Below, in pieces: positions 1 through 59,600 of a stretch of DNA of 59,600 bases. Numbering within the stretch: the stretch's first letter is position 1; the number at the start of each line of letters is the position of its first letter. The DNA lies in NCBI RefSeq assembly GCF_016652235.1, contig NZ_JAEPKU010000010.1:1-59600 (forward strand), in the 5' to 3' direction. The notes under the pieces are model-generated. The model was given only the letters and a program-made list of their open reading frames with translations. It was not told the origin of the DNA and ran no database searches. This stretch comes from Dysgonomonas sp. Marseille-P4677 (GTDB lineage Bacteria > Bacteroidota > Bacteroidia > Bacteroidales > Dysgonomonadaceae). A program made the translations under genes and the position numbers.

Positions 1-87
1 GCCTAGTATAGAAAAACCCCACTAATCATAGGATTAGCAGGGCGGTATAAGTTCGCAAAAAAAGTATAACTTAACTAGTCAACTTCT

Positions 88-762
88 CTACTCTTTTTTT
101 ATTTTCTCATCAAGCTTACCTCCATGGGGTTTAGCCTCAAAGCCAAAAGCTTCTTTCAATACTTTATTATCATTAGTACCACAAATTTGTTGAATAACCC
201 ATGCACAAGCTCCCATCGCTCCATGCCATTCCATCTGTTGAGGGTTTGATACAAATCCTCTTCCAAACCAATAAAGCCAATTGTCTAAAGTCGTTTCTAT
301 TTTTTGCTCAGTTATTAGAAATTTATATATATATTCCAGTCTTCTATCATCTATATTACTTTTAGGCTTAAACTTATATTTTATATTATTTAGCTTCTCA
401 TTTGCAGCAATGACTAATAGGTATTTATGATATATAAAGTTGAATGTTTGCATCTTTAGCAACCATTCTTTTCTTAACTCCTTTAATCTATCCTCCTCCT
501 CTTTCCACATTGGATAGAAGCTCCAATATATAAATTCATTAGGATAATCATTTGAACCAGATTCAAGCCACACAATTCCAATCTCATCTTCTCGTATATC
601 ATTTAGTATTCTTTTATACTCCTCTATTGCTGACTCTTTCTTATTAGGTGCGAGATTTAACAACCTCTTAAAAAGTTTAGCATAACGCTCAAAACCGTCT
701 TCTGGCTTAGCCTCTTCCACAATTGCTTTAAATAGCATATTTTTATACTCATTATACTCCAT
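88..762 (-). CDS. Hypothetical protein, element cargo
   Basis: I do not recognise a family. The product has 224 residues, an ATG start, and no signal peptide or membrane segment, so it is probably cytoplasmic. The N-terminal half is rich in Lys and Glu. The C-terminal part is Trp-rich, with a stretch around residues 178-195 containing EWHGAMGACAW. It starts 42 bp downstream of the integrase stop on the same strand and could be read from the same transcript. Because the integrase and attachment site lie to its right, it is inside the integrated element and is best regarded as cargo. The 87 bases to its left hold nothing I can interpret. Confidence 0.7.
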   Translation of the reverse strand: MEYNEYKNMLFKAIVEEAKPEDGFERYAKLFKRLLNLAPNKKESAIEEYKRILNDIREDEIGIVWLESGSNDYPNEFIYWSFYPMWKEEEDRLKELRKEWLLKMQTFNFIYHKYLLVIAANEKLNNIKYKFKPKSNIDDRRLEYIYKFLITEQKIETTLDNWLYWFGRGFVSNPQQMEWHGAMGACAWVIQQICGTNDNKVLKEAFGFEAKPHGGKLDEKIKKE

Positions 763-804
763 AACTATTCTTCTAACAACATTTTATTAAACCTCATTCT
801 CTTT

Positions 805-2124
805 TCAGGTTATATATCCTTGAGTAACAGACTTACTTGTTGAGTGACCCATTGCTTGAGAAATATATCGTTCGGATACTCCAGCAATAGTAAGATTCGT
901 GGCGAAGCTGTGGCGTGCATATGTCATACTCACTTTCTTTTCAATCCCAAGTAATTTACAAGCCACTTGAACCCTATCCCGAATATTGCTATTCTCCAGA
1001 GCGACAGCCTTTTTTATTGTAACTTCATTCGTCTCTCCGTTAAGTATTTGCGGAAAAATACGTTTTTCTAACTCTGGAGCAGAAGCATATTCGTTCAAGA
1101 TAGTTTTTAGCTCTGGTATGATTGGTATTATTATCTCTATATCTTCGTCTGTGGTGTCTTGAGTCTTCCTCCTTATAAATTTGAGTTCACTTTCCCCAGA
1201 CTGAAAATAATATTCACTCCATTCTAATAATGCCATGTCAGCCATGTTTAAACCATTCCCGAGATAAGAGAACACCCAGAAGTTAATAGACTGATATACG
1301 AGTTCTGAGTAGCTTTTTCGCCAACTATCGGGAGCAACAAAGGACATTAATTTCTTAATTTCAGCCACAGAGATAAATTCATCCTTCCTACTCTTGCCCT
1401 TCTTTATCTTCACTTTGCCATCGTTACCTCTGCCAAAAGGGTATTGGCTTTGTTTTAGATAGCCTTGGCGAAGACATTCGTTTACGACAACCCGACAAGC
1501 ACGCATATACATACCTTGGCTTGTATTACCAATGCTGTCATCTTTCATCTTCTTTTCCCATTTTTCGATGAGGTCAGCACCAACTCTGTCGAAGCTTATA
1601 TTTTTACCAACAAATTTAGTGAAAGAATTATAAGCATACCTATAAGCATCTGCCGTTCCTATTTTCTTTTGACTTATTACATCAATCCATACATCTGAAA
1701 AACTTAATTGATGACGACCTGTCAACTTGGTTTTCAGGTTCTCAAAACTAAAAGAATCATTCTCCAATAATTCTTCTACTGCCCTTATTGCTTTGTCGAA
1801 TATTTGTTCTTGACTCTTCTTCTCTTTAAAACTTTGACTATTACCCTTAGCCAAACGCATAGCATCCCATTGAGCGATTGTACAAGAGAAACCTGTTTTG
1901 TAATAAAACAACTTACTGTTACATGTAACTCTTATAGCGACAGGTACTTGTTCGAGGTCTTTTATTTTAGATAAATATTTAAGAAGGTCTTCATCCTTTA
2001 GCTCTCTCAATTCTTTTATATAGGAAGAATGTTTTCGAGGGTCTAGGATTAAAGTTAACTTAATTCCTTCAATGGTTTTCTCTAAAAGTGGCTTTAATAC
2101 CGATTCAATTCTTTGAGTACTCAT
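805..2124 (-). CDS. Tyrosine recombinase / integrase of a tRNA-targeting element
   Basis: Site-specific recombinase that would integrate and excise the element next to it. Three parts are visible in the 439 residues: an N-terminal arm-type DNA-binding region (about 50-135), a SAM-like core-binding domain (about 140-240) and a catalytic domain (about 250-439). Catalytic-domain motifs are RRKTQ (Lys), TYARHSFATNL (Arg404), MGHSTSK (His427) and the nucleophile Tyr437. The first catalytic Arg, normally in a GLR-type motif, is not evident in NGLNMADMALLEW; loss of this Arg is known in some Bacteroides integrases such as IntDOT. The protein ends only two residues after the Tyr. Transcription points away from the attachment site 150 bp upstream, the usual layout for a tRNA-integrating island. 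Confidence 0.93.
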   Translation of the reverse strand: MSTQRIESVLKPLLEKTIEGIKLTLILDPRKHSSYIKELRELKDEDLLKYLSKIKDLEQVPVAIRVTCNSKLFYYKTGFSCTIAQWDAMRLAKGNSQSFKEKKSQEQIFDKAIRAVEELLENDSFSFENLKTKLTGRHQLSFSDVWIDVISQKKIGTADAYRYAYNSFTKFVGKNISFDRVGADLIEKWEKKMKDDSIGNTSQGMYMRACRVVVNECLRQGYLKQSQYPFGRGNDGKVKIKKGKSRKDEFISVAEIKKLMSFVAPDSWRKSYSELVYQSINFWVFSYLGNGLNMADMALLEWSEYYFQSGESELKFIRRKTQDTTDEDIEIIIPIIPELKTILNEYASAPELEKRIFPQILNGETNEVTIKKAVALENSNIRDRVQVACKLLGIEKKVSMTYARHSFATNLTIAGVSERYISQAMGHSTSKSVTQGYIT

Positions 2125-2131
2125 AATTATT

Positions 2132-2151
2132 GGTGTAAACGAGGTGTAAAC
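2132..2151. repeat. Two 9-bp direct repeats upstream of the integrase
   Basis: GGTGTAAAC occurs at 2132-2140 and again at 2143-2151, an 11-bp period, about one helical turn. The pair sits just before the integrase start and between it and the attachment core. It could be arm-type sites for the integrase or an operator. This is inference from position and spacing. Confidence 0.4.
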
Positions 2152-2277
2152 AAACCCTCTTTAATGATATAAACTTACAAAAAACAATCTAAAACACCAA
2201 ATTATTATATATCAAATACTTACATAATATTGTAAGGGTAAATAAAATAGAAAAAATCAATAAAAATCAGCTCTAAT

Positions 2278-2322
2278 TGATTCATAATCATGAGGTCCGG
2301 GGTTCAATTCCCCGTCCCGCTA
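2278..2322 (+). other. Attachment site: displaced 3' end of tRNA-Met-type (CAT) gene
   Basis: The segment folds as the 3' part of a tRNA: anticodon loop TTCATAA (anticodon CAT, Met or modified Ile), variable loop AGGTC, T-stem CGGGG/CCCCG around TTCAATT, acceptor 3' strand TCCCGCT and discriminator A at 2322. The D-arm and the 5' acceptor strand are missing; the sequence to the left is AT-rich and does not pair. The anticodon stem pairs only in its inner three base pairs, so identity with the real tRNA starts near 2278. This is what integration into a tRNA 3' end leaves at the distal junction. The intact tRNA should lie left of the window, beyond the element. Confidence 0.85.
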
Positions 2323-2330
2323 CCTAGACA

Positions 2331-2364
2331 AAAAGAGGTTTACAATAAATTGTAAACCTCTTTT
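2331..2364. terminator. Bidirectional intrinsic terminator
   Basis: A perfect 15-bp inverted repeat (arms 2331-2345 and 2350-2364) with a 4-nt loop, ending in a T-run on either strand. It lies 8 bp after the tRNA 3' end, so it is probably the original tRNA terminator. On the minus strand it also lies just past the GH97 stop. Confidence 0.85.
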
Positions 2365-2413
2365 ACTTAATGGAAATTGTCAATTAAAATGAACTAAAAT
2401 GATAGATTGATAA

Positions 2414-4441
2414 CTACAGTTCAGGATAAATCTTTATAACGTATCCTCCTCCTGGAGCCATTGAAATAGGCAGTTTTCGGCTATCCGAAATACCTATCAC
2501 TTCTGTTTTATAATCACGGGCAACTTTATCTGCATTTACTCCATCCTTAAATACCTCACCTTTAAATTTACCTTCTCCTAAAAATGATAAGTCTAATTCA
2601 AGGCTACGTGGGTCCCAGTTAGTCATTGAGCCGACGTACCATATATCTCCCTTTTGACGGGCAATAGTTATGTATTTACCTATTTCTCCATTTATAGAAA
2701 CAGTATTATCCCAAACAGTTGGTACTGAAGCAATGTATTCTGTACATTCTTTCTCCTCCATATAATTGGAGGGACTATCACAAAGCATATTCAAAGGAGA
2801 TTCGAATATAACATATTGCGCAAGTTGACGGCAGCGCGTACCTTGACTCATGGCTTCTGTATATACAGACCGATAATTACTTCTAATAGCATTGCGCATT
2901 GCACCTTGGGTATAGTCAAACGGCCCGGCAACCTGACGTATAAATGGTATTGTAACATCATAAGTAACCTGATCCACATCTGCGTCCCATTTCATCTGTT
3001 CCAACCCAAATACGCCCTCAAAATTGATAACATTCGGGTAAGTACGTTGTAATCCTGTTGGCTTATATGTACCATGATAGTCAATCAGCATTTTATACTT
3101 CGCTGCAATTTGTGCCCCTCGATGATGAAAGTCTACCATTGGCTGATCGTCTCGATCCATAAAATCAACCTTGAATCCTTTTATTCCCATCTCGGAATAA
3201 TGTTTACATATACCTTCTATATCACGATTAAGAGCCCAATATCCTGCCCATAAAATGAGACCGACATTCTTCTTATTGGCATAATCTACCAAGTCTTTTA
3301 AGTTTATTTCCGGTACCACCTGCAATAGGTCAGCTTTCAGATTCACAGCCCAGCCTTCATCCAAAATGACATATTCTACACCAAATTTTGAAGCAAAGTC
3401 AATATAATATTTGTAAGTTTCGGTATTTACTCCGGTCTTAAAGTCCACACCATAAAGATTCCAGTTATTCCACCAGTCCCATGCAACTTTACCAGGCTTT
3501 ACCCATGAATAATCTCCTTGAGCAGGTGCGGCAAGTTTATAAACCATATCGTTATTTGCCAATTCAAAATCTTTAGATGAAATAATTATTGCACGCCAGG
3601 GAAACTCAGTAGCACCATCAAACTTTGCAATATATGATTCTCTGGATTGCACCTCTCCTTGCAACATATTGTGTCCTCCTTGTTTAATCTCATTCGGGTA
3701 GGGTGCAAAGACTCCTGAAAGAGTATTACCTCCTGTCTTATTATATAAATACATACCCGGATAATTGATTAAATCAGCCTCTGTGAGACATATCTTTTTC
3801 CCGTTGCTCGCTTCAATTACTAATGGGGAAAAAGCTAAACGCCCCTTTGTCCATTGAGATAAAAAGCTATGTTCATATATATTCTCGAATGAATTATAAA
3901 ACTGCATTTCAGTAGTTATATTCTGATAACCAGTTTTAGCTCGCTTTGATTGATTATCTCTTACATAAGGAATAAAAGCTTTGGCATCGCCAGAGAAATT
4001 AAAATCAGCTTGTTCATTTAAGACTTCAAAAGGCTTCTTCGACATAGATACAAAGCGATAAGCGACACCATCATTATACGCCCTGAATATTATACTATAA
4101 TCGCCCTTAAACTTCAAGGATAGTTCATTGTAATTATCTTTAACTTTAGTCTTCTTATAAATAATGGCATCGATAGTTTGATTAATGGTCTTAGTCAATG
4201 TTTTTTCCAGTTTGGCATTAATGCCATAACTCAATCCATTGCTTAGAGTCATAGATATAGCAGATCTATCAAGCATTAAATCTCCTTGATGAGAAATTGA
4301 ATATTCTATATATTCCCCTATTGTTATATTTACTTCTATTTTGTTATCAGGTGATTTTAGAGTAAGTTGTTTTTGAGCCAGAATATCTACCTGACAAAGT
4401 AAGAAACCTACTAGCAGAAGCAAAAAAGCATTGTTTTTCAT
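2414..4441 (-). CDS. GH97 glycoside hydrolase, retaining (alpha-galactosidase-like) type
   Basis: Secreted exo-alpha-glycosidase of family GH97. An ATG exists upstream at 4471, but the signal peptide begins at MKNNAFLLLLVGFLL, so I place the start at 4441 (675 residues). The N-terminal beta-sandwich is followed by the TIM barrel with WDWWNNWNLYG, VEYVILDEGW, GFKVDFMDRDDQ and NFEGVFGLEQ. In the family, inverting SusB-type enzymes lack the Asp of the KVDF motif, whereas retaining members have it as nucleophile. Here Asp426 and a candidate acid/base Glu475 are present, so the retaining, alpha-galactosidase-like branch is favoured. It is the last gene of the minus-strand catabolic cluster, 105 bp after glycerate kinase. 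The exact sugar is inference. Confidence 0.92.
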   Translation of the reverse strand: MKNNAFLLLLVGFLLCQVDILAQKQLTLKSPDNKIEVNITIGEYIEYSISHQGDLMLDRSAISMTLSNGLSYGINAKLEKTLTKTINQTIDAIIYKKTKVKDNYNELSLKFKGDYSIIFRAYNDGVAYRFVSMSKKPFEVLNEQADFNFSGDAKAFIPYVRDNQSKRAKTGYQNITTEMQFYNSFENIYEHSFLSQWTKGRLAFSPLVIEASNGKKICLTEADLINYPGMYLYNKTGGNTLSGVFAPYPNEIKQGGHNMLQGEVQSRESYIAKFDGATEFPWRAIIISSKDFELANNDMVYKLAAPAQGDYSWVKPGKVAWDWWNNWNLYGVDFKTGVNTETYKYYIDFASKFGVEYVILDEGWAVNLKADLLQVVPEINLKDLVDYANKKNVGLILWAGYWALNRDIEGICKHYSEMGIKGFKVDFMDRDDQPMVDFHHRGAQIAAKYKMLIDYHGTYKPTGLQRTYPNVINFEGVFGLEQMKWDADVDQVTYDVTIPFIRQVAGPFDYTQGAMRNAIRSNYRSVYTEAMSQGTRCRQLAQYVIFESPLNMLCDSPSNYMEEKECTEYIASVPTVWDNTVSINGEIGKYITIARQKGDIWYVGSMTNWDPRSLELDLSFLGEGKFKGEVFKDGVNADKVARDYKTEVIGISDSRKLPISMAPGGGYVIKIYPEL

Positions 4442-4546
4442 TGGTCTATAATATTTATTTATCAAAAACATAAATTTTAGAGATGAATCTCTCAGATTTT
4501 ATTTTTATAATTAACTGTATAAGCAAAAGGTTAAGTTTTAGTATTT

Positions 4547-5695
4547 CTATATTTTAGGATGACTATTTAATAACCTTACTATATTTTCAGTCGTTCTCTC
4601 CACATTTTCTTCTCCTTTTTTCATAGCTTCTTCAATTGTCATTGCTCCGGGAACAATTCCCAAAATGGCATCAAATCCCATATTGTATAATTGCTCGATT
4701 CCCTCTCCAATATAACCGGCAATAGCTACTACTGTTTTATCTACAGCTTTTGCAGTCCTTGCTACACCAAAAGGCGTTTTTCCGTATTGTGTTTGAGAAT
4801 CAATACCCCCTTCCCCAGTTAGTACTATATCTGCATTTTTTATTATTTCTTTTAGGTTTGTATAATTAATTATTATATCAACCCCTTTTTCTAACCTTGC
4901 ATTCGTAAAAGCTAATAGCCCTGCACCCAAGCCGCCTGCGGCTCCTGCCCCTGGTATATCTTTCACTTCTTTTTTCAGTTTTCGTCGGATAATCTCGGCA
5001 TAGTGACCTAGTGCGTTATCCAGAATTGTTACCATTTCAGTGGTTGCACCTTTTTGCGGACCAAAGACAAAAGATGCTCCCGTCTTACCACAAAGAGGAT
5101 TTGTGACATCACAAGCTACTTCAATATCCACATTTTTCAGCCTAGGGTCAAGCGAAGAAATATCTATTCTATTCAACCTGGCTAGTGCAGCCCCTCCCGA
5201 AGGAAGCTCCCGCCCTTCTATGTCCAGAAATTTCACGCCAAGCGCTTGTGCAAAACCTGCACCACCATCATTAGTCGCGCTCCCTCCTATTCCAAGAATA
5301 ATCTTATGAACACCCATATCGAGACATGCTTTGACTAATTGTCCTGTACCAAAGGTCGTCGTAATGAGTGGATTTTTTGTATTCTCATCCACAAGGTGGA
5401 TTCCACTAGCAGAAGCCATTTCAATAGCAGCAGTTTTACCACTACCCATAATTCCATACCGAGCTTTTACCGGTTTACCCAAAGGACCTGTAACTTCCAA
5501 CTCATAAATAGTTCCATTTGTAGCATCGACCAACGACTGCATTGTACCCTCTCCTCCATCGGCCATTGGTACTTTTATACATTCCGCATCGGGCAAAACT
5601 TTTTTTATTCCGCGTTCCATAGCATCACAAACCTGTTTGGCAGTCATCGATCCTTTAAACGAATCGGGAGCGAGAACAAAAACTGCGTTCTTCAT
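4547..5695 (-). CDS. Glycerate kinase (GlxK/GarK family)
   Basis: Cytoplasmic ATP-dependent kinase converting D-glycerate to a phosphoglycerate (2-phosphoglycerate in characterised type I enzymes), feeding lower glycolysis. The 382 residues match the family length. Recognisable segments are LAPDSFKGSMTA at the N-terminus, GEGTMQSLVDATNG, GIGGSATNDGGAGFAQALG, a Gly/Ala-rich loop GAGAAGGLGAGLL and TGEGGIDSQTQYGK. There is no signal peptide. It lies 64 bp downstream of the GntP permease, a pairing that suggests uptake followed by phosphorylation of the same acid. The isomer produced cannot be read from sequence alone. Confidence 0.94.
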   Translation of the reverse strand: MKNAVFVLAPDSFKGSMTAKQVCDAMERGIKKVLPDAECIKVPMADGGEGTMQSLVDATNGTIYELEVTGPLGKPVKARYGIMGSGKTAAIEMASASGIHLVDENTKNPLITTTFGTGQLVKACLDMGVHKIILGIGGSATNDGGAGFAQALGVKFLDIEGRELPSGGAALARLNRIDISSLDPRLKNVDIEVACDVTNPLCGKTGASFVFGPQKGATTEMVTILDNALGHYAEIIRRKLKKEVKDIPGAGAAGGLGAGLLAFTNARLEKGVDIIINYTNLKEIIKNADIVLTGEGGIDSQTQYGKTPFGVARTAKAVDKTVVAIAGYIGEGIEQLYNMGFDAILGIVPGAMTIEEAMKKGEENVERTTENIVRLLNSHPKI

Positions 5696-5759
5696 ATATA
5701 ATAAATATTTGCTTAAACTAAATTATAATCAAGGTAATGAGAAATTGATAAAACTAACT

Positions 5760-7052
5760 TTAAAATACAAATCCATATAAGATTGTAGAGACCAATGTCA
5801 TAATTCCTCCTATAATAGCCTCATATGGAACAACCTTCATACGCTCTTTAATAGACATATACATCGAACCTGCTGTCACATGAAAATAATTACCCTGAGG
5901 AAGCTGATCTATCACTGTTGCGCCTGTATGTACCATCACAGCTGCTGAAATAGGCATAGTTCCAACATCAAGTATTGCCTTTCCGAAGGAGCCTGAAGCC
6001 AGTATTACGCCTGTCGATGTAGAGGCTGTTGCGGCCGCCATCAGTACACCTGCAATAGGAGCCAGAAATGTTCCAGATATTCCAGATTCGTTGATAAGGG
6101 CAACAATCCTCACTGATAAATCCGATGCGGATATCAGTCCCGCTATTGCTCCCGCTCCTATTAATATAAGCACCGTTGCAGTCATGCGGTTCATACCACT
6201 TGACGTATACTCAAGGATCTTATTTGCTTTACCCATTGCTATCATTCCTATTATACCTGCGATGGGAAGCACATACATAGCGTCCAATTTCAAGCTTTGC
6301 AATACTGATACTCCAAAAATGGAACCAATCGGATTAACCATCAATAGTAATATTGCGACTACTGGTGCAATAATCGCTTTACTAAAAGAGGGATAATCTG
6401 AAGTATCGGCAGGCATTTTTATATCACTATCTTTTATTTCCGATCCTTTATTCTTGATCATTGTAGCTACAAGAACAGTCATAAGTAATCCAAAAACTGC
6501 AGGAATAAAGCCATATAGCATGACCTCACTCAGTTCTACACCGAAACCATTAGCCACTGCAATAGAATTGGGATTAGGCGATATTACATTTCCAGCCTTC
6601 CCTCCACCCGAAAGAGCTAAAAGAAGAGCGATTTTAGAAAATCCCATTGTTTTAGCAACCAATAACCCAATCGGAGCAACAATAAGTACAGCCACAGGTA
6701 TAAATACTCCTACAGCGGTAATTATCATAGTTGCTAAAGCAAGGGCCAGAATGGCTTTACTCCCACCCAGCTTTTTGACAATAGTCTGTGCTATCGTCTC
6801 CGCTGCACCGGAGTCCATCATGACTCCGGCTAGTACTCCCGCCGCTAATACCCGAACAACTATACCTATAATACTTTGAGTCCCATTAATTATGATAGAA
6901 GTTGTCTGTAATAAATTGGCCCCCCCGATCAGGCAACCTAGTATCGCACCTAAAAATAAAGAATAAACAGGATTCAGCTTCTTTAAAATCAAAATGATCG
7001 CTATAGCTAGACCTATCAAGGCTCCATACCATTCAATGGTTGCTGCTTCCAT
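5760..7052 (-). CDS. GntP-family organic acid:H+ symporter
   Basis: Inner-membrane permease of the gluconate/GntP family, 430 residues with about 11-12 hydrophobic segments covering nearly the whole length. The family signature GKAGNVISPNPNSIAVA is present around residues 150-167, and a second conserved stretch near residues 338-350 (AATASTSTGVILA) resembles the repeated half. Known members move gluconate, idonate, fructuronate or glycerate-type acids. Since the next gene is glycerate kinase, glycerate is the most economical substrate (inference). It starts 7 bp after the HEAT-DUF1080 gene stop, so the two are cotranscribed. Confidence 0.92.
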   Translation of the reverse strand: MEAATIEWYGALIGLAIAIILILKKLNPVYSLFLGAILGCLIGGANLLQTTSIIINGTQSIIGIVVRVLAAGVLAGVMMDSGAAETIAQTIVKKLGGSKAILALALATMIITAVGVFIPVAVLIVAPIGLLVAKTMGFSKIALLLALSGGGKAGNVISPNPNSIAVANGFGVELSEVMLYGFIPAVFGLLMTVLVATMIKNKGSEIKDSDIKMPADTSDYPSFSKAIIAPVVAILLLMVNPIGSIFGVSVLQSLKLDAMYVLPIAGIIGMIAMGKANKILEYTSSGMNRMTATVLILIGAGAIAGLISASDLSVRIVALINESGISGTFLAPIAGVLMAAATASTSTGVILASGSFGKAILDVGTMPISAAVMVHTGATVIDQLPQGNYFHVTAGSMYMSIKERMKVVPYEAIIGGIMTLVSTILYGFVF

Positions 7053-7059
7053 ATATAGT

Positions 7060-9864
7060 TTATTTCAGATTCTTAATCCTTATATTTTTAAACTTAACAG
7101 GCGAACCATGTCCTAGAAAACCTATATGCCCTTTTTTATTGAAAAGTCCCGGATGCATCTTTTTATCCGGTATTCCATTTTTAGTGGCTTCTCTTATATT
7201 TCCATCCAGAATAACAGTTCCGTTTAATGTTATCTTTATATTATCACCATTAGCAATGACCTCCTGATAGTTCCATTCTCCGACAGGTTTCAGATATCCT
7301 CTCTTGGCCGGGATAATACCATAGACCGAACCATGATATTGATATGGAGCAAGGTTACTATACACAGCTGCTTCATTATCCAGAATTTGTAATTCCATAC
7401 CAACATATGCGGCATCACCTTCCATCGGGGTACGGATACCCAAACCATTATTTGCAGCAGTAGTCAACTGAAATTCGAAACGGAAAATAAAATTCGAGAA
7501 TTCTTCTTTAGTATATAAGTTTCCTCCATGAGCACTACTAGGATGAAGTGAAATACAGCCATTCTCTAATACATAATCAGTTACATTTCCTGTCCATTGA
7601 TCCATATTTGTTCCGTCAAAGAGAATATAGTACCCCTCTTTTTTTTCTTCATCCGAAAGCAAAAACGGTTTAGGAGGAATTAAACTACTTAGGTGATCAC
7701 GAATAGCCTGTTTCTGATACTCAGCATCCGGATTATCCAGAACTAGAATGACTTTATTTAATAAATCGTCTACATTTTTTCCAGTAAAGTTTTTATTGGC
7801 CAACGCTATAGTCATTACAGCCTGAGCTGCTTCCTGTTGAACCGATTTATCATCAAGATATTGCCCTGCAGCCAGCATAGCCGGATATGCATTGGTTTTA
7901 CCTAATTGTACCAATATGGATTTCTTTTGCTCTGTAGTTTTAGCTAACAACAAAGCATTATTAAGGTATCTAAATCTATCTTCTGCTTTAATCTGTGGAT
8001 CAGATACAAGCCGTATATATCCAGATAATGAGTGGTCAAAATAAGCAGACAAACTAGTATCTTTACAGATAGCCAATAAATCTTTAGCTACCTCTATGCC
8101 TTTCCAATCGAGCAACGAACGAAAAGCAATTTCTTGCGCTTCACCTGTTGAGCTTTTAAAACCATCAGATATTATTTTTAAAGACTGTTTATCTCCTGTT
8201 GCTGCTAAGACAGGAAAATACAGATATTTTTTATCTAAAGGAGTTTTATCCATTTGGTTAATTACTAATGCTACTTGCTTATCAGCAGAATAATCTGACA
8301 ATGAATTTATTATTGCTTGTTGTATTGGCTGAACAAAAGGAGTATCCGCTTTTTCCAGAAGCTTATATAAATCAGGTAAGTTTTTGGAAACACTGATATC
8401 TTTGAGAGCAGCATAAGCTGCAGTTTTTACTCCTTGAGAATCGGAAGCTAATAAGTCAAATACTATATTATCGAATTTTGAAGCTTTTCGTGCGGCCAAT
8501 AATTCTAAGGCTGCTATTTTTCCTTCATCCGTTACATTTTTCATTATTGGAACAATCGCAGCAGATATATCTCCATCTGTAGAACACAATCCATTTTTCG
8601 CCATCACTATAACGCCTTTATTATCTGATGCTAACAAACCAGACAAAGCTTCTATAGATTTTTCTCCACCGATTCGAACTAAGACATCGACAGTAGCTTT
8701 TTTTAGAACCATATCGTTATCACCCAGTTGCTCAATAAACATATCTGTGGCTAAAGAACCTATCAATGTTTTCTTCTTTACATCTGTACACTCTTGCAAA
8801 AACCAGTTAGTAATATCTGTTTTTACCGCCGGTTGAGCTTTTTTCATAACCTTCAATAGCTCTTTATACATTTTTTCGGAAGTAAAGTCCGATACAAAAT
8901 TGAGAGCTGCAAACCGATAATTTCTGTCATCCTCTTTCAAGGCTGCTTTCAATAACTTTATTGATTCTTGGGGTTTTGCAGTCATAAGTATTTGTAAAGC
9001 CGCTTCACGAGTCTGATTTTGCCCTGCTTTCTCAGCTTTTTTCATCAAATTGTTCGCTGCTTTTGCAATATCTTTTACCTCTCCCTTATCAAGTAATCTT
9101 TTTAGTAGAGATATGTAAGCTTCTGTTGCACCTGATTTATCCATCGCATAATTTACTTTCTCTGTAGCAATAGACAAAGCTTTTAAGGAGGTCTTAGTGC
9201 CAGAACGGCTTAAAGCATACAGGGTTGCTTTCTGAATATCATCATTTTCATTGTTCAATATAGCAAGCAATTTATCTTCTGCCGCAGCTATTTGCATTTC
9301 TCCTATAGCTTCAATAATGTCTTTCTTTGTATTAGAATTAGTAGCTACATCAAGTGCATTAAGCAGTGCTCTGGCTGCATCATCTGATTTAATAGAGGCC
9401 AATGCACGACAGGCAGGACCACTTAAGTATTCATCGTTAAAAAATGACGATAGCTTTTCAACAGCTTCGTCTTTTCCCAATATTTGCAACTGACCAATAA
9501 TAAAGGCTTTGATTTCTCTATTATCAGTCATATCCAATGCCTTTATATAAGCATTCGAAATAATTGAACGATTGATATCCTGCCCTTGAGCTGAAACATA
9601 GTAAGAGAGTCCGTTTAGAGCATATTCAACCTGAGCATTACTCCCTTTCCCGGGAACATTCATCATTTTTACCAGACGAAAAACACCTTCTTCTTTTGTC
9701 GAAACTAGATCATTTAACAAGATATTGTATTGCTTTTCATTTTGTGCCGGCATTTGGGCCAGAACATCAGCAATAATAGTCTCAACTGTTCTTCCTGTAG
9801 GTGTCTGAGCTATAGATACGAGACAACATATATATGCTAAACATAATAAATATATTTTTTTCAT
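7060..9864 (-). CDS. HEAT-repeat protein with C-terminal DUF1080 (3-keto-glycoside hydrolase-type) domain
   Basis: Exported protein of 934 residues. After an N-terminal signal peptide (cleavage near VSIAQ), residues about 30-730 are alpha-helical HEAT-like repeats. The last 200 residues (from about 737, YYILFDGTNMDQWTG) form a DUF1080 beta-sandwich with NNGLGIRTPMEGDAAYVGME and VGEWNYQEVIANGD. Some DUF1080 proteins cleave 3-keto-glycosides produced by Gfo/Idh dehydrogenases, and a Gfo/Idh gene lies 24 bp upstream here. The expected role is therefore periplasmic cleavage of an oxidised glycoside. The long HEAT array may be a scaffold for partners or substrate. Enzymatic activity of this protein is inferred from context. 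Confidence 0.88.
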   Translation of the reverse strand: MKKIYLLCLAYICCLVSIAQTPTGRTVETIIADVLAQMPAQNEKQYNILLNDLVSTKEEGVFRLVKMMNVPGKGSNAQVEYALNGLSYYVSAQGQDINRSIISNAYIKALDMTDNREIKAFIIGQLQILGKDEAVEKLSSFFNDEYLSGPACRALASIKSDDAARALLNALDVATNSNTKKDIIEAIGEMQIAAAEDKLLAILNNENDDIQKATLYALSRSGTKTSLKALSIATEKVNYAMDKSGATEAYISLLKRLLDKGEVKDIAKAANNLMKKAEKAGQNQTREAALQILMTAKPQESIKLLKAALKEDDRNYRFAALNFVSDFTSEKMYKELLKVMKKAQPAVKTDITNWFLQECTDVKKKTLIGSLATDMFIEQLGDNDMVLKKATVDVLVRIGGEKSIEALSGLLASDNKGVIVMAKNGLCSTDGDISAAIVPIMKNVTDEGKIAALELLAARKASKFDNIVFDLLASDSQGVKTAAYAALKDISVSKNLPDLYKLLEKADTPFVQPIQQAIINSLSDYSADKQVALVINQMDKTPLDKKYLYFPVLAATGDKQSLKIISDGFKSSTGEAQEIAFRSLLDWKGIEVAKDLLAICKDTSLSAYFDHSLSGYIRLVSDPQIKAEDRFRYLNNALLLAKTTEQKKSILVQLGKTNAYPAMLAAGQYLDDKSVQQEAAQAVMTIALANKNFTGKNVDDLLNKVILVLDNPDAEYQKQAIRDHLSSLIPPKPFLLSDEEKKEGYYILFDGTNMDQWTGNVTDYVLENGCISLHPSSAHGGNLYTKEEFSNFIFRFEFQLTTAANNGLGIRTPMEGDAAYVGMELQILDNEAAVYSNLAPYQYHGSVYGIIPAKRGYLKPVGEWNYQEVIANGDNIKITLNGTVILDGNIREATKNGIPDKKMHPGLFNKKGHIGFLGHGSPVKFKNIRIKNLK

Positions 9865-9888
9865 AAGATTTTTTTTAGAATTAAATCA

Positions 9889-11145
9889 TTATATATTCCA
9901 TGGTGAGCGCATTGGCTGATTGACAAGGCGGTTTGCCGCTTCATCATTGATAAACTCCAATTTTACGGGATCAAAGTGCAATGTGCGGTTTAGTCTTAAT
10001 GCTACAAGCCCCATATTAACAATAGTAGCAGATCTGAAACCATTTTGCTCGTTAAGGGCAAATGCTTTCCTAGTTTTTACACTTTCAATAAAATCTGTTA
10101 CCTGAGATTCCGGTTCTGGATAATCAGCCAACTTTTTCTCCCAATTAGGAATATCGCATACAAAGTTCTTATATACATTTCCATTAGGACCTGATATATA
10201 TGGAGTATCAGGGTCTCCATAATCGCCTCCCCACAATACAATCTGACAACCATCATCATAAGTATATGTTATGGAACGCCAAACCCCAATAGCATCGGGA
10301 TGTTGTTGCGGTGCATCCACTTCCACTTTTACCGGACTTGTATTATCTTTACCTAAGAGATATTGAACAGGATCTATATAATGTTGCCCCATGTCTCCTA
10401 ATCCTCCGCCATCATAATCCCAATAACCCCGGAATGTACTATGAACACGGTGAGAATTATATGGTTTGTACGGCGCGGGTCCGAGCCACATGTCATAATC
10501 TAATTCTTCGGGAATGGGTTGCGGTTCGAGATATTCTTTGCCTACCCAAAAGAATTTCCAGTCGAATCCGGTATGTTTGCTTATCGTCACCTTCAAAGGC
10601 CAGCCCAACATACCACTCTGAACTAGTTTCTTTAGAGGTTGAACTGGTGTTCCCAATCCATAAAAATTATCTTTGAAACGAAACCAAGTATTCAACCTAA
10701 ACATATTACCATATTGTTTTACGGCTTCCATTACCCTCTTACCTTCCCCTATAGTCCGGGTCATAGGCTTCTCACACCAAATATCTTTACCTGCTTTAGC
10801 TGCTTCTACCGACATGATTCCATGCCAATGAGGTGGAGTTGCTATATGGACAATATCCACATTCTTATCTAAAATAAGATCTCTGAAATCATGATATGCC
10901 GCTATTTTTTCAGTAACAAGGTTTTTACCTAATTCCAAGTGTTTCTTATCTACATCGCAAACTGCAACCAAACGTGTACCAGCATATTTAAGGTGGCCAC
11001 GTCCCATGTTTCCCGTACCAATTATTCCCTTGGTGAGCTGATCACTGGGGGCTATATAGCCATTTCCCAGTACTTGCCGGGGAATAATTGTAAGAGCAGC
11101 GAATGCCCCTATGGTCTTAATAAAATTTCGTCGATTAGTTTTCAT
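9889..11145 (-). CDS. Gfo/Idh/MocA-family oxidoreductase with Tat signal
   Basis: NAD(P)-dependent sugar or glycoside dehydrogenase, 418 residues. The N-terminus has a twin-arginine motif (RRNFIK) followed by a hydrophobic stretch, so it should be exported folded with its cofactor. The Rossmann motif GIIGTGNMGRGH is at about 39-50 and the family motif CEKPMTRT near 130. The C-terminal alpha/beta domain includes GGGLGDMGQHYIDPVQYLLG with the usual His. Together with the adjacent DUF1080 gene it fits the known two-step scheme of C3 oxidation followed by cleavage of the 3-keto-glycoside. It is the first gene of the 2414-11145 cluster, with its own upstream region of 250 bp. Confidence 0.93.
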   Translation of the reverse strand: MKTNRRNFIKTIGAFAALTIIPRQVLGNGYIAPSDQLTKGIIGTGNMGRGHLKYAGTRLVAVCDVDKKHLELGKNLVTEKIAAYHDFRDLILDKNVDIVHIATPPHWHGIMSVEAAKAGKDIWCEKPMTRTIGEGKRVMEAVKQYGNMFRLNTWFRFKDNFYGLGTPVQPLKKLVQSGMLGWPLKVTISKHTGFDWKFFWVGKEYLEPQPIPEELDYDMWLGPAPYKPYNSHRVHSTFRGYWDYDGGGLGDMGQHYIDPVQYLLGKDNTSPVKVEVDAPQQHPDAIGVWRSITYTYDDGCQIVLWGGDYGDPDTPYISGPNGNVYKNFVCDIPNWEKKLADYPEPESQVTDFIESVKTRKAFALNEQNGFRSATIVNMGLVALRLNRTLHFDPVKLEFINDEAANRLVNQPMRSPWNI

Positions 11146-11268
11146 AATATCTGCTATTTATATTTTATGGTTTAGCGTTTCAAGGTCCAAAATTTATAAT
11201 ATAGACTGTTTATTAACTCTATCTATCAAACAATTAATACTGTATAATTCTTTCTCTAAACTTTAATA

Positions 11269-11276
11269 CAAATTTA
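11269..11276 (-). promoter_or_regulatory. Candidate -7 promoter box for the oxidoreductase cluster
   Basis: On the minus strand the bases read TAAATTTG, matching the Bacteroidetes -7 consensus TAnnTTTG, about 120 nt upstream of the oxidoreductase start. I see no clear TTTG -33 box at the expected distance, so this is only a candidate. Confidence 0.35.
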
Positions 11277-11342
11277 TCAGGCATATTAAAGCTATTCTAT
11301 CTGAGCATTCTATCTAACCAGACAGTAATGATTGTTGATAAA

Positions 11343-11376
11343 AGAGGGAAGTACAGATTGTATTCTGTACTTCCTC
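11343..11376 (-). terminator. Intrinsic terminator of PUL 1 operon
   Basis: An 11-bp perfect stem (11347-11357 with 11364-11374, 6-nt loop), followed on the minus strand by CTTTT. It lies about 20 bp past the stop of the 11396-12931 lipoprotein gene. It separates PUL 1 from the downstream oxidoreductase cluster. Confidence 0.75.
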
Positions 11377-11395
11377 AAAGATAAGATTTTTTCTA

Positions 11396-12931
11396 TTAGC
11401 GTTGAACTATAATTTTCAGTTTACATTTTCTTCCATAGAGTTTTGTTACTCCTGAATAATCGAACCCAGCTAGATTAGGAGCAGAGTAGTGAGCACTCAT
11501 TCCATTACCTGAAGCTGGACGATCTATCTTACAGCCATCCTTCAAAGCATCAGAATCGTCTGGAGCTTCCAGAACTTTTATTATACCCCATTTAAATTCA
11601 CCATCTATATTGCGACGGTTAAAAGCAACATATGTACCTTGTTTAATATTGTGGCTACAAGCATCGGCCTGATCTGTAGATGCTCCCTGGCGCCACATAA
11701 CAAGGTTGCTTGTTGTACCGGTAGATGCTGCTAAATAATCTTTGAGTTCATCCAATGCCTGGAAAGTTTCCCAATTCCCTGTGCTATTCTCAAAGAAACT
11801 ATCTAGGTCCATACTTGTAGCTATCGCATCAGTAATTATCTTAAAATTAGAGAGATTTAAAGTCATTGTAGTTAACCATTGAGCATCTTGCTGTCTACCT
11901 ACAGGCCCTCCATTCAGGCGGCTTGCACCAACAAATGCAAATCCACGCTGTGCAGTATAAGCAAAATTTGTCTGGTTACGCCAGATATTTGCAAACATAA
12001 AATCAACATTGCCTTTACTTGCTGAAATAGCATCATTTAAGGACAGTATATTCTTAACAGTTCCATTTACGTTTACTCCATCAATTGAGAATATATATGG
12101 TTGATTCGGATCTCCCGGATTTTCCCATTCGGGCGCCATTTCTATATTATCAAATATATAAGCTCTACCCGGAGGTATTCCTGTAATTCCCTTAATACTA
12201 ACAAAATGTACCTTTTCAACATTTCTGATATCGACAGCTTTAATCATGATCGCATCAGCCCTTTCATCATCTACTGTAATAGAGAATTGGAATGTTTTTT
12301 CTTTTTCATTTGACACTGCAATATCCTTTACATCCTGAAGCTCAAGGTATGGGGATTTTTGAACTAAACAATAACTCAGCGATTTAAGTCCCTCAATAGA
12401 AATTACTTCACCTTTCAACGAAACAGAACCATTTAGTTCTACAGATTCTATCTCCGTTGGCTCTGTAGTTATTTTGGGTGGTATTCCTGTTATTTTTCCA
12501 ATTGAGATATTCTGTATTACTTGTTTTACATAAATATCATTGGCTACAATCGCAATGCCACCTGCATCTTCAGCATATATCGGAACTTCGATAGAAAAAT
12601 TATAAGTATTAGGAAATTCTGCTAATTTTACATGTACTCTTTTGCTGGCATCAATTTCTTCATATCCATCTGCTGTCTTACGCAGAAGTGTACCATATAT
12701 ATTTCGCAATCCATTAGGTGCTGCAACAGTACCTTCAATAATCTTGTTGGTGTTTATATCAACTTCGTTATAAGATGTCTCAGTAGTTAGATTCAAGGTT
12801 GGAGGAGGATAGGCATTGTCATCTAAATAATTAGTTGCCTTATCTTCATCACTACAAGCCATAAAAAGAGTAGCCATAATAAACGAAAAGCACAATAATC
12901 TATACCTGATATATAATAGATTCTTTTTCAT
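11396..12931 (-). CDS. Surface lipoprotein with Ig-like repeats, probable glycan-binding protein
   Basis: 511-residue lipoprotein: hydrophobic N-terminus and lipid Cys in FMACSDEDK. The acidic residues after the Cys are typical of Bacteroidetes lipoproteins exported to the cell surface. Two roughly 100-residue beta-rich repeats follow, each ending in the same linker (ITGIPP, near residues 147 and 249). A distinct C-terminal domain (about 265-511) contains the only extended Trp/Asn-rich segments. Position as last gene of a SusCD operon and this architecture fit a SusE/F-like surface glycan-binding protein. No catalytic motif is visible. The ligand is unknown. Confidence 0.75.
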   Translation of the reverse strand: MKKNLLYIRYRLLCFSFIMATLFMACSDEDKATNYLDDNAYPPPTLNLTTETSYNEVDINTNKIIEGTVAAPNGLRNIYGTLLRKTADGYEEIDASKRVHVKLAEFPNTYNFSIEVPIYAEDAGGIAIVANDIYVKQVIQNISIGKITGIPPKITTEPTEIESVELNGSVSLKGEVISIEGLKSLSYCLVQKSPYLELQDVKDIAVSNEKEKTFQFSITVDDERADAIMIKAVDIRNVEKVHFVSIKGITGIPPGRAYIFDNIEMAPEWENPGDPNQPYIFSIDGVNVNGTVKNILSLNDAISASKGNVDFMFANIWRNQTNFAYTAQRGFAFVGASRLNGGPVGRQQDAQWLTTMTLNLSNFKIITDAIATSMDLDSFFENSTGNWETFQALDELKDYLAASTGTTSNLVMWRQGASTDQADACSHNIKQGTYVAFNRRNIDGEFKWGIIKVLEAPDDSDALKDGCKIDRPASGNGMSAHYSAPNLAGFDYSGVTKLYGRKCKLKIIVQR

Positions 12932-12950
12932 ATTAATTCATTTTTAGTCA

Positions 12951-13742
12951 TTAATTAGTCTCTAAAACTAATGTCGTAATAATTGGTAAATGATCTGATA
13001 ATTGAGTAACCGGTGTGTATGAATTCACTATTTTCCAGACATTTGAAGATGGATAGCAGAATATATAATCTATTTTCGATTTGGGATTATTGGCTGGAAT
13101 TGTATGATCAGGACTGCTTACCTGCATCCAGTTCTTCATTCCATTAGCAATTTCATCCGAATCGGGTCTGGCATTAAAATCACCACATAGTATCATTGGC
13201 GTTTTAATCTTCATTAATTGCTGATTAATGAAATCTACTTGCGTTTTCCTCACATCTGAAGTTGTGTAATCAAGATGTGTACAAGCAAAAGTAATTGATT
13301 CCTCATCAGACAATTCCACTTCACTGATTAAAAGGGCACGCCGTTCTTTTGCACCATCTGGCATTGGCAAAAATAGGCGTTGCGACTGACTAAAAGGATA
13401 CTTGCTAAGTATGCCAATTCCATAATACCCACCGGCATAATCTATAGTTCTGGCATACAGAGATAGCATTCCGGTACGAAAAGCCAGTTCGGAAATAAAG
13501 TTCTTACCATTCTGATGTGGAGCTCTCGTTCTAGATGTGTTCACATCCACCTCCTGCAATGCAACGATGTCGGGATTTTCTTTTTTTATAAAATCGGCAA
13601 ATTCTTCTAATGAAGCCAATTCTCCAAAACGAAGATTATAGCACAAAACCTTAAGTTGTACCTTATCTTGTGCTAATAAATTTATTGCTAAAAAAGAAAA
13701 GATTATCAGTATATATATACGAAAGTTAAATGTCTTCTTCAT
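12951..13742 (-). CDS. Secreted endonuclease/exonuclease/phosphatase (EEP) family protein
   Basis: Metal-dependent phosphoesterase fold, 263 residues with a cleavable signal peptide (ending near NLLAQ), so probably periplasmic. All active-site motifs are present: CYNLRFG (Asn), LQEVDVNT (Glu), ACTHLDYT (His), CGDFNARPDSDE (Asp and Asn), SKIDYIF and LSDHLPI (final Asp-His). Related domains act on nucleic acids, inositol phosphates, sphingomyelin or sugar phosphates. In a PUL a sugar phosphate or phosphodiester is more likely than DNA (inference). It lies 6 bp after the degenerate EEP lipoprotein gene and 19 bp before the surface lipoprotein gene, in one operon. Confidence 0.9.
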   Translation of the reverse strand: MKKTFNFRIYILIIFSFLAINLLAQDKVQLKVLCYNLRFGELASLEEFADFIKKENPDIVALQEVDVNTSRTRAPHQNGKNFISELAFRTGMLSLYARTIDYAGGYYGIGILSKYPFSQSQRLFLPMPDGAKERRALLISEVELSDEESITFACTHLDYTTSDVRKTQVDFINQQLMKIKTPMILCGDFNARPDSDEIANGMKNWMQVSSPDHTIPANNPKSKIDYIFCYPSSNVWKIVNSYTPVTQLSDHLPIITTLVLETN

Positions 13743-13748
13743 CTGTAT

Positions 13749-14534
13749 TTATTTAAGTAATTCAATCTGAATAAGAAAGCTTTTAATATCTCCTGATACA
13801 ACAGATTCGGTCACATCTCTCAATTTCCATTTTGACGATCCAAGAACATATATGCAATATTCACTCGATTTGCCTGTATTGTCAATAATATCTAACATAT
13901 AAGAATCTTTTGTTAACGTAGTACTTAGAGATGATTCTAATTTAGATAGAACGCTTCTTTTTACAGTACCAACAACTAATGTCGAAACAAAAAGATTGTT
14001 CTTTAGAAAACTGACAGCAGGCGTGATCTGATCATCCGAATTGATAGATGCTGATAAGAATCTCATCTTCAAAGAAGAAGTAAATGCTATTTCTGCTTGG
14101 AACATCCAACAATCAGTAGTTAAAATTGTTTGTTCCATCTCATCTAACGCCTGACCAAAGAGGATGGTATTTCCCAAATACTCGTTATCAGCTCTCCCAT
14201 AGGGAACAAAATAGGGCATATAAAGCGACTGATGTGCAACTTTTACGGCAGGATTTATCATCTCTGTTTCCGAAAAAGAAACATTCGTATTGTTTAGTAA
14301 AATTGCATTTTGCTCTTTTGCCTTTATTGCATTAACTACAGGAGTGTAGTTTGAATTAGGGAAAAGACTTTCCGCTGATAAATCAGATATTATCAAAACT
14401 TTAGCGGTCCTACTTTTATCCCATATATCGTCCTTTCCTCCGCCTCCATTGTTCCCATCATCACCATTATCGGATGAACAAGCAAACAATAGTGATGATA
14501 ACAGTATTCCTATCAGTTTTATTAAATCTTTCAT
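13749..14534 (-). CDS. Lipoprotein resembling a catalytically dead EEP domain
   Basis: 261-residue lipoprotein (lipobox LLFACSSDNG, then a Gly/Asp-rich tether), probably on the surface. By eye, the rest tracks the two flanking EEP proteins along its whole length: KVLIISDLSAES for the first strand, YLGNTILFGQAL for YGVAILSKYPI, KMRFLSASINSDD for VRVAATHLDHS, and CIYVLGSSKWKLRDV for DYIFCYPSSNVWKI. At every catalytic position the residue is changed: Glu of QEVD to Asn/Thr, His of THLD to Ile/Asn, GDFN to GTVK, and SDH to SGD. I infer a pseudoenzyme that may have become a binding protein. The homology was judged without a search. Confidence 0.7.
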   Translation of the reverse strand: MKDLIKLIGILLSSLLFACSSDNGDDGNNGGGGKDDIWDKSRTAKVLIISDLSAESLFPNSNYTPVVNAIKAKEQNAILLNNTNVSFSETEMINPAVKVAHQSLYMPYFVPYGRADNEYLGNTILFGQALDEMEQTILTTDCWMFQAEIAFTSSLKMRFLSASINSDDQITPAVSFLKNNLFVSTLVVGTVKRSVLSKLESSLSTTLTKDSYMLDIIDNTGKSSEYCIYVLGSSKWKLRDVTESVVSGDIKSFLIQIELLK

Positions 14535-14540
14535 ATCCGG

Positions 14541-15323
14541 TTATTTATTATATTCAACATCCGTCACTAAAGCACAATGGTCTGAAATACCTGTTTCTTT
14601 GAGTATCTCATAGCTTTTCACAGTCCATTTGCCTGTAGGTTTAGCAAAAATATAGTCTATTTTACTTGTAGGTATCGCCGGAAAAGTCGGAAAATTATTA
14701 CAAATTCGTTGCCAGGTTGCCATTCCCTGAACAATTGCATTCTCTCCGGGCTTGGCGTTAAAATCTCCAGCTAATATGATAGGAAGTGAATTTCCTATAT
14801 ATGAATCTAACTGACGTACCATGTCTAAACGTACATTATCGGTTGAATGATCCAAATGAGTAGCCGCGACCCGCACTTTTTCATTGTTCCCGGGTAGTAT
14901 TACATCAATATAAAGAACCGTTCGCTTTTCTTTCAGATCTGCAGAATTACTTGTCAATGGATTATTAGAGATTTTCTGTATCGGATATTTTGACAGAATA
15001 GCAACTCCATATTTTCCTTGTTGGTAAGTAATAGCCGAGCCAAAAGCCGAAAACATTCCTAACTCTGCGGCCAGCTCTGTTGTAAAATCTTTTCCTCCAT
15101 TTCTTACTGTAAAATAATCTACTTCTTGCAAAATAATAAAGTCGGGATTATGTTTTTTTATCAAAGTAGCAAACGGTTTAGCAGAGTAATTAACCAACTC
15201 TCCAGACATACGGGTATTGAAATTCATCAACCTGAAAGATGTCTGTGCCATTAACGAGCTATGGGGCAGCAATACTAATAGAACACAAATAAATAAATAT
15301 CTAATATTGTTAATCATAATCAT
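14541..15323 (-). CDS. Secreted endonuclease/exonuclease/phosphatase (EEP) family protein
   Basis: Second intact EEP phosphoesterase of the operon, 260 residues with a signal peptide ending near SLMAQ. Motifs in order: MNFNTRMSGE (Asn), LQEVDYFT (Glu), AATHLDHS (His), LAGDFNAKPGE, SKIDYIF and GISDHCALV. It resembles the 12951-13742 protein closely in layout, so the three EEP-fold genes probably arose by tandem duplication, with the middle one degenerating. It starts 15 bp after the SusD stop and ends 6 bp before the degenerate copy, indicating one transcript. Substrate unknown; a phosphodiester or phosphate substituent of the imported glycan is the working inference. Confidence 0.9.
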   Translation of the reverse strand: MIMINNIRYLFICVLLVLLPHSSLMAQTSFRLMNFNTRMSGELVNYSAKPFATLIKKHNPDFIILQEVDYFTVRNGGKDFTTELAAELGMFSAFGSAITYQQGKYGVAILSKYPIQKISNNPLTSNSADLKEKRTVLYIDVILPGNNEKVRVAATHLDHSTDNVRLDMVRQLDSYIGNSLPIILAGDFNAKPGENAIVQGMATWQRICNNFPTFPAIPTSKIDYIFAKPTGKWTVKSYEILKETGISDHCALVTDVEYNK

Positions 15324-15338
15324 TTATTTTGATAATAG

Positions 15339-17126
15339 TCACTCCCACCCCGGATTGTTTGGTTTCAAGTTTGGATTTAACTCCATTTGCCTGTATGGAA
15401 GAGAAAAGAGATAATTTTTAGGGCTTGAGAAAACGCGGGAATCGTCAAATATGAGAAAACCTTTATCATCAAACTTTGTAGTTGTTGAAAATACCGCCGG
15501 ATCGTAAGCATAATCTTTGCGAATTCCCTTCATAACTCCTTTTTCCTGACGTTCTGGTGTTTCCGATTTATCTACTCCTAATTCATAGCCTTGTTTCCAT
15601 CTCATAAGATCGTACCAACGATGCCCTTCCATAAATAATTCTACACGACGTTCTCGTTGAAGCTCAGTCTTCAGATCCAATCCGTTGCTTTGCAATTCTG
15701 TAAGAATCATTCTTTTCATACCTACTCTGTCTCTCAGTTTATTGATCGTTTTATCAATAACATCCTGATCTAATGAACCTAAGTTAAACATCGCTTCGGC
15801 ATAATTGAGGAGAATCTCTCCATAACGGATAAAGATTATATCATTGTCATCTTGGTTGTAAAGAGGAACTTTCGATGGCTCACAATATTTACGAATGTAA
15901 TAGCCCGTATAAGTTACTGCACCTTTTCCATCATTATTGAATTTAGGTGACCGGAAGATATTTGTTTTAGATGCGTCTTCGGCAGCATTTGCGATGCCTC
16001 TGCCATCTACCTTACCGTACCATTTGTCGTATCCCGGATATACTATAGATTGTTTTAGTCGAGGATCCCTGTTTACAAATACACTATCGTATGCACTATA
16101 AGCAGGAGTGTATGTACCATTTCCTTTGTACAATTTGGATTTCTCTATCGGCAATCCATCAGTACATAGATAACTATCTATCATAGATTTAGTAGGATTA
16201 AACCTTATAATTTGATCGGGAACCTGCAACTCACGGCTCAAATTGTGTCTGGTTGGAGAAGGTAGATCAAAATTGTATACGTAAGATAATATAGCCTCTT
16301 TATTACTTGCTTTACGAGAGGCCCGCCCTTCGAATGTAAACAAGTCGAAATAGTCCTGATTCGGGCGTCCTGTAGTATATAATCCATGATAAGCATATTC
16401 ACCACCAGGCATAACAGCCTCACATGCGGCTTTTGCTACACTCCATCGATCATTTTGTAATGCTACACGAGATTCCATCGCTTTCGCAGCAGCACCAGAG
16501 ATTCGGCCAAAACTAGTAGTTCCCGGCTCAATATATCGTGGTAGTGTTTTAGCAGCAGCATCTAGTTCTTCTAAAATAAAATCTACAATTTCGGCACGAG
16601 ATGTACGTGCAGCAAACAATCTATCATCTCCCGGAGGCAGAGGTTCTGTAATGAATGGCACATCGCCCCAGAAACATGTAAGATAGTAATAGATAAATGC
16701 TCTTAGGAATCGTACTTCTCCGGCATATTGTTCCAGCTTTTTAGAGTCGACAATACCTTCAGCCCGCTTATAATTCGCTAAAAAGTAATTACAGCGTCTC
16801 ATTTGTTTATATGCATCTTTGTAGCGACTATCTAACGTAGAGAAGTCCGAACCGTATAATCCGCTTCCGACTTGTCTCCATCCGCTAAGAGTATACCATA
16901 AAGCATTATCGCTCAATCCTTCCGAGATATTAATCATCATATCTTTCCCTATCAAAGCCCAATAACAGCCATTTGCCGCATTTTTTACTTGCAACTCTGA
17001 TTCCCAAAAATTAGCATCAGTAAGTTCGTCTAGCGGGGCCTTTTCCAGAAAGTCATCATTACAGGAAAAAAGTATAGATGAAAATACGAGTATAAAGATG
17101 TATGTAATATTCTTTTTCATAGTCAA
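15339..17126 (-). CDS. SusD/RagB-family outer-membrane lipoprotein, PUL 1
   Basis: Surface glycan-binding lid of a SusCD importer, 595 residues. The lipobox SSILFSCNDDFLEKAPLDE has acidic residues after the Cys, as in surface lipoproteins. The helical TPR-like SusD core is recognisable from RFLRAFIYYYLTCFWGDVPF and the C-terminal signature RRVELFMEGHRWYDLMRWK. Start may be the first ATG (17126) or MKKN two codons later. It begins 7 bp after the SusC stop, the canonical SusC-SusD order. Its ligand cannot be read from sequence. Confidence 0.95.
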   Translation of the reverse strand: MTMKKNITYIFILVFSSILFSCNDDFLEKAPLDELTDANFWESELQVKNAANGCYWALIGKDMMINISEGLSDNALWYTLSGWRQVGSGLYGSDFSTLDSRYKDAYKQMRRCNYFLANYKRAEGIVDSKKLEQYAGEVRFLRAFIYYYLTCFWGDVPFITEPLPPGDDRLFAARTSRAEIVDFILEELDAAAKTLPRYIEPGTTSFGRISGAAAKAMESRVALQNDRWSVAKAACEAVMPGGEYAYHGLYTTGRPNQDYFDLFTFEGRASRKASNKEAILSYVYNFDLPSPTRHNLSRELQVPDQIIRFNPTKSMIDSYLCTDGLPIEKSKLYKGNGTYTPAYSAYDSVFVNRDPRLKQSIVYPGYDKWYGKVDGRGIANAAEDASKTNIFRSPKFNNDGKGAVTYTGYYIRKYCEPSKVPLYNQDDNDIIFIRYGEILLNYAEAMFNLGSLDQDVIDKTINKLRDRVGMKRMILTELQSNGLDLKTELQRERRVELFMEGHRWYDLMRWKQGYELGVDKSETPERQEKGVMKGIRKDYAYDPAVFSTTTKFDDKGFLIFDDSRVFSSPKNYLFSLPYRQMELNPNLKPNNPGWE

Positions 17127-17133
17127 ATTAGTT

Positions 17134-20100
17134 TTAATGAAGACTTATATTTACACCAAATACGAAAGTTTTTATCTGTGGATAATTACCACCTCCCTGA
17201 ATAGGTGTTTCGGGATCACAAGTTGAAAAATAATCGGAGATTGTAAACAGGTTATCTGCCGAGACATAAAAACGACATTTATCTATCCTCATGTGTCTTG
17301 TCCACTTAGCCGGTAATGTATAACCTAGCTGTATATTTTTCATCCTCAGGTATGATGCGTCTTCGATCCAAAATGTAGAGAAACGTTGGTTATAACTTTG
17401 ATTGTACGTGAAACGAGGATATTTTGCATTCGGATTTGGGTTAGATGCCTGATAGCGATCTACGTGGAAGGTCTGAGGATATGTTGATTGATCGGTAAAT
17501 GCATGACGCGCAGGTCCGTAAATGTATCCGTCCACTTTCCCTACTCCTTGAAGTAAGAAACTGAAATCTATCCCCTTATATTCTATATCTCCTTTTAGGC
17601 TAAATGTATAGCGAGGGAGGGAGCTTCCAACTACTTTCCTGTCGTTATCCAAATCAATAGCACCATCATCGTTAAAATCTTTATACTTTATATCTCCAGG
17701 CTGCACTAAACCAGCATCACCAGACATAATAGGAAACTTAGGATTCATGTATTTACCCTTTGTCGCATCATAATATTCAAAATCGGTAGGCATAGCTATA
17801 CCATCAGCCACTAAACCATAAAAAGCGTCATATGTATCCCCTTGCCTGGTTATAGTATATGTTCCGATTTTTTGCGATTCCCATTTTGTTATTTTATTTT
17901 TCACATCGGCCAAAGTAAATCTTACTCCATAGTTGAGATCGGAACCTACTTTATCTCTCCAGTCTAGCTGTATCTCCCATCCTTTATTTTCCATTTCGCC
18001 GCCATTTTCATCCATGTCTTTAAGGAATCCACCTACAGCAGGCTGCTCTCGAGTATACATTATCCTTTTTGTTTTTCTAAGATAGTAATCGCCTGAAAAA
18101 GAGAGTTTATTGTTCAATATATTAATATCCAATCCAATATTGGTAGTATGCACCATTTCCCACAACAATAGAGGGTTTCCTATATAAGTTTCGGCATATC
18201 CATCATTTGCAACTGCTCCTAAAGCAGGTACTGACACATAACCTATACGAGAAATATAAGGGTAAAGATCCGAGCCTGTAGAATATTGATTCCCAAGTAT
18301 ACCCCATGATCCACGCAATTTTAATTGATCTAAGAAAGTCTTGAAGTTTTCCATGAAATCTTCTTCAGAAATGCGCCATCCGGCAGAGAAAGAAGGGAAC
18401 CATTCTCCTCGGTAACTTTTATCGAAGCGGGACGTTAAATCGTAGCGAAGATTAGCTTCCAATAGATATTTACTTTTATAATCATAATTTAAACGCCCGA
18501 AACCTGAACGCATAGACCAATGGCTAGCAGCGGATGAATTTGCCTGAGTATCAGCTGATCCAAACTCTAGTACCGGATCTTTTTCTGTTATCAGATTTTT
18601 TCTCGAAGCATTAAACTGATCACTTCTTTGCCATTCTTGCTGATAACCGAACATTGTGTGGAAACTATGCTCTTTAATTTTCAGATTATAGTCTGTCTGA
18701 ATAAATAAGTTTTGGCTAAGAGTCCTGTAATCCCTGTTTTCTATAGAGTTTGGTGTGTTAGTTGTGTACCATATTTCGTCCGTGTCCGGATAATAGAAAT
18801 TGATAGTTTTACTAAGAAGATTTCTGAAACTATTAGATTGGCGAGTTATATAATTCGCTGAAGCCGTCCAATCTTTCATTATAGTCGCTTGCAACGTAAA
18901 ATTACCGGTAAACTCGTTCGATCTAAAATTTTGACCGCCACCGTCGGTTAGATAAGCAACCTGGTTACTTTGTCCCCCTCCGTATCCCCATTTTCCGTCA
19001 GTAAAGCGAACCGGTACTAATGGACGGGTTCTCATTGCATTGTATAAAGATCCGGCAGTTAGGTCAAAAGAAGCATTAGGTGCTGTGAAATTTCTTTCGA
19101 TATATCCCATATTAGCTGTAATATTGAATATATCCGCTACTTTTGTACTTAGTTTCAAACGGACATTATGTCTTTGTGAGCTGGTAGACTCTCCTACTGT
19201 TAAACCTTTCTGATCAAGATATCCATATGATATAAGATATCCCATATTTTTTGCTTTACCGTCTACACTTGCATTAAAGTTATATTGCGGTGCAGACGAT
19301 TTAAATACAGCATCTATCCAATCAGTGTTAGCATAATAATTAGGATCTGAACCGTCAATAACCTTTTGTATATCCGCAGCCGTATAGTTCTGATTTCCGC
19401 CAACATTTGCCTGGGCCTCATTTTCCCAAGCCATAAAAGTAGGGCTATCAGCCATTTTTGGCATTTTAGTTGGTTTTTGTACTCCTACATAAGAATGGAT
19501 ACTGATTTGAGGAGCGCGTTCGCTACCTTTCACACTTTTAGTAGTTATCAATATTACCCCATTTGCTGCACGATTTCCATATATTGCCGCTGAGGCAGCA
19601 TCTTTCAATACAGAAATGCTTTCTATATCATTTGGATTGATAATATTCATATCACCTTCCGCCCCATCAATTAACACTAATGGACTATTATTAGATACAG
19701 ACCCAATACCCCTTATTTGTATTGAAGCATTAGACTGTCCAGGTAAACCTCCATTTGCACTTGCCGTAACCGTCATTCCGGGTACTAACCCCTGCAAACC
19801 AGTAGAAACATTGGTTATCGGACGCTTATTCAGTTCATCCGGAGTAATTACAGCTACAGAACCCGTCAGGTTGATTTTCTTTTGTGTCCCATATCCGACT
19901 ACAACAATTTCGTCCAAAAGTTTATCCAACGGTTGTAATACGATATTAAGTTCGGACTCATTCTTTATTTTTATAGCCTCTGTTTGATAACTCACATAAG
20001 AAACTTCCAAAACTTCTCCGATAGATGCTTCAATAGAGAATTTCCCATCGATATCCGTTAAAGTGGCTATGCTTGTTCCTACTATTTTTACCGTAGCTCC

Positions 20101-20493
20101 AATCAAAGGTTCTCCCTCATTATCAGAGACAGTACCCTTCATCATTACTTTTTTGTTAGAAGCAGGAACCTGTTGTGACTGAGGCTTTAAAATTATTTGT
20201 TTGTTCAATATTTCGAAAGAAATACTTTTTCCTTCAAATGCTTTTTGCAAAATAGCAGGTACTGTTTCATTGCTAAAATTTACAGTAACGTGCTGGTTCA
20301 TATTAATCGATGAATTAAAAACAAAAGTATAACTTGTTTTCTTTTCTATCTGAGCCGTAAGCTCTTTAAGTGTCATCTCTCCGGTGATACTAATTTTTGA
20401 TAAGGTTTGATTTGTATTTGCTATTGAAGGTAACGAATAAAGAGAAAACACGAAAAAAGACAAAATTGCGATAAATCTGGTCGTTTTTATCAT
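17134..20493 (-). CDS. SusC/RagA TonB-dependent transporter with STN domain, PUL 1
   Basis: Outer-membrane oligosaccharide importer, 1119 residues. In order: signal peptide, STN domain (about 28-105), carboxypeptidase-regulatory-like domain (about 117-195, GTVSDNEGEPLIGATVKI), TonB/plug region with VVGYGTQKKINLTGSVAV, then the beta-barrel ending VFGVNISLH. An STN domain in a SusC typically contacts the periplasmic part of a FecR anti-sigma factor, and an ECF-sigma/FecR pair lies immediately upstream, so this transporter probably senses its own substrate. A 12-bp hairpin separates it from fecR. Confidence 0.96.
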   Translation of the reverse strand: MIKTTRFIAILSFFVFSLYSLPSIANTNQTLSKISITGEMTLKELTAQIEKKTSYTFVFNSSINMNQHVTVNFSNETVPAILQKAFEGKSISFEILNKQIILKPQSQQVPASNKKVMMKGTVSDNEGEPLIGATVKIVGTSIATLTDIDGKFSIEASIGEVLEVSYVSYQTEAIKIKNESELNIVLQPLDKLLDEIVVVGYGTQKKINLTGSVAVITPDELNKRPITNVSTGLQGLVPGMTVTASANGGLPGQSNASIQIRGIGSVSNNSPLVLIDGAEGDMNIINPNDIESISVLKDAASAAIYGNRAANGVILITTKSVKGSERAPQISIHSYVGVQKPTKMPKMADSPTFMAWENEAQANVGGNQNYTAADIQKVIDGSDPNYYANTDWIDAVFKSSAPQYNFNASVDGKAKNMGYLISYGYLDQKGLTVGESTSSQRHNVRLKLSTKVADIFNITANMGYIERNFTAPNASFDLTAGSLYNAMRTRPLVPVRFTDGKWGYGGGQSNQVAYLTDGGGQNFRSNEFTGNFTLQATIMKDWTASANYITRQSNSFRNLLSKTINFYYPDTDEIWYTTNTPNSIENRDYRTLSQNLFIQTDYNLKIKEHSFHTMFGYQQEWQRSDQFNASRKNLITEKDPVLEFGSADTQANSSAASHWSMRSGFGRLNYDYKSKYLLEANLRYDLTSRFDKSYRGEWFPSFSAGWRISEEDFMENFKTFLDQLKLRGSWGILGNQYSTGSDLYPYISRIGYVSVPALGAVANDGYAETYIGNPLLLWEMVHTTNIGLDINILNNKLSFSGDYYLRKTKRIMYTREQPAVGGFLKDMDENGGEMENKGWEIQLDWRDKVGSDLNYGVRFTLADVKNKITKWESQKIGTYTITRQGDTYDAFYGLVADGIAMPTDFEYYDATKGKYMNPKFPIMSGDAGLVQPGDIKYKDFNDDGAIDLDNDRKVVGSSLPRYTFSLKGDIEYKGIDFSFLLQGVGKVDGYIYGPARHAFTDQSTYPQTFHVDRYQASNPNPNAKYPRFTYNQSYNQRFSTFWIEDASYLRMKNIQLGYTLPAKWTRHMRIDKCRFYVSADNLFTISDYFSTCDPETPIQGGGNYPQIKTFVFGVNISLH

Positions 20494-20562
20494 AGTTTAG
20501 ATTGTTAAATTTTTGAATAAACCATTATCTTTGCAACAGACAATTAAGATAATAACCTACTA

Positions 20563-20580
20563 CTAAGAATAAATTCTTAG
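20563..20580. repeat. Small inverted repeat upstream of SusC
   Basis: Arms CTAAGAAT and ATTCTTAG with a 2-nt spacer, about 70 bp upstream of the PUL 1 SusC start. It could be an operator or leader hairpin; function unknown. Confidence 0.35.
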
Positions 20581-20620
20581 TAACTCACACCAGGTATTAT
20601 AATCGAATTGTTGCTTGATT

Positions 20621-20650
20621 CGGGTTGAGAAACCCCAATTTCTCAACCCG
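20621..20650. terminator. 12-bp hairpin between fecR and susC
   Basis: Perfect inverted repeat, arms 20621-20632 and 20639-20650 with a 6-nt loop, 10 bp past the FecR stop. A T-run follows it only on the plus strand, where no gene ends. On the minus strand it may act as a weak terminator or RNA-stabilising stem that separates the sigma/FecR transcript from the high-level susCD transcript. Confidence 0.5.
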
Positions 20651-20660
20651 TTTTTCCGCT

Positions 20661-21704
20661 CTATTTATATTTGATAGTCACCTCCTCTCCCTTTATTTGG
20701 TAATTTATTGGTGTTATTCTATTGATCAGTTCAAGAATCTCTGTCAATGATTCTGTTTTTATAGTTAACCAATAGTTTTCATGCGACATCTGTCCCTCTA
20801 TAGTAATCTTAACACCGTACCAACGCTCCATTTTGGATATAACTACCGGCATTGGATCGTTTATAATCTTGAGTTGTCCATGTCTCCATATACCATCTAT
20901 TTCCGGATCGCAGATTTTCAGTTTAAAACTATTATCATCTTTGTTTATAACGATCTTTTCATTAGGCTTTAAAACACCGAATACTTTATCATTTATCTTA
21001 CCTACCGAAACACGTCCATTTATAACAGAAACTGAAATCTCTTTATCACCTCGATAAGCTTCAACATCGAACGAAGTACCTAATACACTTACCTCTATAT
21101 CATTTATCGATATCTTAAAGTTTAGGTTTTCATTCCTTGTCACATCGAAGAAAGCTTCTCCTTCCATTTCTATATTCCGGTTATCAACTCCATAATCGGT
21201 ATTATAAGTTATTTTTGTGCCTGAATTTAACCATACTAATGTTCCATCAGGTAAGAAGAGTTTTGTCTTCTGCCCTGGAGGTGATTCCACTGTTACTTCC
21301 TTTTGTGCGGGTGTTATCGATTTTATGTGAAATAGAGAAAAAGAAAAGCCTGTAATTAAAGCAATAGTTGCTGCAATAGCAGCCACTTTTAAAAGTGTTT
21401 TTCTACTATATGATTTATCTATAACCCTATCTGTTTGTGTATCTTCTTCGTATCTGTTATTAGATGATAATTCTATTCTTTCTCTAAAAAGATTGAATGC
21501 CCTATCCTTATCAAACTTTTGACTCTCCTTAATATATTCAATAGAATGATATATCTTTTCTATTTCTTCAAAATAGGAAACATGAAGCTCCGACTCCGAT
21601 AGCCAGAGTTGTAATTCATCATTATCTCTTGCCGAAATAGTTCCTTCAAGAAAATCGATTATAAGAGTGAGCTTATGTTCGTCTATATCGCGATATTTTT
21701 CCAT
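20661..21704 (-). CDS. FecR-family anti-sigma factor
   Basis: Inner-membrane anti-sigma factor of 347 residues. The cytoplasmic N-terminus (about 1-100) would hold the sigma factor; one membrane segment lies at about 105-125 (VAAIAATIALITGFSFSLF). The periplasmic FecR domain contains ESPPGQKTKLFLPDGTLVW and MEGEAFFDVTRN, and the C-terminal DUF4974/STN-like domain (about 278-347) begins at NDPMPVVISKMERWYG. It follows the sigma gene by 51 bp and precedes a SusC with an STN domain, the known trans-envelope signalling arrangement. It should release the sigma factor when the SusC binds substrate. Confidence 0.94.
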   Translation of the reverse strand: MEKYRDIDEHKLTLIIDFLEGTISARDNDELQLWLSESELHVSYFEEIEKIYHSIEYIKESQKFDKDRAFNLFRERIELSSNNRYEEDTQTDRVIDKSYSRKTLLKVAAIAATIALITGFSFSLFHIKSITPAQKEVTVESPPGQKTKLFLPDGTLVWLNSGTKITYNTDYGVDNRNIEMEGEAFFDVTRNENLNFKISINDIEVSVLGTSFDVEAYRGDKEISVSVINGRVSVGKINDKVFGVLKPNEKIVINKDDNSFKLKICDPEIDGIWRHGQLKIINDPMPVVISKMERWYGVKITIEGQMSHENYWLTIKTESLTEILELINRITPINYQIKGEEVTIKYK

Positions 21705-21755
21705 TTATAATGTTGCTTATATAATTAAGACAAACCAAAATGGAAAAAGGGTAAA

Positions 21756-22364
21756 TCAAAACAGATCTTTTTTTAATAAAATAAACAAGAAAGGGATTAA
21801 CACATTTATATAATCTTTTAAATCGTTTCGCAAACGCGACAAAGCAACTTTCATATGATACTTTACAGTATCGACAGATACATCAAGCGTTCCTGCTATT
21901 TCTTGGTACTTCATATCAGAAAATCGACTTAACTCAAATATCCTTCGGGTTAAGTCGGGCATCTTGGCAAGACTATCTTTAATCTTCAAATCAAGCTCTC
22001 TTTCTATTAGTTTTGTCAATGGAGTGTTATCCAGATAAGTCAATACATCTGTGTTTTTCTCTATTGCCGATTGAAGTTCTGATTTTATGGATTCAAATTT
22101 TTTCTCCCTGACCAAATAGTTTATCGATGTATTTTTAACGGCACTCATCAGATAACCACGTAAAGTACTGTTTATCGTCAAACTTTCATGTTTAGACCAA
22201 ATAGAGAAAATGACATCTCCTACAATCATTTCCGCAATATAAATGTCCTTCACATACTGATAAGCATATGTGCATAAAGCCTGATAGTGATAATCATATA
22301 TATATTTATATGCATCTTCCTTTCCGGCCATTAAGTCTTTTATCAGATCTTGCTCCTTATCCAT
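21756..22364 (-). CDS. ECF-type RNA polymerase sigma factor
   Basis: Sigma-70 family, extracytoplasmic-function type, 202 residues. Region 2 covers roughly residues 10-90. Region 4 has a helix-turn-helix with YQEIAGTLDVSVDTVKYHMK followed by ALSRLRNDLKDYI. The hydrophobic C-terminal tail (VLIPFLFILL) is common in Bacteroidetes ECF factors. Together with the downstream FecR gene it forms the regulatory head of PUL 1 and should activate the susC operon. It is transcribed divergently from the DUF6377-type regulator of PUL 2. Confidence 0.94.
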   Translation of the reverse strand: MDKEQDLIKDLMAGKEDAYKYIYDYHYQALCTYAYQYVKDIYIAEMIVGDVIFSIWSKHESLTINSTLRGYLMSAVKNTSINYLVREKKFESIKSELQSAIEKNTDVLTYLDNTPLTKLIERELDLKIKDSLAKMPDLTRRIFELSRFSDMKYQEIAGTLDVSVDTVKYHMKVALSRLRNDLKDYINVLIPFLFILLKKDLF

Positions 22365-22710
22365 GATGCAAAATATCTTTTGCCCTTAGCTTGTTATAGT
22401 TTTTTTTTACAAAAGAGACTGATAGTGCATTTATCTTTTTATCTTATCGTCCCAAATTTAGTTTTTTTTATTCAATACAGAAACTTTACATTTATCTTTA
22501 ACGTGATAAGTTCATCTCTGCTTTTGTAGGAATCAGACAAACTCCATATATAAATAATTAATTGAAACAGATTAGCAATAGTCTGTATAACTTAGATATA
22601 AAAAAGCCTTTTGTATACCCTTAAACTAGAAAAACTTAGTTCATTATAATGATTAATTTGATTATTTTTGTGTAAGTTTTTCATCTATCTCTATTTATAG
22701 CCTATACGTA
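22365..22710. other. Intergenic region between divergent PUL regulators
   Basis: 346 bp of very AT-rich DNA separating the minus-strand sigma gene and the plus-strand DUF6377-type regulator. It holds the promoter candidate at 22663-22670. I see no RNA gene, long inverted repeat or coding signal. Confidence 0.6.
22663..22670 (+). promoter_or_regulatory. Candidate -7 promoter box of the PUL 2 regulator
   Basis: TATTTTTG matches the Bacteroidetes -7 consensus TAnnTTTG and lies about 40 bp before the ATG of the regulator gene. No convincing TTTG box is found 19-21 bp upstream. Confidence 0.45.
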
Positions 22711-24336
22711 ATGAAAAAGATATTACTTCTCTTGTTTTGTTTTATATATAATATATCAGGAAATCTATATTCTAAAAATGAGATCGATTCTCTTCTAAAA
22801 GTTTTGGATAAAACTATTTCGGAACGACCTATGTATATAGAAAAGAAAATCTTTAGAATAGATAGTTTGAAATCAAAGTTAAAGAACCACCTTTCGTTAC
22901 TGGAAACATTCCGAATAAATGAAAATATCATTTCTGAATATGAATCTTTTTCATGTGATTCTGCTGTTACATATATTGATAAAAATATAGATATTGCAGA
23001 TAAATTAAACAATAATGAGCTCTTATATCAAAGTAAATTACAATACTCTTTCGTATTGTGCTTATCAGGTGCATTTACCCAAGCATTAGAAGTTTTAAAT
23101 AGTATAGAATTTGAGAAATTGCCTACGCATTTAAAAATTATGTACTGCTGGACATACATACGATACTATGAAAATCTTATAAAATATACCGATGATACAA
23201 AGTATGAAAGTAAATACCTGTCCGAAAAAATGCATTATAGAGATATTATCATATCATTTCTTGATAAAGGAACTGATATATACCTAAAAGAAGAAGCATT
23301 TAAATTTCAGGATGAAGGACGATATGAAGAAGCTTGTGAAATATTGACCGAAATATTCTCGAAACAAGAACCTTATACTCATAGTTATGCAATGTCTGCC
23401 ATGAGTCTGGCCTTGGTATATAAACACCTTAATGAAAATGTTTTGACGGAGAAATATCTTATTCTTGCTGCCATAACAGATACTAGGCTTGCAGTAAAAG
23501 AAAACGAAGCGCTTCTGGCATTAGCTATTAATCTTTATAGTAAAGGCGATGTTAATAGATCATACAATTATATCAGAGCGGCGCTTGACGATGCAAACTT
23601 TTATAATTCCCGTTTTAAAAATACAGTAATCGCAAGAGTCCAACCTATTATCGAAGATACATATCTGAATAGAATAGAACAGCAAAGACAAAACCTCCGA
23701 CTATATGCAATACTCATAAGTCTGTTTGTTGTAGTATTAGTAATCGCTTTAGGTTTCATCTATAAGCAAATAAAAACAGTATCGAGAGCCCGAAAAAAAC
23801 TCAAGGATATGAATGAAAAACTAGCCACTATAAACCAAAAACTAGATGAAGCAAATCTCATCAAAGAAAAATATATTGGCTATTTTATGAACCAATGCGC
23901 TGTCTATATTGATAAATTAGATGATTATAGAAAAAATGTAAATAGAAAGTTGAAAGCAGGTCAAGTAGATGACTTGTACAAGCTAACCTCTTCTACTCGC
24001 AATATAGAAAAAGATGTTGAAGAATTATATAAAACATTCGACCAGGCATTTTTTAAAATATACCCTAATTTTGTAGAAGAATTTAATGCTTTACTAAAAA
24101 AAGAGGCACATTACAAACTGGAAAAAGAACAACTGAATATCGAACTTCGTATTTTTGCTCTTATCCGTTTAGGTATTACCGATGTCAATCAAATTGCTGT
24201 ATTTCTACGTTATTCTATTCAAACTATCTATAACTATAAAAGTAAAGTGAAAGGAAAGGCAATAATTGAAAGTGAAAATTTTGAAGAAGAAGTAAAGAAA
24301 ATAGGCACTTTTTCCGATACAAACCATTCCATATAG
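22711..24336 (+). CDS. DUF6377-type membrane transcriptional regulator
   Basis: 541-residue one-component regulator. Signal peptide (1-21), a periplasmic helical region resembling TPR repeats (about 25-325), a membrane segment (about 331-352, AILISLFVVVLVIALGFIY), a coiled coil, then a cytoplasmic region that ends in a helix-turn-helix: LGITDVNQIAVFLRYSIQT followed by IYNYKSKVKGKA. This architecture matches Bacteroidetes DUF6377 proteins found beside PULs. It would sense a sugar in the periplasm and control the mannoside genes that follow on the same strand. The family assignment is from memory of the architecture. Confidence 0.8.
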   Translation: MKKILLLLFCFIYNISGNLYSKNEIDSLLKVLDKTISERPMYIEKKIFRIDSLKSKLKNHLSLLETFRINENIISEYESFSCDSAVTYIDKNIDIADKLNNNELLYQSKLQYSFVLCLSGAFTQALEVLNSIEFEKLPTHLKIMYCWTYIRYYENLIKYTDDTKYESKYLSEKMHYRDIIISFLDKGTDIYLKEEAFKFQDEGRYEEACEILTEIFSKQEPYTHSYAMSAMSLALVYKHLNENVLTEKYLILAAITDTRLAVKENEALLALAINLYSKGDVNRSYNYIRAALDDANFYNSRFKNTVIARVQPIIEDTYLNRIEQQRQNLRLYAILISLFVVVLVIALGFIYKQIKTVSRARKKLKDMNEKLATINQKLDEANLIKEKYIGYFMNQCAVYIDKLDDYRKNVNRKLKAGQVDDLYKLTSSTRNIEKDVEELYKTFDQAFFKIYPNFVEEFNALLKKEAHYKLEKEQLNIELRIFALIRLGITDVNQIAVFLRYSIQTIYNYKSKVKGKAIIESENFEEEVKKIGTFSDTNHSI

Positions 24337-24420
24337 TTTACCAAAACGCAAAATAGACTCAGATATAAAACCCTGTATATATTACACTTAATCAAGATAA
24401 CGCTATAAAATAGTTTACTC

Positions 24421-24452
24421 AAGAGCTTACTACCATCCGGCAGTGAGCTCTT
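24421..24452 (+). terminator. Probable terminator after the PUL 2 regulator
   Basis: Stem 24421-24431 with 24442-24452 (10 of 11 pairs, 10-nt loop), followed by a T-rich stretch. It is 85 bp past the regulator stop and before the promoter candidate of the SGNH gene. Confidence 0.6.
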
Positions 24453-24460
24453 TCAGTTTA

Positions 24461-24477
24461 TATATTTGTATACAAAT
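24461..24477 (+). promoter_or_regulatory. Candidate -7 box overlapping a 14-bp palindrome
   Basis: TATATTTG (24461-24468) matches the TAnnTTTG consensus and overlaps the perfect palindrome ATTTGTATACAAAT (24464-24477). The SGNH start is about 120 bp downstream. A regulator bound at the palindrome would cover the -7 region and the predicted transcription start. Confidence 0.45.
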
Positions 24478-24499
24478 TATTTTAAGGCCTTTTTAGGAA

Positions 24500-24532
24500 T
24501 ATACAGTATAAATTTACCGGTATCACTGTATA
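24500..24532. promoter_or_regulatory. Nested inverted repeats in the PUL 2 leader, possible operator
   Basis: Outer arms TATACAGT (24500-24507) and ACTGTATA (24525-24532) enclose an inner palindrome TACCGGTA (24515-24522). The dyad sits in the leader of the SGNH-GH38-GH92 genes. It could be a protein-binding site or an RNA stem. Confidence 0.4.
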
Positions 24533-24594
24533 ATAAAGGAAGGTCTCTGGAATAATTTAAAAGAATATAGCTAAGAATCTTTTTTTAATACAAA

Positions 24595-25980
24595 ATGAAA
24601 AATATACTAATTTCTTTTTTTGCCCTATTTTGTGTTTGTTCCTCACTGACTGCTCAAAATATTACTCCTTTTAAGGACGGAGATAGAGTAGGATTTCTCG
24701 GAAATAGCATTACCGATGGAGGCCATTACCATTCATATATATGGCTCTATTACATGACTCGCTTCCCTGATATGCAGTTAACCTTGTTTAATATCGGAAT
24801 TGGTGGAGACAGAGCTATCGACATGGTGAATCGATTTGATGGAGATGTACTGAGTAAAAATCTTACAGTCCTCATTACAACTTTTGGGATGAACGACTCA
24901 GGCTATTTCGAATATAATGGTGAACAACCTGAAGCATTTGCCGACCAAAAAGTAAAAGAATCGTATGACGCATATAAGCAATTAGAATCCAGATTTAAAT
25001 CCCTTGAGAATATGAGGATGGTACTCATGGGAAGCTCTCCATATGATGAAACTGCAGTTATAGAAGGAAATAACGCTTTCAAAAATAAAAACAAAGCAAT
25101 GTTACGTATTGTCGATTTTCAGCGAGAATCGGCAAAAAACAATGGATGGGAATTTTTGGATCTTAATACCCCTATAACAGCCCTTAATAAACAATTTCAA
25201 CAAAAAGACCCGACGTTTACTATTTGTGGAAATGATCGTATTCATCCCGATAATGACGGCCACATGATAATGGCTTATATGTTTCTTAAAGAACAAGGAT
25301 TTGCAGGAAAGGAAGTTGCAGATATTAAAATCGATGCTTCTAAAATAAGTGTTATGTCTTCTTCAAACTGCGAAATAAATAATCTAAGAAAAACTTCAAC
25401 CAGAATTAGCTTCAATTATTTAGCGAAATCGTTACCATATCCTATGGATACAATAGCGCGAGGATGGGGAAGTAAGAAAAGCCAGGCCGAATCTATGAAG
25501 ATAGTCCCATTTGTGGACGAAATGAACAAAGAGACATTGACTGTTAAAGGATTGACCGGAAATTATAAGCTCATAATCGATGAAGAAAATATTGGAATCT
25601 GGTCAGCAAAAGAACTGGCTGAAGGGATCAATCTTGCAACTCTCACCAATACTCCTCAATACCAACAGGCTCTTAAAATAATGATGCTTAACGAAGAACG
25701 TTGGGAAATAGAACGTCGATTCCGCGAATATGCATGGGTAGAATTTAATTTCTTTCTGCCTAAAGGTATAACCAATCTCAATAGCCGGGAAGCAATCCAG
25801 ATTTTAGATAAATACAAAGATAGCAATGGTTGGCTCAATGGCAGACGTGATCTTTACTCGAAAGCAATGTTTCCGGAAATAAGAAAAGCATGGCAAGATG
25901 AAATCAATCTGCTTACCTCAACTATTTATGAGATTAACAAACCTCGTGAAAGAAAGATAACACTAGTAAAGATAAAATAA
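24595..25980 (+). CDS. SGNH/GDSL-family hydrolase, secreted
   Basis: Serine esterase fold, 461 residues with a signal peptide ending near SSLTAQ. The four SGNH blocks are present: FLGNSITDGG (Ser nucleophile), GIGGDRAID (Gly), TTFGMNDSG (Asn) and DRIHPDNDGH (Asp-x-x-His). The catalytic domain occupies about residues 25-235. The remaining roughly 225 residues are a helical extension I cannot assign. In glycan loci such enzymes usually remove acetyl or other acyl groups so that glycosidases can act. It opens a tight three-gene run with the GH38-like (15 bp) and GH92 (12 bp) genes. The acyl substrate is inferred only. Confidence 0.9.
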   Translation: MKNILISFFALFCVCSSLTAQNITPFKDGDRVGFLGNSITDGGHYHSYIWLYYMTRFPDMQLTLFNIGIGGDRAIDMVNRFDGDVLSKNLTVLITTFGMNDSGYFEYNGEQPEAFADQKVKESYDAYKQLESRFKSLENMRMVLMGSSPYDETAVIEGNNAFKNKNKAMLRIVDFQRESAKNNGWEFLDLNTPITALNKQFQQKDPTFTICGNDRIHPDNDGHMIMAYMFLKEQGFAGKEVADIKIDASKISVMSSSNCEINNLRKTSTRISFNYLAKSLPYPMDTIARGWGSKKSQAESMKIVPFVDEMNKETLTVKGLTGNYKLIIDEENIGIWSAKELAEGINLATLTNTPQYQQALKIMMLNEERWEIERRFREYAWVEFNFFLPKGITNLNSREAIQILDKYKDSNGWLNGRRDLYSKAMFPEIRKAWQDEINLLTSTIYEINKPRERKITLVKIK

Positions 25981-25995
25981 GTCTCAGTAAAGATA

Positions 25996-28530
25996 ATGAA
26001 GCGAATTATTATATTCATACTAATAACTATAGCTGTATCAAGCAAAGTGTCGTCTCAAACACAGGCTTATTTTGTTGACGGTTATCATGGTGGTATTTAT
26101 GGTCACTATCCGATGTGGGTAACACAATTTATGGTTGATAAATTGGCTCAGCATCCCGAATGGCGTATAGGGCTTGAAATAGAACCGGAAACATGGGATA
26201 CAGTCAGAGTAAAGGATACTAAAGCGTACAATAACTTTAAAAATATTATAACAGACAAAAGAATTGAATTTACAAATCCGACATATGCTCAGCCCTATTG
26301 TTATAATATCTCAGGAGAAAGCCTTATTCGACAATTTGAATATGGTATAAAAAAACTTAATCAACATTTTCCTGAGGTAACTTTTAGTACATATTCGGCT
26401 GAAGAACCTTGTTTCACCAGTTGTTTGCCTCAAATTCTAAAACTATTCGGTTTTAAGTATGCCGTACTTAAATGTCCCGATACTTGTTGGGGCGGATACA
26501 CTGCTGCTTATGGAGGACAATTGGTCAATTGGATAGGGCCCGACGGAACTTCGATTCTTACAGTACCAAGATATGCCTGTGAAGCTCTTGAAGATCATTC
26601 TACATGGCAAACTAAAGCATGGAACAATTCTGATTCTTACCTCAAGGCTTGTTTCGACTATGGAATTAAGATGCCGGTTGGAATGTGTTATCAAGATGCC
26701 GGTTGGAAAAATGGCCCTTGGATTGGCAATGGAAATAATATTAAGAATAATTCTATATATGTGACGTGGAAAGACTATATAGAGAATATATCGGAAGGCA
26801 AGTCTGATGATAATTGGCACTTTTCGCAAGAAAATGTTTTAGTAAATCTCATGTGGGGAAGTCAGGTGCTTCAAAGAATTGCACAGGAAGTACGTGTTTC
26901 CGAAAATAAAATTGTTATGGCCGAAAAGATTGCAGCCATGGCAACTATTGATAACAACTACAAGCCTTTACAGACATCTTTAGATGATGCTTGGCGAACG
27001 TTGATGATGGCGCAACATCATGATTCTTGGATAGTGCCTTACAATAGATTGAACGAAAAACATACTTGGGCGCAGGAAATCACCCTATGGACTAATAATA
27101 CAAACGATATATCAGACAATATCATTAAAGATGCCATTAAAACTTATGATATATCCAATATATTATCATCGGACAATCTACCTTATATAAGAGTCTATAA
27201 TACGCTTGCAATTGAAAGATCAGAGCTCGTGAAGATTAATTTATCGAGTGTGAATATTTCACATGGTATAACTGTTTACGATTCGAAAAAAAGCAAAACT
27301 CCTTCATCCTTTATACAAGAAGGAGATTCTGTTTATCTTATCTTCAAAGCAAAGGTACCTCCTTTTGGTTATGCAACATATAGTCTGCAAGATAAACAAT
27401 CTAAGCCAGAAAAGTATTCTACAGTACAATGCCATCCAAATGGAGACTATACTGTACAAAACGATATGTACAAAATCATTATTAGCTCTACGAAAGGAGG
27501 TATAATAAAAAGCTTAACATCTAAAGATGAGGATAATAAGGAATATATCGATATCACGAGTGAATATAACTTTGGAGAATTGAGAGGCTATTTTTATGAA
27601 GATGAAAAATATTATTCTTCTGCCGATTCACTTGCTAAAGTGACTATTTTGGAAGAAAATAACCTCAGAACTATCCTCAAAATAGAAGGAAATATATCTT
27701 CCCATCCATACACACAAATTATCACATTAAACAATGGGCAAAGGCGTATTGATTTTGATTTAACTATAGATTGGAAAAACAATGTTGGCATAGGGGAATA
27801 TAAGCAAGGACATAACTGGCGCGAAAACAGAAGAGCTTTTGTCAATGATAAATTCAAATTGAATGTAATGTTTCCCCTCAATCTACACTCAGCCAAATTA
27901 TATAAAAATGCTCCATTCGATGTATGCGAGAGTAATCTTAAAGATACATTCTTTAATACATGGGATAGTATAAAGCATAATATCATACTTAACTGGATAG
28001 ATCTTGTGGACAGAAATGAAAAATATGGATTTGCATTATTATCTGATCATACTACCTCATACTCCCACGGGGAAGACTTTCCATTAAGTCTAACTGCCCA
28101 ATATTCAGGTATTGGATTGTGGGGCGTTGATTATAAAATAACCAAGCCTTTGAAAATGAAATATGCTATCATCCCTCATTCAGGCAAATGGGATTATGCA
28201 GGAATAGCAACTGAAAGTAATAAGTGGAATGAACCTTTAGTCTATTCGTTTCATAAGAAAACTAATTCAGAAGACAAGTGTTATTTTGATGCAGCTAATT
28301 CAGGTTACGAAGTAACCGCTTTTAAAAGCCAAGGCGATGATCTCATTATTAGACTCTTTAATGCTGAAGAAAATGATTCTGAGCAAAAACTAAACTTTGG
28401 TTTTCCTTTATCGGCTGTGAAAGAGATTGACCTAAATGGTAATGTTATTGCAGAAAAAACAATCGAAAAGAACAATATACATTTATCAATTCCTCGCTTT
28501 GGAATCAAAACATTGTTAATAAAAAGATAA
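25996..28530 (+). CDS. GH38-like alpha-mannosidase with altered active-site motifs
   Basis: 844-residue secreted protein (signal peptide ending near KVSSQ) with a GH38-type N-terminal (beta/alpha) domain (about 24-330), a middle helical domain with AQHHDSWIVP (near 339) and C-terminal beta-sandwich domains. GH38 enzymes are Zn-dependent exo-alpha-mannosidases with an HxD ligand motif near the N-terminus and an Asp nucleophile in a D-x-F-G-like motif. Here the first reads GYHGGIYGHYP, with Gly where Asp is expected. The second reads YSAEEPCFTS, with Glu where the Asp nucleophile is expected. The His of the HHD motif is kept. Either the mechanism is adapted or the protein is not a classical mannosidase. 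Neighbours (three GH92) favour mannosides. Confidence 0.8.
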   Translation: MKRIIIFILITIAVSSKVSSQTQAYFVDGYHGGIYGHYPMWVTQFMVDKLAQHPEWRIGLEIEPETWDTVRVKDTKAYNNFKNIITDKRIEFTNPTYAQPYCYNISGESLIRQFEYGIKKLNQHFPEVTFSTYSAEEPCFTSCLPQILKLFGFKYAVLKCPDTCWGGYTAAYGGQLVNWIGPDGTSILTVPRYACEALEDHSTWQTKAWNNSDSYLKACFDYGIKMPVGMCYQDAGWKNGPWIGNGNNIKNNSIYVTWKDYIENISEGKSDDNWHFSQENVLVNLMWGSQVLQRIAQEVRVSENKIVMAEKIAAMATIDNNYKPLQTSLDDAWRTLMMAQHHDSWIVPYNRLNEKHTWAQEITLWTNNTNDISDNIIKDAIKTYDISNILSSDNLPYIRVYNTLAIERSELVKINLSSVNISHGITVYDSKKSKTPSSFIQEGDSVYLIFKAKVPPFGYATYSLQDKQSKPEKYSTVQCHPNGDYTVQNDMYKIIISSTKGGIIKSLTSKDEDNKEYIDITSEYNFGELRGYFYEDEKYYSSADSLAKVTILEENNLRTILKIEGNISSHPYTQIITLNNGQRRIDFDLTIDWKNNVGIGEYKQGHNWRENRRAFVNDKFKLNVMFPLNLHSAKLYKNAPFDVCESNLKDTFFNTWDSIKHNIILNWIDLVDRNEKYGFALLSDHTTSYSHGEDFPLSLTAQYSGIGLWGVDYKITKPLKMKYAIIPHSGKWDYAGIATESNKWNEPLVYSFHKKTNSEDKCYFDAANSGYEVTAFKSQGDDLIIRLFNAEENDSEQKLNFGFPLSAVKEIDLNGNVIAEKTIEKNNIHLSIPRFGIKTLLIKR

Positions 28531-28542
28531 ATCAAAAATACT

Positions 28543-30876
28543 ATGTATAGAACGACAATGCTGCTTATCGTAGCTCTACTATGCCTGTCAATGACAGGGT
28601 GCACATCTAATATTAGCACAAAAAAATATGCTCCCTCCGATTATGTTAATCCATTTATTGGGGCTAGCACCAGTGTGGGTGCTGCCGGAGTATATCATGG
28701 GTTAGGTAAAACTTTTCCGGGAGCAACTACTCCATACGGAATGGTTCAGATTAATCCAAATACAATTACAGGAGGTGATAACGCTCCGGGGTATAGTTAT
28801 GAACATAAAACAATAGAAGGTTTTGCTTTCACTCAAATGAGTGGTGTAGGCTGGTTCGGAGATTTAGGTAATTTCCTTGTGATGCCTACTACAGGAGATT
28901 TGAAAATAATAGCAGGCAAAGAGGATGGTAGCATCGATGGATATCGTTCTCTATACAATAAAGATACAGAAATAGCTATAGCCGGATATTATTCGGTAGA
29001 ACTATCCGATTATAGTATCGGGGTAGAAGCCACAGCTGCACCCCATAGCGGAATATTACGATTTACATTCCCCGAACATAAGCAATCGCGTATACAAATC
29101 GACCTGGCAAGAAGAGTTGGAGGAACATCGTCGTATCAATATATAAAAGTAGTCAATGATAGCACTATACAAGGATGGATGAAATGCACGCCGGAAGGTG
29201 GTGGCTGGGGTGACGGAGAAGGCAATGCGGACTATACTGTATTTTTTTATGCTCAATTTAGCCAACCTCTGAAGAATTATGCTTTCTGGAGTGCTGATAT
29301 ACCCAACAACTGGAAACGTAAGCGTAATGACGTTGTAAGTGAATCTTATCAACAAAGGATATCTGAAGCTAAAATCATTAATAATGTTAAGGAACTGGAA
29401 GGAAAACATCTTGGATTTTTCACCGAATTCGTAACAAAAAAAGATGAAGAAGTTATTCTAAAAGTGGGAATATCTTTTGTCGATATGGATGGTGCCGAGA
29501 AGAATTTCAATGCTGAAATAGCAAATAAAGATTTCGATCAAGTACGTAACGAAGCAAAAGATTTATGGGATAGAGAATTGAGTAGAATAGAAGTTTCCGG
29601 AGGAACAGAAGATCAAAAAACAATCTTTTATACATCACTCTATCATACAATGATAGATCCACGTACATATACCGATGTTGATGGCCGTTATGTAGGTGGA
29701 AACAAACAGATATATAATAGTAATTCAATATTCACTAAGCGTACTATATTTAGTGGATGGGACGTATTTCGCAGCCAGTTCCCTTTACAAACGATTATCA
29801 ATCCTGAACTGGTAAACGATCAGCTAAACTCCCTAATAACGCTTGCAGAACAAAGCGGACGTGAATATTACGAACGTTGGGAAATGCTCAATGCATATTC
29901 TGGTTGTATGATAGGAAATCCCGCATTATCAGTCCTTGCTGATGCCTACGTGAAAGGTATACGCAATTATAATATAGATAAAGCATATCAATATGCAGTA
30001 AATACTTCGAAAAAATATGGAAATGGAGATCTAGGCTATACAGGATCATCTCTCAGTATCTCTCATACTCTTGAATATGCTTATGCAGACTGGTGCATAT
30101 CTCAGATTGCAAAAGGAATAGGGAACCATGGAGATGAAGAATTATTTTTGAGAAAAGGACAGGCTTATAAAAATATTTTCGATAAAGAAAAGGAATGGTT
30201 CCGACCGCGTAATATTGACGGAACTTGGGAAGAATGGCCGGAAGATGCTCTACTTAAAGAGTGGTATGGATGTATCGAATCGAACCCTTATCAACAGGGT
30301 TGGTTTGTACCTCATGATATACCAGGTATGGTTGAATTGATGGGAGGAACAGAGAAAGTTATTGCCAATCTAACCAACCTTTTTGAAAAGACTCCACAAA
30401 ATATGTTATGGAACGATTATTATAACCATGCGAATGAACCGGTACATCACATTCCATTCTTATTCAATAGGCTAAAGCAACCATGGCTTACTCAAAAATG
30501 GACACGCCATATCTGTAATCAAGCTTACGCAAACAAAGTAGAAGGTATTGTGGGGAATGAAGATGTTGGTCAAATGTCGGCTTGGTATGTACTTGCAGCC
30601 TCTGGAATACACCCTGTCTGCCCGGGAGATACACGTCTCGAAATAACAAGTCCTATATTCGACAAAATAGAATATAATCTGGACTCAAAATATTTTAAAG
30701 GAGGTAAATTCACCATTATTGCACATAACAACTCCCCGGAAAATATATATATACAGAAAGCTTTATTGAACGGCAAAGAATATAAAAACTGTTATATAGA
30801 TTTTTCTTCTATTGCTGATGGGGCAACATTGGAGTTATATATGGGTAATACGCCCAATAAAGATTGGGGCATGTAA
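28543..30876 (+). CDS. GH92 exo-alpha-mannosidase, lipoprotein (first of three)
   Basis: Ca-dependent inverting alpha-mannosidase family GH92, 777 residues. The lipobox LSMTGCTSNIS lacks acidic residues after the Cys, so it probably faces the periplasm. The general acid Glu is in CIESNPYQQGWFVPHD (near 577), the NEP motif in HANEPVHHIPFLFN and the catalytic Asp motif in GNEDVGQMSAWYV (near 671). The N-terminal beta-sandwich starts with DYVNPFIGA. The full set of motifs, including NEP, fits active alpha-1,2-type members, but linkage preference is inference. It starts 12 bp after the GH38-like gene. Confidence 0.95.
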   Translation: MYRTTMLLIVALLCLSMTGCTSNISTKKYAPSDYVNPFIGASTSVGAAGVYHGLGKTFPGATTPYGMVQINPNTITGGDNAPGYSYEHKTIEGFAFTQMSGVGWFGDLGNFLVMPTTGDLKIIAGKEDGSIDGYRSLYNKDTEIAIAGYYSVELSDYSIGVEATAAPHSGILRFTFPEHKQSRIQIDLARRVGGTSSYQYIKVVNDSTIQGWMKCTPEGGGWGDGEGNADYTVFFYAQFSQPLKNYAFWSADIPNNWKRKRNDVVSESYQQRISEAKIINNVKELEGKHLGFFTEFVTKKDEEVILKVGISFVDMDGAEKNFNAEIANKDFDQVRNEAKDLWDRELSRIEVSGGTEDQKTIFYTSLYHTMIDPRTYTDVDGRYVGGNKQIYNSNSIFTKRTIFSGWDVFRSQFPLQTIINPELVNDQLNSLITLAEQSGREYYERWEMLNAYSGCMIGNPALSVLADAYVKGIRNYNIDKAYQYAVNTSKKYGNGDLGYTGSSLSISHTLEYAYADWCISQIAKGIGNHGDEELFLRKGQAYKNIFDKEKEWFRPRNIDGTWEEWPEDALLKEWYGCIESNPYQQGWFVPHDIPGMVELMGGTEKVIANLTNLFEKTPQNMLWNDYYNHANEPVHHIPFLFNRLKQPWLTQKWTRHICNQAYANKVEGIVGNEDVGQMSAWYVLAASGIHPVCPGDTRLEITSPIFDKIEYNLDSKYFKGGKFTIIAHNNSPENIYIQKALLNGKEYKNCYIDFSSIADGATLELYMGNTPNKDWGM

Positions 30877-31107
30877 ATGAACATGTTAATTTTGAACGAA
30901 ATAAAAGAGAGAATTATCTAGCTAATATAGCATGATAGTATAACTGTTCCTAGATTCTGTTATCGAACTCTTAGTGAACAGTCCTATCTGCTAAAATAAT
31001 TCGATTGCTTCATAAATATCTAGTTCACAAAATATAAATAGCATCATGTCTTAGTAAAGACTTCACTATTTCATTTAATTTTTTATTAACCTAATACATT
31101 ATTGTGT

Positions 31108-32952
31108 ATGAAAAACATTTTCTATTCATTATTAATCATAATGGTCGTATGGGGAGGTTTTTCCTGTAAAGACAACAGTTTCCTTGACGAAACTGTGACC
31201 ACTGATCTGGATTATGAAAGAGTATTTACAGATAGTGCCCTTACGGAAGGATTTCTGAATGAGATCTATCGAGAAATAGGTCTTGATACCCGAGCTAATC
31301 GTTTTTCGAAAGACGGTGAAAATCTGGGAGGATTGCAGACTGCATGTGATGAAGCAGAATACAAGATGTCGTCGAAAGTAACCGCCGATTTACAATTTGC
31401 AACAGGAACAGTTAATCCTGTAGTTATAACCGACGACGCATGGAGAATCCCTTATGAAAATATCAGAAGGGTAAATATCTTTTTCAAAGGTATTGAAAAA
31501 ACACCGATTCAGCCGGGACTGAAGAAACGGCTCAAAGCAGAAGCTCAATTTTTGCGTGCATGGTATTATTCTGTTTTATTAAGACATTACGGAGGAATAC
31601 CTCTGATTGGAGATACAGTATATCTCGAAACAGATAAAATGAAAGATGTACGCGACACATATGATGCATGTGCCCAATACATTATAAAGGAATGTGAGAG
31701 TGCCGAAAAAGACCTTGCTGTAAGACCTTCGGGACGTCTATACGGACGTGCAAGCGGGGGGGCGTGTAAAGCATTAATAGCACGAATAAAACTATATGCA
31801 GCCAGTCCATTGTTTAATGGAAATAGTGATATAGTGGCTGGTTCAAATTGTCCTGCCGAATTATTAGGCTATCCCGAGTATAAAGCTGAACGTTGGAAAG
31901 AAGCAATGGATGCAGCCTATGAGGTTATACGACTAGGACAATACCGTCTATTCGAATTACATACCGATCCTTTAAATAATAATGCGCCGGATCCCGGACA
32001 TGGATTTTATGCCCAATTTATAGCAGCCGACACAAAATATGCATCTTCGAAGCCTTTTGTAGAAGCTATATTAGAAGATCGGAGTCAATCAGATCGGGCA
32101 AGAGAAAGCTGGTTTCAACCACCTAGCCGTAATGGTTCGGGAGGAGGCTATATATATCAGGAACTTGTAGATGCATTTCCGATGAATAACGGCCTACCAA
32201 TAAATGATCCTGCTTCAGGATATGATCCAAACAATCCGTATAAAAACAGAGATCCACGCCTTCGCAATACGGTTGTTTACGACGGAGTATCGCTACAATC
32301 TAATTCGGGCTCGCCTACACCCATAATCATTGCACTCAATGCAGACGGTTCATCTGGTGATAAAGATGCGGTTCATCAAGGTACACCTACCGGTTATTAT
32401 ATCAACAAAATGGTTAACCGCGATTTAGCTGCAAATACAGTACATGGTGGTCCACAACAAACTCCTATTATTCGTTATGCAGAAGTTTTGATGATGTATG
32501 CGGAAGCAATGAACGAGTTTTTGATAACATCACAAGGGGAAAGTGCTATTGTACCGGCCAATGAAGAAACATATCAAATCTTGAAGCAAATAAGAAAACG
32601 AGGAGGAATCAATATTAACGACGACCCTGCAAATTCTAACAATATGTTTGGTTTGAAGCCCAACATGACACGTTTAGAAATGCGTAAAGCTATTCAAAAT
32701 GAGAAACGTATAGAATTTGCCATAGAGGGACATAGATTTTGGGATGTAAGACGTTGGAAAATAGCTGAAGAAACCGAAAATCAGCAAATGACCGGAATGG
32801 AGCCCCGTATGACCACAGATGGTGGCAGAACGTACCAAAAGTTCAATGTACGTAAACGTATTTTCAGAAAAGCAATGTACTTCTGGCCTATCCCATACAA
32901 GGAAACAATCAAGTCGCCAGGATTGATACAAAATCCTAATTATAATTTATAA
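31108..32952 (+). CDS. SusD/RagB-family outer-membrane lipoprotein (first SusD of PUL 2)
   Basis: Surface binding lipoprotein, 614 residues from the ATG at 31108; a TTG two codons upstream is a less likely start. Lipobox GGFSCKDNSFLDE carries acidic residues soon after the Cys, as in surface proteins. SusD signatures: AEAQFLRAWYYSVLLRHYGG, LYAASPLFNGN and EKRIEFAIEGHRFWDVRRWK. It lies upstream of the DUF5004-like, DUF4961-like and SusC genes, so SusD precedes SusC here, the reverse of the usual order. 231 bp separate it from the GH92 gene, enough for a promoter, though I see no clear -7 box there. Confidence 0.94.
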   Translation: MKNIFYSLLIIMVVWGGFSCKDNSFLDETVTTDLDYERVFTDSALTEGFLNEIYREIGLDTRANRFSKDGENLGGLQTACDEAEYKMSSKVTADLQFATGTVNPVVITDDAWRIPYENIRRVNIFFKGIEKTPIQPGLKKRLKAEAQFLRAWYYSVLLRHYGGIPLIGDTVYLETDKMKDVRDTYDACAQYIIKECESAEKDLAVRPSGRLYGRASGGACKALIARIKLYAASPLFNGNSDIVAGSNCPAELLGYPEYKAERWKEAMDAAYEVIRLGQYRLFELHTDPLNNNAPDPGHGFYAQFIAADTKYASSKPFVEAILEDRSQSDRARESWFQPPSRNGSGGGYIYQELVDAFPMNNGLPINDPASGYDPNNPYKNRDPRLRNTVVYDGVSLQSNSGSPTPIIIALNADGSSGDKDAVHQGTPTGYYINKMVNRDLAANTVHGGPQQTPIIRYAEVLMMYAEAMNEFLITSQGESAIVPANEETYQILKQIRKRGGININDDPANSNNMFGLKPNMTRLEMRKAIQNEKRIEFAIEGHRFWDVRRWKIAEETENQQMTGMEPRMTTDGGRTYQKFNVRKRIFRKAMYFWPIPYKETIKSPGLIQNPNYNL

Positions 32953-32984
32953 AAATAGATATTTAATTATATACCTAATTAATT

Positions 32985-33437
32985 ATGAATATACTGAATT
33001 TTAAGCTTGTCATCTTACTTATCTTACTGGCAAGCATGGTTAGCTCCTGTGATGAATTCAAAGATTCAAATGATTATTCGGCTGAAGAAATAGATAAAAA
33101 TCTTAGTGGAAGCTGGAGTATCAGTCAGGTTACAAGAAATGGATCGGATATTACTAATGCTATGGACTTTAAAGCATTCTCAATAACTTTCAATACAGAT
33201 AAAACATACAAAATAGAAAATTATCTTCCATTTCTAGTCAAAGAAAACGGTACATGGAATATTGATGACCCTCAGTACCCATCTCAGCTTATATTCAAAG
33301 AAAACGGAGCTCCGACAGCTAATATTTCATCTTTCGAATACATAATAAATAAAGGAGAGCGGCAGATAATCTTGTCCTTCGCTCCAGGTTGCCATAGCAA
33401 CGTATATACCTATGTATTGGAAAGAGTAGCTAATTAA
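32985..33437 (+). CDS. Small DUF5004-like (lipocalin-type) lipoprotein
   Basis: 150 residues; lipobox MVSSCDEFKDSND with acidic residues after the Cys, so likely surface-exposed. The body is a small beta-barrel-like domain with the lipocalin-type opening LSGSWSISQVTRNG and strands SITFNTDKTYKIE and GTWNIDDPQYPSQLIF. Such proteins occur with DUF4961 proteins beside SusCD pairs and probably assist glycan binding. It starts 32 bp after SusD and ends 17 bp before the next gene, so it is in the same transcript. The family name is by resemblance. Confidence 0.7.
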   Translation: MNILNFKLVILLILLASMVSSCDEFKDSNDYSAEEIDKNLSGSWSISQVTRNGSDITNAMDFKAFSITFNTDKTYKIENYLPFLVKENGTWNIDDPQYPSQLIFKENGAPTANISSFEYIINKGERQIILSFAPGCHSNVYTYVLERVAN

Positions 33438-33454
33438 CTAAAAATCCGAATCTG

Positions 33455-34543
33455 ATGAAAAACAAATTAAATATCAGGCTAATATTAAAGCCCCTTGGAG
33501 TAGCAATAATTGCCATCATATTTGTTGCTTGTGGTTTTGAATTGCTTAATGATCATGGCGCATATTTCGATGACGAATTCAAAGACATCAAGTCTCCGGT
33601 AGTATATAATACAAGTTCTGTGAAAGCCGGGGAATATGCAAATTTTACATTTTATGTAAAAGCAATGGCTAACGAAGATAAAACCGATAAGCTGATAATA
33701 GCTTTTCAAGTTCCAAAATCATGGAGTGAAGCTAAGGATGCTGAAGTAACATGGGAATTGTGGAATGATATAGGAGAATTAAGACCTATGGAATTGCTAA
33801 CCGGATCTCCTAAAAATAAGCCGGGACTATCTTGGGATCAGGCTCTATTAAATACCGTAGGAGGCCGTACTACAAATGTTTTGGATGATATGCAATGGTA
33901 TGCGTTTCAAGCAAAAGACTCATGGACTATCCACAATAATATACACTTATTTATTAAAGTAAGAATAAAGATAAAAACAGGTCCGGATAATTTAAGGGCT
34001 AAAATTGGCTTTTTTGTCAATCATGCCGATGATGGACTAGGTAGCGATGAGGACAGATGGAAGGTGCTTTGGGGCGACTGCTTTGATGTTACTGATGGAG
34101 AAGGTGATATTATCGATTTCTGTGAATATCATTTTAACAGAGCTACTCCGGGAACAGCTACTCAAAATGATATTTTGACATTCGAATATATCGGAGATTA
34201 CTATACCAACGACTTAATGTCAGAGGTAAATAATATTTACTTAAATGCTACGGCCATTACAGATAAAGGCAATAGTTATAAAGTAGATGAAATATCCGAT
34301 AAAACGAAAATGAAGAAAGATTCTGAATACGGAATAGCCTATAGTAAAACATTTTGGTCTGAAGCATATTTCAATATACCCGCAGGTGAGACTATAACTT
34401 CAATAAAATATTACTTCACAAATAGTGATAAGACTAAATATGTCAGCGACTATGACGAGCAGCATAAAGAAGAAGTGGAGCAAAACCCTAATCAACCGGG
34501 AAAACCAATAGAACCGTTTGTATACAATTTTATTTGTAAATGA
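33455..34543 (+). CDS. DUF4961-like surface lipoprotein
   Basis: 362 residues. The N-terminal hydrophobic segment ends in IIFVACGFELLND, a lipobox. The mature part is beta-rich: an Ig-like region with VKAGEYANFTFYVKAM and AFQVPKSWSEAKDAEVTWEL at about 45-110, and a C-terminal region from about 250 with NIYLNATAITDKGN. The layout fits the DUF4961 lipoproteins that accompany some SusCD systems, probably glycan-binding auxiliaries. No catalytic motif is seen. The start is 17 bp after the DUF5004-like gene; SusC follows 36 bp later. Confidence 0.7.
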   Translation: MKNKLNIRLILKPLGVAIIAIIFVACGFELLNDHGAYFDDEFKDIKSPVVYNTSSVKAGEYANFTFYVKAMANEDKTDKLIIAFQVPKSWSEAKDAEVTWELWNDIGELRPMELLTGSPKNKPGLSWDQALLNTVGGRTTNVLDDMQWYAFQAKDSWTIHNNIHLFIKVRIKIKTGPDNLRAKIGFFVNHADDGLGSDEDRWKVLWGDCFDVTDGEGDIIDFCEYHFNRATPGTATQNDILTFEYIGDYYTNDLMSEVNNIYLNATAITDKGNSYKVDEISDKTKMKKDSEYGIAYSKTFWSEAYFNIPAGETITSIKYYFTNSDKTKYVSDYDEQHKEEVEQNPNQPGKPIEPFVYNFICK

Positions 34544-34579
34544 TCGTGAGTCAATTTTTAAATTAAAAAGCCAAAATAT

Positions 34580-37500
34580 ATGTATAATATAATATATAAA
34601 AGAATTAGCAAAAACTATTTCTTACTTATGCTTGTATGGTTTTTGTCAGGGTACGGATTCTGTTATGCCCAAGACATTACACCTGCTGATAAGCCAGGGT
34701 TCTCGGGTATGGTAATAGACCAATATGGAAGGCCTATCTCTAAAGTAAAAGTATCTATAAAGAAGAGTAATCATGTAGTAACTACCGATATGGATGGCTC
34801 CTTTAACCTTGACTCTGGAAATGGAGCTACATTAGTTCTCTCTCATCCAGATTATTTGGTAAAAGAAGTAAAAGTGAATTCTACATCGGACAAGAAAAAA
34901 GTATTCAAAGTAACCTTAAAGGATAAAAAGCTTAAGAATCCTGATACTATAGATGTTCCGTTTGGTAAGACCATCAGTAAAGAAAGCCATTTAGGCGCAA
35001 TTTCTACTATATATACCGAAGAACTGTCATCTACATTGTCGCATAGTATAATTCCTGCTTTGGTTGGAAGAATTCCAGGCTTAAATATTACACAAAATAG
35101 TGGAATGAGAGATATTTTCACTTCTTCGGGTGTCGATAACAATGCTTACATTGGTTCACAACCGATAGATGCCAATTCCGGATATAGTGACAATACCTCT
35201 CAATTTGGCATCAATCTCAGAGGAGCAACAAGCCCGGTGGTAATAGTTGATGGTTTTCAGAGTAACCTATTCAATTTAGATGTAGAAAGTATCGAGTCTG
35301 TCTCGGTTCAAAAAGACGCTTTGTCTTCGATGTTTCTAGGTGGACGCAGTTCTCGTGGAGTATTGTATATAACGACCAAGAAACCTGTAGAAGGAGGATT
35401 TCAAGTATCATTTACCGGAAGGTATGGTATACAAGAACCGATAAAAACACCTAAGCCTCTTTCAGCTTTTCAATATGCATATTTGCTAAATGAAGCAAGA
35501 GTTAACGATGGTGAAAAACCAATTTACAGCTCAGCCGACATCGAAAAATTCCGTAACTCTACTAGCCCTGAAACACACCCAAATGTGAACTGGTATGACC
35601 AAATATTGAAAAATAATTCTGCAATACAATCATACAATCTCAATGCAACCGGAGGAGGTAAAGTTGCTCAATATTTTGTGAATCTGGGATATATGTCAGA
35701 AGATGGTTTATTAAGAGAATCTTCAAACAATGGTTATAATACCAATCTTAAGTATGAACGTTACATGATTACATCTAAAATTAATGTAAATGTAATGGAT
35801 AACCTCAAATTGGGAGCTTCCATTATGGGACGTATCGAAGATGGAAATCAGCCGGGAAACGGATGGAAAGAGATTTTTAACAACCTATATTCCACATCTA
35901 ATATTGCATATCCAATATATAATCCGAATGGTTCTTTTGGCGGAAACAATTTACATGATCAAAACCTAATGGCTCGAACTATCAGTTCGGGATATACACA
36001 AGATATAACTCGTGACGGAACTGGAAATATAACATTAGATCACAATATGAACTGGCTCCTCGAAGGTTTATCAGCACACATGGTCGGTAATGTTGCTTTT
36101 CAGAGCCGTAGTGCATTAGTACGCAGCAAACGTGAACCGGTATTTTTATATATACCATATGCTAACGGACAAGGAGGTAGTTATGAACACTTTGGATCAA
36201 CTGATACCCAAATAAATGAATTTCGGGGAGTTTCCAATTATCAGTCTATGTATGGGCAAATAGCTTTAAACTATATTAAAACAATAAATAATGCTCATAC
36301 CATAGAAGGTAATGTATTCTCTGACGTAGGTGAAGTCCTTGATAACTATTTATTACCTGAAAAGCCCGTAAATATTAATGTCGAAGCTAAATATGATTAT
36401 CTCAAAAAATATTTTGCTCAGGCTTCGGTTTCAAGAAGTTATTCTAACAGATTAGCTCCAGGAAAACGATGGGGTACATTTTATGCTGTAGGCTTAGGCT
36501 GGGATATAAGCAAAGAAGCCTTTTTATCTGACGCAAATTGGTTAGATCAATTTAAATTACGTGGAGTATTCGGTGAAACAGGAAATTCTTCTGCCGGTTA
36601 TTTTACATGGAGACAACAATATAGTAATGATATTAATAATGGAGTATGGTACGATCACGGGTCCGGATATGGAGGCTGGTTAGCTGGTTCTGCTAATGGT
36701 ATAAATGAAGTTGACAATGCATTGGCAAACCCTTACGTTTCATGGGAAAGAGCACATAAGCTAAATGTGGGAGTAGATGCAGCATTATTAAACAAAAGTC
36801 TTTTGATTACAGCTGATTTTTATTGTGACAATTACTTTGATCTGCTAAGACAAAGAGGTAAAACTATAGAACTTATAGGACTAAACTACCCTGCTGAAAA
36901 TATAGGGAAAAATCAATATAAAGGAATAGACCTATCGATCACTTATCAGAATAATGTTGAGGACTTTAATTATTACATCACAGGAAACTGGAATATATAC
37001 TCCTCGAAGGTTAAGTTTATGGACGAACAAAATGTTCCTTATGATTATTTGCGTAGAACAGGGCGTCCTGTAAATGCTATATATGGATTAGTATCCGATG
37101 GCTTTTTCCAAACTGAGGAAGAAATTAAAAACAGTCCTGTTATTGCAGGAGAAAGAATTATACCGGGAGACCTGAAATATAAAGACTTGAATGGAGACGG
37201 AGTTATAGATGAGTTTGACCAAACAGTCATCGGAGGTGATAAGCCCATTTCTTATTTTGGGTTAAACTTAGGTTTTGAATATAAAGGTTTTGAAGTGTCG
37301 GCTTTATTTCAGGGTGTATATAACAGAGAGATTTACTTACCCGATGCCGGGCATGAATTCACTACCGGATTCCACAAGGTCTTCGGTGATTATAGCCAAG
37401 CTTATGAACACATAATAAATCGTTGGACTCCAGAAACTGCTGAAACAGCACTTTTCCCTAGATTATCGTCAGGTTCGAATCAATACAATAACAGACCGAA

Positions 37501-37747
37501 CGGAATGAACAACTCTTTTTGGCTAAGATCAGGCAACTATATACGACTTAAGAATCTAAACATAGCATATACATTACCCGAATCTCTATCCAGAAACTAT
37601 TTGGGTGGTGCAAAAGTCAAAATATTCGTCGGAGGACAAAACTTATGGACACAATCTGCCACCGATCTTGTAGATCCTGAAGTTATGGACTTTAGAAATT
37701 ACCCTATGCTACGAGGATTTAATACAGGAATCAATATCAAATTTTAG
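34580..37747 (+). CDS. SusC/RagA TonB-dependent transporter (first SusC of PUL 2), divergent plug
   Basis: Outer-membrane importer of 1055 residues without an STN domain. After the signal peptide comes a regulatory-like domain (FSGMVIDQYGRPISKVKVSI, about 39-115). The plug is unusual: instead of the VVGYGTQKK-type motif it has VPFGKTISKESHLGAIST, and where most SusC proteins have KDASATAIYGARGANGV it has KDALSSMFLGGRSSRGV. The barrel ends with GFNTGINIKF and includes the common loop PGDLKYKDLNGDGVIDEFD. It is followed by a SusD 13 bp later, and probably pairs with it or with the SusD upstream. Confidence 0.93.
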   Translation: MYNIIYKRISKNYFLLMLVWFLSGYGFCYAQDITPADKPGFSGMVIDQYGRPISKVKVSIKKSNHVVTTDMDGSFNLDSGNGATLVLSHPDYLVKEVKVNSTSDKKKVFKVTLKDKKLKNPDTIDVPFGKTISKESHLGAISTIYTEELSSTLSHSIIPALVGRIPGLNITQNSGMRDIFTSSGVDNNAYIGSQPIDANSGYSDNTSQFGINLRGATSPVVIVDGFQSNLFNLDVESIESVSVQKDALSSMFLGGRSSRGVLYITTKKPVEGGFQVSFTGRYGIQEPIKTPKPLSAFQYAYLLNEARVNDGEKPIYSSADIEKFRNSTSPETHPNVNWYDQILKNNSAIQSYNLNATGGGKVAQYFVNLGYMSEDGLLRESSNNGYNTNLKYERYMITSKINVNVMDNLKLGASIMGRIEDGNQPGNGWKEIFNNLYSTSNIAYPIYNPNGSFGGNNLHDQNLMARTISSGYTQDITRDGTGNITLDHNMNWLLEGLSAHMVGNVAFQSRSALVRSKREPVFLYIPYANGQGGSYEHFGSTDTQINEFRGVSNYQSMYGQIALNYIKTINNAHTIEGNVFSDVGEVLDNYLLPEKPVNINVEAKYDYLKKYFAQASVSRSYSNRLAPGKRWGTFYAVGLGWDISKEAFLSDANWLDQFKLRGVFGETGNSSAGYFTWRQQYSNDINNGVWYDHGSGYGGWLAGSANGINEVDNALANPYVSWERAHKLNVGVDAALLNKSLLITADFYCDNYFDLLRQRGKTIELIGLNYPAENIGKNQYKGIDLSITYQNNVEDFNYYITGNWNIYSSKVKFMDEQNVPYDYLRRTGRPVNAIYGLVSDGFFQTEEEIKNSPVIAGERIIPGDLKYKDLNGDGVIDEFDQTVIGGDKPISYFGLNLGFEYKGFEVSALFQGVYNREIYLPDAGHEFTTGFHKVFGDYSQAYEHIINRWTPETAETALFPRLSSGSNQYNNRPNGMNNSFWLRSGNYIRLKNLNIAYTLPESLSRNYLGGAKVKIFVGGQNLWTQSATDLVDPEVMDFRNYPMLRGFNTGINIKF

Positions 37748-37760
37748 TATTTCCTAAAAA

Positions 37761-39551
37761 ATGAAGTATATGAAAAATAATATATATATAATACTAATAG
37801 GTCTTTTCTTTGGACTATCGGCGTGTAACGATTACGAAGAAGTACCAGTAGAAAAATATACCCTCGAATATGTATTTTCAGATAGAGACTCATTAGGAGT
37901 CGATGCTCAAAAATATTTGAATTCAGTATATAGTGTTTTAAGAACTAAAATGTATGGACATAATCGCATCGATGGCGATTATTTGGACGCAGCGACTGAT
38001 GATGCAGTAACATCTGTGACAAACAATAATCAAATAAAAAAACTATCCGCAGGGCAATATACAGCATCGACACGTATAAGTCAAGATATGTCATGGGGTG
38101 AGTTTTATACAGGTATCCGCAGAGCTAATACATTTATAAACAATATCGATATCGTTCCCCTTAAGGAGAGATTTAATAATCATGTAGCTCAAAGAATACC
38201 AATGAACAGAGCTTGGAAAGCAGAAGCTCGTTTCTTGAAAGCCCTATATTATTTCGAATTGGTAAAACGTTATGGCGGTGTACCGTTAGTTGGAGATATC
38301 CCTTATGAGCTAGATCAATCAATGGAATTACCCAGAAATAAATTCGAAGAGTGTATAGACTATATTGTAAGCGAACTCGATGTAATAAAGGATAGTTTAC
38401 GATCAGCTCCAGTAGCCAATATAAATGATAACGGACATGTTGTAACAGCTGGTGCCGCAATGGCCCTTAAAGTGAGAGTACTTTTATATGCCGCAAGCCC
38501 ACTCTTTAATGGTAACACACTCGATGCCAATAATCCATATGTGGGGTATACAGACTATAAAGCAGAACGTTGGCAAAAAGCAGCAAACGCAGCCGAACAA
38601 TTTATGGCCGAATGGGGTCCGGACGGTACCTATCAAGGTTATGAGCTGATGAGTGATTTCAGAGATGTCTTCCTACAATATTACAATGCAAACGCTAAAG
38701 AAGTAATATTCCATGTACAAGGTGGTTCTGGCAATAAAGATGTGGAAATGGCTAATGGTCCGTATGGATATTCGGGCAATGCAAAAGGAAATGCCCGTAC
38801 CAGTCCTACTCAAGACCTAGTGAATGCATTCCCAATGAAAGATGGAAAAGCAATAGGGCAAAGTTCTAAATATCCTTATAGCTTCAATGCAAGTATGTAC
38901 GACAATCGTGACCCTCGACTAGACTATACAATATTACATCAAGGATCACATTGGTTGAGCTCTATCTTGGCTACTTATGAAGGCGGGCGAAGCAATCCTG
39001 CAGGCATAAGTGAAACAAAAACAAGAACGAGTTACTATATGCGTAAGTTTATGGGCAAATTCGAAAATGAAGTGGAATATTCAGGTGTTACTCGCAACTG
39101 GGTAGTATTTCGTTATGCCGAAATTTTGCTCAATTATGCCGAAGCGCAAAATGAATATGATTTGTCAACAGGGAAAAGCACTGTTAATCCGAAAGTATTA
39201 AACGTAATAAGAGAAATTAGAAAAAGAGCTGGTATCGAAGGTGATGATGGTACATATGGAATCGATAACAACGTAACATGCCAAGCCATGCAAGAACTTA
39301 TTCGTAATGAAAGAAGGATAGAAATGGCATTCGAAGAACATCGTTATTGGGATATACGCCGTTGGAGGAAAGCTGAAGAGATTTTCAATAAACCAATTAA
39401 AGGATTGACTATAACGCTTATAACAGGAAATATGCAGTTTATGGAAAAAGATATTCTGGATGCAAAATTCGATACAAGAAGATATCTCTACCCTATACCA
39501 TATAGCGAAGTAAACAAAAACAGTAATCTGGTTCAAAACCCGATGTGGTAA
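37761..39551 (+). CDS. SusD/RagB-family outer-membrane lipoprotein (second SusD of PUL 2)
   Basis: 596 residues. Lipobox FFGLSACNDYEEVPVE with acidic residues after the Cys. The body is recognisably SusD: AEARFLKALYYFELVKRYGG, LYAASPLFNGN and ERRIEMAFEEHRYWDIRRWR. It shares blocks with the first SusD of this locus (LYAASPLFNGN, then a Y-K-A-E-R-W segment), so a SusC-SusD unit was probably duplicated. It lies between two SusC genes, 13 bp from the first and 38 bp from the second, so its partner cannot be decided from position alone. Confidence 0.94.
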   Translation: MKYMKNNIYIILIGLFFGLSACNDYEEVPVEKYTLEYVFSDRDSLGVDAQKYLNSVYSVLRTKMYGHNRIDGDYLDAATDDAVTSVTNNNQIKKLSAGQYTASTRISQDMSWGEFYTGIRRANTFINNIDIVPLKERFNNHVAQRIPMNRAWKAEARFLKALYYFELVKRYGGVPLVGDIPYELDQSMELPRNKFEECIDYIVSELDVIKDSLRSAPVANINDNGHVVTAGAAMALKVRVLLYAASPLFNGNTLDANNPYVGYTDYKAERWQKAANAAEQFMAEWGPDGTYQGYELMSDFRDVFLQYYNANAKEVIFHVQGGSGNKDVEMANGPYGYSGNAKGNARTSPTQDLVNAFPMKDGKAIGQSSKYPYSFNASMYDNRDPRLDYTILHQGSHWLSSILATYEGGRSNPAGISETKTRTSYYMRKFMGKFENEVEYSGVTRNWVVFRYAEILLNYAEAQNEYDLSTGKSTVNPKVLNVIREIRKRAGIEGDDGTYGIDNNVTCQAMQELIRNERRIEMAFEEHRYWDIRRWRKAEEIFNKPIKGLTITLITGNMQFMEKDILDAKFDTRRYLYPIPYSEVNKNSNLVQNPMW

Positions 39552-39589
39552 AATGAATGTTTATTGAATCTTTAATATAGATAAACAAT

Positions 39590-42500
39590 ATGAAAAGACT
39601 ATTTTTATTATTTATTAGTATACAGATATTTACCTTCGCTTTTGGACAACAACAGATCCAACTGAAAGGAAAAGTATCTTCAACAGACGGTGAGTTATTG
39701 GCCGGTGTTAGTGTTGTTGTAGACGGTACGATAAACGGTACGATGACTGATATAAACGGGAATTATACATTAACAGTAAAATCAGGAGATAATGTTTCTT
39801 TTTCTTTTATTAGCTTTAAGAAACAAACTATCAAAATAACTAATCAGAAAGTATTGGACATTGTATTGTCCAGCGATCAAACAGATTTGGATGAAGTTAT
39901 AGTAGTTGGTTTTGGAAAAACTAAAAAAATCACTCTAACCGGAGCTGTAAGTGCCATTTCTGCCTCTGAAATACAAAATGTGCCCACATCTAACGTGCAG
40001 AATGCTCTATATGGTAAACTTCCGGGATTCTTTGCTCAACAGCGATCGGGACAGCCAGGTAAGGACGCTTCGGACTTTTTTATACGTGGAGCTAGCTCTT
40101 TAAATGACAGCGGAAACCAACCTCTTATTATTGTCGACGATGTACAATATTCATACGATCAGTTACAACAAATCAATGTAAATGAAATAGAGAGTATCTC
40201 TATATTGAAAGATGCCTCGACTACAGCTATTTATGGAATAAAGGGAGCCAATGGTGTATTAGTAGTTAAAACCCGACGCGGATCTGAAGGTACACCTCGC
40301 ATAAACGTTCGTTTAGAAGGAGGTTTGACAATGCCTGTTCGTACTCCTAAATTCTTAAATGCTTACGAATCGGCATCATTAGTAAATGAAGCCTACGAAA
40401 ATGACGGATTGTATACCCAGAAACCATTTACCGATGAGGATCTCAGATTATATCAGACAGGAGAAGATCCATATGGACACCCAAATGTAGACTGGTACAA
40501 TGAGATCTTTAAGAAAACAGCCTCTCAGAAAAATATGAATGTGGATATTTCGGGTGGTACTCAGAAATTGAGATACTTTCTGACAGGAGGATTTTTCTCC
40601 CAGAACGGGTTGACCCGGAATTTTGATGATCCATACGGAGAAGTAAACACAGACTATTTCTACAGAAGATTCAATTTCCGTGCAAATCTGGATTTTGATG
40701 TTACGTCAACGACAAAAGCACGTTTAGACATGTCATCTCGTTTTATGAATATTAACGAACCAAATAGTTTGAATGCTGTAGGAGAAATTTACAATTTCAA
40801 GAGCATGACTCCATTCTCGGCTCCGGTAATTAATCCTGATGGAACATATGCATATCATAATTATTTTTTGACAGAGAGTAAAGATCCTACTCTAAACGCA
40901 CGCTTGGCAAACGAAGGATATAAGCGTACAAGACGATTCGATTCCAATATTTTATTCGATGTATCTCAAAAATTGGATTTTGTCACTCAAGGGCTTTCTG
41001 GTATGTTTCGTATAGCTTACTCTAGTATAGATGAAAATTTCAGAGGAATGAGACGGTCTAAGGATATGTATCCTACCTATCACTACAATCCTAACACAGA
41101 ACCAGGATCATATACTATCAATCCTACAGCAACATCTTATGCCTACTCAAGGTATATAATCAATGGAGGTACTGAAAAAGCTATCAGGGATGTCAATATC
41201 CAGACTTTCCTGAATTATGAAAGAACATTTAATGAAGTGCATACTATAAAATCTATGTTAATGTATAACCGGCAAAGTCGTACTGCAGACAAAGACATGT
41301 GGACTAGTGCTGCTGTACCTGAGAAATTCGAAGGATATACAGGACAAATCAGTTACAATTACAAGAATAGGTATCTGATCGACTTCAATGGAGCATATAA
41401 CGGTACAGACCGATTTGGAGCAGATAATCGATTTGGATTTTTCCCTGCAGTTGCAGCTGGTTGGAATATTGCAGAAGAAAACTTCTTTCAAGAACGCTTT
41501 AAAAACATAGCGATGTTGAAACTTAGAGCTTCTTATGGATTGGTAGGTTCTGATGTTACTCCGGGTAATCGCTACTTATACAAGCAGGTATATGAAAAAG
41601 GATCTGGATACAATTTCGGCGAATCGCCTCAAAGTTATGATTCATACAAAGAGGGTACATTGGGTAATGCTTTTGTAACATGGGAAAAAGCTCGTAAATT
41701 CAATGTGGGTATAGATGCCAATATGTTTCATAAATTATCATTCAGTATCGACTATTTCCACGACTTCCGTTACGATCAGTTAGTAGAAAAAAATGATGTT
41801 CCTCTGATGTTAGGGATCGGGCTTCCTCGTACAAATATTGGAGAGACTACCAATCAAGGATTTGATGGACAAATAGGATATAATGATAAATTTGGACAAG
41901 TAGATTTCAATACTAATCTGGTTTTCTCTTACGCCAAAAACAATGTGAAATACAAGGCTGAAGCCCAACAACGCTACCCATGGCTTTCAGAAACTGGTAA
42001 ACCTATAGGTCAACCGTTTGGATATACATGGGATGGATATTATACTCAAAACGAAATCGATGAAATTTATAATCAAGGGAATCCTAATAAAATAGCAATA
42101 CCTAATATTCCCGTAACTGCCGGAGACCTAAAATATAAAGATCTTAACGGGGATGGAATTATCGATGATTTCGATAAAGGTGCAATTGGCAAACCTAATC
42201 TCCCGACTACAACCTTAGGTTGGACTATTGGCGCCGGATACAAAGGATTTACTATTAGCTTGTTGTTCCAAGGATCATTTGATTACAGTTTCAGTGTTGT
42301 AGGTACAGGTATTGAATCATTCAAGAGCCAGTTTCAACCAATCCACCAAAAACGTTGGACTCAGGAAAGATATGATAATGGAGAACAAATCGATTTTCCT
42401 CGTTTAACAACAAACCCGGCAACCGTAAGTAGTAGCGAAGGCTACATGTCGGATTTCTGGTTAGTAAATGCATGGTATATCAGGCTTAAGACAATAGATC

Positions 42501-42694
42501 TTGGGTATGAACTTCCTAAAAGTAGTTTGCCTAAAGGAATAAACAGTACCCGTTTTTATGTAAATGCTTATAATATGTTTACAAAAACAAATTACGATAA
42601 ATATCAACAAGACCCTGAGATTAAGACAAACTCGGCAGGAGATTCATACATGAACCAACGTGTTATTAATCTGGGTGTACAGGTATCGTTCTAG
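39590..42694 (+). CDS. SusC/RagA TonB-dependent transporter (second SusC of PUL 2)
   Basis: 1034-residue outer-membrane importer of canonical type: signal peptide (ending near FAFGQ), regulatory-like domain (LKGKVSSTDGELLAGVSVVV), TonB/plug motif VVGFGKTKKITLTGAVSA, plug KDASTTAIYGIKGANGV, and a barrel ending VINLGVQVSF. It has no STN domain, which fits regulation by a DUF6377-type regulator rather than sigma/FecR. A long imperfect hairpin follows before the next gene. Confidence 0.96.
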   Translation: MKRLFLLFISIQIFTFAFGQQQIQLKGKVSSTDGELLAGVSVVVDGTINGTMTDINGNYTLTVKSGDNVSFSFISFKKQTIKITNQKVLDIVLSSDQTDLDEVIVVGFGKTKKITLTGAVSAISASEIQNVPTSNVQNALYGKLPGFFAQQRSGQPGKDASDFFIRGASSLNDSGNQPLIIVDDVQYSYDQLQQINVNEIESISILKDASTTAIYGIKGANGVLVVKTRRGSEGTPRINVRLEGGLTMPVRTPKFLNAYESASLVNEAYENDGLYTQKPFTDEDLRLYQTGEDPYGHPNVDWYNEIFKKTASQKNMNVDISGGTQKLRYFLTGGFFSQNGLTRNFDDPYGEVNTDYFYRRFNFRANLDFDVTSTTKARLDMSSRFMNINEPNSLNAVGEIYNFKSMTPFSAPVINPDGTYAYHNYFLTESKDPTLNARLANEGYKRTRRFDSNILFDVSQKLDFVTQGLSGMFRIAYSSIDENFRGMRRSKDMYPTYHYNPNTEPGSYTINPTATSYAYSRYIINGGTEKAIRDVNIQTFLNYERTFNEVHTIKSMLMYNRQSRTADKDMWTSAAVPEKFEGYTGQISYNYKNRYLIDFNGAYNGTDRFGADNRFGFFPAVAAGWNIAEENFFQERFKNIAMLKLRASYGLVGSDVTPGNRYLYKQVYEKGSGYNFGESPQSYDSYKEGTLGNAFVTWEKARKFNVGIDANMFHKLSFSIDYFHDFRYDQLVEKNDVPLMLGIGLPRTNIGETTNQGFDGQIGYNDKFGQVDFNTNLVFSYAKNNVKYKAEAQQRYPWLSETGKPIGQPFGYTWDGYYTQNEIDEIYNQGNPNKIAIPNIPVTAGDLKYKDLNGDGIIDDFDKGAIGKPNLPTTTLGWTIGAGYKGFTISLLFQGSFDYSFSVVGTGIESFKSQFQPIHQKRWTQERYDNGEQIDFPRLTTNPATVSSSEGYMSDFWLVNAWYIRLKTIDLGYELPKSSLPKGINSTRFYVNAYNMFTKTNYDKYQQDPEIKTNSAGDSYMNQRVINLGVQVSF

Positions 42695-42736
42695 TTTGAT
42701 TAATTAGAAATTACCGATTGTCTCCAATAATAGATT

Positions 42737-42787
42737 TTTCCCTGGCAGATACTTGCCCCATATAGGTATTTGTGTCTGCTAGGGAAA
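42737..42787. repeat. Imperfect inverted repeat between SusC and GH92
   Basis: Arms TTTCCCTGGCAGA (42737-42749) and TCTGCTAGGGAAA (42775-42787) pair in 12 of 13 positions around a 25-nt loop. No T-run follows, so it may be an mRNA processing or stability stem that sets susCD and enzyme levels apart. The arms share TTTCCCT/AGGGAAA with the hairpin at 45181. Confidence 0.5.
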
Positions 42788-42887
42788 GAAATTAAGGATA
42801 TCATCATAGTATATGAAAAATATATGGCTTACACTAATCGGCAAAATATTGCATATGTAATGAAGAGATAACAAACAATTAAATATA

Positions 42888-45161
42888 ATGAAAAAGATCA
42901 CCGTAATATTTTTTATTTTTATATTACCAATAATGACTGTCAATGCTCAGTTAAAAGATTTGGTACAGTATGTAAATACATTACAAGGCACAGACTCCCA
43001 TTTCGGACTTAGCTATGGAAACACCTACCCTACTACAGCAATGCCATATGGAATGCATACTTGGTCGGCACAAACAGGGCCTAATGGCGAAGGTTGGAAA
43101 TATCAATACTTTGTAGACAAGATAAGAGGCTTCCAACAGGCACATCAATGTAGTCCTTGGATGAGTGATTATGCGGTTTATTCTTTTATGCCTATGGTTG
43201 GTGAATTAATTGTAAATGAAGAACAAAGAGCAACAAAATTCAGCCACGATAACGAAATTGCCAAGCCCCATTATTATAAAGTAACCTTAGACAATGGTAT
43301 TACAACAGAAATGGCTCCAACAATACGAGGAGTGCATCTGCGTTTTTCATTCCCCAAAAACGGAGATGCTTATCTTGTATTAGATGGGTTAAAAGCCATG
43401 AGCGAAATAAAGATAGACCCTGTAAAAAGACAAATAAGCGGATGGGTAAATAATCAGCGTTTTGTAAATCATTCGGATAATTTTCGTAATTACTTCATTG
43501 TTCAATTCGACAGCCCTTTTGAGGCTTATGGTACATGGGAAAATGAAAAGGACCAAACTTTTCCTAACGAAACTCATCGGGAAGGCAAAGGAGCAGGTGG
43601 ATATATCAAGTTTAAAAAAGGAATAAAAGTGCAGGCTAAAGCCGCGTCTTCTTATATCAGCCCAGAACAGGCTTTACTAACCCTAAAACGAGAATTGGGT
43701 AATGACAAGACACTAGAAGTTACAAAAGCAAAAGGAGCAAAAACTTGGAATGAGCTACTAAACAGGGTAATTGTAGAAGGTGGTACAGATGAACAAATAA
43801 GAACTTTCTACTCTTGTCTTTTTCGTGCCAATCTTTTCTCACGTAAGTTCTATGAACGCGATGAAAACAATGAACCATATTACTACAGTCCATATAATGG
43901 AAAAATATATAAAGGATATATGTATACCGATAACGGATTCTGGGATACTTTCCGCTCACAATTTCCATTGACCAATATCCTCCACCCTACTATGCAAGGT
44001 AGATATATGAATGCCTTATTAGATGCACAAGAGCAATGTGGATGGTTACCTTCGTGGTCTGCACCAGGAGAAACCGGAGGAATGATTGGTAATCACGCTA
44101 TCTCACTGATAGCCGATGCTTGGGCAAAAGGTATACGTACTTTCGATTCTGAGAGAGCGTTAAAAGCATATGCACACGAGGCTATGAACAAGGGGCCTTG
44201 GGGAGGTGCAAACGGACGTGCCGGATGGAAAGAATATTGGCAATTAGGCTACGTAACCTATCCCGAGTCGATGGGTTCAACAGCTCAAACTTTAGAGTAC
44301 GCTTACGATGATTTTTGCGGCTATCAACTGGCTAAAATGACAGGAAACAAATTCTATGAAGATGTTTTTGCTAAACAAATGTATAATTATCGAAATGTAT
44401 TTGATCATTCTACCGGATTTATGAGAGGGAGAACCTTAAGTGGAAAATGGGTAGAACCATTCGATCCTTATGAATGGGGTGGAGCATATTGTGAAGGTAA
44501 TGCCTGGCACTATACATGGTCTGTTTTCCATGATGTACAAGGTCTGATAAATTTATATGGCAGTGATGAAAAATTCACAACTAAAATGGACTCTGTTTTC
44601 ACCATTCCTAACATTATCAAACCGGGTACTTACGGTAGTGTCATTCACGAAATGAAAGAAATGGAACTTGCCAATATGGGTCAGTACGCCCATGGCAACC
44701 AACCAATTCAACATATGCCGTATATGTACACTTACGCTGGACAACCTTGGAAAACACAATATTGGATACGTCAGATAATGGATAGGCTATACAATTCCTC
44801 TGAGAGAGGTTATCCCGGAGATGAAGACCAGGGAGGAATGTCTTCTTGGTATGTACTCAGTGCTCTTGGCATATATAGCGTTTGTCCGGGAACTGATGAA
44901 TATGTAATAGGCAGCCCGTTATTCAAGAAAGTAACTTTAACTCTGGAGGATGGCAAAAAATTCATTATAGAAGCTAATAATAACAATAAAGAAAATGTAT
45001 ATATCCAATCTGCATCATTAAATGGAAATCCTCTAAACAAAAATTATATTACTTATAAAGATATTGCAAATGGAGGTATTCTTCGTTTCGAAATGGGTAA
45101 TCTACCCAATAAGGACAGAGCAACAGGCAAAAACGCTGCGCCATTCTCTTTATCTAAATAA
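42888..45161 (+). CDS. GH92 exo-alpha-mannosidase (second of three), NQP variant
   Basis: 757 residues with an ordinary signal peptide (ending near TVNAQ), so periplasmic. GH92 motifs: DLVQYVNTLQGTDSHFG at the N-terminus, general acid Glu in YCEGNAWHYTWSVFHD (near 534) and the Asp motif GDEDQGGMSSWYV (near 644). The usual NEP motif reads HGNQPIQHMPYMYTYA, with Gln for Glu. In studied GH92 enzymes this region is, as I recall, part of the +1 subsite and metal surroundings, so a linkage preference different from the other two copies is likely. The general acid is intact, so hydrolysis of normal glycosides should be possible. Confidence 0.94.
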   Translation: MKKITVIFFIFILPIMTVNAQLKDLVQYVNTLQGTDSHFGLSYGNTYPTTAMPYGMHTWSAQTGPNGEGWKYQYFVDKIRGFQQAHQCSPWMSDYAVYSFMPMVGELIVNEEQRATKFSHDNEIAKPHYYKVTLDNGITTEMAPTIRGVHLRFSFPKNGDAYLVLDGLKAMSEIKIDPVKRQISGWVNNQRFVNHSDNFRNYFIVQFDSPFEAYGTWENEKDQTFPNETHREGKGAGGYIKFKKGIKVQAKAASSYISPEQALLTLKRELGNDKTLEVTKAKGAKTWNELLNRVIVEGGTDEQIRTFYSCLFRANLFSRKFYERDENNEPYYYSPYNGKIYKGYMYTDNGFWDTFRSQFPLTNILHPTMQGRYMNALLDAQEQCGWLPSWSAPGETGGMIGNHAISLIADAWAKGIRTFDSERALKAYAHEAMNKGPWGGANGRAGWKEYWQLGYVTYPESMGSTAQTLEYAYDDFCGYQLAKMTGNKFYEDVFAKQMYNYRNVFDHSTGFMRGRTLSGKWVEPFDPYEWGGAYCEGNAWHYTWSVFHDVQGLINLYGSDEKFTTKMDSVFTIPNIIKPGTYGSVIHEMKEMELANMGQYAHGNQPIQHMPYMYTYAGQPWKTQYWIRQIMDRLYNSSERGYPGDEDQGGMSSWYVLSALGIYSVCPGTDEYVIGSPLFKKVTLTLEDGKKFIIEANNNNKENVYIQSASLNGNPLNKNYITYKDIANGGILRFEMGNLPNKDRATGKNAAPFSLSK

Positions 45162-45180
45162 TAACAAACAATTAAGATGT

Positions 45181-45214
45181 GCTTTAGGGAAAGAGAAACA
45201 TTTTTCCCTAAAGC
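45181..45214. repeat. Perfect 12-bp hairpin before the GH2 gene
   Basis: Arms GCTTTAGGGAAA (45181-45192) and TTTCCCTAAAGC (45203-45214) with a 10-nt loop, 19 bp after the GH92 stop and 28 bp before the GH2 start. No U-rich tail follows at once. Likely an intercistronic stem or weak terminator. Confidence 0.55.
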
Positions 45215-45242
45215 AATTATCAATAAATATAAAATCATAATA

Positions 45243-48176
45243 ATGAATTTAAGGTTATCAATTATTCTCCTGTTCTATGCCTTTCTCGTTAGTGTGAATG
45301 CTCAGAAAAATACGATTTCATTAAATAGCGGCAGTAAGATTATAAGCTGGAAAGTAAAACCCCAATCAGAACTCGGAGCAAATCCGACACAAATAATGTC
45401 CACATCTTACAATATGTCGAACTGGGTTTCGGCCGTTGTTCCGGGAACAATCTTCGGGTCATATGTGGAGGCGGGCTTGGAAGAAGATCCAAACTTTGGT
45501 GATAACGCCTATAAAGTAGATAAATCAAAATATGACCAAAACTTTTGGTACCGAGCAGAATTTTATACGCCAGAGTTTTCATCTGAAGATATACTATGGC
45601 TCAACTTTGAAGGAGTAAATCGCAAAGGGGATATTTACCTGAATGGAAATAGACTTGGCACTCTCGATGGTTTTATGCATCGAGGTAAATTTAATATTAC
45701 ACCCTTCATAAATAAAAATGAGAAAAATATTTTGGCCGTACTTGTATCGTGGGTAGGACTCCCAGTACCTAATCATGCAAGTCCGACTTATATCTCAAGT
45801 GCCAGCTGGGATTGGATGCCATACGTACCGGGGCTATTAAGTGGTATTACCGATGATGTCTATCTTACAACGTCAAGAGAAATTTCTCTTATTGATCCCT
45901 GGATAAGGAGCAAAGTTCCGAGCAAAGATAAAGCACTTTTAGAATTACAACTAGAACTGAAAAACAATACGACTACCGAGCAAACAGGGATTCTCAAGGG
46001 AATAATCCAACCAGGAAATATTGAATTCACGAAAGAAATTACAATTGGGGCAGAACAGCAAAAATCTTTTAAACTGAAAGCTAAAGATTATAAGCAATTT
46101 GAAATTAAAAGCCCTAAGTTATGGTGGCCTAATGGTTATGGAGACCCGAATTTATATACCTGTAACATTACTTATTCTGTGAACGGTGAAGTATTTGATT
46201 CCAAACAAATCACATTTGGCATTAGAGAGTATAGTTATGAATATGTTGATGAGGTATTCCGTATCAAAATAAATGGTGAGCCTGTTTATATAAAAGGGGG
46301 AAATTGGGGAATGAGCGAGTATATGCTTCGTTGTCGCGGTGAAGAATACGATCTTAAAATTAAACTTCATAAAGAAATGAATATGAACATGATCCGAAAT
46401 TGGATTGGTTCCGTCACCGATGAAGAATTCTACGATGCATGCGACAAATATGGTATTATGGTATGGGACGATTTTTGGTTGAATTCACATAAAAATTTAC
46501 CAGACGATGTGCAAGCGTTCAATAATAATGCCATAGAAAAAATTAAGCGATTACGAAACCATCCATCTATTGCTGTTTGGTGTGGAGAAAACGAAGGTTA
46601 TCCATTACCACCATTAAATAATTGGCTTGCAGAAAATGTAAAATATTTTGATGGTGGTGACCGTCACTATCAAGCCAACTCTAATAGTGATGGCTTATCA
46701 GGCAGTGGACCGTGGGGAAATTATCATCCAAGTTGGTATTTTTCCAAATATCCGATGGCATTTGGTTACAAAGGCCGTCCGGGATGGGGATTTCGTACAG
46801 AAATAGGAACCGCTGTATTTACAACATTCGATAGTTTCAAAAAATTCATGCCCCAAAAGGACTGATGGCCCCGTAACGAGATGTGGAACCTTCACTTCTT
46901 CGGGCCTAAGGCTGCTAATGCAAATCCTGACAAATATTTTGAAATGGTCAATGAAAACTACGGAAAAGCATCAGGCATTGAAGATTTTTGTCGTAAAGCT
47001 CAATTAGTAAATCTGGAATCCAACAAAGCCATGTTCGAAGGATGGCAAGATCATATGTGGAATGATGCTAGTGGTATTATGACATGGATGAGCCAATCGG
47101 CATATCCTTCTTTTGTTTGGCAAACTTATGATTATTATTATGATCTTACAGGTGCATATTGGGGTGTAAAAAAAGCATTAGAGCATGTTCACATACAATG
47201 GAGCTACGCCGACAATTCTGTCAAAGTAATAAATACGACATTAGAAGATCTCAAAGAATTGAAAGCGAGAGCTACAGTTTACAATCTGCATGGAAAAGAA
47301 ATGATAAAATACGGACAACAAGCTGTCGCTGATAGTAAAGCAAATAGTTCAACACATTTCTTTGATATGAATTTTACTACCGATAATATGTCATATAAAA
47401 AGAAAGCTCTGGCTTCCTCTATTTCGGGAGATGCCGGTGATGCAGACGAAGTTGTCGATGGTAGTGATGGTAGTCGATGGGCAAGTAAATACTCTGATAA
47501 CGAATGGATTTACGTAGACCTTGGAGAGCAAAAAGAGATAGCGCACATTACTCTTAAATGGGAACATGCCCATGCTAAGCATTACAAACTACAGGTTTCG
47601 GATGATACTGTAACTTGGCGAGATGTGTATGAAAATACAAATTCGAAAGGAGGAAATGAAGATATTAAAATTAAACCTACTACAGCTCGATATGTAAAAA
47701 TGTTAGGTATAAAACGTGCAACTGAATGGGGTTATTCTCTTTATGAATTTGAGTTATTTGGTAAGAAGAAAGTAAAAACAGATCTAAGCCCTGTACATTT
47801 TATTCGTTTAGAACTGATGAATAATGAAGGTAAGTTATTATCCGATAACTTCTATTGGCGTTCTAATGTATTGAATGATTATACAGCGTTGAATAAATTG
47901 ACAAAGGCAAAACTTAACGTTAAATCATCTATAGAAACGAATAATGATAAAAAAGTGATAAAAGCATCTATTAAAAATATTGGTTCATCCACAGCGTTCT
48001 CTATCCATGTACAAGCATACAGAAAATCTGATGGAGAACGTATTCTTCCTGCTATAATGAATGAAAACTACTTTACATTATTCCCTGGAGAGAATAAAGA
48101 ACTTAATATTCAATTTGACGGAGAATTATTACCAGCAGATGATTATGAACTAAAAGTAATACCTTATAATAATTAA
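45243..48176 (+). pseudogene. GH2 beta-mannosidase-like gene with F5/8 type C domain, interrupted by in-frame TGA
   Basis: Secreted GH2 enzyme; start chosen at 45243 because the signal peptide begins MNLRLSIILLFYAF. Codon 541 (46863-46865) is TGA, and the same frame continues for 435 more codons (PQKD-stop-WPRNEMWNLHFFG), so an intact gene would encode about 977 residues. The 540-residue N-terminal part has the jelly-roll, Ig and most of the barrel, with acid/base Glu in WCGENEG and nucleophile Glu in GFRTEIGTAVF. The downstream part has the barrel end, an F5/8 type C (CBM32-like) domain at about 719-840 and a final beta domain. The protein resembles beta-mannosidases and exo-beta-glucosaminidases. 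A stable product from either piece is doubtful. Confidence 0.85.
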
Positions 48177-48182
48177 CTAAAT

Positions 48183-50333
48183 ATGTATATTAGAAAAAGT
48201 CTATTATTGTGTTTATCGATATTTCTTCCATTCTGTTTTACCAATGGACAAAATCATGATTACGCTCATAAAGTAAATACACTTATTGGAACGAAAGGGC
48301 TTGGACTAGCTTCAGGGTATATGTATCCAGGTGCAACATATCCTTTTGGAATGGTACAATTTACACCTACCTACTTCAATAAGCGTGCTGGATTTGTTAT
48401 CAATCAACTTAGTGGCGGAGGATGTGAACATATGGGCAACTTCCCTACATTCCCTATAAAAGGTAAATTAAAAATATCTCCCGACAATATTATCAATTAT
48501 CGTGTGAATATCTCTCAGGAGAAAGGAACAGCAGGGTATTACGAAACAATGGTTCAGGATGATACTAAAGCCGAACTAACAGTTACTGAACGGACAGGAA
48601 TGGCTCGTTACGAATATTCGCAAAATCAAGACTTCGGCACAATCATAATTGGAGGAGGCATAGCAGCTACGGATATTAATCAGGCAGCAATTGTTATCAC
48701 TGCCCCTAATACATGCGAAGGATATGCCGAAGGAGGTAATTTTTGCGGATATCGAACACCCTATAAAGTTTATTTCGTTGCTGAATTCGATGCTGAAGCC
48801 GTTGAGACAGGTACTTGGAAAGGAGATAAATTAATGCAAAAGACAACTTTTGCAGAAGGAAAAAATTCAGGAGTCTTTTTTACGTTCGACATTAGTAAAA
48901 AGAAAAAAGTACAATACAAAATTGGTATTTCTTATGTTTCTGTAGAAAATGCGAGAGAGAATCTCAAAGCTGAAAATACCAAATGGGATTTTGATGCAAT
49001 CAAAAATCAGGCAATAACCAAATGGAATGAATATTTAGGAAAAATAGAAGTAATAGGTACAAATGCTGATAGAATAAACCAATTTTATACACATCTATAC
49101 AGAGTTCTGATACATCCGAATGTATGTAGTGATGTAAATGGGGAATATATAGGAGCCGATTTTAAAATCCACAAAACCAAGTCAAAACATTATACTTCAT
49201 TTAGCAACTGGGATACATACCGAACTCAAATACAACTTTTGTCGATCCTCGATCCTGATATTGCCTCTGATGTAGTAGTCTCACATCAGCTATTTGCTGA
49301 ACAAGCAGGAGGAGGCTTTCCTCGTTGGGTAATGGCTAATATAGAAACAGGAATAATGCAAGGAGACCCTACTCCAATATTAATTTCTAATGCGTGGGCT
49401 TTCGGTGCAAGAAACTATGATCCGAAACCAATATTAAGAATAATGCAAAATGGAGCAGAGATTCCGGAAACTAAATCACAAGATATAGAAGTCCGTCCCG
49501 GACTGAAACAATACTTAGAGAAGGGTTATTATAATGCATCCGAGCAGTTGGAATATACTTCTGCTGATTTTGCGATAGCCCAGTTTGCCTTACGTGCTGT
49601 TGGGGACGAGTTTCTAAGTTGGCGTTACTCTCACTTTGCCCGTTCATGGAAGAATCTGTACAATAGTGAAACGGGATGGCTACAATCAAGAAGAGAAGAT
49701 GGCACATGGAAACCATTAAGTGACGATTTTCGTGAATCTACATATAAAAACTATTTCTGGATGGTGCCTTATAACCTTGGTGGACTGATCGAATTAATAG
49801 GAGGAAAACAAGAAGCCGAAAAGCGTTTAGATGATTTGTTCAGAAGACTTGATGCTGGTTATGGCGACGATTGGTTTGCATCAGGAAACGAACCAAGCTT
49901 CCAGATTCCATGGATCTACAATTGGGTAGGACGTCCTGATAAAGCTCAAAAAATAATAAACAGGGTATTGAATGAACAATATTCAAGTAAGATAAATGGC
50001 CTTCCCGGCAACGACGACTTGGGTACAATGGGAGCATGGTACGTCTTTGCCTGTATAGGACTATATCCCGAGATTCCGGGTATTGGAGGATTCTCTCTGA
50101 ACACACCAATTTTCTCTTCTATCAAAATACATTTAAAAAATGGAGATATAGTAATAAATGGTGGTTCGGAAAAAAATATTTATATTCAATCCTTGAAGTT
50201 AAACGGAGAACCATACGATAATACTTGGATTAATTGGGACGATATTTCCAATGGAGCAATATTAGACTATAGTACATCGAATAAGCCCAATCGACAATGG
50301 GGTACTAAAATTGCCCCTCCATCATTTCCGTAA
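48183..50333 (+). CDS. GH92 exo-alpha-mannosidase (third of three)
   Basis: 716 residues with an N-terminal signal peptide (ending near CFTNGQ), so periplasmic. N-terminal KVNTLIGTKGLGLASGYMYPG; candidate acid Glu in DFRESTYKNYFWMVPYN (near 517); NEP motif in SGNEPSFQIPWIYN (near 569); Asp motif GNDDLGTMGAWYVF (near 609). The segment around the acid differs from the EGNAW form of the second copy, and the residues after NEP (SFQI) differ from the VHHI of the first, so the three GH92 proteins probably have separate linkage roles. It starts 6 bp after the stop of the broken GH2 gene. Confidence 0.94.
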   Translation: MYIRKSLLLCLSIFLPFCFTNGQNHDYAHKVNTLIGTKGLGLASGYMYPGATYPFGMVQFTPTYFNKRAGFVINQLSGGGCEHMGNFPTFPIKGKLKISPDNIINYRVNISQEKGTAGYYETMVQDDTKAELTVTERTGMARYEYSQNQDFGTIIIGGGIAATDINQAAIVITAPNTCEGYAEGGNFCGYRTPYKVYFVAEFDAEAVETGTWKGDKLMQKTTFAEGKNSGVFFTFDISKKKKVQYKIGISYVSVENARENLKAENTKWDFDAIKNQAITKWNEYLGKIEVIGTNADRINQFYTHLYRVLIHPNVCSDVNGEYIGADFKIHKTKSKHYTSFSNWDTYRTQIQLLSILDPDIASDVVVSHQLFAEQAGGGFPRWVMANIETGIMQGDPTPILISNAWAFGARNYDPKPILRIMQNGAEIPETKSQDIEVRPGLKQYLEKGYYNASEQLEYTSADFAIAQFALRAVGDEFLSWRYSHFARSWKNLYNSETGWLQSRREDGTWKPLSDDFRESTYKNYFWMVPYNLGGLIELIGGKQEAEKRLDDLFRRLDAGYGDDWFASGNEPSFQIPWIYNWVGRPDKAQKIINRVLNEQYSSKINGLPGNDDLGTMGAWYVFACIGLYPEIPGIGGFSLNTPIFSSIKIHLKNGDIVINGGSEKNIYIQSLKLNGEPYDNTWINWDDISNGAILDYSTSNKPNRQWGTKIAPPSFP

Positions 50334-50359
50334 TATATAAAGTTGAGATTAATATTTTG

Positions 50360-50376
50360 TACACATATGATGTGTA
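50360..50376. promoter_or_regulatory. Palindrome upstream of the GH130 gene
   Basis: TACACAT-ATG-ATGTGTA, 7-bp arms with a 3-bp spacer, about 45 bp before the GH130 start and in an 89-bp gap. Possible operator for the GH130-GH78 pair; no matched promoter box is clear. Confidence 0.35.
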
Positions 50377-50422
50377 AATAATCACATGTTATTTCAAATC
50401 AATAAATAAAAATATAATAATC

Positions 50423-51556
50423 ATGAAAAGAATAACTTTTAGTATAATACTTATAGCAACTATATTAGTTTCCTGCAACAGTAAGAAAAAGACAGAATCA
50501 TCATCTGATTTCCCAGATTGGGCTTGGGCCGAATTCCAACGACCAGAGGGAATCAATCCTATCATTTCTCCCGATTCTACAACCCGCTTCTACTGCCCTA
50601 TGACAAAAGATTCTGTTGCTTGGGAATCTAACGATACATTCAATCCTGCGGCTACTATTTATGATGGGAAAGTAGTCGTTTTATATCGTGCAGAAGACAG
50701 ATTTGGCGAAGGGATTGGAAGACGCACTTCCAGATTAGGTTACGCTTGGTCTGAAGATGGATTAAATTTTCAACGTAAGCCCACACCGGTTTTCTATCCT
50801 GACAATGACAGTCAAACTGAACTTGAATGGCCCGGAGGCTGCGAGGACCCTCGTATAGCAGTTACAGAAGATGGCCTGTATGTAATGCTCTATACTCAAT
50901 GGAATCGTAAACAAGCCCGTTTAGCCGTAGCTACAACAAGAGATCTGCAAACATGGGAAAAACACGGACCAGCTTTTGCAAAAGCATATAATGGCCGTTT
51001 TAAAGATGATTTTTCTAAATCGGCATCTATTATAACAAAAGTGGTAGACGGAAAGCAAGTTATAGCTAAAATAGATGGAAAATATTGGATGTATTGGGGT
51101 GAAAAATTCGTAAATGTGGCTACCTCGGAAGATCTGGTAAACTGGACACCTATATTAGATGAGAAAGGAGAATTAATCAAACCGATAGTTACTCGTGAAG
51201 GGAAATTCGATAGTGACCTAACCGAATGCGGCCCCCCTGCAGTAATGACAGATAATGGCATATTATTACTATATAATGGTAAAAATAGAGCAGGAGCTGA
51301 AGGAGATACACTATATACAGCAAATTCTTATTGTGCAGGGCAGGCATTATTCGATTTGAAAGACCCAACGAAATTAATTGCTCAATTAGATAAACCTTTC
51401 TTTATACCTGAAGCCAGCTTCGAAAAAAGTGGACAATACCCTGCAGGTACAGTATTTATCGAAGGACTTGTTTTTCATCAAAACAAATGGTTCTTATACT
51501 ACGGATGTGCAGATTCTCGGGTAGCTGTAGCTGTATACAACCCGAAAAACAGATGA
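50423..51556 (+). CDS. GH130-family beta-mannoside hydrolase or phosphorylase, lipoprotein
   Basis: 377 residues with a lipobox (TILVSCNSKKK) that lacks acidic residues, so probably periplasmic. Five-bladed propeller motifs are visible: NPAATIYDGKVVVLYRAED, SRLGYAWSEDGLNF and the family motif GGCEDPRIAVTEDG (near 138), whose Asp is the catalytic residue. GH130 contains beta-mannosyl phosphorylases (cytoplasmic) and beta-1,2-mannosidases (exported). The export signal favours the hydrolase group; this is inference. Its stop overlaps the start of the GH78 gene (ATGA), indicating translational coupling. Confidence 0.88.
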   Translation: MKRITFSIILIATILVSCNSKKKTESSSDFPDWAWAEFQRPEGINPIISPDSTTRFYCPMTKDSVAWESNDTFNPAATIYDGKVVVLYRAEDRFGEGIGRRTSRLGYAWSEDGLNFQRKPTPVFYPDNDSQTELEWPGGCEDPRIAVTEDGLYVMLYTQWNRKQARLAVATTRDLQTWEKHGPAFAKAYNGRFKDDFSKSASIITKVVDGKQVIAKIDGKYWMYWGEKFVNVATSEDLVNWTPILDEKGELIKPIVTREGKFDSDLTECGPPAVMTDNGILLLYNGKNRAGAEGDTLYTANSYCAGQALFDLKDPTKLIAQLDKPFFIPEASFEKSGQYPAGTVFIEGLVFHQNKWFLYYGCADSRVAVAVYNPKNR

Positions 51557-54225
51557 TCATGCAAAAAAGAACCTATTTGATTTTCACTATTGTATCGCTC
51601 ATTCTTATTGCAACAAACTGCAATATAAGGGCTTCTGTAATAGTGTATGATCTAAAATGTGAAAACCTCATAAACCCTAATGCTATTGACAATACATCTC
51701 CGCATTTCAGTTGGAAAATTGATTATACCGAAGGTACAATGCAACAAAAGTATTACGAAATACAGGTTGCGTCCGACAGTGTGAGTTTGCTCAAGAACAA
51801 AGGTGATTTATGGAGTTCGGGTAAACAAAAAGGAACTTCTTCAATAATGATTCCGTATAATGGAAAAGAATTGGTATCCCGTTCTCTGTGCTATTGGCGG
51901 GTGCGCATATGGAATCAAAAGAAAGAAGTCTCGGAATGGAGTGAAATCGCTCGATTTGGAGTTGGCATAATCGACCAGACTGAGTTACAAGGAAGCTATA
52001 TAGGTTTATCCTCAGTGGCAGGAAATATACAAAGTCCTTTACTAAGAAAAAGTTTTGATATAAAAAATAAGAATACATCATTTTTACATATAAATGCATT
52101 GGGCTACTATGAGGTATATATCAATGGTAAGAAAGTGAGTGATGATGTACTTTCTCCAGCCGTATCGCAGTTAAACAAAAGATCGTTGATTGTAACATAC
52201 GATGTTACACCATATTTGAAAGAGGGAAGAAACGATTTAGTCTTATGGTTAGCCAAGGGATGGTATCGTAAAAATACATTTAACGCAGCATATGACGGAC
52301 CTTTAGTTAGAGCTCAATTAGATATTAAAGAAAATAACCAATGGCATACATTAATATCTACAAATGATTCTTGGGCCGGCAGACACGGAGGCTATATTGA
52401 AACCGGTACATGGCAAGCTCTTCAGTTTGCAGGAGAGAAGTTGGATGGAAGAGTAATTCCCAAGGACTTGAATCCGACAACACTAGATCAGATGGTCTGG
52501 TATCCTGCCGTAGAAGTCCAGGTTCCTGAACATCAAGTAACTCCTGAAATGACTGAGCCTAACAAGATACAAGAAACTGTAATTCCGCGAAGCATAAAAC
52601 AGCTTAGAGATAGTGTTTGGTTAATAGATATGGGAAAAGCTCTGAATGGATGGTTTGAAATTCGTTTACCTAAGTTAAAGGAAGGAAAAGAAGTTTTAAT
52701 AGAATATACCGACTTTCTGGATAAAGAAGGACAGTTTCTAGATCAGGGACAAAGTGATATTTATGTTGGTGTAGGTAATGGGACTGATATATTTTGTAAT
52801 AAATTTCATAATCATGCTTTTCAGTATATCCGAATATCTAATCTAGCTACTAAACCAAAGTTAGAAGATATAAAAGCATATCTTATCCATACCAACTATC
52901 GTTCGACATCGGCTTTCGAATGTTCGGATCCGGAGCTCAATGCTATCCACAATATGATTCAATATACTATGAAATGTTTAGCATACAGTGGATATATGGT
53001 AGATTGCCCACATTTGGAACGTGCCGGATATGGTGGTGATGGAAATTCTTCGACCGAAAGCCTTCAAACTATGTACGATGTAGCTCCATTGTTTACTAAC
53101 TGGATGCAAGCTTGGGACGATTCTATGCGTGAGGGCGGTAGCCTGCCTCATGTTGCCCCAAATCCGGGAGCAGGTGGAGGTGGACCATACTGGTGTGGCT
53201 TTATTATTATGGCGCCTTGGCAAACATATCTGAATTATAACGATTCAAGATTGATAAAAAAACATTATCCAGCCATGAAAAAATGGCTTACCTACGTTGA
53301 GAAATATACCGTTGACGGATTGCTAAAACGATGGCCCGACACTCCGTATAGAGACTGGTTTCTGGGTGATTGGCTAGCACCGATGGGAGTAGATTCCGGC
53401 AATGAATTATCTATCAATCTGGTCAATAACTGTTTCGTAAGCGATTGTTTCTCCAAAATGGGAAAAATGGCAAAATTACTTGGTAAAGAAGACGATGCCA
53501 AAGAATTTGCGATACGAAAAGAAAATCTGAATCAGCTCCTACACAAAACATACTATAACGATAATCAGAAAACATACTCAACAGGTTCACAACTGGATAT
53601 GTCCTACCCTATGCTGGTTGGAGTTACCCCTCCCTCTATATATGCTAAAGTGAAGGAACAATTATTCGCTCTGACAACTAAGAATCATAATAATCATATA
53701 GCTGTAGGGTTAGTAGGAGTTCCAATTCTCACAAAATGGGCAATTGAAAATAAAGCTGTTGACTTTATGTACACGATGCTAAAAAAACATGATTACCCGG
53801 GTTTTTTACATATGATAGACAATGGGGCTTCGACTACATGGGAGTATTGGAGTGGTGAACGCAGCCGTATTCATAACTGTTACAACGGTATCGGATCTTG
53901 GTTTTATCAGGCTATTGGAGGTATACGTACAGATGAAAATAAACCAGGTTATCAGCATGTAATAATAGATCCTCAGATTCCACAAGGTGTATCATGGGCA
54001 AAAACAACTAAAGAATCACCTTATGGTACCATCTCGGTAGATTGGAATCTAAAAGCTGATAGGCTAACTATTAATGTAGTTTTACCTGTGGGCAGTACAG
54101 GTACAGTTATTCTGCCTCAAAATATGATAGAGTATAAGTTAAATAAAAAAAATATTAATAATAAAAATAAAAACATTGTAATAGGCAATGGATCTTATAC
54201 GATTGATATTCTTTTAGAAAAATAG
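51553..54225 (+). CDS. GH78 alpha-L-rhamnosidase
   Basis: 890 residues from the ATG at 51553, which overlaps the GH130 stop (ATGA); a second ATG two codons later is possible. A frame-open start at 51487 inside GH130 would destroy the signal peptide and is not used. Order: signal peptide, N-terminal fibronectin-like domain (about 25-140), Bac_rhamnosid N domain (LAKGWYRKNTFNAAYDGPL), catalytic (alpha/alpha)6 barrel with DCPHLERAGYGGDGNSSTE (near 485-503), DWFLGDWLAP (near 600) and TTWEYWSG (near 760), then a C-terminal beta domain. It would release terminal alpha-L-rhamnose in the periplasm. Rhamnosidase in a mannoside locus points to a mixed substrate. Confidence 0.92.
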   Translation: MIMQKRTYLIFTIVSLILIATNCNIRASVIVYDLKCENLINPNAIDNTSPHFSWKIDYTEGTMQQKYYEIQVASDSVSLLKNKGDLWSSGKQKGTSSIMIPYNGKELVSRSLCYWRVRIWNQKKEVSEWSEIARFGVGIIDQTELQGSYIGLSSVAGNIQSPLLRKSFDIKNKNTSFLHINALGYYEVYINGKKVSDDVLSPAVSQLNKRSLIVTYDVTPYLKEGRNDLVLWLAKGWYRKNTFNAAYDGPLVRAQLDIKENNQWHTLISTNDSWAGRHGGYIETGTWQALQFAGEKLDGRVIPKDLNPTTLDQMVWYPAVEVQVPEHQVTPEMTEPNKIQETVIPRSIKQLRDSVWLIDMGKALNGWFEIRLPKLKEGKEVLIEYTDFLDKEGQFLDQGQSDIYVGVGNGTDIFCNKFHNHAFQYIRISNLATKPKLEDIKAYLIHTNYRSTSAFECSDPELNAIHNMIQYTMKCLAYSGYMVDCPHLERAGYGGDGNSSTESLQTMYDVAPLFTNWMQAWDDSMREGGSLPHVAPNPGAGGGGPYWCGFIIMAPWQTYLNYNDSRLIKKHYPAMKKWLTYVEKYTVDGLLKRWPDTPYRDWFLGDWLAPMGVDSGNELSINLVNNCFVSDCFSKMGKMAKLLGKEDDAKEFAIRKENLNQLLHKTYYNDNQKTYSTGSQLDMSYPMLVGVTPPSIYAKVKEQLFALTTKNHNNHIAVGLVGVPILTKWAIENKAVDFMYTMLKKHDYPGFLHMIDNGASTTWEYWSGERSRIHNCYNGIGSWFYQAIGGIRTDENKPGYQHVIIDPQIPQGVSWAKTTKESPYGTISVDWNLKADRLTINVVLPVGSTGTVILPQNMIEYKLNKKNINNKNKNIVIGNGSYTIDILLEK

Positions 54226-54257
54226 TTATAATTATAATACGTTCATCGTTAAAGGAA

Positions 54258-54321
54258 ATTAGAGCGACAACTTGGTCTGGTATATCTATATCAAAGATTT
54301 CAACCTAATTGCCGCTCTAAT
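54258..54321. terminator. Imperfect inverted repeat after GH78, possible terminator
   Basis: Arms ATTAGAGCG (54258-54266) and CGCTCTAAT (54313-54321) match exactly and the pairing continues inward with mismatches over about 19 bases, leaving a loop near 25 nt. It begins about 30 bp past the GH78 stop, the end of PUL 2. No long T-run follows, so terminator function is uncertain; a relic of a mobile-element end is the alternative. Confidence 0.45.
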
Positions 54322-54839
54322 CTTATGCAATAAAATATATTTATAGAATTATTCTATACTCTATTTACATATAAAATTTTAATTTAATACTCATTAATTT
54401 TCTTCATTGTCGTTCCTTTTTATAAACAAATTTGAGCTATATTAATGGAACTTAATCTATCCTCTTCTTGTACTTTTATATATTATTTATTAAGTTTGTA
54501 TTACGAAAAGGTTTATTTGGGTCTAGCTTTTATTTAACGATTGACAAATAAATCTTATTAATATTACACTTTGAGTAGTATAAAGAATGTATCTAGCACA
54601 ACTTATTTCTTTTCCTATTAATGAACTGTGTACCCATCCGTACACTAGTAATCAATTCTTATTTTATTCAAATAATTTTACGTATACACATGTATTAACT
54701 ATTAAGAAAAAAAACTTTCACTTACTATCTTTCTGTGGCAACTTTTTGGAAACATTAAAAAGTATTTATCCATTCAGATTTGCTGAGGATTTTATTTTAT
54801 ATGATTGCTCCAACTATTCATAATAAGACATTTTAGTTG

Positions 54840-54892
54840 TCTTTACTTTGTCACCCTACTCTATCTCTACTTAGATAGTCACAGAGTAAAGA
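54840..54892. repeat. Inverted repeat upstream of the 54970 gene
   Basis: TCTTTACTTTGT (54840-54851) pairs with ACAGAGTAAAGA (54881-54892) in 11 of 12 positions plus one G-U. It ends about 78 bp before the start codon and could be a leader stem or the terminator of an unrecognised upstream transcript. Confidence 0.45.
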
Positions 54893-54969
54893 TGATTTAT
54901 TGATGCTTTATTGGAAAGTAGCAAGATACTATTCCTTTGAAATAAACAAACTTTTTTAAATTAAAATCG

Positions 54970-56974
54970 ATGAAACAAAGAACCTTTAAACAACGACAAA
55001 GATGGGCTACATTCTGGTTTATCTTATTATTAGTAGTTTCAAACTTTACACTGCCGTCGAGGGCACAAGTAACCATAGGATCGAACGAGCGGCCTGTCAG
55101 TGGTGCTATTCTTCAATTAAAAGAGAAAGAAAACGTACTGAATGACACTCTGAATTCATACAAAGGGTTCGGGTTGCCAAGAGTGACTCTATCTGACAAA
55201 TATCAACTTTATCCAATGTTTCTTAACAACCCAGAAGATCCTACCTCCGGATCAAATGGCCAATACTCTGTAAACAAAGAAACTCTGGATAAGACTCACA
55301 CAGGATTGCTAGTATACAATCTTATAGAAAATGAAGAAAAAGAGCTATGTATTGGATTAAATCAGTGGAATGGAAAAGAATGGAATTGTTTTCAAACAAA
55401 GATGGGAAATGCAATAGCAGACATAAAAGACTGTAATACCTTAAAATTCAAGGGTCAATACCAAAATGATGTTGCATTGAATAGTTCGAATTATTTAACA
55501 ATAGATTTAACTGTAACTAAGGCCGGGGCCTATACTATAACTGCTATATCGGATCCAGAGAATGGATACTATTTTACACTGACCGGTGTATTCTTAACCA
55601 CAGGTGATTATACAATTACTGTACCTGGAGCTGGTACACCAATCAATCATACAGAAGGTACACCCGGAGATTTAATGAAAATAACATTTAACGGAAAAGT
55701 ATTGGATAGCTGTGACCCTCTATATGTTCAGGTAGAGGATTCTTCCAAAAAACCACTTTTTGTCATGAATTGTGCTCTGACAAAAGTTAGAGGTGTATAT
55801 AAAATAGACACTCCTCTAGATCCTGCTACCAACTATATAGAGATGACCCTTAATGTGGATCTAGCAGGTATAGGTGCAACATATATTATAGAAACTAATA
55901 CTGTGGACGGAATCTATTTCAAAGGGCAAGGTCTATTATCAAGTACTACCCAAAATATAAAACTAATAGGATACGGTACACCGAACAGTTTGAATGATAA
56001 GAAATTTACGATTACCTCAAATAGTAAAAAAACAACGGCAACCTGTGAAGCCACAGTAATTATGGTTATTCCAAAAAAAAGAATGTTGGTATTAGGAACT
56101 GCAGCTACATACGGTTGGGTTCCGGGAACATCCGGGGTAGGATCATATGAAGTTTTAATGTCTGACAACAACTTTGGTACGAAAGAAAGAAACAAGCTAC
56201 CTCAAAACTGAGGGTTATGAGATCATATATCCAGGTATAAATGGGTCCCCAACAACAACGCAGGTATCGTCAATAAAAAATTATTTATTAACAGAGAAAG
56301 TAGATATTTGCTATATTGGTCAGGATATTTATGCAGGAGGTACGTCCGCCAGCGATAAAGAGTTCCGATCCATCTTAGCAGAATATCTGAATAAAAAAGG
56401 AGTGCTTATTTTATTTTGGGAAGCTAATCCTTATTCAAATGGTGGAGCTCAAACCTTTTTTCAGGAATTCTTTGCCAATCCTAACATAAAACAAGAACGT
56501 GTTAACGCTAGAGGTGGTGGTCTATACAAGTTATCGGGAATAAATGACGAAATTACAAATGGCCCATTCGGTGATGCCAGAGGTAAGTACTGGGGAGAAG
56601 ATGCCTCATGGGCTATGTCTATAGGAAATTTGCCATCGGGCGAAATTGATGTATATTCTTGGGGAGATGACTATACTGATAATGGAGATACAGCGACACA
56701 CTCTTATGTAACCGGATTTAAACACAGAACGCTCAACTTAATATTCTTTGGTGATGGAGGATTCCCTTCTTCTACATATACTGCAAATGGAAATAGCTCC
56801 AACTCAGCAACAATATGCCCCTTCTACTGGGAGGCTGGAACAATGAAACCTATTCCAAAACCCAATTATGGTTATGGTTCGGCAGGACAAAATGTATATA
56901 ACTCTATTGTATGGTGTAATGTTATGGCATGGGCTATTAAACAAGCACAGTTTAATGGTATAAATACACCCTAA
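54970..56974 (+). pseudogene. Secreted protein of unknown function, frameshifted at a GAAA repeat
   Basis: The first frame (54970-56211) has a signal peptide (LLLVVSNFTLPSRAQ), a head GAILQLKEKENVL common in Bacteroidetes surface proteins, and beta-rich repeats of about 110 residues. It enters a Rossmann-like segment MVIPKKRMLVLGTAATYGW and then stops. The second frame (from about 56185) carries on in register: TSYLKTEGYEIIYPG, VDICYIGQDIYAGG, GVLILFWEANPYSNGG. Three GAAA units sit at 56181-56192; with two units the frame is continuous and the protein would have about 666 residues. Function unknown; the C-terminal part looks like an alpha/beta domain. It is alone between convergent SusD and the end of PUL 2. 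Confidence 0.8.
56181..56192 (+). repeat. (GAAA)3 tetranucleotide repeat at the frameshift
   Basis: Three tandem GAAA units inside the 54970 gene. Deleting one unit gives GGT ACG AAA GAA ACA AGC TAC and joins the two frames without a stop. It is a candidate slipped-strand mutation site, and so a possible phase-variation switch. Confidence 0.85.
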
Positions 56975-57007
56975 CTAAATCCGTACCATCTTTATATATA
57001 AAAAAAA

Positions 57008-57039
57008 TCCCGACTTAGATTTAAATATCTAAGTCGGGA
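57008..57039. terminator. Strong intrinsic terminator between convergent genes
   Basis: Perfect 13-bp stem (57008-57020 with 57027-57039, 6-nt loop), followed on the minus strand by seven T. It serves the minus-strand SusD (stop at 57076) and probably also the plus-strand gene ending at 56974. Confidence 0.92.
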
Positions 57040-57075
57040 AATAAAAACTTACCTTAAAATACCTATAACACCTAT

Positions 57076-58770
57076 TTAATATCCGGGATTCTGAATCAAC
57101 AGATTACTACTTGACATTGCCTTAGCAGGCACCGGATATCGATTAAAGTTTTCGTTCTTCGATGCTTTATGATCCCACCAATCTTCGTTAACAAAAGCAC
57201 CCCAACGTATAAGATCAGTACGACGACGTTGCTCTCCTAAAAATTCGATAAGCCATTCGTCGAGCATACGATATTTATCAAGATTTTCCGCTGTTACCGG
57301 ATTCGGGTCAATCTGATTTTCAAAATTACGCTTACGTACAGTATTTATAAGAGCTGCAGCATCACTGTTATAACCGGCTCTCATTTTACATTCAGCCAAC
57401 ATATAGTATACTTCAGCCAAACGGTAAACTGGTAAATCGGGATTATATCGTAAATTCCGTTCTGCCATATTAGGTAATGGATATTTTACAAATCTCACGC
57501 CTGAATTCTCCTCACCATCAGCAATAGTTGAAGGCAATTCGGCCACAGAGGCATATTTTTTACCGACTCCTACCTCTGTAAATCGAGCTACTTGATCCAC
57601 AAATGAAATTATTTGCCCATTATACTCCTGTGTGCCTTTACACTCACCTCCGGTTTTAGGATTTACTTGTTTCCCAAAACAGAACATTCCTTCATATTTT
57701 TCATTACCCAGATACAAATATGGTTTCTTTCTTAGATCTTTATCATCAAACTTCGAAAAAGGTTTACCTAGTTTAAAATTTGTATATAATTCACCTGTAG
57801 GCTTAAGGGATGGTTGCATATGAAAACCATTATTAGCACCTCCATCCAAATCGAAATACTTAGAAGCATTGTAATGATAACCATCAGTCCAAATAAAACC
57901 ATATACAGTTAATTTTTGATTCTGACATGGAATATTCCATATAACTTCCGGTGAACGATCGTTTGTGAAACAATGAGGTCCATACCAGTTATCATCTAGC
58001 TTGTAAGCTCCATATACACCATCGATTATATCCTGACATATTTTTTCACATTCGGAAAACATTTTCTTTTTTGTATAAGACTCTGCATTAAAATACAATT
58101 GGGCTAGCATCATCGCAGCTGCAGCCTGGTTGATCATACCTTCTTCGGATTTTCCTAATTCTGTCTTTTTAGGTAATTGAGGTATAGCTTCCTTCAATAA
58201 TGCTTCTATGTGCCCAAATGTTTCTACATCGGTACTACGGGGCTGATCCTCTCCTCCTGTCTCTGTATATATAGGCATGCCACCAAAATAATCTAACCCT
58301 CGCATATAAAAATATGCGATCAGAGTCTGTAATTGCATCTGATGAGCTTCTTTTGTTCCTTTAGCAAAGCCTAAAGCATCATAATCTACATATTTATCCA
58401 GATCTTGTTTTGCTTCAAGTGACAAAGCAACTCCCATTGAAGCACCATACCAACAGTTCCATAATTGATTTTCGCTTGGAGTCCATTCGTGATGATGCAT
58501 ACGTTGATATTCTCCTCCATTATACCAGTGAGGTCCTTTGGTAGAGAGACAGAAAGCATCGGATGATAATTCTTGCATTTGCCATATAGAAGACTGATCT
58601 CCCAGATACCATCGAGTGTGAGTAAATGGACGATCTAATCTTTGTAAGACACTTTGTTGCGATTGATAAAATTTCTCAGGAGTAATTGATGAATAATATA
58701 CTTCATCGAGACTACATCCGGCAAAGGATATCAATAATCCAAGTAATAATATTATATATTTATTTTTCAT
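57076..58770 (-). CDS. SusD/RagB-family outer-membrane lipoprotein, third PUL
   Basis: 564 residues from MKNKYIILLLGLL at 58770 (ATG at 58776 two codons earlier is possible); the open frame to 58857 overlaps the SusC gene and adds an implausible N-terminus. Lipobox LISFAGCSLDEVYYSS. SusD features: QLQTLIAYFYMRGLDYFGG in the N-terminal helices, RLAEVYYMLAECKMRAGYN and the C-terminal WLIEFLGEQRRRTDLIRWG. It follows SusC by about 19 bp, the canonical order, and the terminator 37 bp beyond its stop closes the operon, so no enzyme genes lie downstream. Ligand unknown. Confidence 0.94.
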   Translation of the reverse strand: MKNKYIILLLGLLISFAGCSLDEVYYSSITPEKFYQSQQSVLQRLDRPFTHTRWYLGDQSSIWQMQELSSDAFCLSTKGPHWYNGGEYQRMHHHEWTPSENQLWNCWYGASMGVALSLEAKQDLDKYVDYDALGFAKGTKEAHQMQLQTLIAYFYMRGLDYFGGMPIYTETGGEDQPRSTDVETFGHIEALLKEAIPQLPKKTELGKSEEGMINQAAAAMMLAQLYFNAESYTKKKMFSECEKICQDIIDGVYGAYKLDDNWYGPHCFTNDRSPEVIWNIPCQNQKLTVYGFIWTDGYHYNASKYFDLDGGANNGFHMQPSLKPTGELYTNFKLGKPFSKFDDKDLRKKPYLYLGNEKYEGMFCFGKQVNPKTGGECKGTQEYNGQIISFVDQVARFTEVGVGKKYASVAELPSTIADGEENSGVRFVKYPLPNMAERNLRYNPDLPVYRLAEVYYMLAECKMRAGYNSDAAALINTVRKRNFENQIDPNPVTAENLDKYRMLDEWLIEFLGEQRRRTDLIRWGAFVNEDWWDHKASKNENFNRYPVPAKAMSSSNLLIQNPGY

Positions 58771-58789
58771 ATTCATGAATATTAATGTT

Positions 58790-59600
58790 TTAGAAAGACA
58801 ACTGCACACCAAGAGTATAACGTCTTGTCTGAGGATAGATACTATTAAACATCTCAAAACCGGGCTCTAGTCCTGTGATATCAACTTCCGGATTTAATCC
58901 GCTATACTTAGTAAATGTCGCAACATCACGAACAGTAAGATAGAATCTAGCATTGTCTAAATATTTTGTATACTTTTTCAGATTAAGGTTATAACCTAAA
59001 TTAATTGCATCTATTTTAAGGAATGTACCATCCTTAAGCCAATAATCGCACAATTCTTTTTCACCCTTAATATGTTCATATTTATGATAAGCATCTTTCA
59101 ACACATTTATTTCCTCCACATTAGATAGTCCATAATACATATCAATGGTATTGAAGACATCAAAGTCTATCCAACTACGTAGATATATCGATAGATCCCA
59201 TTGACGATAAGTAAAAGTATGATCCCACGATATCATAAGTTTTGGCATAGAATTACCTACATAAGCCTTATCTTCTATTTTTTTCTGGCTTGCAGGTATC
59301 ACATTATTATTTTTATCATACAATAGCCAATTACCATTATCGTCAAATCCGGCAAACCGCCAAATAAAAAACTTACCTATAGTAGAACCGGCCTGTAACC
59401 TGATTGCATCTCCCGGGCTACCCGGGCCAGGCATACCTTTACGATCCTGATAAGTATTATTTCCCCATAAAGACAATATTTTAGAACTATTATTTGAAAA
59501 ACGCATAGTAGTGGAATAATTAAAGTCTTTTCCTCTCACAATATCTCCTCCTATTTCGAATTCCCATCCTTTATTTTCCAAATCACCTGCATTTACAATC
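58790..59600 (-). CDS. SusC/RagA TonB-dependent transporter, C-terminal part
   Basis: Partial: the frame is open to the window edge and only the last 270 or so residues are present, so the start lies beyond 59600. The apparent start at 59581 is a TTG codon inside the frame. Barrel signatures: NAGDLENKGWEFEIGGDIVR, RFAGFDDNGNWLLYDKNNN and the terminal YTLGVQLSF. It is the partner of the SusD that follows. Domains for substrate choice or STN are outside the window. Confidence 0.95.
   Translation of the reverse strand, partial: IVNAGDLENKGWEFEIGGDIVRGKDFNYSTTMRFSNNSSKILSLWGNNTYQDRKGMPGPGSPGDAIRLQAGSTIGKFFIWRFAGFDDNGNWLLYDKNNNVIPASQKKIEDKAYVGNSMPKLMISWDHTFTYRQWDLSIYLRSWIDFDVFNTIDMYYGLSNVEEINVLKDAYHKYEHIKGEKELCDYWLKDGTFLKIDAINLGYNLNLKKYTKYLDNARFYLTVRDVATFTKYSGLNPEVDITGLEPGFEMFNSIYPQTRRYTLGVQLSF

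Follow-up and report, generated by a model that had tools for sequence, protein, structure and literature searches.

Enzymes of the EEP superfamily (PF03372), among them Tdp2, APE1, neutral sphingomyelinase, CCR4/nocturnin and DNase I, share a fold and a residue set, Asn, Glu, His, Asp-x-Asn, Asp and Asp-His, with metal-binding or catalytic roles. Surface glycan-binding proteins of the SusE/SusF type are lipoproteins encoded just downstream of SusCD; they are non-catalytic and, in the known examples, consist of chains of Ig-like and carbohydrate-binding domains. The protein reported here, which we call pseudoEEP, resembles both groups. Its predicted fold and strand order are those of EEPs over the whole domain, but it is a lipoprotein, and the 14 aligned members of its family lack this conserved residue set. 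Like the SusE/SusF-like proteins it is a lipoprotein, apparently non-catalytic, encoded just downstream of SusCD, but its domain has the EEP fold and its binding is putative. A profile of active EEPs also recognised the Mannosyl-6-phosphatase of PDB entry 4c1r (3.7e-7), presumably from a Bacteroides yeast-mannan locus, which is named as an active phosphatase and is distant from the two EEPs that flank pseudoEEP (rank 60 among the matches listed). The pseudoEEP loci further resemble the phosphate utilisation systems (PusCD loci) of Flavobacterium, in which SusCD-type transporters occur with phosphodiesterases, an alkaline phosphatase and lipoproteins of unknown function; the available part of that account describes no pseudoEEP and lists one endo/exonuclease/phosphatase as an orphan (PMC8115612). 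A narrow search of the open-licence literature, with the slash-spelled family name outside its reach, returned no paper on a dead EEP in a SusCD locus, and no earlier case of a dead enzyme serving as a surface binder was found in the literature searched, including the available parts of PMC12269599 and PMC11180146.

The window, the whole stretch of 59,600 nucleotides that was analysed, belongs to a Dysgonomonas genome of 4.73 Mb (G000), whose nearest named relatives, judged by the pseudoEEP protein, are Dysgonomonas, Proteiniphilum and one Parabacteroides. Its minus strand carries an operon-like set that reads, 5' to 3', an ECF-type sigma factor (21756-22364), a FecR-type anti-sigma factor (20661-21704; PF04773, 2.3e-17), a SusC-like TonB-dependent transporter (17134-20493), a SusD-like lipoprotein (15339-17126; PF07980, 4.2e-47), EEP1 (14541-15323, 260 aa), pseudoEEP (13749-14534, 261 aa), EEP2 (12951-13742, 263 aa) and a 511-aa lipoprotein (11396-12931); the sigma factor and the SusC-like protein were named by reading the ORF translations. 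The three tandem frames are separated by 6-base gaps, and the ORF list agreed with the coordinates given for them by the first-pass annotation, which had also described the outer two as EEPs with intact motifs. Both matched Exo_endo_phos (PF03372), EEP1 at 4.5e-21 and EEP2 at 1.1e-21, and both keep the catalytic columns in the alignment. EEP1 also scored above the cut-off for the PGAP2IP nuclease-like domain (PF23226, 3.3e-9), while EEP2 alone gave no match among PDB sequences at 0.001. The EEP1 of the window has a signal peptide in which a lipobox is not evident; that of locus L004 has a possible lipobox (LLAC) within its signal. The 511-aa lipoprotein had no match in a Pfam scan, and its model (pLDDT 79.2, pTM 0.60) showed Ig-like N-terminal domains and a C-terminal domain, with Foldseek matches mostly of Ig type at low TM-scores. 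On that model it may be the conventional surface glycan-binding protein of the operon, which it resembles more than pseudoEEP does. Elsewhere in the window, the region 7060-11145 encodes a Gfo/Idh/MocA oxidoreductase, whose best NCBIfam row, glycoside 3-dehydrogenase, lies below the cut-off, next to a HEAT-repeat protein whose C-terminal domain is a 3-keto-disaccharide hydrolase, and a phage-integrase family protein lies near the window end (805-2124).

PseudoEEP consists of a lipobox cysteine (Cys19), a short tether and an EEP-fold domain spanning approximately residues 41-261. The lipobox, already proposed in the first-pass annotation, is borne out by the alignment from which the lipoprotein call was made: Cys19 is invariant in all 14 aligned pseudoEEPs and, together with the signal peptide, makes the protein a bacterial lipoprotein. 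The Gly/Asp-rich composition then ascribed to the tether holds for the window protein and two near relatives; other members are richer in Pro, Glu and Asp. Acidic residues follow the cysteine, which we take to agree with a surface export signal and no more than that. The predicted structure is an EEP-like alpha/beta sandwich in which, by our own reading of the model, the strands run in the EEP order, as had been suggested from the sequence. By fold, the predicted model thus belongs to the EEP superfamily.

Profile comparisons led to the same assignment for the family as a whole. When the 14 domain-only pseudoEEP rows (alignment A5) were compared by hhalign with 17 active EEPs (A6), the match reached 92.3% (E 5.5e-7) and ran co-linearly through 116 columns in the N-terminal part. 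Profiles of this size were needed for a strong signal: earlier, smaller ones gave 23.8% against EEP1 (E 8.4e-4) and 2.6% against EEP2 (E 0.017). The observed score of 51.7 compares with a mean of 13.1 and a maximum of 21.8 for 200 column-shuffled versions of A6, and with 15.4 for the reversed alignment. An HMM built from A5 was searched against 120 ORFs drawn from 20 of 26 loci, the remaining six being already known from the window, G451 and G464. It gave 20 matches at E ≤ 1, all of them to EEPs, of which 25 were present; the best reached 2.1e-6 and most were weak. Within its own genome the sole other match at E ≤ 10 was EEP2 (0.07). Chance resemblance was rejected on the basis of the shuffle controls and these HMM searches. 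Used singly, the pseudoEEP protein found no EEP model in Pfam at E ≤ 1 and nothing in NCBIfam or PHROGs, and it was absent from the viral contigs and plasmids searched; its domain profile gave two weak matches among PDB sequences (0.47 and 0.49, over 39 positions). A short match to ribosomal L14, the one row that Pfam gave and below the cut-off (E 0.046 in Pfam, 0.6 in PDB), was discarded. The sequence kinship of pseudoEEPs to active EEPs is faint yet significant. The two outcomes that the first-pass annotation had named as grounds for rejecting its reading, a fold unlike that of EEPs and profile searches without a link to the flanking proteins, were looked for and did not occur.

We then compared nine catalytic positions in 28 active EEPs (all 17 from A6, with 11 picked from the 25 EEPs among the HMM-searched loci) and in the 14 pseudoEEPs. 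Eight positions are kept in all 28 active proteins and one in 27, whereas no pseudoEEP keeps more than one of the nine. The pseudoEEPs, as sequences, do not qualify as EEP enzymes, and by the usual criteria the protein is catalytically dead. The first-pass annotation had every catalytic motif changed, and the catalytic columns do carry altered residues, except that the Asp of the SDH motif is kept in the window protein (GDI) and in L002, its nearest relative. The strong profile match covers the N-terminal part; toward the C terminus the catalytic columns are placed by MAFFT and strand order, and the Asp223 column pairs with different residues in two alignments. The changes are, as far as the alignment goes, not random. 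The Asn position has become Ser in 13 of the 14 (Ser50), the Asp of GDxN has become Thr in 12 (Thr190), and Ile250, in a further former catalytic column, is found in 12; Arg239 and Gln169 each occur in 13. The Glu position is Lys or Arg in 11 members, Asn in the window protein and L002, and Ser in L011. Of the 126 residues found at the nine positions, 24 are basic, and these vary among members; 6 are acidic. Conservation at the nine columns slightly exceeds that elsewhere in the domain, a level reached by 721 of 20000 random column sets; because this excess is modest, it hints at, and no more than suggests, a former active-site pocket that has been kept.

PseudoEEPs were found at 17 loci in 16 genomes (Dysgonomonas, Proteiniphilum, a Parabacteroides and other genomes of the order), duplicate loci (L020, L021, L023-L027) being counted once. 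Alignments and tree hold 14 rows, leaving aside a locus near-identical to that of L004 and also L091 and L092, whose former catalytic sites were read by eye; in alignment A4 the ends of L022, L028 and L034 are off by a few residues. The same-strand order SusD, EEP, pseudoEEP recurs in 17/17 loci, with SusD always two genes upstream of pseudoEEP and SusC read wherever the locus sequence sufficed; pseudoEEP is thus encoded with SusCD, as surface glycan-binding proteins are. The tandem triplet noted at first is present in the window, but the conserved core is SusD-EEP1-pseudoEEP: the second EEP is optional (7/17) and the Ig-type lipoprotein occurs in 13/17, no such protein being recognised in L055, L056 and L058, while L091 ends soon after the pseudoEEP gene and leaves both undecidable there. 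Strong matches were obtained in 11 of the 101 family genomes (16 when weak ones are counted), in 2 of 393 genomes of the order besides its own (7 of 393 with weak ones and its own), in 3 of 149 genomes of the family of G464 and in 1 of 13 of that of G451. The class search (395 genomes) gave no strong match besides its own and two weak partial ones. The genome sets share members, and remote pseudoEEPs may have escaped the searches. Among the weaker candidates that were read, L047, L048 and L050 turned out to be catalytically intact EEP lipoproteins, L049 looks unrelated, and L030-L033 showed no EEP operon.

Rates of substitution were estimated from two relied-on pairs. Between the window and L002, dN/dS was 0.120 for pseudoEEP, 0.056 for EEP1, 0.053 for EEP2 and 0.058 for part of the 511-aa lipoprotein; between L004 and L006 it was 0.197 for pseudoEEP and 0.128 for EEP1. 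The pair L008-L009 gave 0.092 at a dS of 3.68, near saturation, and values of 0.000 reflect saturated dS and are meaningless. From these values the pseudoEEP gene is constrained, but more loosely than its neighbours, its rate being 1.5 to 2 times theirs; judged by dN/dS, it is under purifying selection. In a 42-row tree the 14 pseudoEEPs form one group (100/100) that spans several genera and stands apart from both flanking EEP clades. The nine EEP1s in the tree that are partnered by a pseudoEEP group together with support of 92/91, short of the 95 that the tool sets as its mark; the EEP2s belong to a separate clade, which also contains EEPs from loci without a recognised pseudoEEP. Because of the long branch and the midpoint root, the parent of the pseudoEEPs cannot be named. 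The proposal of a duplication followed by conversion survives in part: the catalytic residues are lost and a lipobox is present, but a single group spread over several genera argues against a recent, local duplication. On the tree, pseudoEEP is an old family and not a local oddity. Tandem EEPs without a pseudoEEP also exist, some beginning with a catalytically intact EEP lipoprotein (L069, L073, L076, L081) that, as read, follows SusD in L073 and L081; such arrays would be a possible ancestral state. In L081 (634-3315) three tandem EEPs follow a SusD-like gene, the first being an EEP lipoprotein with the nine positions intact and the third having one of the nine changed.

The genes that accompany the family bear on a possible ligand. 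Downstream of pseudoEEP, L055 encodes a PI-PLC, an alkaline phosphatase and a GDPD, and GH89 alpha-N-acetylglucosaminidases occur in L020, L057 (two, with a sulfatase also present) and L092. L092 also encodes a relative of NagX, a glucosamine N-acetyltransferase (5.5e-94; the 315 bits fall short of the equivalog cut-off, 480), and the positions 3536-10579 of this locus hold EEP1, pseudoEEP, EEP2, the lipoprotein, GH89 and the NagX-like acetyltransferase in a single run. Acetylation of a terminal glucosamine followed by GH89 cleavage is a step of lysosomal heparan breakdown, which this run would recall. In the window, the divergent plus strand at 24595-54225 (10 ORFs scanned) carries three GH92, a GH38, a GH2-like protein, a GDSL hydrolase, a SusD and a GH78-like rhamnosidase; by its gene content, this region beside the EEP operon is an alpha-mannan type utilisation locus. 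Taken together, the neighbours hint at alpha-mannose, alpha-GlcN and inositol phosphate, and so recall GPI-type glycans. The ligand is likely to be a phosphodiester-linked glycan or headgroup, in which the linkage may be an inositol phosphate like that of GPI, and plant GIPC or fungal phosphomannan would fit parts of the neighbour evidence; these indications come from a minority of loci (GH89 in 3/17, PI-PLC in 1/17), the downstream genes of the others being covered mostly as ORF starts at best.

Since its relatives keep the same arrangement, pseudoEEP is probably a binding or helper part of an uptake system and not a decaying gene. We put at about even the chance that pseudoEEPs are an old, selected, non-catalytic family of EEP-fold lipoproteins that work with EEP1 in a SusCD operon by binding a phosphodiester-bearing ligand. 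The protein would sit on the outer membrane, probably facing outward, and its former active-site face, devoid of the acidic metal ligands and bearing Lys or Arg in most members, would hold the ligand for uptake by SusCD as exported EEP1 cuts it. Counting against such binding, the Glu position of the window protein is Asn and not basic, the basic positions vary, the excess of conservation at the nine columns is slight, and pseudoEEP changes faster than its neighbours. The reading is weakened further because the Ig-type lipoprotein of 13/17 loci may already be a glycan binder, and helped by the three loci where no such lipoprotein was recognised.

Pseudoenzymes often pair with active paralogues, and pseudoEEP may instead be a dedicated subunit of EEP1 that holds it at the outer membrane or modulates its activity, an alternative that we regard as tentative but serious. 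PseudoEEP has the lipobox that was not seen in the window EEP1, EEP1 adjoins it at every locus, unlike EEP2 and the Ig-type lipoprotein, whose presence varies, and the nine partnered EEP1s group together. However, SusD is as constant as EEP1, and an anchor is not always needed, since the active EEPs of four similar loci are themselves lipoproteins and the EEP1 of L004 may be one. Overall we favour ligand binding over anchoring or regulation. It is improbable that pseudoEEP has kept the fold but rebuilt its active site, perhaps into one that needs no metal, and works as an enzyme with a different chemistry: the near-fixed Ser50, Thr190, Ile250, Arg239 and Gln169 might be read in this way, but no new set of His, Asp, Glu or Cys is invariant, the invariant residues of the 14 rows being Cys19, Leu52, Gly121 and Gly189. 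Decay of a functionless duplicate, to which the lost catalytic set and the faster rate might point, was rejected as very unlikely as far as sequence can tell, given a frame open in 17/17 loci, dN/dS well below 1, a retained lipobox Cys, a constant place in the locus and the age of the family.

More speculatively, and with a good deal less confidence, an EEP lineage may have turned once, long ago, into a metal-free outer-membrane subunit for binding or pairing that serves one clade of active EEPs, the two proteins forming a SusCD-linked machine that would harvest inositol-phosphate-linked glycans (GPI- or GIPC-like). Where a dead EEP has been conserved next to a live one, the way in which bacteria turn a catalytic pocket into a surface for binding or pairing can be tested cleanly. 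The described counterpart found for such operons, from the available part of its account, is the phosphate utilisation system of Flavobacterium (PMC8115612), and the loci point to SusCD operons that may import phosphodiester-linked glycans or lipid headgroups.
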